A DNA stretch of 64,000 nucleotides from Daucus carota subsp. sativus (lineage: Eukaryota > Streptophyta > Magnoliopsida > Apiales > Apiaceae): contig NC_030386.2 of assembly GCF_001625215.2 (NCBI RefSeq), forward strand, positions 37,699,296 through 37,763,295. Reading direction: 5' to 3'. A program made the translations under genes and the position numbers. Positions 1 through 64,000 of this stretch are shown piece after piece. How positions within the stretch are numbered: the first letter of the stretch is position 1; each line of letters starts with the position of its first letter. The notes beneath the pieces are model-generated. The model was given only the letters and a program-made list of their open reading frames with translations. It did no database searches and was not told the origin of the DNA.

Positions 1-119
1 AGCCGTATGCTTTTTACTGCATGGTGTATATGTCTAAGAAGTAGTATCTGGAAATTAATGACAATGTCAGTGAAAAACATGCTTACTTTAAGAAAAACAC
101 AACTAAAATTAAGATTCGT

Positions 120-385
120 CATGCCTTAAATCGTTAATTATATGTAAAAATTTATTTTTATTGTTTCACTCATGAATTATAGTCCAATTTTGAAATTTTA
201 TATATTAATACTGGTATTGCATCGAGATGTTTATGATATAAAATATATTTATTCCACAAATATCAATTTGAATAATTGATATAATTTTTATAGACTGCCA
301 CACAATTATATTATCTTACAAATACTAATTTTAAATTATTAATATAATTTTTATAGGCCGCCGCAACGCGCGGTTTCTCAACTAG
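120..385 (+). mobile_element. Helitron-like 3' end
   Basis: The sequence ends in a GC-rich hairpin (about 357-375, CCGC...GCGG arms) a few bases before CTAG (382-385) followed by T. That is the terminal structure of plant Helitrons (hairpin, then CTRR, inserting between A and T). The AT-rich stretch before it has no frame and resembles a non-autonomous copy; the left end is not resolved. It probably lies in an intron of the WD40 gene whose last exons follow. Confidence 0.45.
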
Positions 386-489
386 TTATTGAAAATAGTA
401 AATACTGGGCATCTTTATAGGGAGTTCATTTGAGAAAACTATTTAATTTTAAGTTACTTCTGCATATCTTAGTTTTCACAAATGACTTA

Positions 490-729
490 GGCCTTGCTCC
501 CGAGTTTTTTAGGAGAGAAAGCAAGTGAATGCAAGTGAAAGCAAGTGTGCTTTCACTTTCATCCCACTTTTGGAGTGAAAGTTTTGAAGTGAAACTATAC
601 TATATTTTCACTCGCTTTCACTCGCTTTCCTCCCTTTAAAAAACTCGGGAGCACGAGTAGGAGTGAAAGTTAGATAACTTTACTTCCTCTTCACTTGCTT
701 TCCTCCCTTTTTAAAACTCGGGAGCAGGG
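490..729. mobile_element. MITE with CTGCTCCCGAGTTTT termini
   Basis: The ends are inverted repeats (left TTGCTCCCGAGTTTT, right AAAACTCGGGAGCAG) and the interior is made of GAAAGCAAGTGAAAG-type blocks. A further internal copy of the right end lies near 635-655, so the element has an internal duplication. There is no coding capacity. It lies upstream of WD40 exon 855-965. The superfamily is not clear because no target-site duplication could be fixed. Confidence 0.55.
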
Positions 730-854
730 TGTATATTGTTCAGAAAAGATTCTATTAGTTTTGTATATACAACTTACTTTAGTTATGTGTCACTATTAAA
801 TAGTTTCAGTTACTTTCTTGTTCTCTGTTGGATAATCTCAGTTTTCTCATCCAG

Positions 855-2207
855 ATAATGGAGCAGAACAACGCATAGAGGTCAGGTATGATGTTTTGGA
901 AGTGCCCGTCACCTTGCCTTTTCAGAAGCCGCCTGTGGATAAACCGAATCCTAAACAAGGAATTAGTAAGTTCTATTTGTACGTGGCTTTCTGTTGCTTA
1001 AACATGGTATCAATCCATATTATGGTGAAAGAGGGAGTGAACTGGCATAGAGAGTTACACTTTTCTGATTCTGATAATACTTCAAAATAAAGCATCACTA
1101 AGAAAAGTGAGAAATGAGCACGATTGGATAGCTTAAGTGGTGGGTTTATCCTCTGTTGTCCCGGGTTCGACTCTGGCTCATCCGAAAAGTATTAGAACAG
1201 ATACTAATTTGTACGGCATATAAGCCTGCATTGTCAAAAAAAAAAAAAAAAAAAGAAAAGAAAAGTGAGAAATGTATACAGGCCTAAAAAAAAGAGAAGT
1301 GAGAAATGTATGCAGGCCTAAATACTGAAGTAATAATGCATTGAGCAAAACAATATATGATGTTATTCACTAAGAGAAACAAAATACAGAAGTTTAGTTT
1401 TAAAAAAGCTACCAGTGTTTACATAGCATTAACAAATAAAAATTGGCGATATTACATAGGCTTGAAGGTAAATACTTGCAGTTCTCCGAGAAACTAAATA
1501 TAATGGGCATAGAGTTTTATGGGAAAGCTCAATTAGACAACAAGTAGTCTACATGATTGTGATGGGAACAAGTTCATGCTTGCAGGAGCACAAACTTGAA
1601 ATTGTATGCATCAGATCGAATCATCGAACTAACTTCTGTCCTGGTGCTAGCATAAACATATATGTATTGGAATTTAGCCCTTGTAATTAAGTGATGTAGA
1701 ACCTGCTCAGAAGTGATTTAGAACTAGGATATAATTACTATGCTAGTAGAAGTGTAGAACCATCAAGCTGTATATATTTATTACTACCTCTGCTTCTATT
1801 GCAATGTAATATTAATTAGATACACTATAACTGCAGGTCTTTTGTCATGGAGCAGCAATAGCCAGTATATTTGTACTCGCAATGACAGCATGCCGACTGT
1901 CCTCTGGGTTTGGGACATGCACAATCTAGAACTTGCTGCCATCTTACTGCAAAAAGATCCCATCCGAGCAGCAGCCTGGGATCCTGAATGCACTCGTCTG
2001 GTTTTTTGCACAGGAAGCTCCCATTTATACATGTGGACACCTTCTGGGGCTTATTGTGTGAATGTTCCATTACCACAATTTAACGTCACTGATTTGAAGT
2101 GGAATTCCTCTGGAAGCTGCCTTCTAGTCAAGGACAAGGAATCATTTTGTTGTGCTGCTGTTGCTTCGCTACCAGAATCTAGTGAATATAGCTCAGATGA
2201 TGATTGA
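855..2207 (+). CDS. WRAP73: WRAP73-like WD40-repeat protein (3' end, last two exons)
   Basis: Exons are 855-965 and 1837-2207; the phase-1 join is A|GT, and the stop is TGA at 2205-2207. The first exon reads DNGAEQRIEVRYDVLEVPVT...KPNPKQGI. The second reads LLSWSSNSQYICTRNDSMPT, then VLWVWD, SSHLYMWTPSGAYC and DLKWNSSGSCLL, ending in an acidic ESSEYSSDDD tail. These are WD40 blades. The order and wording match the C-terminal half of WRAP73 (WDR8), which in other eukaryotes works with SSX2IP/Msd1-type partners on microtubule minus-end anchoring. The N-terminal exons lie outside the window. The 871-bp last intron carries a SINE. Assignment rests on remembered family resemblance. Confidence 0.85.
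1117..1257 (+). mobile_element. tRNA-derived SINE with 17-bp target-site duplication
   Basis: Box A (TAGCTTAAGTGG, 1129-1140) and box B (GGTTCGACTC, 1164-1173) are spaced as in a tRNA-type RNA polymerase III promoter, and a poly-A tail follows (1236-1254). Perfect 17-bp direct repeats, AAGAAAAGTGAGAAATG, flank it at 1100-1116 and 1258-1274. This is a complete-looking SINE inside the last WRAP73-like intron. A 35-40-bp host segment (GTGAGAAATGTATRCAGGCC) is tandemly repeated just downstream. Confidence 0.85.
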
Positions 2208-2622
2208 AGTTATGTATTTTGTTTTAGACTAGTTAGACAAGTCATGTTCAGCAGTCAAGAATGTCGATGTTCAAAGTATCAATTGCCACTGCCCAAATAT
2301 GCATTGTTCCCTCTGTTTGTAGCTCAAACATCGTATTCCTAATCTAATTTCCAACAGAAGTTTATATGTCGCTAAGTCTAATTATTTATGTAGTAAGAAT
2401 TGATATGTGATTCATGAGAATGGGCCAACAGCTTGGTACAATATTCAAATATGACCGGCCCAGCCCATAATAACCTTTATCACATAATCTATAACCAAGG
2501 CCGAGAAGCCAAAAATAACAAAAGAACTCGGGCGGAGAAGATAAGAACTCAAGCCCACAAAAACCCAAATAACCATGCAAACACAGACAAAAACCGTTTC
2601 TGCATGTAGCCGAAAGCCAAAA
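2208..2622. other. Intergenic, WD40 gene to oleosin promoter
   Basis: Holds the probable 3' UTR of the WD40 gene and the distal oleosin promoter, including a CCATGCAAA RY-type motif at 2573-2581. Reverse-strand open frames here show no family features. Confidence 0.5.
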
Positions 2623-2623
2623 A

Positions 2624-2706
2624 CACGTGTCCACTCCACAGACAATTTCACTGCATGCAAAAAGAACACGTGACACTCTCACAATTGCTTGTTGTCCGCT
2701 ATATAA
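2624..2706 (+). promoter_or_regulatory. Oleosin promoter: two ABRE/G-boxes, RY repeat, TATA box
   Basis: Two CACGTG cores (2624-2629 and 2667-2672, both in ACACGTG context) bracket a perfect TGCATGCA RY element (2652-2659). TATATAA follows at 2700-2706, about 71 bp before the ATG. In seed-storage and oleosin promoters this pairing is bound by bZIP (ABI5 type) and B3 (ABI3/FUS3/LEC2) regulators. Seed-maturation, ABA-responsive expression is therefore the expected pattern; that is inference from motifs. Confidence 0.75.
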
Positions 2707-2776
2707 ACACCCCCTCAGTTCTGTAATAATCATCCTCTCAACCCAAATTCATTTCACATATAATCATCTATCAACA

Positions 2777-3297
2777 ATGGCAGACTACCAACAACAACAC
2801 CAACAACAACAACCGCAGCAGCAATCCAAGGCCGTTCAGGTGGCTAAGGCGGCCACGGCGGCGACAGCAGGTGGTTCACTTCTTCTACTCTCAGGACTCA
2901 CCCTTGCTGGGACTGTGATAGCACTCACTATAGCCACACCTTTGATGGTCATCTTTAGTCCTGTTCTTGTCCCCGCCGTCATTTCAATTTTCCTCATCAT
3001 CACTGGATTCCTTGCTTCCGGTGGATTCGGCGTTGCTGCATTATCCGTGCTCTCCTGGATCTACAAGTAGTATTTAAATTTATTACTTTTTAAATATTTT
3101 GTAACAATTAATGATCAATCAAACATATCCGGTATGTCCCGCTAACGTGACGTTTATATATGAAACGGTGCAGGTACGTGAAGGGGCAGCATCCGGTGGG
3201 AGCAGACCAGATAGATACGGCCAAGACAAAGCTGGCGAGTAAGGCTAAGGAGATGAAGGAGAAGGCTGAGCAGATGACTTCTTCGCAGACTTCTTAA
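2777..3297 (+). CDS. Oleosin (oil-body structural protein), 137 aa
   Basis: Exons are 2777-3066 and 3174-3297, joined AA|G to restore [16 protein letters not shown]; the intron is 107 bp. A Gln-rich N terminus (about residues 4-20) precedes a long uncharged stretch (about 33-95). This holds the proline knot [12 protein letters not shown] (P-x5-SP-x3-P), the hallmark that pins oleosins to the oil-body monolayer. The C-terminal domain is amphipathic and Lys-rich ([21 protein letters not shown]), as in other oleosins. The short C-terminal region suggests the low-molecular-weight class. The ATG is the first one after the TATA box and follows AACA, a good plant context. Promoter motifs upstream indicate seed expression. 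Confidence 0.95.
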
Positions 3298-4080
3298 TAA
3301 TTTCACCGTCTGTTGTGGTGGTGGTTAATTAATTGTTAAGGATCGTGTGTGCGCCTTTGTGTTTTCAAGTCTCTCTTTGTATTGTTTTGTGTTGTTTTAA
3401 TTTTTATTGTGGGGTTAATTTTCGAGTGATTGTGTGAATGTGAGCTGTGCTATTGTGTGTACTAAATCTTAAATTTAGTAATGTATGGATTTTGTGCTGT
3501 GTTTATCTCTTCCATTCATTTTCTCAACTACAAGCAACTTATTTGTCAGTATATAATATAATTTAATTCAGTGCCACAGAGTTGTATATGCAGAGAGCCG
3601 GAGCCGGTACACACTTTAATGCTCCTTTGAAATATAATTTTATAATTTATTTTTAAAATTTTTTTTCTGAATAAAAATTCAAATTTAGTTTTAAAAATTT
3701 TATTTCGAAAAGCAAAATCTCAAAAATAAATTATAGAATTATATTATATAAAAGTGTTAAATAGTAAATGTATAGAATTAAATGGGACTTTCACTATAAA
3801 ATAGCCCGCTATTGAACAAGTTTCATATTCTTATTCTTATCTACTTTTGTAATAAATAAAAAATTAAAATTATTCAAAGGAGAAAAAATTCGTGTATAGA
3901 TAGGAATCTCCAGTGGAGATAGACAAAGTTTGATATAGGACTGAAATTTAAAAATGTACTAAGAATTTTTAATTTTTAATAAGTGTTATATGTTTCCTTC
4001 ACGGGTCCACTATGAACAAGATTCATATTCTTATTCTTGTCTATTTTTTTATTGATAAGAGAAGAATTTCGTATATACAA
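3298..4080. other. Intergenic, AT-rich, with a diverged direct repeat
   Basis: After the oleosin 3' UTR the sequence is AT-rich. A diverged direct repeat (TGAACAAG-TTCATATTCTTATTCTT type) occurs near 3816 and again near 4012. No gene is recognised. Confidence 0.4.
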
Positions 4081-4336
4081 CTCCCTCCGTATTATCCACT
4101 TTTGAACAAATCACACATATTAAGAAAAACTAACTTTTGTAGAAAACCTTCATTTATTATTGTATTTATTGCATTGACCAAGTATAATATGTGGAATATA
4201 TTTGATCTAGGAAATATAATTTAATAGGATGTGGTATACAACTATTAACTACATTGCATTGAAAGTTGAAATGAGACAACTAATTTGAACAATTTTTAGT
4301 TATCAAAAGTGGACATGTAATATGAAACAGAAGGAG
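4081..4336. mobile_element. Stowaway-type MITE
   Basis: Left end CTCCCTCCGTATTATCCACTT and right end AAGTGG...CAGAAGGAG form imperfect terminal inverted repeats of the CTCCCTCCGT class, with TA after the right end. The element is non-coding and 256 bp long. A related left half-copy of a different Stowaway family starts at 4403. Confidence 0.65.
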
Positions 4337-4402
4337 TATATAGATAGAGATTATGCATGAAAAATACACAAAATTTGATAAGGGAACGAAAATTAAAGAA
4401 TA

Positions 4403-4570
4403 CTCCCTCCGTCCCCTTTTACATGTCCATTTTGCTTCTTGAGGAGTCAAATTGATCAATTTTTGACTAAACATTACAAATTATCTACTCATTATTTCTA
4501 AAATCTGAAAGTTGCATATTAAAGTAGACTAAATATACTTTCTATTGGTATAATTTTTAAAATTTTTTTA
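4403..4570. mobile_element. Truncated half of a Stowaway-type MITE
   Basis: The sequence from CTCCCTCCGTCCCCTTTTACA onwards follows the left arm of the foldback element at 29820-30354 (ACATGTCCATTTTGC, GGGTCAAATTGA-like, GAAAGTTACATATTAAA-like blocks). It then breaks off with no right end, so only one arm remains. Confidence 0.55.
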
Positions 4571-5928
4571 CAAAGTTACATTTGGGTTGTATATATTGGC
4601 CTAGCAGTTGCCAATATAGTTGCAGGTGCAGCCTCAATATATTTGCTTCAGGAAATGATATTCTTGCAATTTTAGTTTGACATCTGTATTTCTGCATTTT
4701 TTTAGAAAAAATACAGTATTTTACAAAAAAACTTTATACATTGGATATTTATGGAAAACCCCAAATTTATTTATGTAGATTATTTAATCCAAATTATTTA
4801 ACTTTGTTAAATATTTAAATTTGTAATTTTTTGAGAAAAAATCGGTTAAATCATAATTTAATATAAATTTCTTAGATGTTTCGACTAAAAACTTAATTGT
4901 TGATCGTCAACAAATCTATCAAAATAAATTAGTGTTCAGATACTTCTTGTGATGAAAAATTATTTTTAAAAGAATCATCCTATGTCTCAACAATAGATTA
5001 TGACGGGTTCGTATGTCTCAACGATAGATTATGATGAGTCATATTCAGAATTTATATATCTATGCAAAAGAAACATGTCTCAAACTATTGAGTTATTGAT
5101 GGTAAGGAAATAGGTTTTTTTTTTTAAATCTAGAAACGATTCGTATATATATTTTGCACAAACATGAAACTAAGATGGGTGAAAAAACTAGTGTTTTAAA
5201 TTATATCAAGTCAATAAGCAAAGGACAATTCCATGAGTATTTGAACTCGAATATCTGAGAAAAAATAGTATATCTAATGGAAGAAAAAGGGATCATTTTC
5301 AACAACATATTATAATAAGAAAATCTTACATCGTGAAATTAATTCATTAAGTTGAAACCTAGTTACAAAAGGGTGCATGCAATCCAACTTAACCGGATCT
5401 CACAATTTTTAGGGTCTGTAAATATTTTTGACCCATTTATAGATGTGTACAATGTATGAGCGAGAATTAAAAGCACAACTCATACCAAAAATCTCATCTT
5501 CGAATGTGCGTCTTTAATATGAAAAATACATTATTTACGCGCATGTATGGATTTCTATACTTTTATTACTTGAATTGATTTTCCGATTCTAACTACACAT
5601 GAATATTTTTATTATAAAGAAAGAAAGTTGAGTCAATATTATGAGCTCATTTCTTTTATGTAACACACTCCTGAAATATTTAAGACGAGTGAACGGTCTT
5701 CGAATATCATACACATGTTACACAACAATACCAGAAGAAGGGACAGATAAGATGAGCAATATGTAAAAGAGAGGTTTAGATTCTAGAAAATTTTGATCTT
5801 GCTTATATTTTATAAGAGACGTTTAGTTAGAAAAGAAATTAAAACAACCAAAAAATTAGAATCAAAATCAATGAGCAAAAATAATAATCAAATTTGATCA
5901 GAATAATTTACTAAATTCCAAAATAATA
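4571..5928. other. Intergenic, AT-rich, nothing recognised
   Basis: AT-rich DNA without a convincing frame. A short direct repeat (ATAGATTATGA preceded by GTATGTCTCAACRATAG-like text) occurs near 4980-5035. No gene, RNA or complete element is recognised. Confidence 0.4.
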
Positions 5929-6185
5929 CTTCTTCCGTCCCCCTCAATTCTTTACATTAGAGGAGACACGGAGACCAAGACAATGTATAAAAAATAGTAA
6001 AGTTAGATGAAAAATGGGTAAAGTGGTGGGACCTATATAATAGATTTGAGATAGTGGAGGAAAGTAGTGCGCGTAATAGTAGCTTTTATTATTAAATATG
6101 ACATAGTGGGGGAAGATAGTGAGTGTAATAATGAAAAAAATTTACTATTCATGATAACGTAAAGAAATGACAGAGACAGAGGTAG
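5929..6185. mobile_element. Stowaway-type MITE
   Basis: Left end CTTCTTCCGTCCCCCTCAATT and right end GTAAAGAAATGACAGAGACAG...GTAG are inverted repeats. Flanking TA dinucleotides (5927-5928, 6186-6187) fit the Tc1/mariner target. The element is 257 bp and non-coding. Confidence 0.7.
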
Positions 6186-8587
6186 TAACATATACAGAAT
6201 ACAGTCAATAAAATTTTCAAATTAATGTAATAACGGATCACTACAACAAATCAAATCAAATTTATATTATGACAACGGCCCCTAAATCTTAATTGAATGC
6301 GGACGATCAACATATCCACAGGCACAGGGTTGCAAGAAAGTTTTATCCTCCGTGCGCTAGTAGATGATCCGAGTCCTCCTTGCCGCTCCGCAATTATAAC
6401 ACCAACCCCAATCCAGATTACTCCAACATGCCTTCTTTTGATCACAATACCCAGCCAGGTTTTCTTGATCTGGACTTGCAGTTTCCTCATGTCTTCACAC
6501 TGCTTAATCTTAAGGTGGTTTCCATATTTGCCTATTGTCATCTTTTACAACAAATTGTGTTTCTATGGTTTGCAATTTATTAATTCTCGATATTCTGTTA
6601 ATTGTTATTGGATTCGTTGAAATTGTGTCCTTATTTTTGCAATTTATTGAATTACTGTGCGGACACAAGTGTGCATTAGGCTTCAAATCTTGCGAAGCAT
6701 GAGGTTTTTTTGGCATTCTTTTTCGGGTTTTTTCGGGAATGGTTAGTGCTTAATTATGAGGTCTACGTGATTCTTTTACCGGTACGATCACTTGTTATTC
6801 TACATTAATTTGATTCTGAATGAAATTTGAGTAAGACCTGTAATATATGATATTAAATGAAAGATTTGAATTAGATCACTTGTGTATGTATGTTAATGTA
6901 ATTTGACAAGTACTTGCAGAAATTATTAGTGTTAATTTGGTCTGTGCGGCGTGATAATTACACAGAAAGAGTAGGAAGTTGCTTAATATGGAAAGGAAAT
7001 ACGAGCAGGAACTTGCTTAACATTGAAAGGAGCACCTGCATTACTTAAATAGTTGTTCTGAAGTTCAAAAGAACAACTTGTCTGTAGAGAGTAGAGATGT
7101 GATACAAGTACTTGACAGTTGTTTGATGGTCAGTTAACATGAAAACTTTAAGCCTAGAGTCCCGGCGGCCACACTGCAACTGTAGTGGAAACAATCGTTT
7201 AACTGTTACACATTTATTTTATTTATGTTTTTGTGGTTTGTATTTTATGCCAGTTACATGCAGTTTTGGCTATGTGCGTATAGTGGGTGTTCTTCTTTGT
7301 GCCGGGAGGTTAAGTTTAGGCTTAGCTTTGGCAGAATATGGTTTAGATACATATCTTTGTCATTTTCCAATTTTTGTGGCGGTATGTAGATTTTTTACCA
7401 ATCATGTCTTTAAAGGAAATTTTGCGTTCTATGTAAATATGTTTTTTTACCAGATCTATCTCCATCTTTCTATCATTTTGCGAACTTTTGCCCTGCACAA
7501 TAACATCGTTGTCCTTTTAGTTTTCTACTAGTCAAACAAATGGCAGTGGTCATTGAGGCAGCAATTTAGAGCATGGTGGTCGCCGAGGTAGCAAGGAGAA
7601 AAAGTCTCACAGCAACAAGAGACCAGTGGAGCACCTTGTCCGTGATGAGAATTATTTAATCTGTCCACCTGTGTAAGTTCTTAATTCTTCTACCTTGTCG
7701 TATTACTATAGATATTGTTTTGTTTTTTCCCAGTGTTCAATATTTCTATTAGTCTACAAATGGCTGGAGACAGTGTACATGATAGGTATGAATTCTAAGA
7801 ATGCGGCAAAATTGCAAATTTGAATGATTCATAGTGCTAGTAAGTTAATGCTGATCTACCCAGCTTACATGATTTAGTTGGCGGTTCATCCGTTACCTGT
7901 GGAAGAAGATGTCAATGAATAAAAGATATCCATGATGTATGTGTGAAACTTGCATGTGTTTTTTCCTCAAATAAAAAAAAAAGTTAAATAGGTTTTGGTG
8001 TAATATCTTGAATATACTTTTTTAAGCCTTCAATTTTGTAGCGTTTTGGATGATATCTTAGTGGTTTGAACGCACAATAGTAGGAATACATAGTTTTTAA
8101 TTGCTGCCTTGCTTTGCAGATAGTTATGTGTTAATTTAGCTTGAGGAGTAATGTTGCAAGGTACTTTGCTTATTATGAACAATAGCTTCTTATTGATGAT
8201 TAGCAACAAAAAAATGTTGCAAATGTCTTTTCGGTGTTAAATGCTTAGAAATCTTCTGGAAATTCCACAAGTATCATTTGCCGGTGTTGGGGATCATTTT
8301 ATAATTCTAATGGTAAGGCTTTCCATTCTTTCTTTGAAGGGATGTTAAGTAGCTTATGCTTGCCGCATAAAATCTGTGCACATGCTTAGTTTTCACATAT
8401 AACTTCTGAAAAGCTTAATTTGGTTAAAAAAAGTAAACTATATGTGATTCTTACTTTAGCTTGGGCTTAGTGCATGCTTTGTTGTACTATTAGTTCATTG
8501 TGTGTATCTTCTTGTATCCTCCTCTTGAAAGCATTTCTGCTGATTTAAAAAATAACAGTGGTTCGAACTCCTTGTGAAACACGGGAT
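6186..8587. other. Long intergenic stretch with exon-like fragments
   Basis: No complete gene is supported. Two stretches look exon-like: 6429-6516, encoding PSFDHNTQPGFLDLDLQ before AAG|GTGG; and about 7553-7671, encoding a basic segment with GGRRGSKEKKSHSNKRPVEH and ENYLICPP before a good donor (GT|GTAAGT). They could be decayed exons, or unrecognised 5' exons of the downstream MYB gene. No family could be named. Confidence 0.3.
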
Positions 8588-9237
8588 CTATAACTTACGA
8601 ATTTATTTAAATTATAATTATATATATAATATTTTGGTAGGAGAGTTTCGTAATTATCATTAAACGATTTATTTCTTCAATAGCACAGTTTTCTTAGAAA
8701 TTGATGATTACATCATAATGTATACCTTGCTACATTCTCCCACAAGCTCCCCCGACCATCTTCAAAGGAGAGAAGTTACAAATATTAATCTCTATCGACT
8801 GATGTGACGTAATTATCTGAGTTGCTTCTTATGGCATCGTCTAATTTGCATATTGCTGATACTATTTAATTTTCATTATTTTTATTTGTCAGGCAATTTT
8901 CATTAAATTAGTATATTCATGATCATTTCTTTTGATTTTTAAAAAAAAAATTAGCTTCAATCTTTGTCTTGAAGTTTTTTCCTTAAAGGAAGAAGGGAAC
9001 GTTCATCATGTCAATTTTGATCAAAAGATCGTAAACCATATATTTAATTGCTTTAAAGTCCTGGTTAGCATCTAAGTGAAGTACCACTTTCTTTTTTCAA
9101 CTACAAACTGTTAATACTAAGACATAGTTGTATGCACAAATTAATCTATCAATGATTTATTAATCTAGAATATGGTGCACATTAGATTTTAGTGTGTTAA
9201 ATTTGAGGCTTGTGTCTTGCACGGGCTTAAATGCTAG
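8588..9237 (+). mobile_element. Possible non-autonomous Helitron
   Basis: The right end reads GGCTTGTGTCTTGCACGGGC, a weak hairpin, then TTAAATG and CTAG (9234-9237) followed by T, the Helitron 3' signature. A possible TC start after A lies at about 8588, but the left end is uncertain. It has no coding capacity and ends about 290 bp before the MYB start codon. Confidence 0.4.
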
Positions 9238-9524
9238 TAAATATTAATTAGCCAAAATATTTTTCGGTTTCTAAATATGTCTATGACCGTGTGGTTGGCC
9301 CCACTCCAGCTGTCGAGTGAAAGTGTGAAACCATGGTCCACGAGTGTCTTGTATCCGTCATTCTCCCTCACGTATATACAAAAACTATGTAAGCGCAAGG
9401 GATTTTTTTTGTATATAAACAAGAAACCTGTAAATGTTCATTTTGTGCTTTTTCGATTTAAATACTCTGTTTCTTTCAGGATAAGTTCATATTGTGATTA
9501 ACTTTAATTTGTGATACTTAATTG

Positions 9525-12500
9525 ATGGACAGAGGTGATAATGGTTCAGGAAAAGGTGGTGGTGGATTTAAGCTTTTTGGGGTTAACATAAATTTACAAG
9601 AGGACTTGTATAATACATCTCCTGAATCTAGTTCGAAGAGGAAGAGGATTCGTAAGGATTGCAATCGTGATTTGTGCAATCGTGGACGACAACACCATGG
9701 GATTGCTCGTGATGATCCTGGCTATCATTCTGATAATTCGCTTCATGTCCATTCCGGAAGACCTGCCCGTGTGCGAAATAAAGGTAAATTTTTTACATCT
9801 TTCATATATGTGTTTACAGTGCTATCTAGAAAGAAACACGTTCTCCTAAAAGATGTGTTTTGTTTTTCACCAGCAATACAGGGTGTCTAGAGGAATAATT
9901 CTTGGATAAGCCCATGTATTTTATGGATTATATATTGGAATGATCATGATTGGATTTCTATATGTGCAATTTATTTCATTTTATTACAATTATGGGAACC
10001 TGATGTTTTTATGTTGGAGTTTTGGATTGTTTCTGATATATTATCTACTCTAGGAAGTTGTTAGACGGCCTTGCAGTTTTTAATTTGTTTTAAAAGTCAT
10101 ATATCTTGATTTTCAATACTGATCGATAACCGGAATTTATAAGAGATGAGATTGTCTAAGAATCCATTGTGTGTTATGTACTTATATGAGGGTAAACAAT
10201 TCAATTGGTATACGCATATGGATGCAATAGTCTTATGGCTACTTACTACGGCCCTGTTTGGAAGTTAGAGGTTTGGGGCAAAATTAGAGGTTTGAGGTGT
10301 TTTAGAGGTTTGACCACTAAAATAAGCTAATAGTATTGTTTGGTAGTTAGCGGATTGAAATAGAGGTTTGGATCCAAAAAGCTAATTTTGAAAAAGCTAC
10401 TTTGAGGAGCTTTTTGGATTAGCGGTTTTGGTTTGTGTCAGAAAAAGCTAATCAATCAGCTATTTACCAAACAGTTTTACGAGAAACAGCTAATTCAATC
10501 TTCTAGTCAAAACATCTAATCGAACCAGCTAGTCAAAACAGCTAATTCGATCCGCTAACCGCTGATTCCCAAACAGGGCCTACATCTAATGTGCAGTTTG
10601 TGTTATCTCAATTGCACACATATGAATGCTTAATACAATTTATTTCTGTTAATTGGATTTTTTCCTGCAAGTGTTCACTTACGAATACCATGTTCTTATC
10701 ATAATTTAGCTTTTTAGCTCATCACATTGATTTTTTATTGTTAAGTAATTTTGTATAATAAGTTGTAATACATTTTCATTTCAGCGATACCATGGACCCA
10801 AAGTGAGCACATAAGTTTCTTGATTGGTCTTGAAAAGCTAGGAAAGGGTCACTGGAAAGGAATTTCGAAGGACTATGTGCCCACTAAGACACCAACTCAA
10901 GTGGCCAGTCATGCACAGAAGTATTTTATTAGGATCAGTGGAGTAGAAAAGAAGAGAGCAAGCCCTTTCGACAATATGTTCAGTGTATCTGTATTACTCT
11001 TTCAATTGTTCACTCCAACTAACTAGACACTTTTTTATAATCGGCTGACTTGAGTTCTGTGATTTTACAGAATTCACCTCCTCGCTTGTCTACTGCCGCA
11101 TCCTTTAATGCTTCAGAAGGTTCCCAACAGGTAAATATTGTCTTTCCCTGTGAAATGAGCTTTAGTATGTATGCTGTGTCATGTTAAACTTGAAATCTGC
11201 AGGCTATGACTACTGCTGTCAACTCTTCAAAGAAAGCTAGTAGAAAACGTGGACTGGTTAGTCAGATGTGTTCTCTGAATTGTATGATAGATATCACCAC
11301 AAAAATTTCTCAATCATAGTTCTACTTCTTGCAGGATGGCTTATCGGCTAATATTGCAGCTAATAAGAGGATACCCCCAGTGTCCGCAACTAGAGCTAAT
11401 GCTTCAGATGTGTGTCACATATCAAACAAAGTAAGTGAATGTATAGTTCTTGTTCACCTTCCAGATCTAAATAAATTTTATGGATATATATTCGATAAAC
11501 TTTTCAATTCATTCTCTGTTTCCTGATGTAGTTTTAACTTTTACATATACTCTAATCTGATTAGATCAAGTCCAATACATAGTTATACTTGGTCCTATAA
11601 CAAATATATAGAACCAAATTTGCAAAAACACCAATTCAGTGCACAGCAATACTTGTACACAAATGGATAATTAGTCATCTTTTTTATCGCGCCAAGAGAA
11701 ATGACATAGATAAGATCATTGCTTAAAGTGTTGGATTCTATATTCAGAACGAATTATTCATTCATGAAAAAAGGAGCGCGTCAAATGCTAGTGTTAATAC
11801 ATATAGCTATTAAAATATTATAAAACCGAAAAGCGATTTTTGATGCTAAAATAGTACATAGTTTTAGAATTACACGGAATAACTCTAATTAGAATCAAAA
11901 TGCATCATATCTTATGCTTTAGAAACGTATGTTAGCTTTTAATTATTCATTTCCTCACTTGCATGCTTATGTGGCAATATAGCAACATCCATACATGGTT
12001 CTACAACACCAAGTATAGCATTTTGCTATGCTTCCATGTTCAACATTGCATTGGGGTGAATTTTTTCTTCTTTAATTTGGTATCATACTATAGATTATAG
12101 ATGTAGCATCACTTGCAGGATTGCCTTGGACATGCTCCTCCAGATTTCTAGATGATCTCATATAATACTTAAACTTGAATGTTTACTGCCAAGCAATCTT
12201 GAGTTGTACTAGTACATTATGTTACATCAGGTCGACTAACCGACAAATCATGTCATTTTAGTTTGCAAATATTTTTTATGCTAATTAAAGTTATTTTAAA
12301 AACTAACTTTCTATTAATGTGCAGACTGGAGACCCTGGACAGAGCTTCGCTGCAGCCCTTGTTACACAGCAGACGGAATTGCGTCCAATGCTAACTGATA
12401 AATTCCCCAGTTATATCTATGACTCAAGCAGGCATGCAATTTTCCCAGCACAAGGTCTGTTCCGTCATCCTCAACCCATAACTAACGGAACATCTCAAGC

Positions 12501-12552
12501 ACAGCCAGCAACTACAGTAGCTGAGAATTCTGCTATTTTGCACCATTACTGA
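9525..12552 (+). CDS. Single-repeat MYB (SHAQKYF) transcription factor with KLFGV motif, 298 aa
   Basis: Six exons: 9525-9783, 10785-10984, 11071-11130, 11203-11256, 11335-11430 and 12325-12552. All junctions are GT-AG and the total is 897 nt. Exon 1 carries KLFGVNI near residue 16; (R/K)LFGV is a known plant repression motif. It also has a basic stretch SSKRKRIRKD. Exon 2 gives the one MYB repeat: IPWTQSEHISFLIGLEKLGK, GHWKGISKDY, TPTQVASHAQKYF, the SHAQKYF class (MYBS3/KUA1/MYBH type). Relatives usually carry a CX2CX4HX4C zinc knuckle before KLFGV. None is encoded here, so either the gene is a variant or a 5' exon was missed. The C-terminal exons are low in complexity. Intron 1 holds a MITE. 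The exon 2 donor (AGT|GTATCT) is the least certain junction. Confidence 0.8.
10250..10580. mobile_element. PIF/Harbinger-like MITE in MYB intron 1
   Basis: Perfect 12-bp terminal inverted repeats GGCCCTGTTTGG...CCAAACAGGGCC are flanked by the 3-bp direct repeat TAC (10247-10249 and 10581-10583). Interior AGCTAATTT/AGCGG blocks are also inverted. At 331 bp without a frame it fits a Tourist-like MITE, although Harbinger targets are more often TTA/TAA. Confidence 0.75.
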
Positions 12553-13413
12553 ATCAGTATCCGACTGTAAGTGGTTCAGCTACTAGTACTGTTGCTAAAA
12601 AACATGGTCTGTAAGCTAGCATTAGAGTTCTTTCACAATAATTCTAACTGTTTTCCATGTTTCTTTTTGGTAATCAGGTCAAGGAACTAAGGGTTCAAAC
12701 CTGCGGCAAAAAGCAAGAACTCGATGTTCATCCATTTACTAGCATGAGTTTTACTATAAATTGCATAAAAGCTGCTGCCAAGTTCATCAGTACACAAGCA
12801 GTTGAACAATTTTATCTTTGGTGTAGTTCTTGGTTCAGACATTGTAGGTTGAGAACTAATTTCGTGTTTCTGTATTGACCAGGAGTTTTTGGTCCTTAAT
12901 TGAGATTTAAAAACTTTCTTGGTACATTTTTTTTTTTTTCTATTTACCTTATCTGTCTGATTACTCTCTTTTGAATAACATTTTGCCCTAACCTTTCAGT
13001 TAGTTTCTTCATATAAGGTTGCAAGTCTCCTTCAGGTAAGAAAGAGAACTGCTTACTTTTGATTATATAGGCGGGACACAACGATGATCTTTAACTCACT
13101 CATTTCATGAGTTCTTACCATGAACTGCTTACGTTTGACGGACACAGTGATATTCTTTTGCTCACTCATTTCATGGGTTCTTACACTACGAAGATCTTTA
13201 ACTCCCTCGTTCCACGAGGGATCTATAACGAGTGACTCACTCGTTCCACGAGGTCTTTGTCATTTAATATATATGTTGTCAGATATGACAAATGACCCGA
13301 GAATGTTGTGGCTAAAGGATACCAAAAGGACAAACAATATTTTGGAAATATTTACATTGTGCAGCATCTTGGTAAGAGTACAGAGTGAATGAAAAGAGTT
13401 GTGTTAAGCAGAG
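12553..13413. other. Convergent 3' region with short palindromic repeats
   Basis: Lies between the stops of the MYB gene (+) and the small membrane-protein gene (-). From about 13081 to 13260 there are diverged repeats of GATCTTTAACTC...CTCATTTCATGAG and CTCGTTCCACGAGG, each with a small palindrome. A short MYB 3' UTR is expected at the left. No gene is seen. Confidence 0.4.
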
Positions 13414-14368
13414 TCAGTTATTGAGATGGTCGTGATTTGGATAAACACGGTTCATGAGAACATCTCCCATATCTAAGTGATGAGGTAAAACTCCTCTTTG
13501 AGTGCCATCACTATCAATGTCCCCTTCTAGTGTCAATCCTTCGATTCTTGCTGCTATTGAATCACCTTTTGATGGTAGATCAACATCTGCACGTACACGT
13601 TAATCCCGTTAGATATGTAACCTATACCTATAGCCTCGATCAAGAGACACATAACTCTGGATCAAAACTAATTTAAATGACATTAGGAGTTAAGTCCGCG
13701 CATGGTTTTTAGTGTTCAACGATTTATATGGTATATAAAGGAGGTAATTAACTAGAATTGGGAGGCGTTGAACCAAGATTAATGAATTCGGTTTACGAGA
13801 ACCAGATGCTCAACTTATCTGTTCATATTTGGGTCAACAATTTTGCAACATGGAACGAGAATAAATCATTCCTGACGCATTCTTACGTTTTTACGCTTAT
13901 CTTGAGATACTCATTTTCATATTACTGATTTTTCATTTTCGATTCTCATTCTCATTTCAGAATCCAAACGTCCCCTTGTAGAGATTGTTTGATATCCCCG
14001 CTGATTATATGATGCAACATATATTTGTTGTGTTTTATGTTTACCAAACATGCCCAACTACAAGTTTTAGAAGCAATAATACGAATGCAATGATCGAAAC
14101 TAATGGGGAAAATCATAATTTGTGACGATGAGTTACGTAAAAATCAAAAGCGAATGTATAAATGGAAAATAGACATACCTGAATTAGAAAAGAACCAGAG
14201 AACACAAGCACAGAAAACGAGGATAAAAGGGATGAGATGAACAGCTCTTTCTGAGAATTTAGCCCGACTTTTTTCTTTCTTCAATGTCACTTCGGAGCTG
14301 ATTCCTTGTTCATACACAGGCAAACCCTCGTTACCTTCTAATTTACTTGTGCTCACGGTTCTATACAT
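13414..14368 (-). CDS. Small single-pass membrane protein, 120 aa, function unknown
   Basis: Two exons on the minus strand: 14368-14179 and 13586-13414, joined G|AT; 363 nt, stop TGA. The N terminus MYRTVSTSKLEG...EKSRAKFSERA is polar and basic. One hydrophobic segment follows (VHLIPFILVFCACVLWFF, about residues 43-60), then a polar, partly acidic tail (DVDLPSKGDSIAARIEGLTL...). It resembles uncharacterised plant proteins of about 110-120 residues with the same MYR start and HLIPF...LWFFS membrane segment. No catalytic motif is visible. Orientation (N-in or N-out) cannot be set from sequence. Confidence 0.8.
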
Positions 14369-14665
14369 GATCCCTCTCTTTTTCTTCTTTTTTTCTTGGG
14401 AAAATTGATGAAAAAATGTGAAATGAGGAGGAAGAAGAAGAGAATTGAAGAATAGTGTTGTCTATTGAATTTTCTTGCGGAGATTGAGGCGTGAAATTCG
14501 GGAAAACGATCTGCATGCATTTGTATTTGCTACTTATAGTTAGCAATGTCTGTTCTTGCTTCTGGCATTAGATGTAGACGTTTTTAGTCATCTGTCTCGT
14601 TTCTTACGGAGCAAATACATGTCCAAACACACATGTAAACAGTGGTGTACTCACACAAGCTGAGA
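14369..14665. other. 5' region of the small membrane-protein gene
   Basis: Contains the purine/pyrimidine-rich 5' UTR (TTTTTCTTCTTTTTTTC on the plus strand near 14375-14395) and proximal promoter of the minus-strand gene. No sharp TATA box was identified. Confidence 0.35.
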
Positions 14666-15098
14666 GGGGTGTATTGGATTGAGATTTTAAAGCATTTTTT
14701 TGCATTCATAAAATCCGAGGGTATTCGATTGAGATTGTTTGAAATCCATTAAAATTTTGACGTATTCAATTGGGATTTTAAACTATGCTACAAAATCTAG
14801 TGGTATTCAATTGGGATTTTAAATTATGCTTTAAAATCCGATGGTATTCAATTGGGAATGTTTAAAATCTATTAAAATCTCATGGTATTCAAATGTTGAT
14901 GGATTTTTTTTCATTTCATAAAATGATGGATTTTGTGGCATTTTTCAGTGTATTTTAAGTTTTTTGAAATCCCACCAATTTCAATGGGATTTTGAAGCAT
15001 TGTACCTAAATCCTATCAACTCTGCGACATTTCATCAAGAATTCGCAAAAAATCAAAATCTCATACAATCCATTAAAATCCCAATCGAATACACCCCC
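14666..15098. mobile_element. MITE with GGGGTGTATTSGATTGRGATTTT termini
   Basis: Left end GGGGTGTATTGGATTGAGAT and right end ATCCCAATCGAATACACCCC are inverted repeats of about 28 bp. The interior repeats GGTATTCAATTGGGATTTTA several times in direct orientation, so subterminal repeats are amplified. The terminus resembles Tourist/PIF-Harbinger MITEs. About 433 bp, no frame; the target duplication is not clear. Confidence 0.65.
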
Positions 15099-15139
15099 GT
15101 GAGTTTTGACGGAATTCTAATCTAGTCTGAACACGAAAT

Positions 15140-15358
15140 ATGAAGAATCTGATTTAAAATTAATTGTAAATAAATTATCATATATTAATAACAAAAAAAT
15201 ATTTATAAATAGAAAATAAATTGTAAAAGCTAAATTTTCGTAAGAAAATATAATCAGTTGGTTAATATAATTTCATTAAAATGCAATTCACTAATACTAA
15301 AATAATAATAAAATGATGTTAAAATTTAAATTATAAATAATAAATTACGAACTGTATA
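15140..15358 (-). repeat. AT-rich dispersed repeat (Helitron-like), copy 1
   Basis: This AT-rich segment matches, in reverse complement, the sequence at the right edge of the window (63786-64000). Shared blocks include TATTTATAAATAGA, AATAAATTGTAAAAGCTAAA, GGTTAATATAATTT and ATAATAAATTACGAACT. Copy 2 ends in a GC-rich hairpin typical of Helitron 3' ends; copy 1 lacks it. Confidence 0.6.
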
Positions 15359-15484
15359 CTGCGAACACATCAACCGACCGAAAAAATGAATATCGACGAC
15401 AACAATTGACCCCCTGAACATATAAGACTGAGAAATTGGTGAAACTGGCTAGAATCGTATGCATTTTGAGCTGTATGGTCACAC

Positions 15485-15797
15485 TATATAAATCAAGAAA
15501 AAGGATACACTAGAGCTGGGAGGAGTTTAACTGCCCAGCAACCAACTTCAACCACCAGACAACAACAATTTCATGTGCGTAAAATCACCTTATTTTTATC
15601 TTCTTACGTATTCATGGACTAATAATAATCACTAGAATCAAAGTGAAACAAAATAAATTAGTGCCTAAAGTAGTTTTAACTTTGTGTATTGCAGATTTGC
15701 AGTTGTAGCTGTTTAGACTTACACGTCAATTAGGCCATCTAACTAATCAGAGACCAGATCTCCTATATATATCACAATTAATACTTCGCTCTGAAAC
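15485..15797 (+). promoter_or_regulatory. Phytocyanin promoter / 5' UTR region
   Basis: TATATAAAT near 15485-15492 could serve a long leader. A donor-like CATGTGCGTAAAA near 15573 and acceptor TGTATTGCAG near 15693 suggest a 5' UTR intron. A second TATATATAT lies at about 15764, only about 30 bp before the ATG, which is less likely to be used. Transcript data are absent. Confidence 0.4.
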
Positions 15798-16699
15798 ATG
15801 ATCATGGATTCCACATACATGGCGTCGAAACAACTAGTCCTCGTCGTCGTCGTCGCGATCCTCGGGTTTTCATCAACTTGCACAGCTACTACGTATATGG
15901 TCGGAGACAACTCTGGTTGGGACATCAGCACTGATCTCGGCTCTTGGACAGCCGGCAAACAGTTCCATGTTGGCGATGTTCTCGGTAATTTAATCTCTTT
16001 TATTCAATAATTATCGATTTTAGAAAGTACTGTACAATGTTATTGTTAAAATAACATATTGTATTCTAACAATATGTTATTCTAACAATTGTTAGAATAC
16101 AATGTGTTATTTTTTGAGAATTGATTACTTAACATGATATCACACTGCCAGAACTGTTAAAATATACTATGATTATGGTAAGTTTTCTTCTAACATCATG
16201 AGATTTTAGGAGAATTGGTCGCTTAACGATTATAATAAAACCAAGATATCCACACGACTACAATGTTAGTAATGATTTATTTTCGGTTTTTGCAGCATTT
16301 CAATATTCATCAACACACAGCGTTTCGAAGGTGAAAAAAGAAAATTACGACAGTTGCAACACGAGCAATGTACTAGAATCAAGTAGCAACGGGAACACAT
16401 CCTTCACCTTGACACAGCCAGGTGACACCTACTTTATTTGCGGTAACAGGCTGCATTGCCTGGGAGGAATGAAACTGCATGTTCTCACACAATCAGATAA
16501 TTCTCCGGCACCATCTCCTGCGCTTGCACCGGAGTCGAGCGCATCAGCAGGAGGAGGAGGAACGGCTCTGCCTCAGCCGTCGTCGAAGAGCAATAAGCCT
16601 TCGAAAGTTGGTCCTAGTTCTGCAGCTGCTATGTTTCATCATGTTACATTGTTGGACTCTCTTTTCATTGGCCTTGTTGTTTCTACCTTGATATTTTAA
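15798..16699 (+). CDS. Phytocyanin (uclacyanin-like blue copper protein), GPI-anchored, 196 aa
   Basis: Exons are 15798-15984 and 16296-16699 (join G|CA, 591 nt). A signal peptide is visible (KQLVLVVVVAILGFSSTCTA) after the in-frame starts M1, M3 and M8. The plastocyanin-like domain begins TTYMVGDNSGWDI. Copper ligands are in register: His70 (THSV), Cys111 (YFICG), His116 (LHC) and Met121 (GGM). Cys83 and Cys117 are placed for the conserved disulfide. Met as axial ligand points to the uclacyanin/plantacyanin type rather than stellacyanin (Gln). A Pro/Ser-rich spacer (APSPALAPES) and a hydrophobic C-terminal tail (LLDSLFIGLVVSTLIF) indicate a GPI-anchored arabinogalactan-like protein at the cell surface. 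Its redox partner is unknown. Confidence 0.93.
16048..16113. repeat. Near-perfect intronic inverted repeat
   Basis: A 26-bp arm (16048-16073, starting AAAATAACATATTG) and its complement (16088-16113) differ at one position and enclose a 14-bp loop. It lies in the single phytocyanin intron and could fold as an RNA hairpin. It may be the remains of a foldback MITE. Confidence 0.7.
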
Positions 16700-17406
16700 T
16701 TTAGTAGCCATTTCCACCACTCTTTTTTTTGCAGAGATCATATAAAGTTTGTTTGTTTGGTTTGTCCACCGGTAAATACAAACAATTCAATTTCAAAAAT
16801 AAAAAAAAAACTTAAGCGTGTATTATAATTTATTGACAATTTTAATATTAAAATATTATATTAAAAAATAGTATATGTGATATAAGAAATTTTAATCTTA
16901 CATGGAAAAAATCATATTTAAACACATAATATAATATATTCATTTTATATAAAAAAGACTTTTTTTTTTTTTTTGAAACGGACAAGTCGACGGATTTCTT
17001 CTAAGTATCTTGGAAATCTGCTTCTCTAAATTTTGGGCCTCGGCTAAATTTGTACTAATATTGTACCGGGAATTAATTGGATGATAACGAAATTGGGGAC
17101 TTGTTTTTGGACTTCCTCTCTTCGTTTAGTTGATGAGGCGCAGTTTGGACTTAAGTTGGCCCATACTCGCTGGATCTTGATAGTTAATCAGATCTACAAG
17201 ACCACAGCTGCCGGTCCAATATGCGAACCTGAACATAATGTGCTGTATGCATACGTGAATCGTGGTGCCATGCTGTCCAAGTAAAACGCCCGTCCAGGTC
17301 CAGCTGGTGACGCGGCTACCAATTCTTCACAAACGCAATACGGTTACCGTTACATTCATTTATGATGCAGTCCGACCAAAACGAAAATGTAAATTATTAA
17401 AATATA
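16700..17406. other. Intergenic between phytocyanin and MITE
   Basis: AT-rich on the left. From about 16995 to 17390 the base composition is more balanced, but the frames carry no recognisable domain. Probably a phytocyanin 3' region followed by unassigned DNA. Confidence 0.35.
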
Positions 17407-17706
17407 CTCCTTCCCTCCTTTTTTATCTGTCCATTTTGGAAAAATAAAACGCAAGGAATAATTGATTGTATAAACTTTTTCATTAAATACCTCTAATTAA
17501 TATCTTGAAAATGGTGGAATACCCCTACTTTATGTCTTGAAAACATGAATTCAACCAAGTTTTAAATAAGTCAAGCCTTGAAAATTAAAATTATGGAGAT
17601 ATATTTGAAAAACTATCATTAAATTAATTTTGAAAGTATAAATGGACAGATAAATATGGACAAATTTTTACTTCCAAAGTGGACAAATAAATAGGGACGG
17701 AGGGAG
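17407..17706 (+). mobile_element. Stowaway-type MITE, family S1, copy 1
   Basis: CTCCTTCCCTCC...GGGACGGAGGGAG termini are flanked by TA (17405-17406 and 17707-17708). The 300-bp interior is the reverse complement of the element at 23336-23639, sharing blocks such as CATGAATTCAACCAAGTTTTA, so both belong to one family. It lies about 280 bp upstream of the methionine sulfoxide reductase start. Confidence 0.85.
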
Positions 17707-17983
17707 TACTATCATTTTCTTTTTCGAAAGTATATTTGAAATATAATTAATTAATAATTACAATATCTATGTAATATTTTATAAAACTTTATACTGATTT
17801 TTTTTTGGACAGAACTTTTATACTGATCTTATTGTTCATACTCCACTGTTTCAACTTTTAATTCGGTGAATGATAATAATCGAAACTTTGAATTATTTTT
17901 CCTGTTAAATATTGATACTATTTTTTTTAACACCATTCTCTATCACTATAGACACAAAATCTATATCTATCACCAACAAGAAA

Positions 17984-20106
17984 ATGTTACTCACGAGAAC
18001 CACCACCTCGTCACCACCCACTCTAATCACCTCTCTCCACCGTCTCTCTCGCAAACCATCTCTCTCCCAACCCATATCTCTCCCCACAAGACCCATCTCT
18101 CTCCACACCTCCCCCACCATGAACTTCCTCTCCAAGCTGGGCTTCCGCTCAAACCCACCCACCCAAATCACCCACTCATACCCGTCCGACCCATCTTCCT
18201 CCCCCGCCTTACAACCCGACCCGGACACTCCGGGTCCGGGTCAGCAATTCGCCCAGTTCGGAGCCGGGTGCTTCTGGGGCGTTGAGCTGGCGTTTCAGAG
18301 AGTGCCTGGTGTGAGTAAAACTGAAGTGGGCTACACTCAGGGGGTTGTGCATAATCCGAGTTATAATGATGTGTGTGATGGGACTACGAAACATTCGGAG
18401 GTGGTTCGGGTCCAGTATGACCCGAATGAATGTAGTTTTGGGAACTTGCTTGATGTGTTTTGGTCTAGGCATGATCCCACCACTCCTAATCGTTCCGTAA
18501 GTTTGTTATCTCAAATAAATTTATAATCATTTTTAATCTTGATAATTTGGACGGATAATTTTAGTCTTGATAAATTTATAACTAATAAGTTTATTATCCC
18601 GATAAATTAATAATCTGTGGCAATGTATCTTTAACCTCGATGAATTAATAAATTATTCGATCCCGTGGGTGGATAATATAAATGGAGGTGTACTAGTGTC
18701 TAGTAATGATGCATGGCATGTTAGAACAATAAAATACACAATTAGTCCAACTTACTGCATAAGACTTGTAGTCGATTTCGTTTATCCAATGATAGAGTGT
18801 ACAAAGGCTAAGCATGAATTCTCTTGTATGAACTATCAAGTACTCTTACAATGCGATTTAGGCATTAAAAGTTGCATATGATGCATAAAGCCATTATAGT
18901 TCAGTAGAAAAGAAAGAATAGTGTTTTAGACTGTAACCATCCTTAGATTAATATGCAAATGTAAGGTGTTCTGGAATTTTTGCTGTAAATGTAGCAGCCT
19001 TGTAAGTTCCTGATAATATATCTACATTTTGCCTTTAAAACGTAATGTTACTAATTGAGTTGTGAGCAGAGCACTCTCTTGCATTGCTCGAATTCAGTTT
19101 AAATTAAAATGCCCAGCAGGAATAAGGTAATGATACACTTTTTTGCACATATATTTTATGTTGCTGAATGAGAACAGTGTGTTAATGTCACTAAATGTGA
19201 TTTTATGTGAATGAGCTACGAGCAGAGAACTGTTTATGTCTTTTTCCGATTCTGGTTTAGCATGAAAGTTCCTACTAGAAATATAATATAGATACCTATT
19301 TCACTATTTGCATGCAAGTGTTGGCTTGCTGTACAAGAAGCAAGATGATCTTTAATCCGCCCTTGTAAAGTTCTGCATAAGAAGCTCCAACCAGACTGCT
19401 TGCATTTGTGAAGGGGATATTTGGCTTGAGTTATTTTTACAGAAAATAGAAGTATTCTCAGCACCCCGTGTTATTTGGGAAGAAGATGAGCTAATTGTAT
19501 TGATTGATAAACGATATATGTGGAATTGTTTCATCTTAATTAATCGACGGAAAAAGTGGTATTTAAAACGAGCTGTGTATCTAACAAGAAATATAACTAA
19601 AACCGGGCCTCTATACGGTGAATTGGCTGTTTATTAATCGAACCGGCTATCTTAATTTATGTATTCTTAATACTCTTTATTTTATTTTTTTTTCTAGTGA
19701 AAGTATATGTACTCCTAGTTAAGAATACTTCGACTGTGATCTCCTGTGCTTTTAACTAGAGCTCCATATAACCATTTGGTCATAATAACTTGTTTCAAAT
19801 TAAGTGTTCCAAGTTTTGTTTTTAACAATATCGCTATAATGATCTTATGGGCAGGGAAATGATGTTGGAACACAATATCGTTCTGGAATATACTACTACA
19901 CATCAGAGCAAGAGAAGGAAGCCCTAGAGAGCATGGAGCGACAACAGAAGCTCTTAAGCCGGAAAATTGTTACTGAGATTCTACCTGCCAAAATGTTTTA
20001 TCGAGCCGAGGAGTACCATCAGCAATACCTCGCCAAGGGGGGTCGACTCGGTCGTCGACAATCAGCTGAGAAAGGCTGCAATGACCCTATCAGGTGCTAT
20101 GGTTAA
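17984..20106 (+). CDS. MSRA: Peptide methionine sulfoxide reductase A, probably plastidial, 254 aa
   Basis: Exons are 17984-18496 and 19855-20106 (phase 0, 765 nt; intron 1358 bp). MsrA reduces the S-epimer of methionine sulfoxide in proteins, normally recycled by thioredoxin. The catalytic motif GCFWG puts the nucleophile at Cys96. [16 protein letters not shown] and [11 protein letters not shown] follow in family order. The C terminus [10 protein letters not shown] supplies the resolving cysteines (Cys246, Cys252). Residues 1-45 are rich in Ser, Thr, Pro and Arg with almost no acidic residues, as in a plastid transit peptide. An internal MNFLSKLGF (Met46) is where cytosolic isoforms often start, so a second, shorter product is possible. 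At the exon join, [14 protein letters not shown] has Ser where Gln is usual. Confidence 0.95.
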
Positions 20107-20705
20107 GTTTTTAAATCCATCATGATTGCAGCATGTTTATAACCCTGACAATATGGTTGGCTTATAAGTTGGACTATACTACTGTAGTATCTATTTATAC
20201 ATTACGTCCTGAAGATTGCTAAATTTTATGTAGCTTCTAGCATCTAGGTATACATGGTTTTAGTTGCAGTTTTCATATACCTGATGTGTAAATTGTCCAA
20301 CACCAATGGCTAGCGCCTTGAGTTTATGTAAGATTGTAATTGGGGCAAACATGACTTTTGTTTTCTTTACAACTTTTTCAGTTTCTATGTACTTCTTGGC
20401 GCCGGCTTAACTTTGCTTGTTTTCATTAGTGTCTCTGTCAGCATGATGCAAATGAAGTACACATAGGTTTAAATGAGCGTCTTCAAGGTAGTTGAGGGTT
20501 TAAACAAACTTTCTTACCACGATGGAATATATTTTGATGTGTAGCTTCGCAGTCACTGTAATATAACAGCATATATTCATAGACATTCGAATAACAACAC
20601 ATTTCTGCTGCAAATGTCTTATTGTGCAGTCATTACTAGGAGCATAAGGACATCTACGTACATTTTCAAGTCCAAGCCGTTATATCTGTATCATTAACTT
20701 GAGGC
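20107..20705. other. MsrA 3' region
   Basis: Probable 3' UTR and intergenic DNA between the convergent MsrA (+) and glycine-rich protein (-) genes. No frame or element is recognised. Confidence 0.4.
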
Positions 20706-20839
20706 TTGCTTAACTAATAGACACACCTCATACTCCACGCTATATAGTATATTATATTAAAGCAACTTAAGTTTGCTTAACTAATAGACACACCTCATAC
20801 TCCACGCTATATAGTATATTATATTAAAGCAACTTAAGT
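20706..20839. repeat. 67-bp tandem duplication (two units)
   Basis: TTGCTTAACTAATAGACACA... is repeated head to tail at 20706-20772 and 20773-20839 with no difference seen. It sits only 10 bp downstream of the stop codon of the minus-strand glycine-rich protein gene, so it would fall in its 3' UTR. Identical units imply a recent event. Confidence 0.9.
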
Positions 20840-20849
20840 TTCATGTACT

Positions 20850-21269
20850 TCACCCATGGGGAGAATGTCCGGAACCACTTCCAAATCCATATCCATGACC
20901 AGAAGAACCACCGCCACTTCCAGTCCCAGATCCCTGACCAGAACTACCGCCACCAGATCCATAACCGGAGCCCGAGCCGGATCCTGAGCCAGAGCCTGAA
21001 CCATAGCCAGAACCCTTGCCAAAACCATTGGGAGACCTACCAGAGCCAGAACCATAACCCCATCCGCTGTTTGGGCTTGAACCCCAACCCCAGTTGTATT
21101 CCCAGTTAGGACCGTGTGCTGATCCAGTGCCGCCTTCAGTAGCTGTGCCACTCTTTTCCGGTGCACCCATTTTGCGTCCTCCGCTGCCAGTTGTGCTAAA
21201 AGCGGTTGAATAGGTGAAGACAAAGATAAGTACTACGAGACTAGTGATATATAATTTTTTGCGTTCCAT
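20850..21269 (-). CDS. Secreted glycine-rich protein, 139 aa
   Basis: Single exon on the minus strand. An N-terminal signal peptide (KKLYITSLVVLIFVFTYSTA, residues 4-23) precedes a short polar region. From about residue 55 onwards there are Gly/Ser/Tyr repeats (GWGYGSGSGRSPN, GSGYGSGSGSG, GSSGQGSGTGSGG). This is the make-up of glycine-rich cell-wall or extracellular proteins. There is no RNA-binding domain, oleosin hairpin or cysteine-rich end, which argues against those other Gly-rich classes. A TATATATAG element on the minus strand near 21305-21313 lies about 40 bp before the ATG. The exact role in the wall cannot be told from sequence. Confidence 0.85.
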   Translation of the reverse strand: MERKKLYITSLVVLIFVFTYSTAFSTTGSGGRKMGAPEKSGTATEGGTGSAHGPNWEYNWGWGSSPNSGWGYGSGSGRSPNGFGKGSGYGSGSGSGSGSGSGYGSGGGSSGQGSGTGSGGGSSGHGYGFGSGSGHSPHG

Positions 21270-23335
21270 ATTTTCAAAGATGAATAATGGAGGGTTAATC
21301 CACTACTATATATACTGCTAGACATGTATGTATGTGTTATGTACATATATAGAGAGTCTGATATAGGTTATGGGATCAGTGGCATATGATTAAATATTGA
21401 TTGTGACTTGGTGATACTTACATGCACTAAGGAACTTCTGGGACACTTGTCGGGTGAGAGAGAGAGAGTACTTGAGCACCATTTCTCTCCACCACCGCCT
21501 CCAGCTACTCGTGTATCTTCTTTTAGTTAAGTGGATATAGAGAGATCAATTTGAGATCTTTATCTCATAATATGTTACTATAAACCATTTTGTGTAAGAC
21601 ACTTGTGAGTTACATGTTGAAAATGTATGTCTTCTAACTGATGTTTACCATACAATTTATAAGTATCTTACTTTGTCGCAGGTATATTTATCGTTAATGT
21701 TTTGTTCTAGGGAGAATTTCGTACATCTTGTAGAAGTCTCCTTCATTCAGTTTTAATTTATAGATATTGATATTAATATCAGTATGTGTTCAGGTGTTGA
21801 AATCATCTGTTTTAGTCGTTTTGAATGTTGTTGGTTTTCCTGTGGATTGATTGACTTGCTTAAAGTAGAGCTTTTTCTAAATGCTGATGGGATATCGAGA
21901 CGTGGACATGTCGATCGACATTTAAGTTTGTTCTCCAGATATTCTGTTTCTCACTACCGACGTCTCAATAGGCGCACAAGTAGTTGAAACAGAAAACGAT
22001 ATTGAAAGTGATAAGCTCATCGTGTATGTTGAAGTGGATTGTTTGGACCAGGTCACCAGGCTATACCATACTCCACTTAGATGCATATGTCCAATTATGG
22101 TCATGTTGTTCATACATTTCCACCTTACAAGTATACAGATTCGTAGAAGTTGGAATTTTTTTCGAATGGTCATGTGCCTGGATGTGTGCCCTTGGTTTGA
22201 AGTCGACAATTGACGTGGCAGATAGATGATTGATTTCAATGAGATGATTTATGTGCATACGGAGGATCCGAGAAGTGGAAATTGATGAGCATCATTCTTG
22301 TGAAAATTGATCAGTATCAGGTTGAAGTTTTTTGAGGGTCGACATATGTTCATACCATTATAGTATGAATAAATTGTTAAATTCGTGGAGAATCTTTAAT
22401 ACAGACATTTAAAGGATAAAGAGCGTTCCACTTGTGCGCCATTCACGGATCAACTTGGAGAGGCTGTAGTAACCGGCCCCAATTTCCGTTGAGCAATATT
22501 CAACTTGTTACTTGATTCTGCGGTGGCCTAGTTCACATGTGCAATCCAATGTTTGTCCCAAATCTTTAAACATGTCAAAAAAGTTATTAATGATAAATTG
22601 CTGGGAAAGAAGTACAACATAATTTTGGTGTTACATATTTATACTGCAGCGGTGAGTTATAAATTAAATATATTATTTTAATAAAAAAATGTTAGATATT
22701 TCAAAGATTATTTCCAATTCTTTTTTCAAATCTTAGAAACAGACAAAATTCAAGGTGCTTAGCATAACAAAACTCTCTGCAACATAGTATGTTTAACAAA
22801 AACTCGCTGCAAAATTGTCGCTAAACTCGCTGCATGATTTATTTAACCAATATATTTCATCTGCAAATCTAACGGTATTTTCTTTTCAAATAATGTTACG
22901 GTTTCTCAGTGTGTTTCTTTTGCAATATATAAGTTGTAATTAACCAAGTTTCTTATTCGATTTTTTTAATTAAAATATTAGAATGTATAGTGTGGTACTG
23001 TGGTCTGCTCAGAAATTCAGCCCAGGAAAGAATTTACATGATAAAGCCCACAAACATCAGCTGCATCAGCTGTGATATTTTAGCCCGCAAACTTAAAATA
23101 ATTAATACGGCCCGACCCAGCATCTGACATTCCTTATCTGAATGCATAAAAAATCGAGGGAAAACCTCAAAAACCCGAGGACCATATAAAATGGATAAAA
23201 CCATCAATGCAGATGGACCCCACATGTCCTAAAAAGTAAAATCCCACCATTTTCGTTCCCAGTTAATTACTCCCTCATTTTTCTAACTTTGTTCGTTTGA
23301 ATTCTTGACCCGTGCTTCTATAATTAAAATTATTA
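21270..23335. other. Long intergenic stretch, no gene recognised
   Basis: Includes the promoter of the glycine-rich protein gene (TATA-like sequences near 21305 and 21344, CATGCA at about 21421). A GAGAGAGAG tract lies near 21458. The stretch 21780-22480 has short frames on both strands but no domain. The remainder is AT-rich. No complete transposon was delimited. Confidence 0.35.
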
Positions 23336-23639
23336 CTCCCTCCCTCTTTATTTATCTGTCTATTTTGGAAATAAAAATTTGTCCTTATTTATCTGTCCAT
23401 TTATACTTTCAAAACTAATTTAATGATAATTTTTCAAATATATCTCCATAATTTCAATTTTCAAGACTTGACTTATTTAAAACTTGGTTGAATTCATGTT
23501 TTCAAGACATAAAGTAGGGGTATTCCACCATTTTCAAGATATTAATTAGAGGTATTTAATAAAAAAGTTCATACAATCAATTATTCCTTGATATATGTTT
23601 TTTTTCCCAAAATGGACAAATAAAAAGGGACGGAGGGAG
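23336..23639 (-). mobile_element. Stowaway-type MITE, family S1, copy 2 (upstream of ORANGE)
   Basis: CTCCCTCCCTC...GGGACGGAGGGAG termini with TA on both sides (23334-23335, 23640-23641). The interior matches copy 1 (17407-17706) in the opposite orientation. It ends 500 bp upstream of the ORANGE start codon and so lies in that gene's probable promoter. Confidence 0.85.
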
Positions 23640-24139
23640 TACTTTAACAATTATTTTCTTATCAAAAATATATAATTCAGAAAAAAATTGTAAAAATAAT
23701 GTTATTTGTATGATTAGAAAAATTAAAAAATGTGTTTAAAAAAATCAATCAATCTATATCTCAAAATGATGGAGGAAGTACTTGTCAATATCAATTAAAA
23801 TTTGACCGTACTTTTCAATCTATATAAAATTGAAAAGTTAATTCCGTTTGAATTTTCTAACAAATAATTAAATATTGCATTAATCATCGCAAATTGCAAA
23901 CCATAGAAAAACACACACGCAGAGTCCACAGAGCTTGAAAGAGTGAGAACAAACCAATGAGAACCATACACGTACAATACAGAACCGTTCGGACAGACCG
24001 TAAGTTAAAAAGATCCGATGCCGCCTGAACATAACCGAAACTATAGTTCAACTAGATTCCCTTTCTTGTCCTAAACTCACCACTAACACAAACTTAAATG
24101 ATTATCATCTCAATCTAGAGCTCGGATTCAACAATTAAC
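23640..24139 (+). promoter_or_regulatory. Proximal upstream region of ORANGE
   Basis: A 500-bp AT-rich stretch between the MITE and the ORANGE ATG. No strong TATA box or classical light-response cluster could be fixed by eye. Confidence 0.35.
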
Positions 24140-27100
24140 ATGGTGTTTTCGACTCGAATTCTAGCCGTTTCCTATCCTCTATCGCCACTTTTGATTTCCA
24201 GGACTTACAAATTTCATAGAGTCAAGCTTAGGTCCAGCTTCAAATGTTCGTCTATGGCTTCTGCTTCTGATTCCGATGCTTCGTCGATTGCGGCTTCGGT
24301 TGATTCTGATTCAGCTGATCAAAACGCTTCTGCGTATGTTTTTTCATTTTTGTACTCAATCTTAAACTGTAGAGTAAGTTGATTATTTTTTGTTAATTAT
24401 AGTATTTGATTATAGCTTCGATGCAAAAATAAAAATAAAAATTGTTGCCATATGTGGTAGTGTTGTGAGACAGTGAGAGTAAAAGGAAATCTACAAGTCA
24501 ATGTATTTGTGACGGTGGATTCTTTTTTTTTTTTTGGATGTGTGATAGCATCATGCCGTAAACTATATAAGTTGTCGTGTATATCTTCAAAAAAAAAAAA
24601 AAAAAAAGTTGTCGTGTAAAGGAGCAGGAGTAGTAGCACCTGTTAGTGATGCGTATCGAATTTTGATTGATGATGGATCAGTGTATCGTAATTTAGGAAT
24701 TAAAGTTGTATCTAAAAGCTTGGCGAAATGAACATGATAATGATGTGTATATCTGGTCCTAATTTAAGGATTACGGAATTGAAAAATAAAAGATGGAAAG
24801 GGTAATTCTTGTGTTCGATTAGGTAGAGCAAGTATGATGTGTGTTTTCTCTACCAACTGTGATTTAGTTCAAACTTAAAATCGAGAAGGGCTTTCTACTC
24901 AGTTGTAAGTTGTAACACTAATATTTGGGTAAACTAGTTGCTTTCTGTTTTCATACATAATACATCTAAATTTGGGTGTTCATCATTTTTCTAAATCAAT
25001 CTGGTTTCATACGTATTACATTGTAATTTGTGATCATTTGGACTGGCTGCAGTTTTTGCATCATTGAAGGACCTGAAACAGTTCAGGATTTTGCCAAAAT
25101 GGAAGTGCAAGAAATTCAAGATAATATCAGGAGTCGTCGAAACAAGATATTCTTGCATATGGAAGAGGTGTGTTTTAAATGCATGTTTAAGATAATTTCA
25201 AGGTCATATGGCTTTTCCACCACAATCAACATCTGATACTTCATAAATATCTTCTTATAATCTATCGGATAAGTTGAATGTTTGCGAGTTGTTTTCTTAT
25301 CACCTGATCAGTGATCACACCCTAGTCACCTTAATTTGTATTTATTGTTTTTAAATATATTTATAGCTTTCTATAATCTAAAACATTATATATATAGGGA
25401 TCTTGTCTAGGGAGAATGATTGCCTCTGAACCAGTCGGGGCAAACAAGTCTCTCTGTCTCCTGTTGAGATGTCAGGACTAATTTTTTTTTTTCATCACAC
25501 TTTTGGAACCTATTAGTCTAGCCACAGAAGGACAATGGGAAATGCTTTGTTGAAGGGAAGCCTAACTTGCGCCTAGTTGGTGTGGACCATAAACCCTACC
25601 AATTACGAAAGTACCTACTGATCGAGAATAGGGCTAATTGCCTGCACTGCACCTAGTAGGTGCGGAGGGCTTTCTTGTGCACAGGGAAACACTCTCCTTA
25701 TGCGACAAATAGATGCGGAACTTTTGCTGAAAGTCTAATCTGAAGCATCCCATATCTAATTGAATAGCTGAGATTCAAGTTTACCCCCACTGGTTCAGAA
25801 GGAAATGTTTCAAGGGATCAGCTCCGACATATACACATGTTTTCTTGTTTTTGGATGTGAATCTCCTAAGCTTCCACTAGTTAGCCTTGTTTTGTAATCA
25901 ATATAATTCTGATAGAACTCCAAATTTCACCTTCAAAAAATGTTAGCTATTTATGTTCTCTTTGAAATACTACAGTTAGTTCCTTAGCCGAGTAATTATA
26001 ACATTATTGTGCTCCTTTTTCACCTTTAAAATGCCTATCTATCTGAATTCATGTTCACTTAACTGCATCAACTATTTACCTGGCGACTCCTTTTCAATTG
26101 CTGCAGGTTCGGCGGCTGCGGATACAGCAGAGAATAAAAAATGCAGAACTTGGAATTTTTAATGAAGAGCCAGAAATTGAACTTCCAAATTTTCCATCAT
26201 TTATTCCGTTTTTGCCTCCTCTTGTAAGCATTTTATCTTTCATTATCTAATTTTTCTTAAAGCAATGCTTCTATGAATAATAATTTATTAAAAAAAATCT
26301 CATTGAGTTTATTCAGTAGTACACTCAATGGAAATTGCTATCTCCAGCAATGATTATATTTTTGATCTCTAAACTGATATATAATTTCATGCAGACCTCA
26401 GCAAACCTGAAACAATACTACGCCACTTGTTTCTCTCTTATTGCTGGAATTATCCTCTTTGGTGGTCTCCTTGCACCATCTGTAAGTTTTCCTGCATTAA
26501 ATTAATCAATAAGACCACTTCATAAATAATGTGGGTTTTAGTATTTTCATGTCTTGATAGTCAGCTGTTTTAGCTTGGCCCATACTTCTTTGTTTCCGGT
26601 ATATATAATTATTTCTTTTTCCATAATATATATTTATAGTTTTGACCATACACCATTCGCTATAAAGTTCATTATGCGTGCAAAGAGTCTCAATGGTTTG
26701 AATACGCTGCTTAAGTTTGATATTCTGTGTACAAGCTTGTTTTGCCTATGCATGGCTCCTATCCAAATATGCTGTATATATGCATATAAATAATCACATG
26801 TAAATTTGTAATAGTTATATTTAAGGAAACAAATGAACACCAAAGCTTGATTGAGGGAATGTAGGGTCCCAGAATTGGTTAATACCACTTGTTCAATCGT
26901 AGGTCCAAGAGAGCATTGTATACGAATTTGCTATTTGGCCTTGTTAATATGGCCTAAACATCTAGGTATTTGCTTGACTTGAGTTGGCTATTCGGTAAGC
27001 CCAAAGAGCTCCTCAGTCAAATTCACTGCAAATAAGAAATCAGTGTATGATGGTTCTTATGCAGATGAGCGAACCCTCTGCAGATTGCATACCTTTTAGT

Positions 27101-29001
27101 TATCCTAAATGCCTATTGTACTCATCATGAGAAAGAAAGAACTATTGTAGCAAGTAAATTGTTTGGATTGACTGTTCCTTTACTCTCTCCTTCATACAAA
27201 GGTACAAGTTATAATTGTCTAGAACATTATTCTTGTACTTGTTTGTTTGATACCAGTTGGAGCTAAAGTTGGGACTCGGGGGCACATCATATGAGGATTT
27301 CATCCAAAGCATGCATCTTCCTATGCAGTTGAGGTATGTATAATGATATGTTTACAAGTTCAATTGTACTCATTTCCTGTTAATTACTTGCAATTGCATG
27401 AAGTCAAACTTGGAAGTAAGGAAATGAGCCCACCATGAAGACCAAGGTTGTAATGCCTGGGCAAGTTGAATTACATAAAATTGGCCTGGGATTGTCAACC
27501 AGGGCCTGACAAGTTAAATATCATATATTTTATAAATTTTGTGTAGTATATGCGTACACTCATTTAAAATAAATAATACATATGCATGGAAACTTATTTG
27601 GAGAAGCAAGATAGCAATTATATGAGATGGTATTCATGGGTACTGACAACAATAGCGTTATAATTATATACCCTGATGTGGATATCCAGGTTTCGAGCCA
27701 GATACACATTGTAAAAATAATAGATTCCGCGTGAGACTGTACAAAGTTGTGCTAGATGGCAGCCTTTTTCAGAGATTAAATCTTGACTTTTTTCTGTGTT
27801 CCTTGATGTTTCCTAGAAAAATTACATTAATAATTAAAGTGGAAAACGTTAGATGGATGGTCTTACTTGCAGTTAACTCTAGTGGATTTCAGTGCTTTCA
27901 AGAATCTGACTTGATCATTGAAAAACACTGGACTGGAAAGATACGTTTTTCTGGATATGGGATATATAAACACTAGTGTTTTAATTTACAAAACAATGGT
28001 CATTGCTCGTTAATGTTTTCGATCGTAGCATCTCAACTTGTGTATTGCAATTTGATGCTACTCTATCTCTTGTAACATGAAGTGATACTTATTTCATATT
28101 TTTTTCACATATAGTGAAGTTGATCCTATTGTGGCATCGTTTTCTGGAGGAGCAGTTGGGGTGATCTCAGCCTTGATGGTAGTCGAAATTAACAATGTAA
28201 AACAACAGGAGCAGAAGAGATGCAAGTATTGTCTAGGAACAGGTATATTTTTGGCAACAATCAATGTGGTTTTAAGTCAAGCTACCAGAACTGTCTGTCT
28301 ATCCAAAAGAAGAATCTTGGATCCTTCTGAGAACTTCAGAAGTCCTCTTTCTTCCATGTCATATACTTGTTAAACCATGAAACCACTTTTTTAATTCATC
28401 TTGCACTATTAGTACTTGATATGTTGCCAAGTATGACATAGCTTATCCCCCAACCTAATGTCATAACTTACAGCTCGTATATTTTAAATCTTTCTGTGGA
28501 CTTCATATCCAAGATTAATAAGTTGAGGTCACAGAGAGGTGCAATATCAATCAGAAAAACTGGAATTAGAGTGCCTTTTTTCCCCTTCTGATGCAGGATA
28601 TCTTGCTTGTGCTCGTTGCTCAAGTACTGGAGCTCTTGTTCTGATTGAACCAGTAGCAATGGTGAATGGCGGAGATGAGCCTCTATCACCACCTAAAACT
28701 GAAAGATGTTCAAATTGTTCGGGAGCAGGAAAGGTTAGATTTCTATAAATTCCCTTGTACACACATACCTCGTCAGAAATGACTGTTAATTACTCTCCAG
28801 TTGGACCAGACCATATTCTCACGCGCACAAGCATTAAGAATAATGTCCGGCTTATCCTCTGCATTCAAGAGTTTAGCTTGCCGGGCTCCTAAAGTATTCA
28901 TAAGATCCTTTTATATGTTGCAGGTCATGTGCCCTACTTGTCTGTGTACAGGGATGGCTATGGCAAGTGAACATGACCCAAGAATCGACCCTTTCGACTA
29001 A
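24140..29001 (+). CDS. OR: ORANGE protein (DnaJ-type zinc-finger, plastid carotenoid regulator), 310 aa
   Basis: Eight exons: 24140-24333, 25053-25167, 26107-26223, 26395-26481, 27257-27333, 28115-28242, 28597-28733 and 28924-29001; all GT-AG, 933 nt. OR is known to stabilise phytoene synthase and to promote chromoplast formation and carotenoid storage. The Ser/Arg-rich N terminus fits a transit peptide. Then come FCIIEGPETVQDFAKMEVQE, IRSRRNKIFLHMEEVRRLRI and ELPNFPSFIPFLPPL. Two membrane segments follow (CFSLIAGIILFGGLLAPS and SFSGGAVGVISALMVVE). Four Cys-rich repeats (CKYCLGTG, CARCSSTG, CSNCSGAG, CPTCLCTG) make up the DnaJ-like zinc finger, and the end is DPRIDPFD. All arginines of IRSRR are kept, so the melon 'golden' Arg-to-His change is not present. 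Intron 2 carries a MITE. Confidence 0.97.
25423..25803. mobile_element. MITE-like insertion in ORANGE intron 2
   Basis: Termini CCTCTGAACCAGTCGGGG and CCCCCACTGGTTCAGAAGG are inverted repeats of about 17 bp. The roughly 380-bp interior is GC-richer than the surrounding intron and has no long frame. Superfamily not assigned; no clean target duplication was found. Confidence 0.6.
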
Positions 29002-29652
29002 TGGACAAACAACTGCTGAGCTCAAAGCTTAGAATTATACACTTTTCGGATTCATTTATGATTTATACCAACTTTCGATATTGTGTATATAATCGACAAG
29101 CCTCGATGAGTAAAGTCTGCTATTCCTGTATTGCTAATCACTGTCTAGTTGCAACTTAAGTTCACTTGATTATTTACAAGCTGTCTGCACTCTTTATTTT
29201 GTCTGCAAAATCTGTACAATTCAAGATATGGAAGCGCAAAGCTAATATTTTGTAGACTTGAAGATCATGAACACACGACACTCTTCAAGAATAAAGGCGG
29301 TGAATATATTTTTCGTAATTCCATCTTTTAAAAAAAATAAAAGAATTCCTGCCTAATGTTTGATTTTATATTCTCCTGCAGGAAAAAGATATTCAATTTT
29401 CAAAAACCAAGACATGTACACTAATACAACTTTAAATTGAATATTTAAATAATTAAATTTACGTCTTACAAATTACTAATATATAATCAAAGAAATAATA
29501 CTTCAGTTTAAAAATAATCTTCGATGATATAAAAATTAGCATTTATTATAACAAAAAAATACCGAAATGGGGTAAAACTTATAAAATGATATTAAAATAA
29601 TATTTAAATTTATAAATATCGGGATGAACTCTAACACCTAAAAACTAGCGTA
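29002..29652. other. ORANGE 3' region
   Basis: Probable 3' UTR then AT-rich DNA up to the Mutator-like element. No gene is recognised. Confidence 0.4.
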
Positions 29653-29661
29653 TTAATATAA

Positions 29662-30646
29662 GAGGTAATTGCATATCGCACCCCCTAAGTATCGTTCAAA
29701 AACGATATTGTACCCATACTTTGAGAAACTCAACTCGCACCCCCTATCTTTACATTTCACGAACGATACGCACCCCTTCCGTTAAATTCCATTAAATTCC
29801 GTTAACTTCCGTTAAAATACTCCTTCCGTCTCAATTTACATGTCCTTTTTGCTTTTCGCGGGGTCAAATTGACTAATTTTTGACCGACTATTAGAAAATA
29901 TTTATTTATTATTTTAGGAAATAGAAAGTTACATATTAAAATAAATTAGATTTACTTTTTTGATGATTTTTTTTAAAAAAATTTTGTTTAATTAAGCTAT
30001 CCCCAAGTCAAAATGATTTTACATATCAAATTTTTGTTTGATAAAAGTGTATATTTTATAAAAAATATCACATAATATTTATTTTTATATTTAAAATAGT
30101 TTATATTTTAAGTACTTAATACACATACCACTAAAAATTTAAAATAATTTGATATGTAAAATCATTTTGACTTGGGGATATCTTAATTAAATAAAAATAA
30201 AAAAAATATCACCAAGAAGTGAATTTAGTCTATATTAATATGTAACTTTCTATTTCCTAAAATAATAAATAAATATTTTCTAATAGTTGGTCAAAAATTA
30301 GCCAATTTGACTTCTCGAAAAGCAAAAAGGACATGTAAATTGAGACGGATGGAGTATTTTAACGGAAGTTAGCAAAGGGGGGTGCATATCGTTCTTGAAA
30401 TGTAAAAATAAGTTGTGCGATTTGAGTTTCCAAAAGTATGGGCACAATATCGTTTTTGAACGTAAGTTAGGGGGTCCGATTTGCAATTACTTGTATAGTG
30501 ACTTAACGGAGTTAACGGCGTTAACGGCAGACGGGTGCATCTCGGGTTTGAACTGTAAAGATAAGGGGTGCGAGTTGAGTTTCTCAAAGTATGGGTACAA
30601 TATCGTTTTTGAACGATAGTTAGGGGGTGCGATATGCAATTACCTC
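29662..30646. mobile_element. Mutator-like element (MULE-MITE) with 9-bp target duplication
   Basis: Terminal inverted repeats of about 95-100 bp start GAGGTAATTGCATATCGCAC and include CACCCCCTAA, ATCGTTCAAAAACGATATTG and TACCCATACTTTGAG. A perfect 9-bp duplication, TTAATATAA, flanks it (29653-29661 and 30647-30655), the Mutator hallmark. The right side holds two tandem copies of the terminal repeat (about 30375-30491 and 30530-30646) against one on the left, so the element is chimeric or internally duplicated. A Stowaway-type foldback (29820-30354) is nested in it. It ends 47 bp before the USB1 start codon. Confidence 0.9.
29820..30354. mobile_element. Foldback Stowaway-type MITE nested in the Mutator-like element
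   Basis: CTCCTTCCGTCTCAATTTAC at the left and its complement at the right are flanked by TA (29818-29819, 30355-30356). The two arms stay complementary for most of their roughly 230-bp length, so nearly the whole 535-bp element is a palindrome around an AT-rich centre near 30085. The same family left a half copy at 4403-4570. Confidence 0.88.
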
Positions 30647-30693
30647 TTAATATAAAGCCGAGGAAAAAAGTTTAAAAAATAAGGAGGCAAAAA

Positions 30694-32437
30694 ATGGAGG
30701 CACTGATGGCATCATACGGCGGCGACACGTCATCCGATTCCGACTCCGATGAAACCCTACCGGAATCAACCTCCTCCGCTCCAGAGCCTTCCAAACCTCC
30801 TCGCCTTCCCCCACCTCCTGTTTCTCTCCTCAAATCCCCCAAGTCTCTCGGTAACACAACACAGTCTTATGCATTTTAACTAGTTAATGAAATTTATGCC
30901 CACCAAGTGTTTGATGTTTTGACTCTGTGTGTTTTTCTCTACAGGAATACTTAATCAATTGGAAACTGTTCAGGTCAGTCGAGTTCGATCATTTGCTCAT
31001 GTTGATGGCAACTATGCATTGCATGTTTACATTCCTGGTAGGGTAACTTCTTTTTTACTCAGACAACTGGTTTTTGCTTTAAGAAATCACCAATTAAGAA
31101 CCCCAAGTGATATACATTACTTGTAACGTGAATTTCCTGTATTTTCAATATTAAACAATTAGGTGTGCCAAATTTAAACTAGCTAACTATATGAGGTAAA
31201 ATATTAATAACAATGTTAATTCTAATCCTACTGCAGTTCGCATACCATCTGGTTCCAAGGAGAAGTTGGCTCGGTTTATAGATAAGGTTTCTTCTCTTGT
31301 TCCGGGTCTTAATGTTGTTGATGCCGACGTCCCGCTTAATATTTTGCTAAAGAATAATGAGAAGTTGGAAGAAATCGCGTTGGGGAGAGAATTCCACATA
31401 AGTTTGGGAAGAACTGTTGCGATCCGAGTTCATCAAATAGAATCAGTGCTCTCAATGCTTCGTCAAAAGCCTCAACTTCGGAGGAGGTCAGCATGCATAT
31501 CATGTTTAATTTGCCACACCTTAGTTCTAGTTCAAAATTTTTATATAGTAAGTTTAAGATTGATATTCAAACCACCATGACTAACATCTGACTTCTTTTT
31601 TCGTTCTGTTCTGTAATCACCGGATACAATAGAGACAGGTATTTGATCAATTTTGACAAGTGGGAAGTTTTTGTAAATGATGACCATACACGCTCTTTCC
31701 TCTCAATTGAGGTTTTGACAGGAGGCTTAGCTGAGGTATGTTAATTTATTCTTCCAGTTCCTGACAAGCATGAGTCTATTTAGGTCACATAACATTTTCC
31801 TTTATACTTTTTAGTGTTTATGTACTGTTATGTTATTGAGTCAACAGTATTAGAAAAAAAACCTGCAGATTACTCTGCAGTCTAATACGATTGGGCTTCG
31901 GGTAATAGTTTCCTGTTTTGCATGAATTTCTTAGTACAACCATACAATTAAAGTGGTATTTCTGAAGTGACTTATATAATTGATACTATTAGGATTACTA
32001 ATGTACTGTAACATCAGTGAAACCATGGTTCCACGAGGATGACATAAATTAATTTGATTACAGATAGCTAGGCAAATACAAGCTGTTAACGAGGTCTATA
32101 AGCTTCACAGTCTTCCTGAATTTTACAAGGTTTGTTTTATACTTTACTATATCTTAGCAAGCTGTATTGATTATATCTAACACAATCGAATTGATTATAT
32201 CTGACACGATCGAATTTCCTTTGCATTTCTTCAATGTTCGAATGCTGATCACAGGATCCCCGTCCTCATATATCTATAGCTTGGGCATTAGGTGACATAA
32301 GCGAGTCACTGAAAAGAGTAGTTGAAGCGCAACAGAAGAGCTTCCTTTCTGTTGGAGAATTATCAAGGAAGCCCCTATTTACTTGTAATTTCGGTGAAAT
32401 TGAGTGTAAAATAGGGAGTAAGACGTACAAAATCTGA
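30694..32437 (+). CDS. USB1: U6 snRNA phosphodiesterase USB1/Mpn1, 283 aa
   Basis: Six exons: 30694-30850, 30945-31037, 31237-31486, 31633-31735, 32064-32129 and 32255-32437; 852 nt. USB1 trims the 3' oligouridine tail of U6 spliceosomal RNA in the nucleus. It belongs to the 2H phosphodiesterases, whose signature is two His-x-Ser motifs. Both are present: EFHISLGRT (His137) and RPHISIAWALGD (His228). The N terminus is disordered and acidic (GGDTSSDSDSDET), then Pro-rich, as in relatives. Conserved text between the motifs includes RYLINFDKWEVFVNDDHTRS. The first ATG (30694) is used; a second Met lies at residue 5. Only 38 bp separate the upstream Mutator-like target duplication from this ATG, so the core promoter probably lies inside transposon DNA. 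Confidence 0.93.
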
Positions 32438-32901
32438 ATGGTCAAATCCAATGGTGGATTTGGGATTGCTGAGTGTCAGCTACTGCTTCATTTGTTGATA
32501 CGTTAAATGTAATCTTATTACTATATCTAAATAATCTAATTGTATGTTGCAAATGTACAGAGTTCAACCTTTCTGAAGTCTATCTGATTTATTGTGTTAT
32601 TATTTCTAATAAGATAAAGATCTCTTTTACTTTATCTACATCTGGTAAAGATCTCAAGTAATGTGGTGAAACCAAGAATTCATATTCATCTTCTACAATG
32701 TGGTTCTTGAGTTTAACAGACTCCGGTAATCTATTTCAGTATATTTAATCAAGAACTTATGTAGTAAGTTAAGGAAGAAATGAAGGTTCAAGAGTACAAT
32801 TAACCATGTCTGTGGAGTAAAACGCACAAGGAACTACAGCACAATACATAAAATCTCTGGAAAGCTAGAAAATCTTCAGTTAGCTTCCATTGAGAAACTT
32901 A
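32438..32901. other. Convergent 3' region, USB1 to GDH
   Basis: AT-rich 3' UTR/intergenic DNA shared by the USB1 (+) and GDH (-) genes. Nothing else is seen. Confidence 0.4.
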
Positions 32902-37636
<4,735 letters not shown>

Positions 37637-40145
37637 TCACCGATGTCTCCACGAATCCATACATCCACGGTGCGGTGACCATCTAAACGGCACAGTTTGA
37701 TTAGCTAAAAATCTTTTCCAGTCATGAATAACACTAGTTAAATCAGTGACCTTAGCACTGATACTTCTACAACAATTAGCATGAACCGTGGACACAACTT
37801 TAACATCTCTACTATCTTGACAAAACCCACTGAAGTAAAGAGTGTCCAAGAATCTAGCCCTGATCCCTAACCTCCGAAATAAACCTTGGCGCATCAGATT
37901 CACCAACACGTCTTGTTCTTTCAGACCCTTGGATTGGTTTTTTTGGGCGTACCAGGAATCGAAGAGTGCAATGGTTTTGTTGTTTGAGTTGATCATGTAG
38001 AAGCCTGTGTTGATGGGTTGTCTGCGTTCGGACCATGGGTGGCCGATGAAGCTGTCGACGCTGATTTGGATGTCGATGCTTTGGTTTTGTATGAGGTTTG
38101 GGAATGGATTTCTTAGCCATAATACGTCTGTGTCCTGCGCAGATCATCAGAATAAATGTCAACAATGGACATGTTAAAAATCGACAGGACTCTGAACTCG
38201 TTCAATTTATAACGGGTGCGGAATTTTGATCGATTCTTATTTCTAGACCCTATGCATATATAACAATCAAAATAATCTAAAGATATATTTTTTCAGTCTC
38301 AACAATTTCTTTACACTTTTCATTTTAAATAACACATCCGCTTCTTTACATTTCAAACTTACACAAAAAAGAGTTAACAGGTCCCATCATTTCTCTAATT
38401 TTCATTCATTTTCACATTACCCCACTATCTTCTTTTTGTCTAACTCATTCGATAGAAAATGTGAAAGACGAAGAAGTAAAATTTAGTGTATAAATATATA
38501 CTAGATAAATTTTTATTTTTCGATGACTGACACTAACACTAGACAAACCCTTCTTTCTCGGTGACATAGTCATGTTTGCAAAGAGTTGTGTTGATAGCTA
38601 AATTTGAGCATTAGTCATTAGACAACAATGAGATGGAATTAAAAGTATAGATGAAATTTCAACAATGAGATGGATGTAAAAGTTTAAATTAAATTTAATA
38701 ATTTTGGTTTCATAATTTAAAATTTATTTATAATAACTAAATGAAAAATGGAATTTGGCTGAGCCACGCAGAAGTACAACTTCAACATTGTACATTGCCC
38801 ACCCTCTTCTTAGCCTGCCAACTTTGGCCACCCTCTCCTTAACCACTTCTTCTTAATTGAGGTGGAGCTTAGAGTACCTTTCCCTAGAATCTCTTAGTGG
38901 AAATGGAGGTTGAACCTCTTTCTAAATTATACTCTCAAATATATATATTCTGCTAGTAATTTTCTATTCATTAACTGTTTCCTACAATTATCAAAAATAA
39001 TTCTAACCCATGCACCAAATTAAAATTGTTCCGCTATTCTTAATTTTACCTCATATTCTTTTTTATTAATTTTCTTAAGATTTTTCTTTTCAAATAAATT
39101 CCATTCCAATAACACATAAAAGTCATTTCATATACAAACATTCTTTAATTTATTCCAAAAATTTATTTTAACTTCCTTCCGATTATTATTTAGAGAAAAG
39201 TCAGTTCTAATAATACATAAAAATTTGTCATATTCAGACTCTCAATATCACAGGTCAACCGAATGCCGTTTAAAATTCACAAAGGCTACGTAATCCACAG
39301 TCTAAAATAATCTACGTATCTGCCCACCCTATTCCATTCTACAATTCTAGAAGTATAATTTTCAAGAGCTGCCTTGTTCAACAATAATATCTTTATTTGG
39401 GTTCCTTTCTATTAGAGATTTATTCACAAGTAATTTTCCAACTATTTTTACACATTTCTTCAAAAACAATATCTTTACGGGTATTTTCACATTGTTTACT
39501 ACAATAAGCTAGCATGATTCTATAGGTTTATTCTAATATTTATAAGTTTTTAATTAATTTTTTCATAAAGTTTTTTATTAACTTAATTATAATAATATTA
39601 TATAAATCTTAATAATAATATTAATTTTAATAACTGGACTTTACAGATTAAAAATTAAAAAATATTTTAAGGTATGTTGACTAAATTAATTTAACTTAAT
39701 TATTAAAACAAATTTCAAAATAAAGAGATCTTAACTGTGCCAAAAGTACAACCCGGAATCCATGGCAACGAGAGCTTCGCATTATCGATCAAATAAAAAT
39801 CTAGCAAACCCTAGTTAAAAAATAATCTCGGAAAGATAAATACCGAAAGAAACGTAACGTACCGTGAATATGAAGTTATATCCATGTTTAAGAACATTAG
39901 TAAGAAACAGCGTTCTTCTCCACATCATGTTGATGAAATCTTCGCTCATGTATAGCTTCTCCCCCACAAAATCCACGCCGTCCGTTTTGAGCTTGTAGCA
40001 ATGCAACCGTAGATATTTACACCGATCATACGAGGTTTGATCCGCCGCCACGATTAAGAGATGATCGACTAGGTTTCTTGTGTTTTCGCCTAGCCAAAAT
40101 CCATCGAGAAATATGTCGAGCATGGGCTTGTCTCCTTCTACGTAT

Positions 40146-40444
40146 TGAGAAATACAATCTGCAATGTATTTGTACTAGGAGAAGAACAAAGTTTACTCTG
40201 AAACCACCACTTTATTATTATGAAAGACGATTACAATATAAAGGAAAAGAGATATATGATATCCCATGAAAGTAGGAAAGAAATAAACTAGAGCCAAAGA
40301 TAAGCCTAAATGAACGTAAGATTTATTCTCTTAATGATTCTGCAGATTCTCCAGCCATGCACCAGCGATTGTGTCACCTTGCCATATCCAGCAGCATCCA
40401 TGATTCTGGGGAATTATACCGAGTTTAGATTAATAAACCCAACA
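40146..40444 (-). repeat. 3' LTR of the copia element
   Basis: 299 bp, TGAGAAATAC...AACCCAACA as written on the plus strand. By eye it shows no difference from the LTR at 44719-45017. Confidence 0.93.
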
Positions 40445-40468
40445 AACTCCCCTTTAATCTAAACTCGT

Positions 40469-43400
40469 CTAAATGCACTTTACCACGCCAAGTAAGTTTC
40501 TCATGATTTCGAATTTTACAGCTGCAAGGGCTTTTGTGAGTAGGTCCGCACGCTGTTCCTCAGATCGTACATGTTTTACAGTGATTTCTCCGTTCTCTAC
40601 ACACTCACGTATGAAGTGATACCGAATGTCTATATGCTTGCTTCTCCCATGAAACACCGGATTTTTGGCCAAGTCAATCGCAGACTTGTTATCAATGAAG
40701 AGAGTGACTGGGCCAATGTCATACTCGGTAATCTGAGCTAATAATTTCCTTAACCAAACAGCTTGACAAGCTGCAGCTGTGGCTGCCATGAACTCAGCTT
40801 CGCATGAAGAAAGTGCGACACATTTTTGTTTCTGGGATGTCCAGGTTATCAAACTCTTGTTAAGGTAGAACACCATGCCTCCGGTACTCTTCCTGTCCTC
40901 TATATTGCCAGCCAAATCGCTGTCGGAATATCCAATCAGCACTTCATTGTCACTGTCCTGTGAGTATACCAGTCCGAAGTCAATCGTTCCCTTTACGTAC
41001 CTGAGTATGCGTTTTACAGCACCTTGATGCAACTGTGTGGGTCTGTCCATGAATCTGCTTAGAATGCCCACAGAATACGCCAGATCAGGTCTGGTGTGCA
41101 CCAAGTATCTCAAACCTCCTATCATACTCTTGTATGCTGTAGGGTCTACTGCTATTCCTTCTTCATCTTTGTTAATGACTTCTTTGGGGTGCATCGGAAT
41201 CTTTGCTGAATTACACTGCAGCATACCAGCTTTATTGAGGATTTTCTTCGCGTACCCTGACTGTTTTAGCTGGATATAGCCATTTCTTTGCATGACTTCA
41301 ATGCCTAGATAGTACGTTAGCTCCCCCAAATCACTCATGTCGAACCTGTGTCCCATCTTCCTCTTGAACTCCTCAATTTCCTTTATGCTTGAACCTGTCA
41401 CCAAGATGTCGTCGACATATACGCCGACTATAAGTACACCCTCTCCTGTTTTCTTTGTGTACACAGCTTGCTCGTATGCACACCTGACAAAACCCAATTC
41501 TTCTAAGCATTTATTCAGTTTGGAGTACCAGGCCCTTGGAGCTTGACGAAGACCGTACAGTGCTTTTATGAGCTTATAAACTAGATGTTCCTTCCCATGC
41601 TTAACAAATCCTTCAGGCTGTCTGACGTAGACTTCTTCCTTAATTTCTCCGTTCAGAAAAGCCGTCTTCACGTCCAGATGGTGCACCTTCCATTGTTCTT
41701 TTGCTGCAATTGCGAGTAACAATCGTATGGTCTCAATTCGTGTGACTGGAGCGAAAACTTCATCATAATCTACGCCTTGCTTCTGAACATATCCCTTGGC
41801 AACGATCCTGGCCTTGTACTTCACAATGTTCCCGTTTGCATCTCGTTTGATTTTGTAGATCCACTTCAAGTCAATGGGTTTCCTGTCTCGAGGTAGTTCT
41901 GTCAGAACCCAAGTTCCGTTTCTCTCTACTGCATCCATTTCTATCTCCATTGCCTTTGTCCATTCACTTTCTTTCACTGCTTGTGTGTAGTTTGCTGGTT
42001 CATCTACGCCCATGAGGAAAAGTTCTTCATCTTCCAACTCGAACGGCACAGTTTCATTATAGACATCACTCAAGTCCCTGTACCTTCGAGATTGTTCTGC
42101 AGAGCTTGTTGAGTTTGTAGTTGGCGTTGATGTCGAAGCTTGTCTGGCCAAAGTCTGAGAACTCTGTGTGTGTGCTTCACTTCCAGAGAATCTACTCGTC
42201 GAACTATGGCTTACAAAGTTACCTGAGCCACCGTCAGCGTTTGAGTGCCTCGGTACAGGGTCTGGTGTCGACTCTTCATTCAAACTCGATGCATCATTTT
42301 CATTGATCTCGGTTGCTTCATCCAAACCACCTGTAAATACAGTGAAGGTACCGGCTGGTGACTGTGTTTCTTCCATTTCTTTAACCCAATTCCAAGCTCT
42401 TCTTTCTTCAAACTCTACATCTCGGCTCACAGAAATTGTCTTAGTCACAGGGTCATACAGTCTGAAAGCTTTCGTACCCGATTCTTTCCCAAGGTAGACA
42501 ACTGGTTTGCTCCTGCTGTCTAGTTTTTTCAAATTTACACCGGGCAGTTTCATGTGGGCAACACAGCCAAAGACACGGAGATGATCAACATGTGGTTTCT
42601 TTCCCGACCAGGCTTCGTATGGCGTAATTCCAGTTAGTGCACGTGTGGGTAGTCTATTGATCAAGTAAGTGGAGTGACGCACGGCCTCTCCCCAAAAATG
42701 ATTTGGCAAGTTCATCTCCTTCAGTAGGCTTCGTGACATCTCAAGTAGTGTTCTATTACGTCGCTCAACCACGCCGTTCTGCTGAGGCGAATAGGGTGCA
42801 GAGAAGTGTCTAACAATTCCAGTTTCCTTGCAATACTTCGAAAACTCTTTTGAAGTGAATTCTCCACCGTTGTCTGTTCTGAAAGTCATGATTTTATTCC
42901 TTTCAGGAGTGTTCTCAACCAACACACGAAAATTTTTGAAAGCCTCAAATGCATCACTTTTGTTCTTCAACAAATAGGTCCACATAACACGACTATAATC
43001 ATCAATCAAGACAAGTATGTATTTATTACCTCCTGGAGTACATGGTGTGATCGGTCCGCACAGGTCACCGTGGATTAGTTCAAGCGGTTTCTTTGCTGAA
43101 AAGCTCGATTTTTGAGGGAATGATTTTCTGACTTGCTTTGACATCAAACATCCAGTGCAAACTTCATGTTGTTGATCTATCTTTGGCATTCCACAGACCA
43201 TATTTGTCGAGGACATGAGCTTCATCGCCTTGAAATTCACATGGCCTAGGCGAGAGTGCCACAGCCAACTCTCATTCTCATCTCTCGACAGCAAGCACTT
43301 CGTCTCGCCGCTGTAGATAATGATTTTATACAATCTGTTCGGAGACCGTTTGACTTTCATGAACAAAGCACCCTGTTCTTCATGAACCCAGAGATACTCT

Positions 43401-44737
43401 CCCTTGATAGATATTCTATATCCATTCTCTGAGAGTTGTCCAAGACTAATTATATTACTTCTAAGTGAGGGAATATAATATACCTCAGTCAGTGTCCTGT
43501 TTTCTCCATTCTTGCACCTCAATGTGATTGATCCCTTGCCTCTTATTTGAACCATCGAGCCATCACCGAATTTTACCTGACCTGTTATCCCTGTGTCAAG
43601 TTTATCAAATTTCGAGTACTGGCCAGTCATGTGGTTGCTTGCACCATTGTCCAAGTACCACAAATTTGATTCCATTTGTTCGTTTTCTCCTTGACCCAAC
43701 TTCGGTTTTACTCGTTCCTCGTTGATCACCGTACCATTCTTTTCCCTTTCAACCAAAAGTAAGGCCGGTTCATCGTCAGGTATCTGGGCAAAGTGAGCCT
43801 CATCAGTGTCTTCCCTTTCTCGTCTTGATTTTTTGCACTCCACGGCATAGTGACCGTAAGCGTTACAGTTGAAACATCGCACTTTAGTTTTATCTCGTCC
43901 TCCTCGTATGTACCCTTTTGCCCTGTTCCTTGCATGCGATGTCTCGGCGTTTCCTTTGACTGAACGTTTCATCCATTCCTCTTTTGTAAGCAATAGCTTG
44001 CTCTCTTCTTTTTCTCTTTCGACCCACTCCTCCCTGGTGAGAAGTAACTTTCCCTCCTTTGTCTCAGTTTGTCCCTTGATTCTTTCTTCATGAGCCTTCA
44101 GTGATCCCACCGTTTCTTCCACAGTCATTTTCTCGATATTTCCAAACTGTTCTATAGTGGAGGCGATTTGTAAAAATTTCGAAGGGGCTGCTCTTAAGAT
44201 CTTTTTGACGACATAGCTTTCTGCAACAGTTTCTCCCAGTGAGCGTATGTTGGTCACCAATCCGTTCAATTTCATGGTGAAGTCGTCTATTGAGTCTGTG
44301 TCCTGCATAGTCATAGACTCAAACTCTGCCTTGAGGGTTTGTATTTTTGCCGTCTTGGCTCTATCAGCACCTTGACACAGTGTTTTGATAGCCTCCCACG
44401 CTCCCTTGGCTGATTCCTTGTCTGCAATCGAGAGGAGTACGTCCTCCGGAATAGCCTGGTATATTGCCGCCAACGCGACCTTGTCTTTCTTCTCATCAAC
44501 CTCCGTTGCCTTAGGATCCTTTGGTGATATAGCCTCCCAAACACTGTGGGCCTGCATATACACCTTCATCTTCATAGCCCAAGCCGTATAATTTGCTCGA
44601 GTCAACATGGGGTAGTTTAACTGGATCCTTCCTTCGTTGTTCTTGTCTGTCTCCATCTGTAATGCTCTAGGCATGTACTTGGGCATCAACTCGTGACCAA
44701 GCTCTGATACCAGATTATTGAGAAATACAATCTGCAA
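40469..44737 (-). CDS. Copia gag-pol polyprotein frame (element part)
   Basis: Single frame of up to 1422 codons; the likely start is one of the Met codons shortly after the primer-binding site. Parts in copia order: a UBN2-type gag region, a CCHC zinc knuckle, an aspartic protease, integrase, reverse transcriptase with the YVDD box, and RNase H. Integrase before reverse transcriptase separates copia from gypsy elements. It belongs to the retrotransposon, not to the host gene it interrupts. Confidence 0.95.
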   Translation of the reverse strand: MQIVFLNNLVSELGHELMPKYMPRALQMETDKNNEGRIQLNYPMLTRANYTAWAMKMKVYMQAHSVWEAISPKDPKATEVDEKKDKVALAAIYQAIPEDVLLSIADKESAKGAWEAIKTLCQGADRAKTAKIQTLKAEFESMTMQDTDSIDDFTMKLNGLVTNIRSLGETVAESYVVKKILRAAPSKFLQIASTIEQFGNIEKMTVEETVGSLKAHEERIKGQTETKEGKLLLTREEWVEREKEESKLLLTKEEWMKRSVKGNAETSHARNRAKGYIRGGRDKTKVRCFNCNAYGHYAVECKKSRREREDTDEAHFAQIPDDEPALLLVEREKNGTVINEERVKPKLGQGENEQMESNLWYLDNGASNHMTGQYSKFDKLDTGITGQVKFGDGSMVQIRGKGSITLRCKNGENRTLTEVYYIPSLRSNIISLGQLSENGYRISIKGEYLWVHEEQGALFMKVKRSPNRLYKIIIYSGETKCLLSRDENESWLWHSRLGHVNFKAMKLMSSTNMVCGMPKIDQQHEVCTGCLMSKQVRKSFPQKSSFSAKKPLELIHGDLCGPITPCTPGGNKYILVLIDDYSRVMWTYLLKNKSDAFEAFKNFRVLVENTPERNKIMTFRTDNGGEFTSKEFSKYCKETGIVRHFSAPYSPQQNGVVERRNRTLLEMSRSLLKEMNLPNHFWGEAVRHSTYLINRLPTRALTGITPYEAWSGKKPHVDHLRVFGCVAHMKLPGVNLKKLDSRSKPVVYLGKESGTKAFRLYDPVTKTISVSRDVEFEERRAWNWVKEMEETQSPAGTFTVFTGGLDEATEINENDASSLNEESTPDPVPRHSNADGGSGNFVSHSSTSRFSGSEAHTQSSQTLARQASTSTPTTNSTSSAEQSRRYRDLSDVYNETVPFELEDEELFLMGVDEPANYTQAVKESEWTKAMEIEMDAVERNGTWVLTELPRDRKPIDLKWIYKIKRDANGNIVKYKARIVAKGYVQKQGVDYDEVFAPVTRIETIRLLLAIAAKEQWKVHHLDVKTAFLNGEIKEEVYVRQPEGFVKHGKEHLVYKLIKALYGLRQAPRAWYSKLNKCLEELGFVRCAYEQAVYTKKTGEGVLIVGVYVDDILVTGSSIKEIEEFKRKMGHRFDMSDLGELTYYLGIEVMQRNGYIQLKQSGYAKKILNKAGMLQCNSAKIPMHPKEVINKDEEGIAVDPTAYKSMIGGLRYLVHTRPDLAYSVGILSRFMDRPTQLHQGAVKRILRYVKGTIDFGLVYSQDSDNEVLIGYSDSDLAGNIEDRKSTGGMVFYLNKSLITWTSQKQKCVALSSCEAEFMAATAAACQAVWLRKLLAQITEYDIGPVTLFIDNKSAIDLAKNPVFHGRSKHIDIRYHFIRECVENGEITVKHVRSEEQRADLLTKALAAVKFEIMRNLLGVVKCI

Positions 44738-45017
44738 TGTATTTGTACTAGGAGAAGAACAAAGTTTACTCTGAAACCACCACTTTATTATTATGAAAGA
44801 CGATTACAATATAAAGGAAAAGAGATATATGATATCCCATGAAAGTAGGAAAGAAATAAACTAGAGCCAAAGATAAGCCTAAATGAACGTAAGATTTATT
44901 CTCTTAATGATTCTGCAGATTCTCCAGCCATGCACCAGCGATTGTGTCACCTTGCCATATCCAGCAGCATCCATGATTCTGGGGAATTATACCGAGTTTA
45001 GATTAATAAACCCAACA
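44719..45017 (-). repeat. 5' LTR of the copia element
   Basis: 299 bp, matching the LTR at 40146-40444. It adjoins the tRNA-Met-type primer-binding site and so is the upstream LTR of the minus-strand element. Confidence 0.93.
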
Positions 45018-45433
45018 CTACGTAGGCTTTGTTCACCATGGCTATAATCACCGTCTTGTTTTGTGTTGACGTCTCCGCTAGAGCTTCCTCTAGTTCATCT
45101 TTCTCATATGGCTTCATATTGAACTGTAATAACATGTAGAAACACACGGTAAGTTAATGTGTTAGAATATAATATGATTCTGGTATCAGAGCTCTCGGGT
45201 TTGACTTCCTGATATAGATTAAGGAGAGAAGGTAGAGTTTGAGTGCTTACGGTTGCCGCATGGGATTTGCTACTAGATGCAAGGAATTGAGGTTTTTGAA
45301 AAGGTGTAGGCAAGATCAAGTAGTTGACGTTGGCTTCATTGCAAACGAATACGTAGAGGAAACCAAGAAAAAGAAGAGATGCGACGCTAAAATTCACGAT
45401 CTGATGGCTCTTTTGAGACTGAGCAAGATCCAT

Positions 45434-46011
45434 AGATATTCTGTTAGGAAGAATGATCTTCTGCTTCGCTCTTATTACTATGTTGCGATTTTTCTACTTG
45501 CGGGGAGGAGGGCTTAAGAAAATTGGCTAAAAGTCAGTAGTTTTGTTTTAATTATACACGACTTGTTTACATGTCGGTACGTTTTGTTAGCAGTTTATTC
45601 CTTAACTTCGAATTCTATTTGTATTTCACAATCTATTTTTCATCTTGGACTCGTAAATATTTTGATATTTTGCAAATAATATTGTACAAAATTATTTTGT
45701 ATTGAGATCAAGTTTTGATTTTAATTATTATTGGCGGCCGGTGCATTACATACAGATTTTTTATATTAAATTATTAATTCATAAATATGTTTAAAATGTT
45801 ATTGATAGACATTGTAATCTGCATTCATTTAAATTTTATATTCGCATCAAGGATGAGACCCGTAATGAATAAAATGCTTGTCATACAAGGCCCTTCTATA
45901 TATGCTCTTGTAATTACTATTACTTGTATAAAACACACGATTCAAGTAATATTTGTTTAATTTAATGAGACTTAAGTAAGGAGTATTTGTTTAAGTAGAA
46001 TAGGGACACGT
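45434..46011. other. Upstream region of glycosyltransferase copy A
   Basis: Promoter side of the minus-strand gene. The same sequence stands at 52911-53488 for copy B, and a diverged form at 62723-63560 for copy C. AT-rich; no TATA box could be chosen with confidence. Confidence 0.45.
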
Positions 46012-48042
46012 ATGATGGTTGGTTTCAGTGTTCGCAGTTGGTGCCTTTTTTTCAAAGCAACACGCAGTGAAACTAGTACAATGAAGAGAATTCTAAACAG
46101 ATATGAGAGGTGTTCGGGTCAAGCTATTAATTATGGAAAATCGAGTATCATTTTCAGTCCAAACACGAGTACGGAAGACAGAACTTGGATGTGTACTAGT
46201 TTGGAGGTGGAGGAAGTAGATAAGCCTGGCAAGTACTTAGGAATGCCTATGTTTGTAGGGAAAAGGAAACGGGCCGTATTTGGTTTTTTGGCTGAGAAGG
46301 TTGATCATAAACTACAGGGGTGGGCAAATAAGGAGTTATCAAAGGAAGGAAAGCTTACTTTATTGAAGTCAGCTGCTCAAACAATACCGAACTTCTGGAT
46401 GTCCTTATTTCTGATTCCGCATAGTATTTGTGATGACATTGAAAAATCGATGAATGGGTTTTGGTGGGGTAAAAGCTCATCTGGCAGGGGCATTCGGTGG
46501 TTTTCATGGGAGAACCTAAGTATATCAAAGATGGCTGGGGGTCTTGGGGTTAAGAATTTAAACAAATTTAATGTCTCAATGCTGGCGAAACAAGGTTGGA
46601 GACTCCTTAATAATTCTAACCCTCTGGTGTCTGCAATTATGAAGGCCCGATACTACCCTAAAACTGATTTTTTGAATGCTGAGATTGGTGGAAGCCCCAG
46701 TTATGTTTGGCGCAGTATCTTGACAGCCAAGGATGTTTTAAAAGCAAATTGTCGTAGAAGGATTGGAGATGGAGCTTCTACATATGTATGGAAGGTTCCT
46801 TGGCTTCCTGATCAAGATGATGGTTGTGTCTCGACCGTTATGCCAGTACAGCTTCGTGAAACAAAAGTGCAGAATTTAATGGACATGGAGGGACGAAATT
46901 GGGATGTCGAGGTTCTTCGGGATATATTTAATGACAGAGATATTGAGTTGATAAATCGAATTCCTATCCCTGTTACTCAGCGTGAAGACTCCTGGTTCTG
47001 GCTAAGAGATGAGGACGGTAAATTTACAGTTCGTAGTTGCTATAGATGGTTGCAGGGAGAACATGATGCTGCTCACTCAAATTTCTGGAGGAAACTATGG
47101 TCATTGCGGATGCCTGGAAAGGTTGCTAATTTTGTTTGGAGAGTCTGTAAAGGGTGCTTACCAACAGCTACAGCGCTAATAACGAAAAAGGTCAATATAA
47201 ATGCTAGATGCCCATGGTGTCATATTGACAATGAAACGGAGATGCATGTGTTGTTTCAGTGTGATTTTGCAAAGACAGTTTGGCATATGTCCGGGCTTCA
47301 AGTGATAAACACGTTCATGCTTGATGAAGCGGTGTTTGACGTTCTGAGACGTGTGTTTACTGATATGTCAAGGGACCAGTGTATCTGGTTTTGCTTGTTA
47401 TGTTGGAGTATATGGAATCGAAGAAACAAATGGGTCTGGGACAAAGCAAATGGATCAGCCTTCGGGGTTAAAGCAGCTGCATTGCATCTACTTCAAGACT
47501 GGAGAAAAGCACAGAAATCGCAAGAGAAGCATCAATCTGCTAGGAACCAAATTGCGGATAAAAAATGGACCAAGCCGCCTGATGATTGGATTAAAATCAA
47601 TGTTGACGCAACTGGGGCTCAGAATGGGTATATTGGTTTTGGATGTGTGATTCGGAATACTCAGGGGCAGTTCATTGGAGCGAGATGTGGTCGTATTAGG
47701 GGTAATTGGAGTGCAAAGGAGGCTGAAGCGTTAAGTTTAAAGGAAGCTATCATATGGATCAAGCATCTGCAGCTGGACTGTTGCATTTTCGAAACTGATT
47801 CTCAGAGTTTAGCTTATGCTTGCTATGGTGAGGATGGTTGTGCTTACTTCAACACTATTGTGGGTGATTGTAAGTTTGTGTTAAAGCACTTTAATCATGT
47901 GCTAGTTAAATTTGTTTTTAGGTCTGCGAATTGTGTGGCTCACGAGCTAGCTCGAACCGCACTTTCTATGTCTGGCCTCGGAGAGTGGCATGTCACTCCT
48001 CCTGATTTCTTAAATCATGTACTTGATTCTGATTTATATTGA
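46012..48042 (+). CDS. LINE ORF2 C-terminal fragment (RT end, zf-RVT, RNase H), 676 codons
   Basis: The first roughly 10 codons (46012-46040) lie in host DNA; LINE sequence follows. Order: the C-terminal reverse transcriptase/thumb region (YERCSGQAINYGKSSIIFSP, KYLGMPMFVGK), then the plant-LINE middle (GWANKELSKEGKLTLLKSAA, SKMAGGLGVKNL). Next comes the zf-RVT region (FWRKLWSLRMPGKVANFVWR, CPWCH...E.HVLFQC). Last is an RNase H domain (INVDATGAQNGYIGFGCVIR, AKEAEALSLKEA, FETDSQSL). The polymerase active-site half and the endonuclease are absent, so it cannot move by itself. The frame has no internal stop for 676 codons, suggesting recent insertion. It need not be expressed. Confidence 0.93.
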   Translation: MMVGFSVRSWCLFFKATRSETSTMKRILNRYERCSGQAINYGKSSIIFSPNTSTEDRTWMCTSLEVEEVDKPGKYLGMPMFVGKRKRAVFGFLAEKVDHKLQGWANKELSKEGKLTLLKSAAQTIPNFWMSLFLIPHSICDDIEKSMNGFWWGKSSSGRGIRWFSWENLSISKMAGGLGVKNLNKFNVSMLAKQGWRLLNNSNPLVSAIMKARYYPKTDFLNAEIGGSPSYVWRSILTAKDVLKANCRRRIGDGASTYVWKVPWLPDQDDGCVSTVMPVQLRETKVQNLMDMEGRNWDVEVLRDIFNDRDIELINRIPIPVTQREDSWFWLRDEDGKFTVRSCYRWLQGEHDAAHSNFWRKLWSLRMPGKVANFVWRVCKGCLPTATALITKKVNINARCPWCHIDNETEMHVLFQCDFAKTVWHMSGLQVINTFMLDEAVFDVLRRVFTDMSRDQCIWFCLLCWSIWNRRNKWVWDKANGSAFGVKAAALHLLQDWRKAQKSQEKHQSARNQIADKKWTKPPDDWIKINVDATGAQNGYIGFGCVIRNTQGQFIGARCGRIRGNWSAKEAEALSLKEAIIWIKHLQLDCCIFETDSQSLAYACYGEDGCAYFNTIVGDCKFVLKHFNHVLVKFVFRSANCVAHELARTALSMSGLGEWHVTPPDFLNHVLDSDLY

Positions 48043-48071
48043 GTAATGCAAGTACTTATGTTTCAAAAAAA
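46041..48071 (+). mobile_element. 5'-truncated L1-type LINE, copy in unit A
   Basis: Compared with the matching site beside copy C (about 63575-63590), the extra DNA starts at about 46041 and ends in a short A-run at 48071. It holds only the C-terminal half of a plant L1 ORF2. Loss of the 5' half is usual for LINE insertions that stop early in reverse transcription. The same insertion is at 53518-55548 in unit B. Confidence 0.9.
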
Positions 48072-48333
48072 TATAAACCGTACTTCTCACGGCAACTTAC
48101 ATGTTCTAGTCAAACTACTAGAGATGCAGGATGCTAGGTAGACCGTCTAATCATAAATAACTGATAAATTAAATGCTTATTATTGATCTTAAAGTTATTT
48201 AAAGGTTTATAACAGTATTTTTTAATAATAAAAGTCAACCAATTATATAAATATCACAGCTAGTTAAGAACATATTAATAACATATTCAAGGAGGAAAAT
48301 ACTTAAATGTAAAACACTCGCAATAAGATAATG

Positions 48334-48590
48334 TGGGTGTTTGGCAACCCATTTTAAACCGGACTTTTCGGTTTATAAATTAGAAGCATTTATTCGTACC
48401 GTTTGTATAAAAAGTCAAGAAGCACTTATAAAAATCTAGGAATGCTAGTTTTTGTTTCAGGACTTCTACTTATTTCACTTATAAATCTTATCTTGTTTCT
48501 AACTTCTACTTCACTTATTTATTTTAAGCAATAAACACTTATTTATTTTAAGTAATAAACATTTATTTTAAATTCAACCAAACAGCCTCA
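48334..48590. mobile_element. MITE-like element in unit A
   Basis: Ends GGGTGTTTGGCAACCC and CAACCAAACAGCCT form short imperfect inverted repeats, and the interior repeats CACTTATTTATTTTAAG-type blocks. A copy stands in unit B at about 55811-56067. A relative with GGGTGTTTGGCGATAGC lies in intron 2 of copy C (about 60174). Confidence 0.5.
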
Positions 48591-48682
48591 ATATTCCGCT
48601 AAATAATACAGTACCATCGTGAATGGTAAGGATGCATATTTATATATAAATTAAACTGTATAGCATTTTCTTTTCGTATGAC

Positions 48683-48684
<2 letters not shown>

Positions 48685-48744
<60 letters not shown>
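48685..48744. repeat. (TA)n microsatellite at the end of unit A
   Basis: About 30 uninterrupted TA units. The corresponding tract in unit B (56163-56239) is longer and leads into a different neighbour. This is the point where units A and B part company. Confidence 0.95.
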
Positions 48745-48746
<2 letters not shown>

Positions 48747-48778
48747 CTTGGAAAGAAACGTACGACCGTGAATATGAA
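48742..48778. other. 37-bp junction filler matching copy C
   Basis: ATAATCTTGGAAAGAAACGT... up to TATGAA equals 61912-61948, the exon 2/intron 2 border of glycosyltransferase copy C. It differs from the matching place in copies A and B, which have extra bases and GTAC where copy C has GAC. It separates the (TA)n tract from the first base of unit B. Confidence 0.9.
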
Positions 48779-49993
48779 TAAGACCAAAATAAATGACTCT
48801 TTTTTGGATGCTATTGCATGTAGACAGTTTTGCAATTTGGAACCGACTAAACCTTCAGTGCTGCCCAGATTATTTGTCTAGTTTTGCTAATGTTATGCAA
48901 GAATAACATCGACTCTAACTCATGTCGAGAATATCCGAAAACAAATACTCAATTATAAGATTATAAATTAAATTAGTAAAAAAAAACAATACTTATTCCT
49001 AGGTGTTTTCTTTGGTTTCTTGAAATTTTCTAAAAATTATTGCTTGTCGGTAAGAATGTGAAGAATATGTAAGAAGATATTCTATCCGTCCTGTTTATTT
49101 TCCAAAAGTTTGTGATTGCAAATTTAGAAAATAAATTAGATTTGATATTTTTATCTTTTTTTATTGTATGTTATAGCAATAACTGACGTGGAATATATTA
49201 ATCATTTTCTTGTTGTGGATCACTCGATGAATGATGGGATGATGATGTTAAGATGAAGTGTTCTTTGTGGGTTATGTGATGAAAGGCCCATTTCAAATTA
49301 TTGATTGACCCACATATATCTATATGTGAGTGGACTAATGTAAGAGATTCAAGCCCATGTCCAGTAAACAGAATTGTATAAGGTTCGATCCGACTTATAA
49401 GTATAGTTTAGATTAAACTATTTATTATTAGATTTAAAGGTTGTTTATTCCTAATAAATAATGAATAACAGTAATAAATAGTTCATCTTAGGAAATATTA
49501 TTCATAAGGGAAATTTATTTTGTAAAATTCATCACTTTTACTTAAAGAAATTTATCTCACTTGCAATATATTTTTGTCAAAGAACTAGGAAAGTCTCATG
49601 TATTATTCAGAGAAAAGGATAGTCTCATGTATTATTCTCCAGAAATAAACTCTTATTTCTGAAAAACAAGAGTAGTCAAACAATCATTTAGTCTCATTTT
49701 TTTTAATTTACCAATACTTTTAATTGTATCAGAATTAACATGAGAAAATAAAAAATATAAATATAGAACATAAATACGCTTAATTCTAAACTCAGCGAAA
49801 CAATACAAGAAAAAGAACTCCTGATAGCGGCTATTGTATTCTGATACAATTCATCATACGAGAAAGTATCTCGTGACAAAACAAAAATTTAAAGAATTCG
49901 TCCGTACATTGGCCTAGACAAAACAAAATAAATACTCCATTTCTTAAACAAAAAAAAAAAAAAATTCATTTCAGGCTTTTCTACTTGTATAAT

Positions 49994-52910
49994 TCACCGA
50001 TGTCTCCACGAATCCATACATCCACGGTGCGGTGACCATCTAAACGGCACAGTTTGATTAGCTAAAAATCTTTTCCAGTCATGAATAACACTAGTTAAAT
50101 CAGTGACCTTAGCACTGATACTTCTACAACAATTAGCATGAACCGTGGACACAACTTTAACATCTCTACTATCTTGACAAAACCCACTGAAGTAAAGAGT
50201 GTCCAAGAATCTAGCCCTGATCCCTAACCTCCGAAATAAACCTTGGCGCATCAGATTCACCAACACGTCTTGTTCTTTCAGACCCTTGGATTGGTTTTTT
50301 TGGGCGTACCAGGAATCGAAGAGTGCAATGGTTTTGTTGTTTGAGTTGATCATGTAGAAGCCTGTGTTGATGGGTTGTCTGCGTTCGGACCATGGGTGGC
50401 CGATGAAGCTGTCGACGCTGATTTGGATGTCGATGCTTTGGTTTTGTATGAGGTTTGGGAATGGATTTCTTAGCCATAATACGTCTGTGTCCTGCGCAGA
50501 TCATCAGAATAAATGTCAACAATGGACATGTTAAAAATCGACAGGACTCTGAACTCGTTCAATTTATAACGGGTGCGGAATTTTGATCGATTCTTATTTC
50601 TAGACCCTATGCATATATAACAATCAAAATAATCTAAAGATATATTTTTTCAGTCTCAACAATTTCTTTACACTTTTCATTTTAAATAACACATCCGCTT
50701 CTTTACATTTCAAACTTACACAAAAAAGAGTTAACAGGTCCCATCATTTCTCTAATTTTCATTCATTTTCACATTACCCCACTATCTTCTTTTTGTCTAA
50801 CTCATTCGATAGAAAATGTGAAAGACGAAGAAGTAAAATTTAGTGTATAAATATATACTAGATAAATTTTTATTTTTCGATGACTGACACTAACACTAGA
50901 CAAACCCTTCTTTCTCGGTGACATAGTCATGTTTGCAAAGAGTTGTGTTGATAGCTAAATTTGAGCATTAGTCATTAGACAACAATGAGATGGAATTAAA
51001 AGTATAGATGAAATTTCAACAATGAGATGGATGTAAAAGTTTAAATTAAATTTAATAATTTTGGTTTCATAATTTAAAATTTATTTATAATAACTAAATG
51101 AAAAATGGAATTTGGCTGAGCCACGCAGAAGTACAACTTCAACATTGTACATTGCCCACCCTCTTCTTAGCCTGCCAACTTTGGCCACCCTCTCCTTAAC
51201 CACTTCTTCTTAATTGAGGTGGAGCTTAGAGTACCTTTCCCTAGAATCTCTTAGTGGAAATGGAGGTTGAACCTCTTTCTAAATTATACTCTCAAATATA
51301 TATATTCTGCTAGTAATTTTCTATTCATTAACTGTTTCCTACAATTATCAAAAATAATTCTAACCCATGCACCAAATTAAAATTGTTCCGCTATTCTTAA
51401 TTTTACCTCATATTCTTTTTTATTAATTTTCTTAAGATTTTTCTTTTCAAATAAATTCCATTCCAATAACACATAAAAGTCATTTCATATACAAACATTC
51501 TTTAATTTATTCCAAAAATTTATTTTAACTTCCTTCCGATTATTATTTAGAGAAAAGTCAGTTCTAATAATACATAAAAATTTGTCATATTCAGACTCTC
51601 AATATCACAGGTCAACCGAATGCCGTTTAAAATTCACAAAGGCTACGTAATCCACAGTCTAAAATAATCTACGTATCTGCCCACCCTATTCCATTCTACA
51701 ATTCTAGAAGTATAATTTTCAAGAGCTGCCTTGTTCAACAATAATATCTTTATTTGGGTTCCTTTCTATTAGAGATTTATTCACAAGTAATTTTCCAACT
51801 ATTTTTACACATTTCTTCAAAAACAATATCTTTACGGGTATTTTCACATTGTTTACTACAATAAGCTAGCATGATTCTATAGGTTTATTCTAATATTTAT
51901 AAGTTTTTAATTAATTTTTTCATAAAGTTTTTTATTAACTTAATTATAATAATATTATATAAATCTTAATAATAATATTAATTTTAATAACTGGACTTTA
52001 CAGATTAAAAATTAAAAAATATTTTAAGGTATGTTGACTAAATTAATTTAACTTAATTATTAAAACAAATTTCAAAATAAAGAGATCTTAACTGTGCCAA
52101 AAGTACAACCCGGAATCCATGGCAACGAGAGCTTCGCATTATCGATCAAATAAAAATCTAGCAAACCCTAGTTAAAAAATAATCTCGGAAAGATAAATAC
52201 CGAAAGAAACGTAACGTACCGTGAATATGAAGTTATATCCATGTTTAAGAACATTAGTAAGAAACAGCGTTCTTCTCCACATCATGTTGATGAAATCTTC
52301 GCTCATGTATAGCTTCTCCCCCACAAAATCCACGCCGTCCGTTTTGAGCTTGTAGCAATGCAACCGTAGATATTTACACCGATCATACGAGGTTTGATCC
52401 GCCGCCACGATTAAGAGATGATCGACTAGGTTTCTTGTGTTTTCGCCTAGCCAAAATCCATCGAGAAATATGTCGAGCATGGGCTTGTCTCCTTCTACGT
52501 AGGCTTTGTTCACCATGGCTATAATCACCGTCTTGTTTTGTGTTGACGTCTCCGCTAGAGCTTCCTCTAGTTCATCTTTCTCATATGGCTTCATATTGAA
52601 CTGTAATAACATGTAGAAACACACGGTAAGTTAATGTGTTAGAATATAATATGATTCTGGTATCAGAGCTCTCGGGTTTGACTTCCTGATATAGATTAAG
52701 GAGAGAAGGTAGAGTTTGAGTGCTTACGGTTGCCGCATGGGATTTGCTACTAGATGCAAGGAATTGAGGTTTTTGAAAAGGTGTAGGCAAGATCAAGTAG
52801 TTGACGTTGGCTTCATTGCAAACGAATACGTAGAGGAAACCAAGAAAAAGAAGAGATGCGACGCTAAAATTCACGATCTGATGGCTCTTTTGAGACTGAG
52901 CAAGATCCAT
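49994..52910 (-). CDS. GT77-type nucleotide-sugar glycosyltransferase, copy B (intact), 353 aa
   Basis: Three exons on the minus strand: 52910-52728, 52600-52220 and 50491-49994; 1062 nt. A type II Golgi topology is expected. A short N-terminal tail is followed by one membrane anchor (VNFSVASLLFLGFLYVFVC, about 13-31) and a lumenal stem. The catalytic domain (DUF271/PF03407-type, as in Arabidopsis At4g15970 and At1g14590 relatives) includes TVIIAMVNKAYVEGDKPML, LIVAADQTSYDRC and the metal/nucleotide-binding DxD motif DTDVLWLRNPF right after the exon 2/3 join. NTGFYMINSN, DTLYFSGFCQDSRD and HANCC follow. Family members act on cell-wall glycans such as extensins or pectins; the acceptor of this one is not known. 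Donor after exon 2 is GTACGT. Confidence 0.93.
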
Positions 52911-53488
52911 AGATATTCTGTTAGGAAGAATGATCTTCTGCTTCGCTCTTATTACTATGTTGCGATTTTTCTACTTGCGGGGAGGAGGGCTTAAGAAAAT
53001 TGGCTAAAAGTCAGTAGTTTTGTTTTAATTATACACGACTTGTTTACATGTCGGTACGTTTTGTTAGCAGTTTATTCCTTAACTTCGAATTCTATTTGTA
53101 TTTCACAATCTATTTTTCATCTTGGACTCGTAAATATTTTGATATTTTGCAAATAATATTGTACAAAATTATTTTGTATTGAGATCAAGTTTTGATTTTA
53201 ATTATTATTGGCGGCCGGTGCATTACATACAGATTTTTTATATTAAATTATTAATTCATAAATATGTTTAAAATGTTATTGATAGACATTGTAATCTGCA
53301 TTCATTTAAATTTTATATTCGCATCAAGGATGAGACCCGTAATGAATAAAATGCTTGTCATACAAGGCCCTTCTATATATGCTCTTGTAATTACTATTAC
53401 TTGTATAAAACACACGATTCAAGTAATATTTGTTTAATTTAATGAGACTTAAGTAAGGAGTATTTGTTTAAGTAGAATAGGGACACGT
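52911..53488. other. Upstream region of glycosyltransferase copy B
   Basis: Same sequence as 45434-46011. AT-rich promoter side of the minus-strand gene. No separate feature. Confidence 0.45.
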
Positions 53489-55519
53489 ATGATGGTTGGT
53501 TTCAGTGTTCGCAGTTGGTGCCTTTTTTTCAAAGCAACACGCAGTGAAACTAGTACAATGAAGAGAATTCTAAACAGATATGAGAGGTGTTCGGGTCAAG
53601 CTATTAATTATGGAAAATCGAGTATCATTTTCAGTCCAAACACGAGTACGGAAGACAGAACTTGGATGTGTACTAGTTTGGAGGTGGAGGAAGTAGATAA
53701 GCCTGGCAAGTACTTAGGAATGCCTATGTTTGTAGGGAAAAGGAAACGGGCCGTATTTGGTTTTTTGGCTGAGAAGGTTGATCATAAACTACAGGGGTGG
53801 GCAAATAAGGAGTTATCAAAGGAAGGAAAGCTTACTTTATTGAAGTCAGCTGCTCAAACAATACCGAACTTCTGGATGTCCTTATTTCTGATTCCGCATA
53901 GTATTTGTGATGACATTGAAAAATCGATGAATGGGTTTTGGTGGGGTAAAAGCTCATCTGGCAGGGGCATTCGGTGGTTTTCATGGGAGAACCTAAGTAT
54001 ATCAAAGATGGCTGGGGGTCTTGGGGTTAAGAATTTAAACAAATTTAATGTCTCAATGCTGGCGAAACAAGGTTGGAGACTCCTTAATAATTCTAACCCT
54101 CTGGTGTCTGCAATTATGAAGGCCCGATACTACCCTAAAACTGATTTTTTGAATGCTGAGATTGGTGGAAGCCCCAGTTATGTTTGGCGCAGTATCTTGA
54201 CAGCCAAGGATGTTTTAAAAGCAAATTGTCGTAGAAGGATTGGAGATGGAGCTTCTACATATGTATGGAAGGTTCCTTGGCTTCCTGATCAAGATGATGG
54301 TTGTGTCTCGACCGTTATGCCAGTACAGCTTCGTGAAACAAAAGTGCAGAATTTAATGGACATGGAGGGACGAAATTGGGATGTCGAGGTTCTTCGGGAT
54401 ATATTTAATGACAGAGATATTGAGTTGATAAATCGAATTCCTATCCCTGTTACTCAGCGTGAAGACTCCTGGTTCTGGCTAAGAGATGAGGACGGTAAAT
54501 TTACAGTTCGTAGTTGCTATAGATGGTTGCAGGGAGAACATGATGCTGCTCACTCAAATTTCTGGAGGAAACTATGGTCATTGCGGATGCCTGGAAAGGT
54601 TGCTAATTTTGTTTGGAGAGTCTGTAAAGGGTGCTTACCAACAGCTACAGCGCTAATAACGAAAAAGGTCAATATAAATGCTAGATGCCCATGGTGTCAT
54701 ATTGACAATGAAACGGAGATGCATGTGTTGTTTCAGTGTGATTTTGCAAAGACAGTTTGGCATATGTCCGGGCTTCAAGTGATAAACACGTTCATGCTTG
54801 ATGAAGCGGTGTTTGACGTTCTGAGACGTGTGTTTACTGATATGTCAAGGGACCAGTGTATCTGGTTTTGCTTGTTATGTTGGAGTATATGGAATCGAAG
54901 AAACAAATGGGTCTGGGACAAAGCAAATGGATCAGCCTTCGGGGTTAAAGCAGCTGCATTGCATCTACTTCAAGACTGGAGAAAAGCACAGAAATCGCAA
55001 GAGAAGCATCAATCTGCTAGGAACCAAATTGCGGATAAAAAATGGACCAAGCCGCCTGATGATTGGATTAAAATCAATGTTGACGCAACTGGGGCTCAGA
55101 ATGGGTATATTGGTTTTGGATGTGTGATTCGGAATACTCAGGGGCAGTTCATTGGAGCGAGATGTGGTCGTATTAGGGGTAATTGGAGTGCAAAGGAGGC
55201 TGAAGCGTTAAGTTTAAAGGAAGCTATCATATGGATCAAGCATCTGCAGCTGGACTGTTGCATTTTCGAAACTGATTCTCAGAGTTTAGCTTATGCTTGC
55301 TATGGTGAGGATGGTTGTGCTTACTTCAACACTATTGTGGGTGATTGTAAGTTTGTGTTAAAGCACTTTAATCATGTGCTAGTTAAATTTGTTTTTAGGT
55401 CTGCGAATTGTGTGGCTCACGAGCTAGCTCGAACCGCACTTTCTATGTCTGGCCTCGGAGAGTGGCATGTCACTCCTCCTGATTTCTTAAATCATGTACT
55501 TGATTCTGATTTATATTGA
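53489..55519 (+). CDS. LINE ORF2 C-terminal fragment, copy in unit B, 676 codons
   Basis: Protein-identical to the frame at 46012-48042, with the same host-derived first codons. It arose by the large duplication, not by a second insertion, since both flanks are the same. It has the reverse-transcriptase C terminus, zf-RVT and RNase H regions only. Confidence 0.93.
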   Translation: MMVGFSVRSWCLFFKATRSETSTMKRILNRYERCSGQAINYGKSSIIFSPNTSTEDRTWMCTSLEVEEVDKPGKYLGMPMFVGKRKRAVFGFLAEKVDHKLQGWANKELSKEGKLTLLKSAAQTIPNFWMSLFLIPHSICDDIEKSMNGFWWGKSSSGRGIRWFSWENLSISKMAGGLGVKNLNKFNVSMLAKQGWRLLNNSNPLVSAIMKARYYPKTDFLNAEIGGSPSYVWRSILTAKDVLKANCRRRIGDGASTYVWKVPWLPDQDDGCVSTVMPVQLRETKVQNLMDMEGRNWDVEVLRDIFNDRDIELINRIPIPVTQREDSWFWLRDEDGKFTVRSCYRWLQGEHDAAHSNFWRKLWSLRMPGKVANFVWRVCKGCLPTATALITKKVNINARCPWCHIDNETEMHVLFQCDFAKTVWHMSGLQVINTFMLDEAVFDVLRRVFTDMSRDQCIWFCLLCWSIWNRRNKWVWDKANGSAFGVKAAALHLLQDWRKAQKSQEKHQSARNQIADKKWTKPPDDWIKINVDATGAQNGYIGFGCVIRNTQGQFIGARCGRIRGNWSAKEAEALSLKEAIIWIKHLQLDCCIFETDSQSLAYACYGEDGCAYFNTIVGDCKFVLKHFNHVLVKFVFRSANCVAHELARTALSMSGLGEWHVTPPDFLNHVLDSDLY

Positions 55520-56159
55520 GTAATGCAAGTACTTATGTTTCAAAAAAATATAAACCGTACTTCTCACGGCAACTTACATGTTCTAGTCAAACTACTAGAG
55601 ATGCAGGATGCTAGGTAGACCGTCTAATCATAAATAACTGATAAATTAAATGCTTATTATTGATCTTAAAGTTATTTAAAGGTTTATAACAGTATTTTTT
55701 AATAATAAAAGTCAACCAATTATATAAATATCACAGCTAGTTAAGAACATATTAATAACATATTCAAGGAGGAAAATACTTAAATGTAAAACACTCGCAA
55801 TAAGATAATGTGGGTGTTTGGCAACCCATTTTAAACCGGACTTTTCGGTTTATAAATTAGAAGCATTTATTCGTACCGTTTGTATAAAAAGTCAAGAAGC
55901 ACTTATAAAAATCTAGGAATGCTAGTTTTTGTTTCAGGACTTCTACTTATTTCACTTATAAATCTTATCTTGTTTCTAACTTCTACTTCACTTATTTATT
56001 TTAAGCAATAAACACTTATTTATTTTAAGTAATAAACATTTATTTTAAATTCAACCAAACAGCCTCAATATTCCGCTAAATAATACAGTACCATCGTGAA
56101 TGGTAAGGATGCATATTTATATATAAATTAAACTGTATAGCATTTTCTTTTCGTATGAC

Positions 56160-56162
<3 letters not shown>

Positions 56163-56239
<77 letters not shown>
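56163..56239. repeat. (TA)n microsatellite, left flank of a 704-bp element
   Basis: Nearly 40 TA units. It closes unit B and adjoins the element at 56240-56943. Confidence 0.95.
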
Positions 56240-56246
<7 letters not shown>

Positions 56247-56941
56247 TTTTACTCCAATAGAAACCTGCTTAGTCTAGAAACTAAAAACCAAGCTGAAATA
56301 TCACTAAATCCTAAAACAGATACCACTAAATTCTTAAACAACCACATCTCCATCTCTATCTTCACCAACCCCACCTCCATCTTCACCAACCCCACCTCCA
56401 CATCCGCCATTACCACCACCTCCGTCGTCACCTCTTCCATAACCACCACCACCTCTATGCCACCCGCCTCCTCCATCTCCACCTCCATTATTTCTCTAAC
56501 AACACAATCTCCACCTCCATCTTCACCAACCCCATCTTGGTCGCTGCTTCAACCTCCTTCAGCCCTGTTCATACTTCTTTCTCCACCTCGGTTCAACTTC
56601 AAAACGCGGCGGAGCCGCCACTATTCCGGCAACGCTCCAACCCCCTACTTCAAGTCACCCACACCTTCGCTACAATCATCCTTCCTCCATCTCTACCTTC
56701 ACCTCCACCATCTCCACCACCGTCACCACCATCTGAATCGAAAACGTGAACAGATCTGGAGATTTGAGCAGTTTTTCGAACATATATGGAGATTCTGAGC
56801 TGTTTCTGCAAATTTTCACTAATTCTTGCAACACATATCACTAAATCCTAAAGAGAATATCACTAAATTGTACTGCGAATATCACTAACTTGTATTGGTT
56901 TCTAGTTTTTATTTTAAAAGTGGTTTCTATTTGATCATGAG

Positions 56942-56943
<2 letters not shown>
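56240..56943. mobile_element. TA-microsatellite-flanked non-autonomous element (Micron-like)
   Basis: A 704-bp block sits between two (TA)n tracts. Its ends are inversely related: left CCAATAGAAACC, right GGTTTCTATTTGATC. Each end is followed inward by ACTAGAAACCA-like and TCACTAAAT-like blocks. The middle is CT-rich with a repeated CCACCTCCATCTTCACCAA. Frames on both strands are low-complexity by-products. Elements bordered by TA repeats (such as rice Micron) are known; membership here is inference. Confidence 0.5.

Positions 56944-56999
<56 letters not shown>
56944..56999. repeat. (TA)n microsatellite, right flank
   Basis: About 28 TA units following the right end of the 56240-56943 element. 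Confidence 0.95.
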
Positions 57000-57000
<1 letters not shown>

Positions 57001-57018
57001 CCTAAATTGCTCCATTAC

Positions 57019-57300
57019 TCAAAGAGAATCATAAGAAAGAGCCTCCAACAAACACGTAGGAGGAGACATGAATAAATTATGGGAATTTACTAAACACTGG
57101 ATTCCAGCGACTTCATGTGCTACCCAGTTAGCATTCTTCCGAACAAAAACAATCGAACCTCTACATAAATTGCTTAGCATCTGTTTACAAGTCTCGATTA
57201 TTTCTTCAACCTCTAAAAAATTCACCTTCTGGCCTGCAATTGCATCAACGCTGAGTTTTGAATCGGCCTCAATTACCACAACCCGTAGTCCTCATCGTGC
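57019..57300 (-). mobile_element. LINE remnant (RNase H C terminus)
   Basis: A minus-strand frame reads VIEADSKLSVDAIAG, then IVFVRKNANWVAHEVAG and a short tail, matching the last third of the RNase H domain of plant LINEs. Compare ETDSQSLAYACY...FVFRSANCVAHELA in the fragment at 46012-48042. It is a different LINE lineage, heavily 5'-truncated, and starts next to the (TA)n tract. Confidence 0.75.
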
Positions 57301-57748
57301 CGGTGATTAATATACGACTAACTATACGTTTATTGTTTACACACATTTCGATTTCGAAGTTTTTATAAAATATAATTTATAATATTTTTTTAATTTTTTT
57401 TGAAATAAAAATTTAAACATCAAATTTTTATTAAAGAAATTAAAATTATTTGCTTGTGGGTAAGAATTCGAAGAATATGTAAGAAGATTATAATTACAAA
57501 TTTAGAAAATAAATTTAGGTCGATTTTTTTTATTGCATGTGAATATGTGATAGCAAAAACTGATATGGAAAATATTATTCATATTCTTGTTGTGGATTAT
57601 GATGGTATGATGATGTTAAGATGAAGTGTTCTTTGTGGGTTACGTCAAGAAAGGCCCATTTAAAATTATTGATTCACCCACATATATCTACGTGGGTGTG
57701 GACTAATGGAAGAGATTCAAGTCCATGTCGAGTCCAGAATGATAAGGT
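57301..57748. other. Spacer downstream of copy C (diverged duplicate of 36640 onwards)
   Basis: From about 57445 the sequence follows the GDH-upstream spacer of unit A (AAGAATATGTAAGAAG, GATGATGTTAAGATGAAG, AAGGCCCATTT blocks) with many differences and indels. It marks the left edge of the older copy C block. Confidence 0.6.
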
Positions 57749-57975
57749 GGGGCCGTTTGGGCAAGCTTAAAAGAAGTGACTTCTGGCTTAAACTAGAGAA
57801 GTGGAGCAGAAGTGAGAAGTAAATAAGTTAATAAAGTGTTTGTAAAAGAAGCAGAAGCTGTGAGACAAAAGCTAGCATTCTCAGCTTTTTAAAAGTACTT
57901 CTACTTCTTTACACAAACGGGTCAAAAGAAGTAGAAGCCAGAAGCAGCTTCTGCTTCCGTTAAACAAACAGGCAC
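57749..57975. mobile_element. MITE in the copy C spacer, empty site known
   Basis: Ends GGGGCCGTTTGGGCAAGC and TAAACAAACAGGCAC are imperfect inverted repeats, and the interior is rich in AGAAGTGACTTCTGC-type inverted blocks. AAGGT flanks it on both sides (57744-57748, 57976-57980). Units A and B have a single AAGGT at the same place (GTATAAGGTTCGATCC), which confirms insertion. 227 bp. Confidence 0.75.
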
Positions 57976-58758
57976 AAGGTTTCGATCCGACTTATAAGTA
58001 TAGTTTAGATTAAACTAGATTTAAGTTTGATTATTTCCTAATAAATAATGAAATAACAGTAATAAATAGTTTTATTTTGTAAAATTCATCACTTTTCTTA
58101 AAGGAAATTTATCTCACTTGCAGTACATTTTTGTCAAAGAATTAGAAAAGCGCTGAAAAATCTGGAATATAATTAAGAAAAATTAAAACAAAAACTGAAA
58201 CGAAGAGTTCGAATTAAATATTTTCAAGGATTTAAACAAACACCGTAAAAGTCAGAAAAATATTTTTTGGACAAATAACGAAGTCTAAAAATAAAGTATA
58301 TACATAGGAGTACTTTTTTATTTGAAAACTTTCAGGAAAATTGGTACATTTTGGTAATATTAATAATGGGCAGAAAGTACTCATACATCTTTTTATGTAA
58401 AAACAAGGTCGTAGTAAAAATTTCCCTAAACTATTAAATTAAATTTGGTATCAGAGACCTCTACTTAATCATCAAAATTTATCAACTTTTTACAAAAATC
58501 AGTTTTTAACATGATCACCTACCACTAACAGCAGGGTGGAGTCTGACCTCGCAAAAATTCGAATTATACAATTTTCACATAGACCTACTCCCAATATTTT
58601 TAATTGTATCAGAAATAACATGAGAAATAATAATATTAAAATATATACATAGACAATACAAGTATTCGTTGGTCCATGGGCGTAAACAAAACAAAATAAA
58701 TATTTCTTACAAAAAACGAAAAAAAACATTTTGAGGCTTTAATTTCTACCTGTATAAT
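57976..58758. other. Remainder of the copy C downstream spacer
   Basis: Continues the diverged match to unit A (TTCGATCCGACTTATAAG onwards), with added AT-rich stretches absent from unit A. No frame is recognised. Confidence 0.45.
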
Positions 58759-61700
58759 TCAGCGATTTCTCCACGAATCCATACATGCATTGTGCGGTGA
58801 CCATCTAAACGGCACCGTTTGATTAGCGAAAAATCTTTTCCAGTCATGAATGACACTAGTTAGATCAGTAACCTTAGCATGGATACTTCTACAACAGTTA
58901 GCATGAACTGTGGACACAACTCTAACATCTCTACTGTCTTGACAAAACCCACTGAAGTAAAGAGTGTCCAAGAACCTAGCCTTGATCCCTAACCTCCTAA
59001 ACAAACCTCGGCGCATCAGTTTTTCCAGCACATCTTGTTCTTTCAGACCCTCGGATTTGTTTTTTTGAGCGTACCAGGAATCGAACAGTGCGATGGTTTT
59101 GTGGTTGGAATTGATCATGTAGAAGCCTGTGTTGATCCGTTGTCTGCATTCTGACCATGGGTGGCCGATGAAGTAGTCGACGCTGATTTGGATGTCGATG
59201 CTTTGGTTTTGTATGAGATTTGGGAATGGGTTTCTTAGCCATAATACGTCTGCGTCCTGCAGATCATCAGAGCAAATATTAAGAATATTGGACATGTTAA
59301 AAATCGACACAACAGATATAACAATTTTTTATAATATAAAACATTACTACATCCACTACTTTCTCCCGGCCCACTATCTTCATTTATATAACAATAAATC
59401 CGTGTTCAATCCCAATTTATATAATTCATTGGGACGGAGGGACTACTCTACTATTATGCGGTGTTAGGTAGTCATCTATAATTTGTTTTCAAAACAGATT
59501 ATATCTTGCTATTATGAAATTAATCCTTCGAAATTACTACTCATATAATTATAAAATCAGTTATCGTCATTTGTAATTTGGTCCGAGATGAACAGTATCC
59601 TCGTATATACGTATATATATGCTTTTACTTAATAATTGTTTTCACCGATGAAACATCTTTTCATATTTTATTCGACTATTTTCTAATCAGTCAATGCACT
59701 ATAACTAATTATTATATGTGTGATGATACTAAACAATACACATGTTATTTAATAATACCATGTGATTATAATTTTTTACGGATCTTTCTTTTTCAATGTA
59801 AATTTCATTCTAATGACACATAAAAGTTATATCATATTCAAACATTCTTTAATATATTCCAAAAATTTTCCTTAACTTCCTTCCAATTATTATTTAGAAA
59901 AAATTCAGTTCTAATAATACATAAAAATTTGTCATATTCAGACTCAATATCACATGTCAACCAATTATCGTTTAAAATTCACAAAGGCTACCTAATCTAC
60001 AGTCTAAAATAATCTACGTATCTGCCCACCCTATCCCATTGTAGTAGTATAAATTTCAGTAGCTGGCGTGTTCAATAATAATATCCCTGTTTGGTTTCCA
60101 TTCTATTAGAGATCTATTCACAAGTGATTTTTCAAATATTTTCACACATTTCTTCAAAAACAATATTACGGGTGTTTGGCGATAGCTTTTAAACCAAGTT
60201 TCTGAATTTATAAGTTAGAAACACTTATGCACTTATTTTAAACTTACCAAAACGGTCTCAATATCTTTACGGATATTTTCACATTGTTTAAGTTAGAAAC
60301 ACTTATGCACTTATTTTAAACTTACCAAAACGGTCTCAATATCTTTACGGATATTTTCACATTGTTTACAGTGGCGGAACCAGAGGGGGGCTAGAGAGGA
60401 TGCTAGAGCCCCCAACCTCGAAAAAACAGTGTATATTTTTTTTCAGGCCCCGCTGAATTAGTGATTTCAATATAATTTTTTTTTAAGCCCCGCTGAAGTA
60501 TAAATGTCATACAGAGGGAGGCACTTAGTCTAACAGAAAATCTAATTAACAAATACATTCAAACAGATGCACTCCGAGCAACTCCAACAAGCTCCTATTT
60601 TTTCTCTAAAAATAATATAAACAATCAACTCTTAACCATTTAAGAAGTAAAATTACACAATATTTTACTAACCTTTTTATTGGGAGACATTTTGAGAAGA
60701 TGTTCACTACTGTAAAACTTGTTTACTAACCTTTTTATTTAACATGTTATTGATCTTATTTCCCAAGAGAAGGATAACCGTTTAATTTACAGAAGGAAAT
60801 ATAGAGTTACTACTTTGTATTGGCTCTTTGGATCCTAGGAATTAATTTTCAAGTTTCAATAACTCAAAATTGGTCTTCATTGCACAATTTTATCCAAAGG
60901 AATTCTCTTTGCTAGATCTTCAAAGTATAGGAAATCAATTTTCTACTATGAAAACAAATAGGATGGGAGATACACGACTGAATGATAGTATGATGATATA
61001 TATTGAGAAAACTATTTAAGCAAGTATGGATGACGAAATAATTCAGCCCCCTAACTCTTATTCCTGGTTCCGCCACCGATTGTTTACTACAATAAGCTAG
61101 CATGGTTTATAGGTTATAGGTTATTTTAATATTTATAAGCTTTTTATTAGTTTTTTTCATAAAGTTTTTTAATAATTTAATTATAATAATATAGTATAAA
61201 TCTTAATAATATTATTAATTTTAATAACTGGACTTTACAATTAAAAATTTAAAAATATTTTAAAATTTGTTGGCTAATTAATTTAACTTAATTATTAAAA
61301 CAATTAAATTTCAAAATAAAGAGATCTAACAAGTAGAGGTGGCAATATGGTTGCAAAATTATTAAACCAAACCAAAATTGTGAATTTGGATCAATATGAA
61401 ATCACATTTGGAAAAATGGATTTGGTTTGGTTTCTAATCTCATATATCTCGACACACGTTATTGTGTTCTTTTTCTTTTTGCTAGTTACGCACACCCCGT
61501 GATTCGAACCATGACCTTCTTGAAGAAGTCTAGAGTTTGAACCACTGCATCAACTAACAAACCCACACATGATATTGTTATATTTACTATTTATTACATT
61601 GTCACTTAAGTGTATTAATTTCTGTTCAGCATATAATATTTATTTTTACTTATTAAACTAGTTTACCCATAATTCAAACTAAAACCATAACCACATTTGT

Positions 61701-62722
61701 TAATATATGGTTTGAAAATGGTTTTGGTTCATTTATCCAACTTAAATTCATTTTATAAGAACCAAAATCAAACCAATCACACATTTTGCCACCTCTAAAC
61801 TCTGGCAAAGTATTACCAGGAATCCATGGCAACGAAAATACCGACAAACCCTTTAGATACATGCTTCTCATTCTCGATCAAATAAAAATCTAGCAAACCC
61901 TAATTAAAAAAATAATCTTGGAAAGAAACGTACGACCGTGAATATGAAGTTATATCCATGTTTAAGAACATTAGTGAGAAACAGCGTTCTTCTCCACATC
62001 ATGTTGATGAAATCTTCACTCATGTATAGCTTCTCCCCCATAAAATCCACGCCGTCCGTTTTAAGCTTGTAGCAATGCAAGTGTAGATATTTACACCGAT
62101 CATACGAGGTTTGATCTGCCGCCACGATTAAGAGATGATCGACTAGGTTTCTTGTATTTTCGCCTAGCCAAAATCCATGGAGAAATATGTCGAGCATGGG
62201 CTTATCTCCTTCTACGTAGGCTTTGTTCACCATTGCTATAATCATCGTCTTGTTTTGTGTTGACGTCTCTGCTAGAACCTCCTCTAGTAGTTCATCTTTC
62301 TCGTATGGCGTCACGTTGAACTGTAATAACATGTAGAAACACACGTACGGTAAGTTAATGGATAAAATGTCATCAGAGTTTATGTGTTAGAATATAATAT
62401 GATCCTGATAAACTCTCCTCCCAAAACCTTTTTCTAAGAATTGGTCATTTAATCAATTATCGAAGCTCATGTTTGTGACAGACTCGGGTTCGACTTCCGG
62501 ATATAGATTAATGAGAGAAGATAGAGTTTGAGTGCTTACAGTTGCAGCATGGGATTTGCTACTAGAGGCAAGGACTTGAGGTTTTTGAAAAGGTGTAGGC
62601 AAGATCAAGTAGTTGACGTTGGCTTCATTGCAAACAAATACATAGAGTAAACCAAGAAAAAGAAGAGATGCTAGGGTAAAATTCACGATCTGATGATTCT
62701 TTTGAGCCTGAGCAAGATCCAT
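58759..62722 (-). CDS. GT77-type glycosyltransferase, copy C (diverged), 354 aa
   Basis: Three exons on the minus strand: 62722-62540, 62320-61937 and 59256-58759; 1065 nt. The same enzyme type as copy B, with scattered substitutions and one extra codon in exon 2 (DELLEEV for DELEEA). The membrane anchor is kept. The DxD motif reads DADVLWLRNPF instead of DTDVLWLRNPF, so both Asp residues remain. The exon 2 donor is GTCGTA, a weaker match than GTACGT in A and B, so splicing may be less efficient. The frame is otherwise open and looks functional. Intron 2 (2680 bp) holds a hAT element, a second hAT-like MITE with a SINE in it, and a 78-bp tandem repeat, none of them in copies A or B. Confidence 0.88.
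60211..60366. repeat. 78-bp tandem duplication in copy C intron 2
   Basis: TAAGTTAGAAACACTTATGC... through ACATTGTT is present twice in a row (60211-60288 and 60289-60366) without visible difference. The first unit continues a GGGTGTTTGGCGATAGC MITE-like sequence. The second abuts the hAT target duplication. Confidence 0.88.
60369..61078. mobile_element. Non-autonomous hAT element with 8-bp target duplication
   Basis: Terminal inverted repeats CAGTGGCGGAACC...GGTTCCGCCACCG are flanked by a perfect 8-bp duplication, ATTGTTTA (60361-60368 and 61079-61086), both typical of hAT transposons. At 710 bp it has no transposase frame. Copies A and B carry the unfilled site (CACATTGTTTACTACAATAA), so it inserted after copy C separated. 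Confidence 0.95.
61334..61797. mobile_element. hAT-like MITE with TAGAGGTGGCAA ends
   Basis: Perfect 12-bp terminal inverted repeats TAGAGGTGGCAA...TTGCCACCTCTA, a known hAT-type end. Inner blocks (AACCAAACCAAAATT, AACCAAAATCAAACC) are also inverted. The 8-bp duplication is not clear. It is absent from the matching intron of copies A and B, and a SINE is inserted in it. Confidence 0.75.
61469..61560 (-). mobile_element. SINE nested in the hAT-like MITE
   Basis: On the minus strand, a box A-like GATGCAGTGGTTC (about 61540-61553) and box B GGTTCGAATC (61501-61510) are spaced as in tRNA-derived SINEs, with an A-rich tail (AAAAAGAAAAAGAA) downstream. Its family differs from the SINE at 1117. Target duplications are blurred. 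Confidence 0.6.
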
Positions 62723-63560
62723 AGATATTCTGTTAGTAAGAATGATCACCTGCCTCTGCTTCGCTAGCTCTTATTACTATGTTGCGATTTTTCTGCTTGC
62801 GGGATCTCCGGAGAAAATAAAATTATAATTATAATTACATTAGAGAAGGAAGGCCCACCTGTTCGACCATGGCATTTCTGAGAATAGATATTCACTCGTA
62901 AAGCTGTAAGTTTACTCCTCAACTTCGACTCCTCAACTTCGACTTCTATTTGTATTTCACTATCTATTTTTCATCTTAGACTGGTAAATATTTTGATATC
63001 TTACAAATGATATTGTATAAAATTATTTTTTTATTGGGATCAAGTTTTGATTTTAATTATTGTTGGCGGCCGGCGCAGTACATACAATTTTTTTGTTGAC
63101 AGACATAAATTATAAATTTTATATCAAATTATTAATTCATAAACACATTAAAATTTTGTTGATACACATTGTAATCTGCATTCATTTAAATTTTATATTC
63201 GCATCAAGGATGAGGCTCGTACAAAATAAAATGCTTGTCATACCAGGACCCTTCTATATATGCTCTTGTAATTCTTATTTCTATTATAAAACATACGACT
63301 CAAGTAATATTTGTTTAGATTAATGAGACATAAGTGTGGTGTGGAGTATTTGTTTAAGTAAAAAAAGGACATGTGGTGTATTTGTTTAAGTAGAAAAGAG
63401 ACCTGTGGAAGTAAAAGAAGGACATGTGGTGTATTTGTTTAAGTAGAAAAGAGATAAACTTTTCTTCTTTTTCTACACTATTTTTATTCCATTATCTGTT
63501 TTTTATATATTAAAAGACGGAGGGAGTATTTGTTTAAGGAGAAAATAGACACGTATGATT
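62723..63560. other. Upstream region of copy C with repeat array
   Basis: A diverged duplicate of 45434-46011. At 63336-63455 a 33-35-bp unit (GACATGTGGTGTATTTGTTT...) stands about three times, and a further partial unit follows near 63520. Units A and B have one. A Stowaway end (GACGGAGGGAGTA) lies near 63518. The LINE found in A and B is missing at about 63575-63590, giving the empty site. Confidence 0.6.
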
Positions 63561-63785
63561 GTTAGTTTTCAGTGTTTGCGGTTAGTTGTATATAAACCGT
63601 ACTTCGTCCGTTTCGAATCAGATATTCATATTTCAAAAGTTACATATTTTTAAAAACTGAATTTTAAAAAAAAAAGTTGTATTAAATCATTAATAACATA
63701 ATATATGACATATGATTGAATGTTGATCTTGAAAATATAAATTAGAAATAATAGCCTTTTAACTCGTGCGAGCACGGGTGCACGG

Positions 63786-64000
63786 GCGGTTATATAGTTC
63801 GTAATTTATTATTTATAATTTAAATTTTAACTTGAATTAAATTAAATTATATTAACCAACGAATTATATTTTCTCACAAAAATTTAGCTTTTACAATTTA
63901 TTATCTATTTATAAATATTTTTCTGTTATTAATATGTGATAATTTATTATTCAATTAATTTTAAATCAAGTTTTTCTTATTTGGGAGTATATCTTCATTA
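63786..64000 (+). repeat. AT-rich dispersed repeat (Helitron-like), copy 2, cut by window edge
   Basis: The reverse complement of the repeat at 15140-15358. In that sense it ends in ACTATATAACCGCCCGTGCA and a CCCGTGCTCGCACGAG hairpin (63760-63790), like a Helitron 3' end with a changed terminus. It runs out of the window on the right. Confidence 0.55.

Follow-up and report, generated by a model that had tools for sequence, protein, structure and literature searches.

A 37-bp filler matching a nearby gene copy at the seam of a young tandem gene duplication

Templated insertions at repair and duplication junctions

Templated insertions have been described as a hallmark of polymerase-theta end joining (PMC12426944, PMC10923293), and in A. 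thaliana they have been reported at frequencies of up to ~35% (PMC12426944). Theta inserts are generally shorter than 25 bp (PMC12426944), and many of them match sequence within 100 bp of the break (PMC5217109). In plants, which are described as having no HELQ, most theta outcomes carry templated insertions, and these are very often patchworks (PMC8654963). Inserts in Arabidopsis are often derived from other molecules nearby, in that study T-DNA (PMC10923293). Plant filler DNA of 1-36 bp has been reported from a small number of junctions, and almost all of the junctions in that break-repair study fitted both copy-in and end-joining models (PMC3289645).

Tandem duplications made by polymerase-theta end joining have been described in worm mutants. 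In helq-1 animals they span ~100 bp to 10 kb and show microhomology, and a templated insert is occasionally present (PMC8654963); in brc-1/brd-1 animals they are mostly ~10-20 kb and are suppressed by loss of polq-1 (PMC7368036).

The seam described here, between two plant gene copies A and B, is a templated-insertion tandem duplication, a class that is neutral as to mechanism. A and B are tandem copies in direct orientation and meet at a single junction, where the insert has one identifiable template elsewhere, matched at 37 of 37 bases, with junction and donor as the 2 genome places listed. Among the papers listed in literature searches on templated insertions, filler DNA, FoSTeS/MMBIR and carrot, none named the junction in its title or abstract opening.

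The duplicated units and the filler between them

The window, by which we mean the whole 64,000-nucleotide stretch of contig C6 that was analysed, contains three copies (A, B and C) of a minus-strand gene belonging to the nucleotide-diphospho-sugar transferase family (Pfam PF03407). Two tandem units, at forward-strand positions 36420-48744 (unit A) and 48778-56221 (unit B), hold copies A and B, and copy C, at about 57.5-63.4 kb, is 76-92% alike in blocks. The duplicated unit is 7,444 bp long, and the two units are separated by no substitution; their only two differences, a Copia-type element of 4,875 bp and one base of a poly-A run near 37607, both add to the length of unit A. A substitution rate of 7e-9 per base and generation, applied to 0 substitutions in ~7.44 kb, gives a 95% bound of ~29,000 generations on the age of the duplication, gene conversion aside. 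Since the units carry no substitutions, the junction is young and unblurred.

The Copia-type LTR element occupies 40143-45017 on the minus strand, within exon 2 of gene copy A, and is characterized by identical 302-bp LTRs, a 1,444-codon open frame and a target duplication of 5 bp, identified by eye as CTACG at 40138-40142 and 45018-45022. By these features the element appears to be young, and gene copy A is predicted to be interrupted by it. Because the element sits in exon 2 of copy A and is absent from B, its insertion most simply post-dates the duplication. Each unit also holds a 688-codon open frame (45976-48042 and 53453-55519), of which the B copy matches zf-RVT and RVT_3 and is probably a LINE remnant. 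Elsewhere in the window, two perfect short tandem duplications with 78-bp and 67-bp units, 100% alike and apparently recent, were observed at 60211-60368 and 20706-20841.

Between the two units lies a filler of 37 bp (48742-48778, forward strand), which is identical at 37/37 bases and in the same orientation to 61912-61948 in copy C, as the initial annotation had claimed. A scan of the genome (441,086,747 bases in 11 contigs, both strands, at most 3 mismatches) listed the filler at 2 places, the junction and copy C, both exact, and the same pattern read backwards, used as a control, gave 0 matches genome-wide on both strands. As the match is listed at no third place, it is not due to chance. 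Copies A and B differ at the matching position by 16 extra bases and a few substitutions relative to C, in agreement with the annotation's remark that they do not match the filler, which is thus C-type. These comparisons identify copy C as the only known candidate donor and indicate that the filler was templated from it. A longer C-like block at the junction, which the annotation had named as grounds for rejecting its reading, was looked for and is absent: the sequence on either side of the 37 bp departs from C immediately.

The edges of the filler are partly ambiguous. Three bases (ATA) are common to the left edge and the TA tract that ends unit A, and 1 base (A) is common to the right edge and unit B; the unambiguous, donor-only insert is therefore the 33 bp at 48745-48777 (forward strand). 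Apart from the junction and the donor, no piece of this 33-bp core longer than 13 bp occurs in the window, and the 13-bp piece lies at the corresponding position of A and B. The left overlap is thus shorter than the TATAAT-like one that had been proposed. Among random site pairs from 36-63 kb, at least 3 shared bases occur in 6.4% and at least 1 shared base in 46.8%, and joins out of the TA tract share at least 3 bases in 9.7%. For this one event, then, the overlaps at the putative switches are 3 bp, which chance would give in 6-10% of cases, and 1 bp, which it would give in 47%. In addition, the donor's left flank resembles the tract at 6 of 15 bases (P 0.40). The junction microhomology, which had been cited in favour of replication template switching, is indistinguishable from chance; templating is evident here, and the use of microhomology is not.

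The donor site at 61912-61948 (forward strand, with gene C on the minus strand) would comprise 12 bp of the end of exon 2 and 25 bp of the start of intron 2. This division, with its putative splice site, fits the Pfam PF03407 matches, which cover profile 2-72 in exon 2 and end at window position 61937, followed by profile 72-208 in the next exon, and it agrees with the exon 2/intron 2 border proposed earlier. The donor now lies 13.1 kb from the junction, and the distance of ~13 kb given by the initial annotation is right for the sequence of today. In the unduplicated parent, however, arithmetic places the donor ~5.69 kb beyond the right breakpoint (56221 to 61912), with 13.1 kb between it and the left end of the unit. 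Even sampling of donors across the genome would yield one no more than 13.2 kb away, in either direction, ~6 times in 100,000 (arithmetic), and this rarity argues that the donor is local. That it sits in a related gene needs no special cause, because ~40% of 56222-64000 aligns to unit B (summed alignments). Adjoining copy C, at 61700-61800, we also observed ~98 bp of a dispersed repeat with at least 35 other copies, on nine contigs, among the matches listed.

In both copies the duplicated unit ends in a TA tract. The tract that ends unit A, and holds the left breakpoint of the junction, is 59 bp long (48686-48744), and its counterpart closing unit B, which marks the parental right breakpoint at 56221, is 77 bp (56163-56239). 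This difference in length places the left breakpoint inside the tract, unless tract length changed later. The second tract also opens a stretch of ~0.7 kb (56163-56999) that is bounded by TA tracts (56163-56239 and 56944-56999); relatives of this stretch, one of them inverted, lie beyond the right edge of the window, ~17-22 kb from it, and the stretch is possibly an element that targets TA microsatellites.

With both genes on the minus strand, the seam follows copy B and precedes copy A in the direction of transcription, and no fusion gene was seen at it; for these reasons it would most likely have no function.

Single-event and other explanations of the seam

We consider it very probable that the 7.4-kb tandem duplication and the filler arose together in a single repair event. 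Two routes belong to this class, polymerase-theta joining of a failed sister-chromatid repair and FoSTeS/MMBIR, and the sequence does not decide between them; with the microhomology indistinguishable from chance, nothing in the junction names an enzyme. We favour the theta route, with confidence that stands about even. It would have begun with a break or fork collapse, presumably at or near the long TA tract, and with repair from what may have been the sister chromatid. The copied end, failing to anneal, would have been joined by polymerase theta (TEBICHI in plants), probably after one end had primed briefly on copy C, 5.7 kb away, in a direction of synthesis that can only be conjectured; ~33-37 bp would have been copied before the end detached, to be joined to the unit's left edge. 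This route is reconstructed from the observed tandem units, the exact 37-bp copy and its uniqueness, the C-type donor and the overlaps of 3 bp and 1 bp. Theta is expected to prime on few bases and to copy nearby sequence; at the seam, 3 bases are shared on the left and the donor lies 5.7 kb away rather than within ~100 bp. The filler is a single block of 33-37 bp, and its donor lies 5.7 kb from the nearer breakpoint; these features count against theta, as they suit a distant template switch better.

FoSTeS/MMBIR was the mechanism proposed by the initial annotation. The part of that proposal that stands is template switching in the broad sense of a one-step templated junction; the specific attribution is not established, as theta end joining also makes tandem duplications with templated inserts. 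We regard FoSTeS/MMBIR itself as a serious candidate that falls short of an even chance. On this account, a fork would have stalled in the TA tract, and the nascent strand would have switched 5.7 kb ahead to copy C, copied ~33-37 bp and returned 13.1 kb to the start of the unit, so that two switches account for every part of the seam. A long TA tract is a plausible site of fork stalling, which counts in favour of this route, as do the location of the donor, kilobases away on this chromosome (5.7 kb from the parental right breakpoint), and the orientation that it shares with the filler. Human PLP1 rearrangements that have been ascribed to replication offer a precedent, one of their junctions carrying a 38-bp templated insertion (PMC6902434). 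Other observations weigh against it. The 3 and 1 shared bases are indistinguishable from those of random sites, the similarity to the left of the donor does not exceed chance, and there are no substitutions near the junction and no clustered mutations. In a human survey, which selects inverted copies with templates within 100 bp, 80% of MMBIR-type insert junctions had 2-12 bp of microhomology (PMC8421209); the left junction of our seam falls inside this range and the right junction below it. Furthermore, structural variants in human cells under replication stress have been traced mainly to polymerase theta (PMC11541566).

Three further readings are unlikely. In the first, a plain tandem duplication running from the unit start as far as 61948 in copy C would have preceded a separate deletion, which removed the sequence between the TA tract and a point no more than 37 bp from the new junction. 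The product would be identical, and each step would need just 1 or 3 shared bases. This sequence of events is nevertheless improbable: out of ~5.7 kb, the deletion must end within 37 bp of the first junction (<1%, arithmetic), and both events must fall inside the short time set by zero substitutions in 7.4 kb.

Still less probable is an assembly artefact, in which two haplotypes or contigs were wrongly placed in tandem and the filler arose as a gap-fill error. The presence of the Copia-type insertion in A and not in B is what two alleles might show, but alleles would be expected to differ by substitutions, and the 7.4 kb contain none. Errors of overlap depend on a long shared word, whereas these joins share 3 and 1 bases, and no N is present in the window or in 120 kb of flank. 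The carrot DH1 v3 assembly is reported as that of a doubled haploid, with PacBio, Nanopore and Hi-C data, comprising 440.7 Mb in nine chromosomes, the longest of 64.5 Mb, with a scaffold N50 of 51.1 Mb (PMC10581907). If the assembly analysed here is the same, its doubled-haploid origin and long reads argue further against mixed haplotypes (PMC10581907). Of 9 short Bet v 1-type gene pieces taken from the genome, 8 were compared with the PDB: three gave a major latex-like protein as best hit, three gave celery Api g 1 followed by carrot Dau c 1, and two gave Dau c 1 with Api g 1 next. Among the top alignments listed none was identical, so that these proteins fit carrot or a close relative.

It is also very unlikely that the donor was a fourth gene copy since lost, or an unseen C-like allele, instead of C itself. 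Our view is restricted to one individual, which leaves room for such a donor, but C matches the filler without mismatch and no other place is listed within 3 mismatches. No further gene copy was found in the 50 kb to the left or the 70 kb to the right of the window, where the BLAST hits were short and none fell on the scanned glycosyltransferase exons, and the family search listed only A, B and C on contig C6.

Finally, unequal crossing-over (NAHR), which needs long homology between the ends, was rejected: simple unequal crossing-over cannot make the filler, since the donor piece has no more than 3 bases in common with one joined end and 1 with the other, and on this point the initial annotation was correct.

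The seam among other tandem duplications

Tandem duplication is a main source of new plant genes, and the mechanism of their birth is usually blurred by later change. The A/B seam is intact, with breakpoints placed to the base, a known donor and no substitutions since. For this gene pair at least, it speaks for an origin by non-homologous repair or copying and against unequal crossing-over. Other tandem pairs were chosen by eye from UDP-glycosyltransferase and P450 family matches (at least 86 and at least 140), and two were read. One, on contig C9, is old, with 87% identity, and is of no use as a comparator. The other, a pair of P450 genes on contig C4, has a unit of ~31.6 kb with blocks of ~90-98% identity; its seam (C4:34554315-34554382) contains ~40-50 bp that match neither flank but are part of a dispersed repeat (40 other matches listed, one of them weak).

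The A/B seam is a clean example of the scars, already well known, that error-prone DNA repair or copying leaves; its chief value lies in its youth and its unique donor, and it makes a simple genome-wide test possible, in which templated fillers are counted at young tandem seams. From this one junction it might be proposed, as a speculation that we think more probably wrong than right by a wide measure, that in plants, with their lack of HELQ, young tandem gene duplications are routinely closed when sister-chromatid repair is aborted and theta samples gene copies in the vicinity; if so, the fillers at their seams would record which paralogue stood next to the break.

Among known systems, the seam resembles the theta tandem duplications of C. 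elegans (helq-1 and brc-1/brd-1; PMC8654963, PMC7368036) in being a kilobase tandem duplication with few-base joins, and the helq-1 class, as reported, also carries occasional templated inserts. It differs from them in that the insert is longer than usual and the donor lies 5.7 kb away, and theta is in our case a candidate enzyme. Like the complex duplications attributed to FoSTeS/MMBIR, as at PLP1 (PMC6902434), it holds at the duplication junction a short piece templated kilobases away on the chromosome that carries it; in contrast to the PLP1 type as reported, there is here no clear excess of microhomology or microhomeology, there are no extra mutations, and the insert is single. Similarly, the filler DNA of plant break-repair and T-DNA junctions (PMC3289645, PMC5217109, PMC10923293) is alike in its plant origin, in a size near the 1-36 bp recorded (PMC3289645) and in its use of a template from the neighbourhood, whereas those fillers come from induced breaks or T-DNA joins and the one described here lies in a natural gene duplication.
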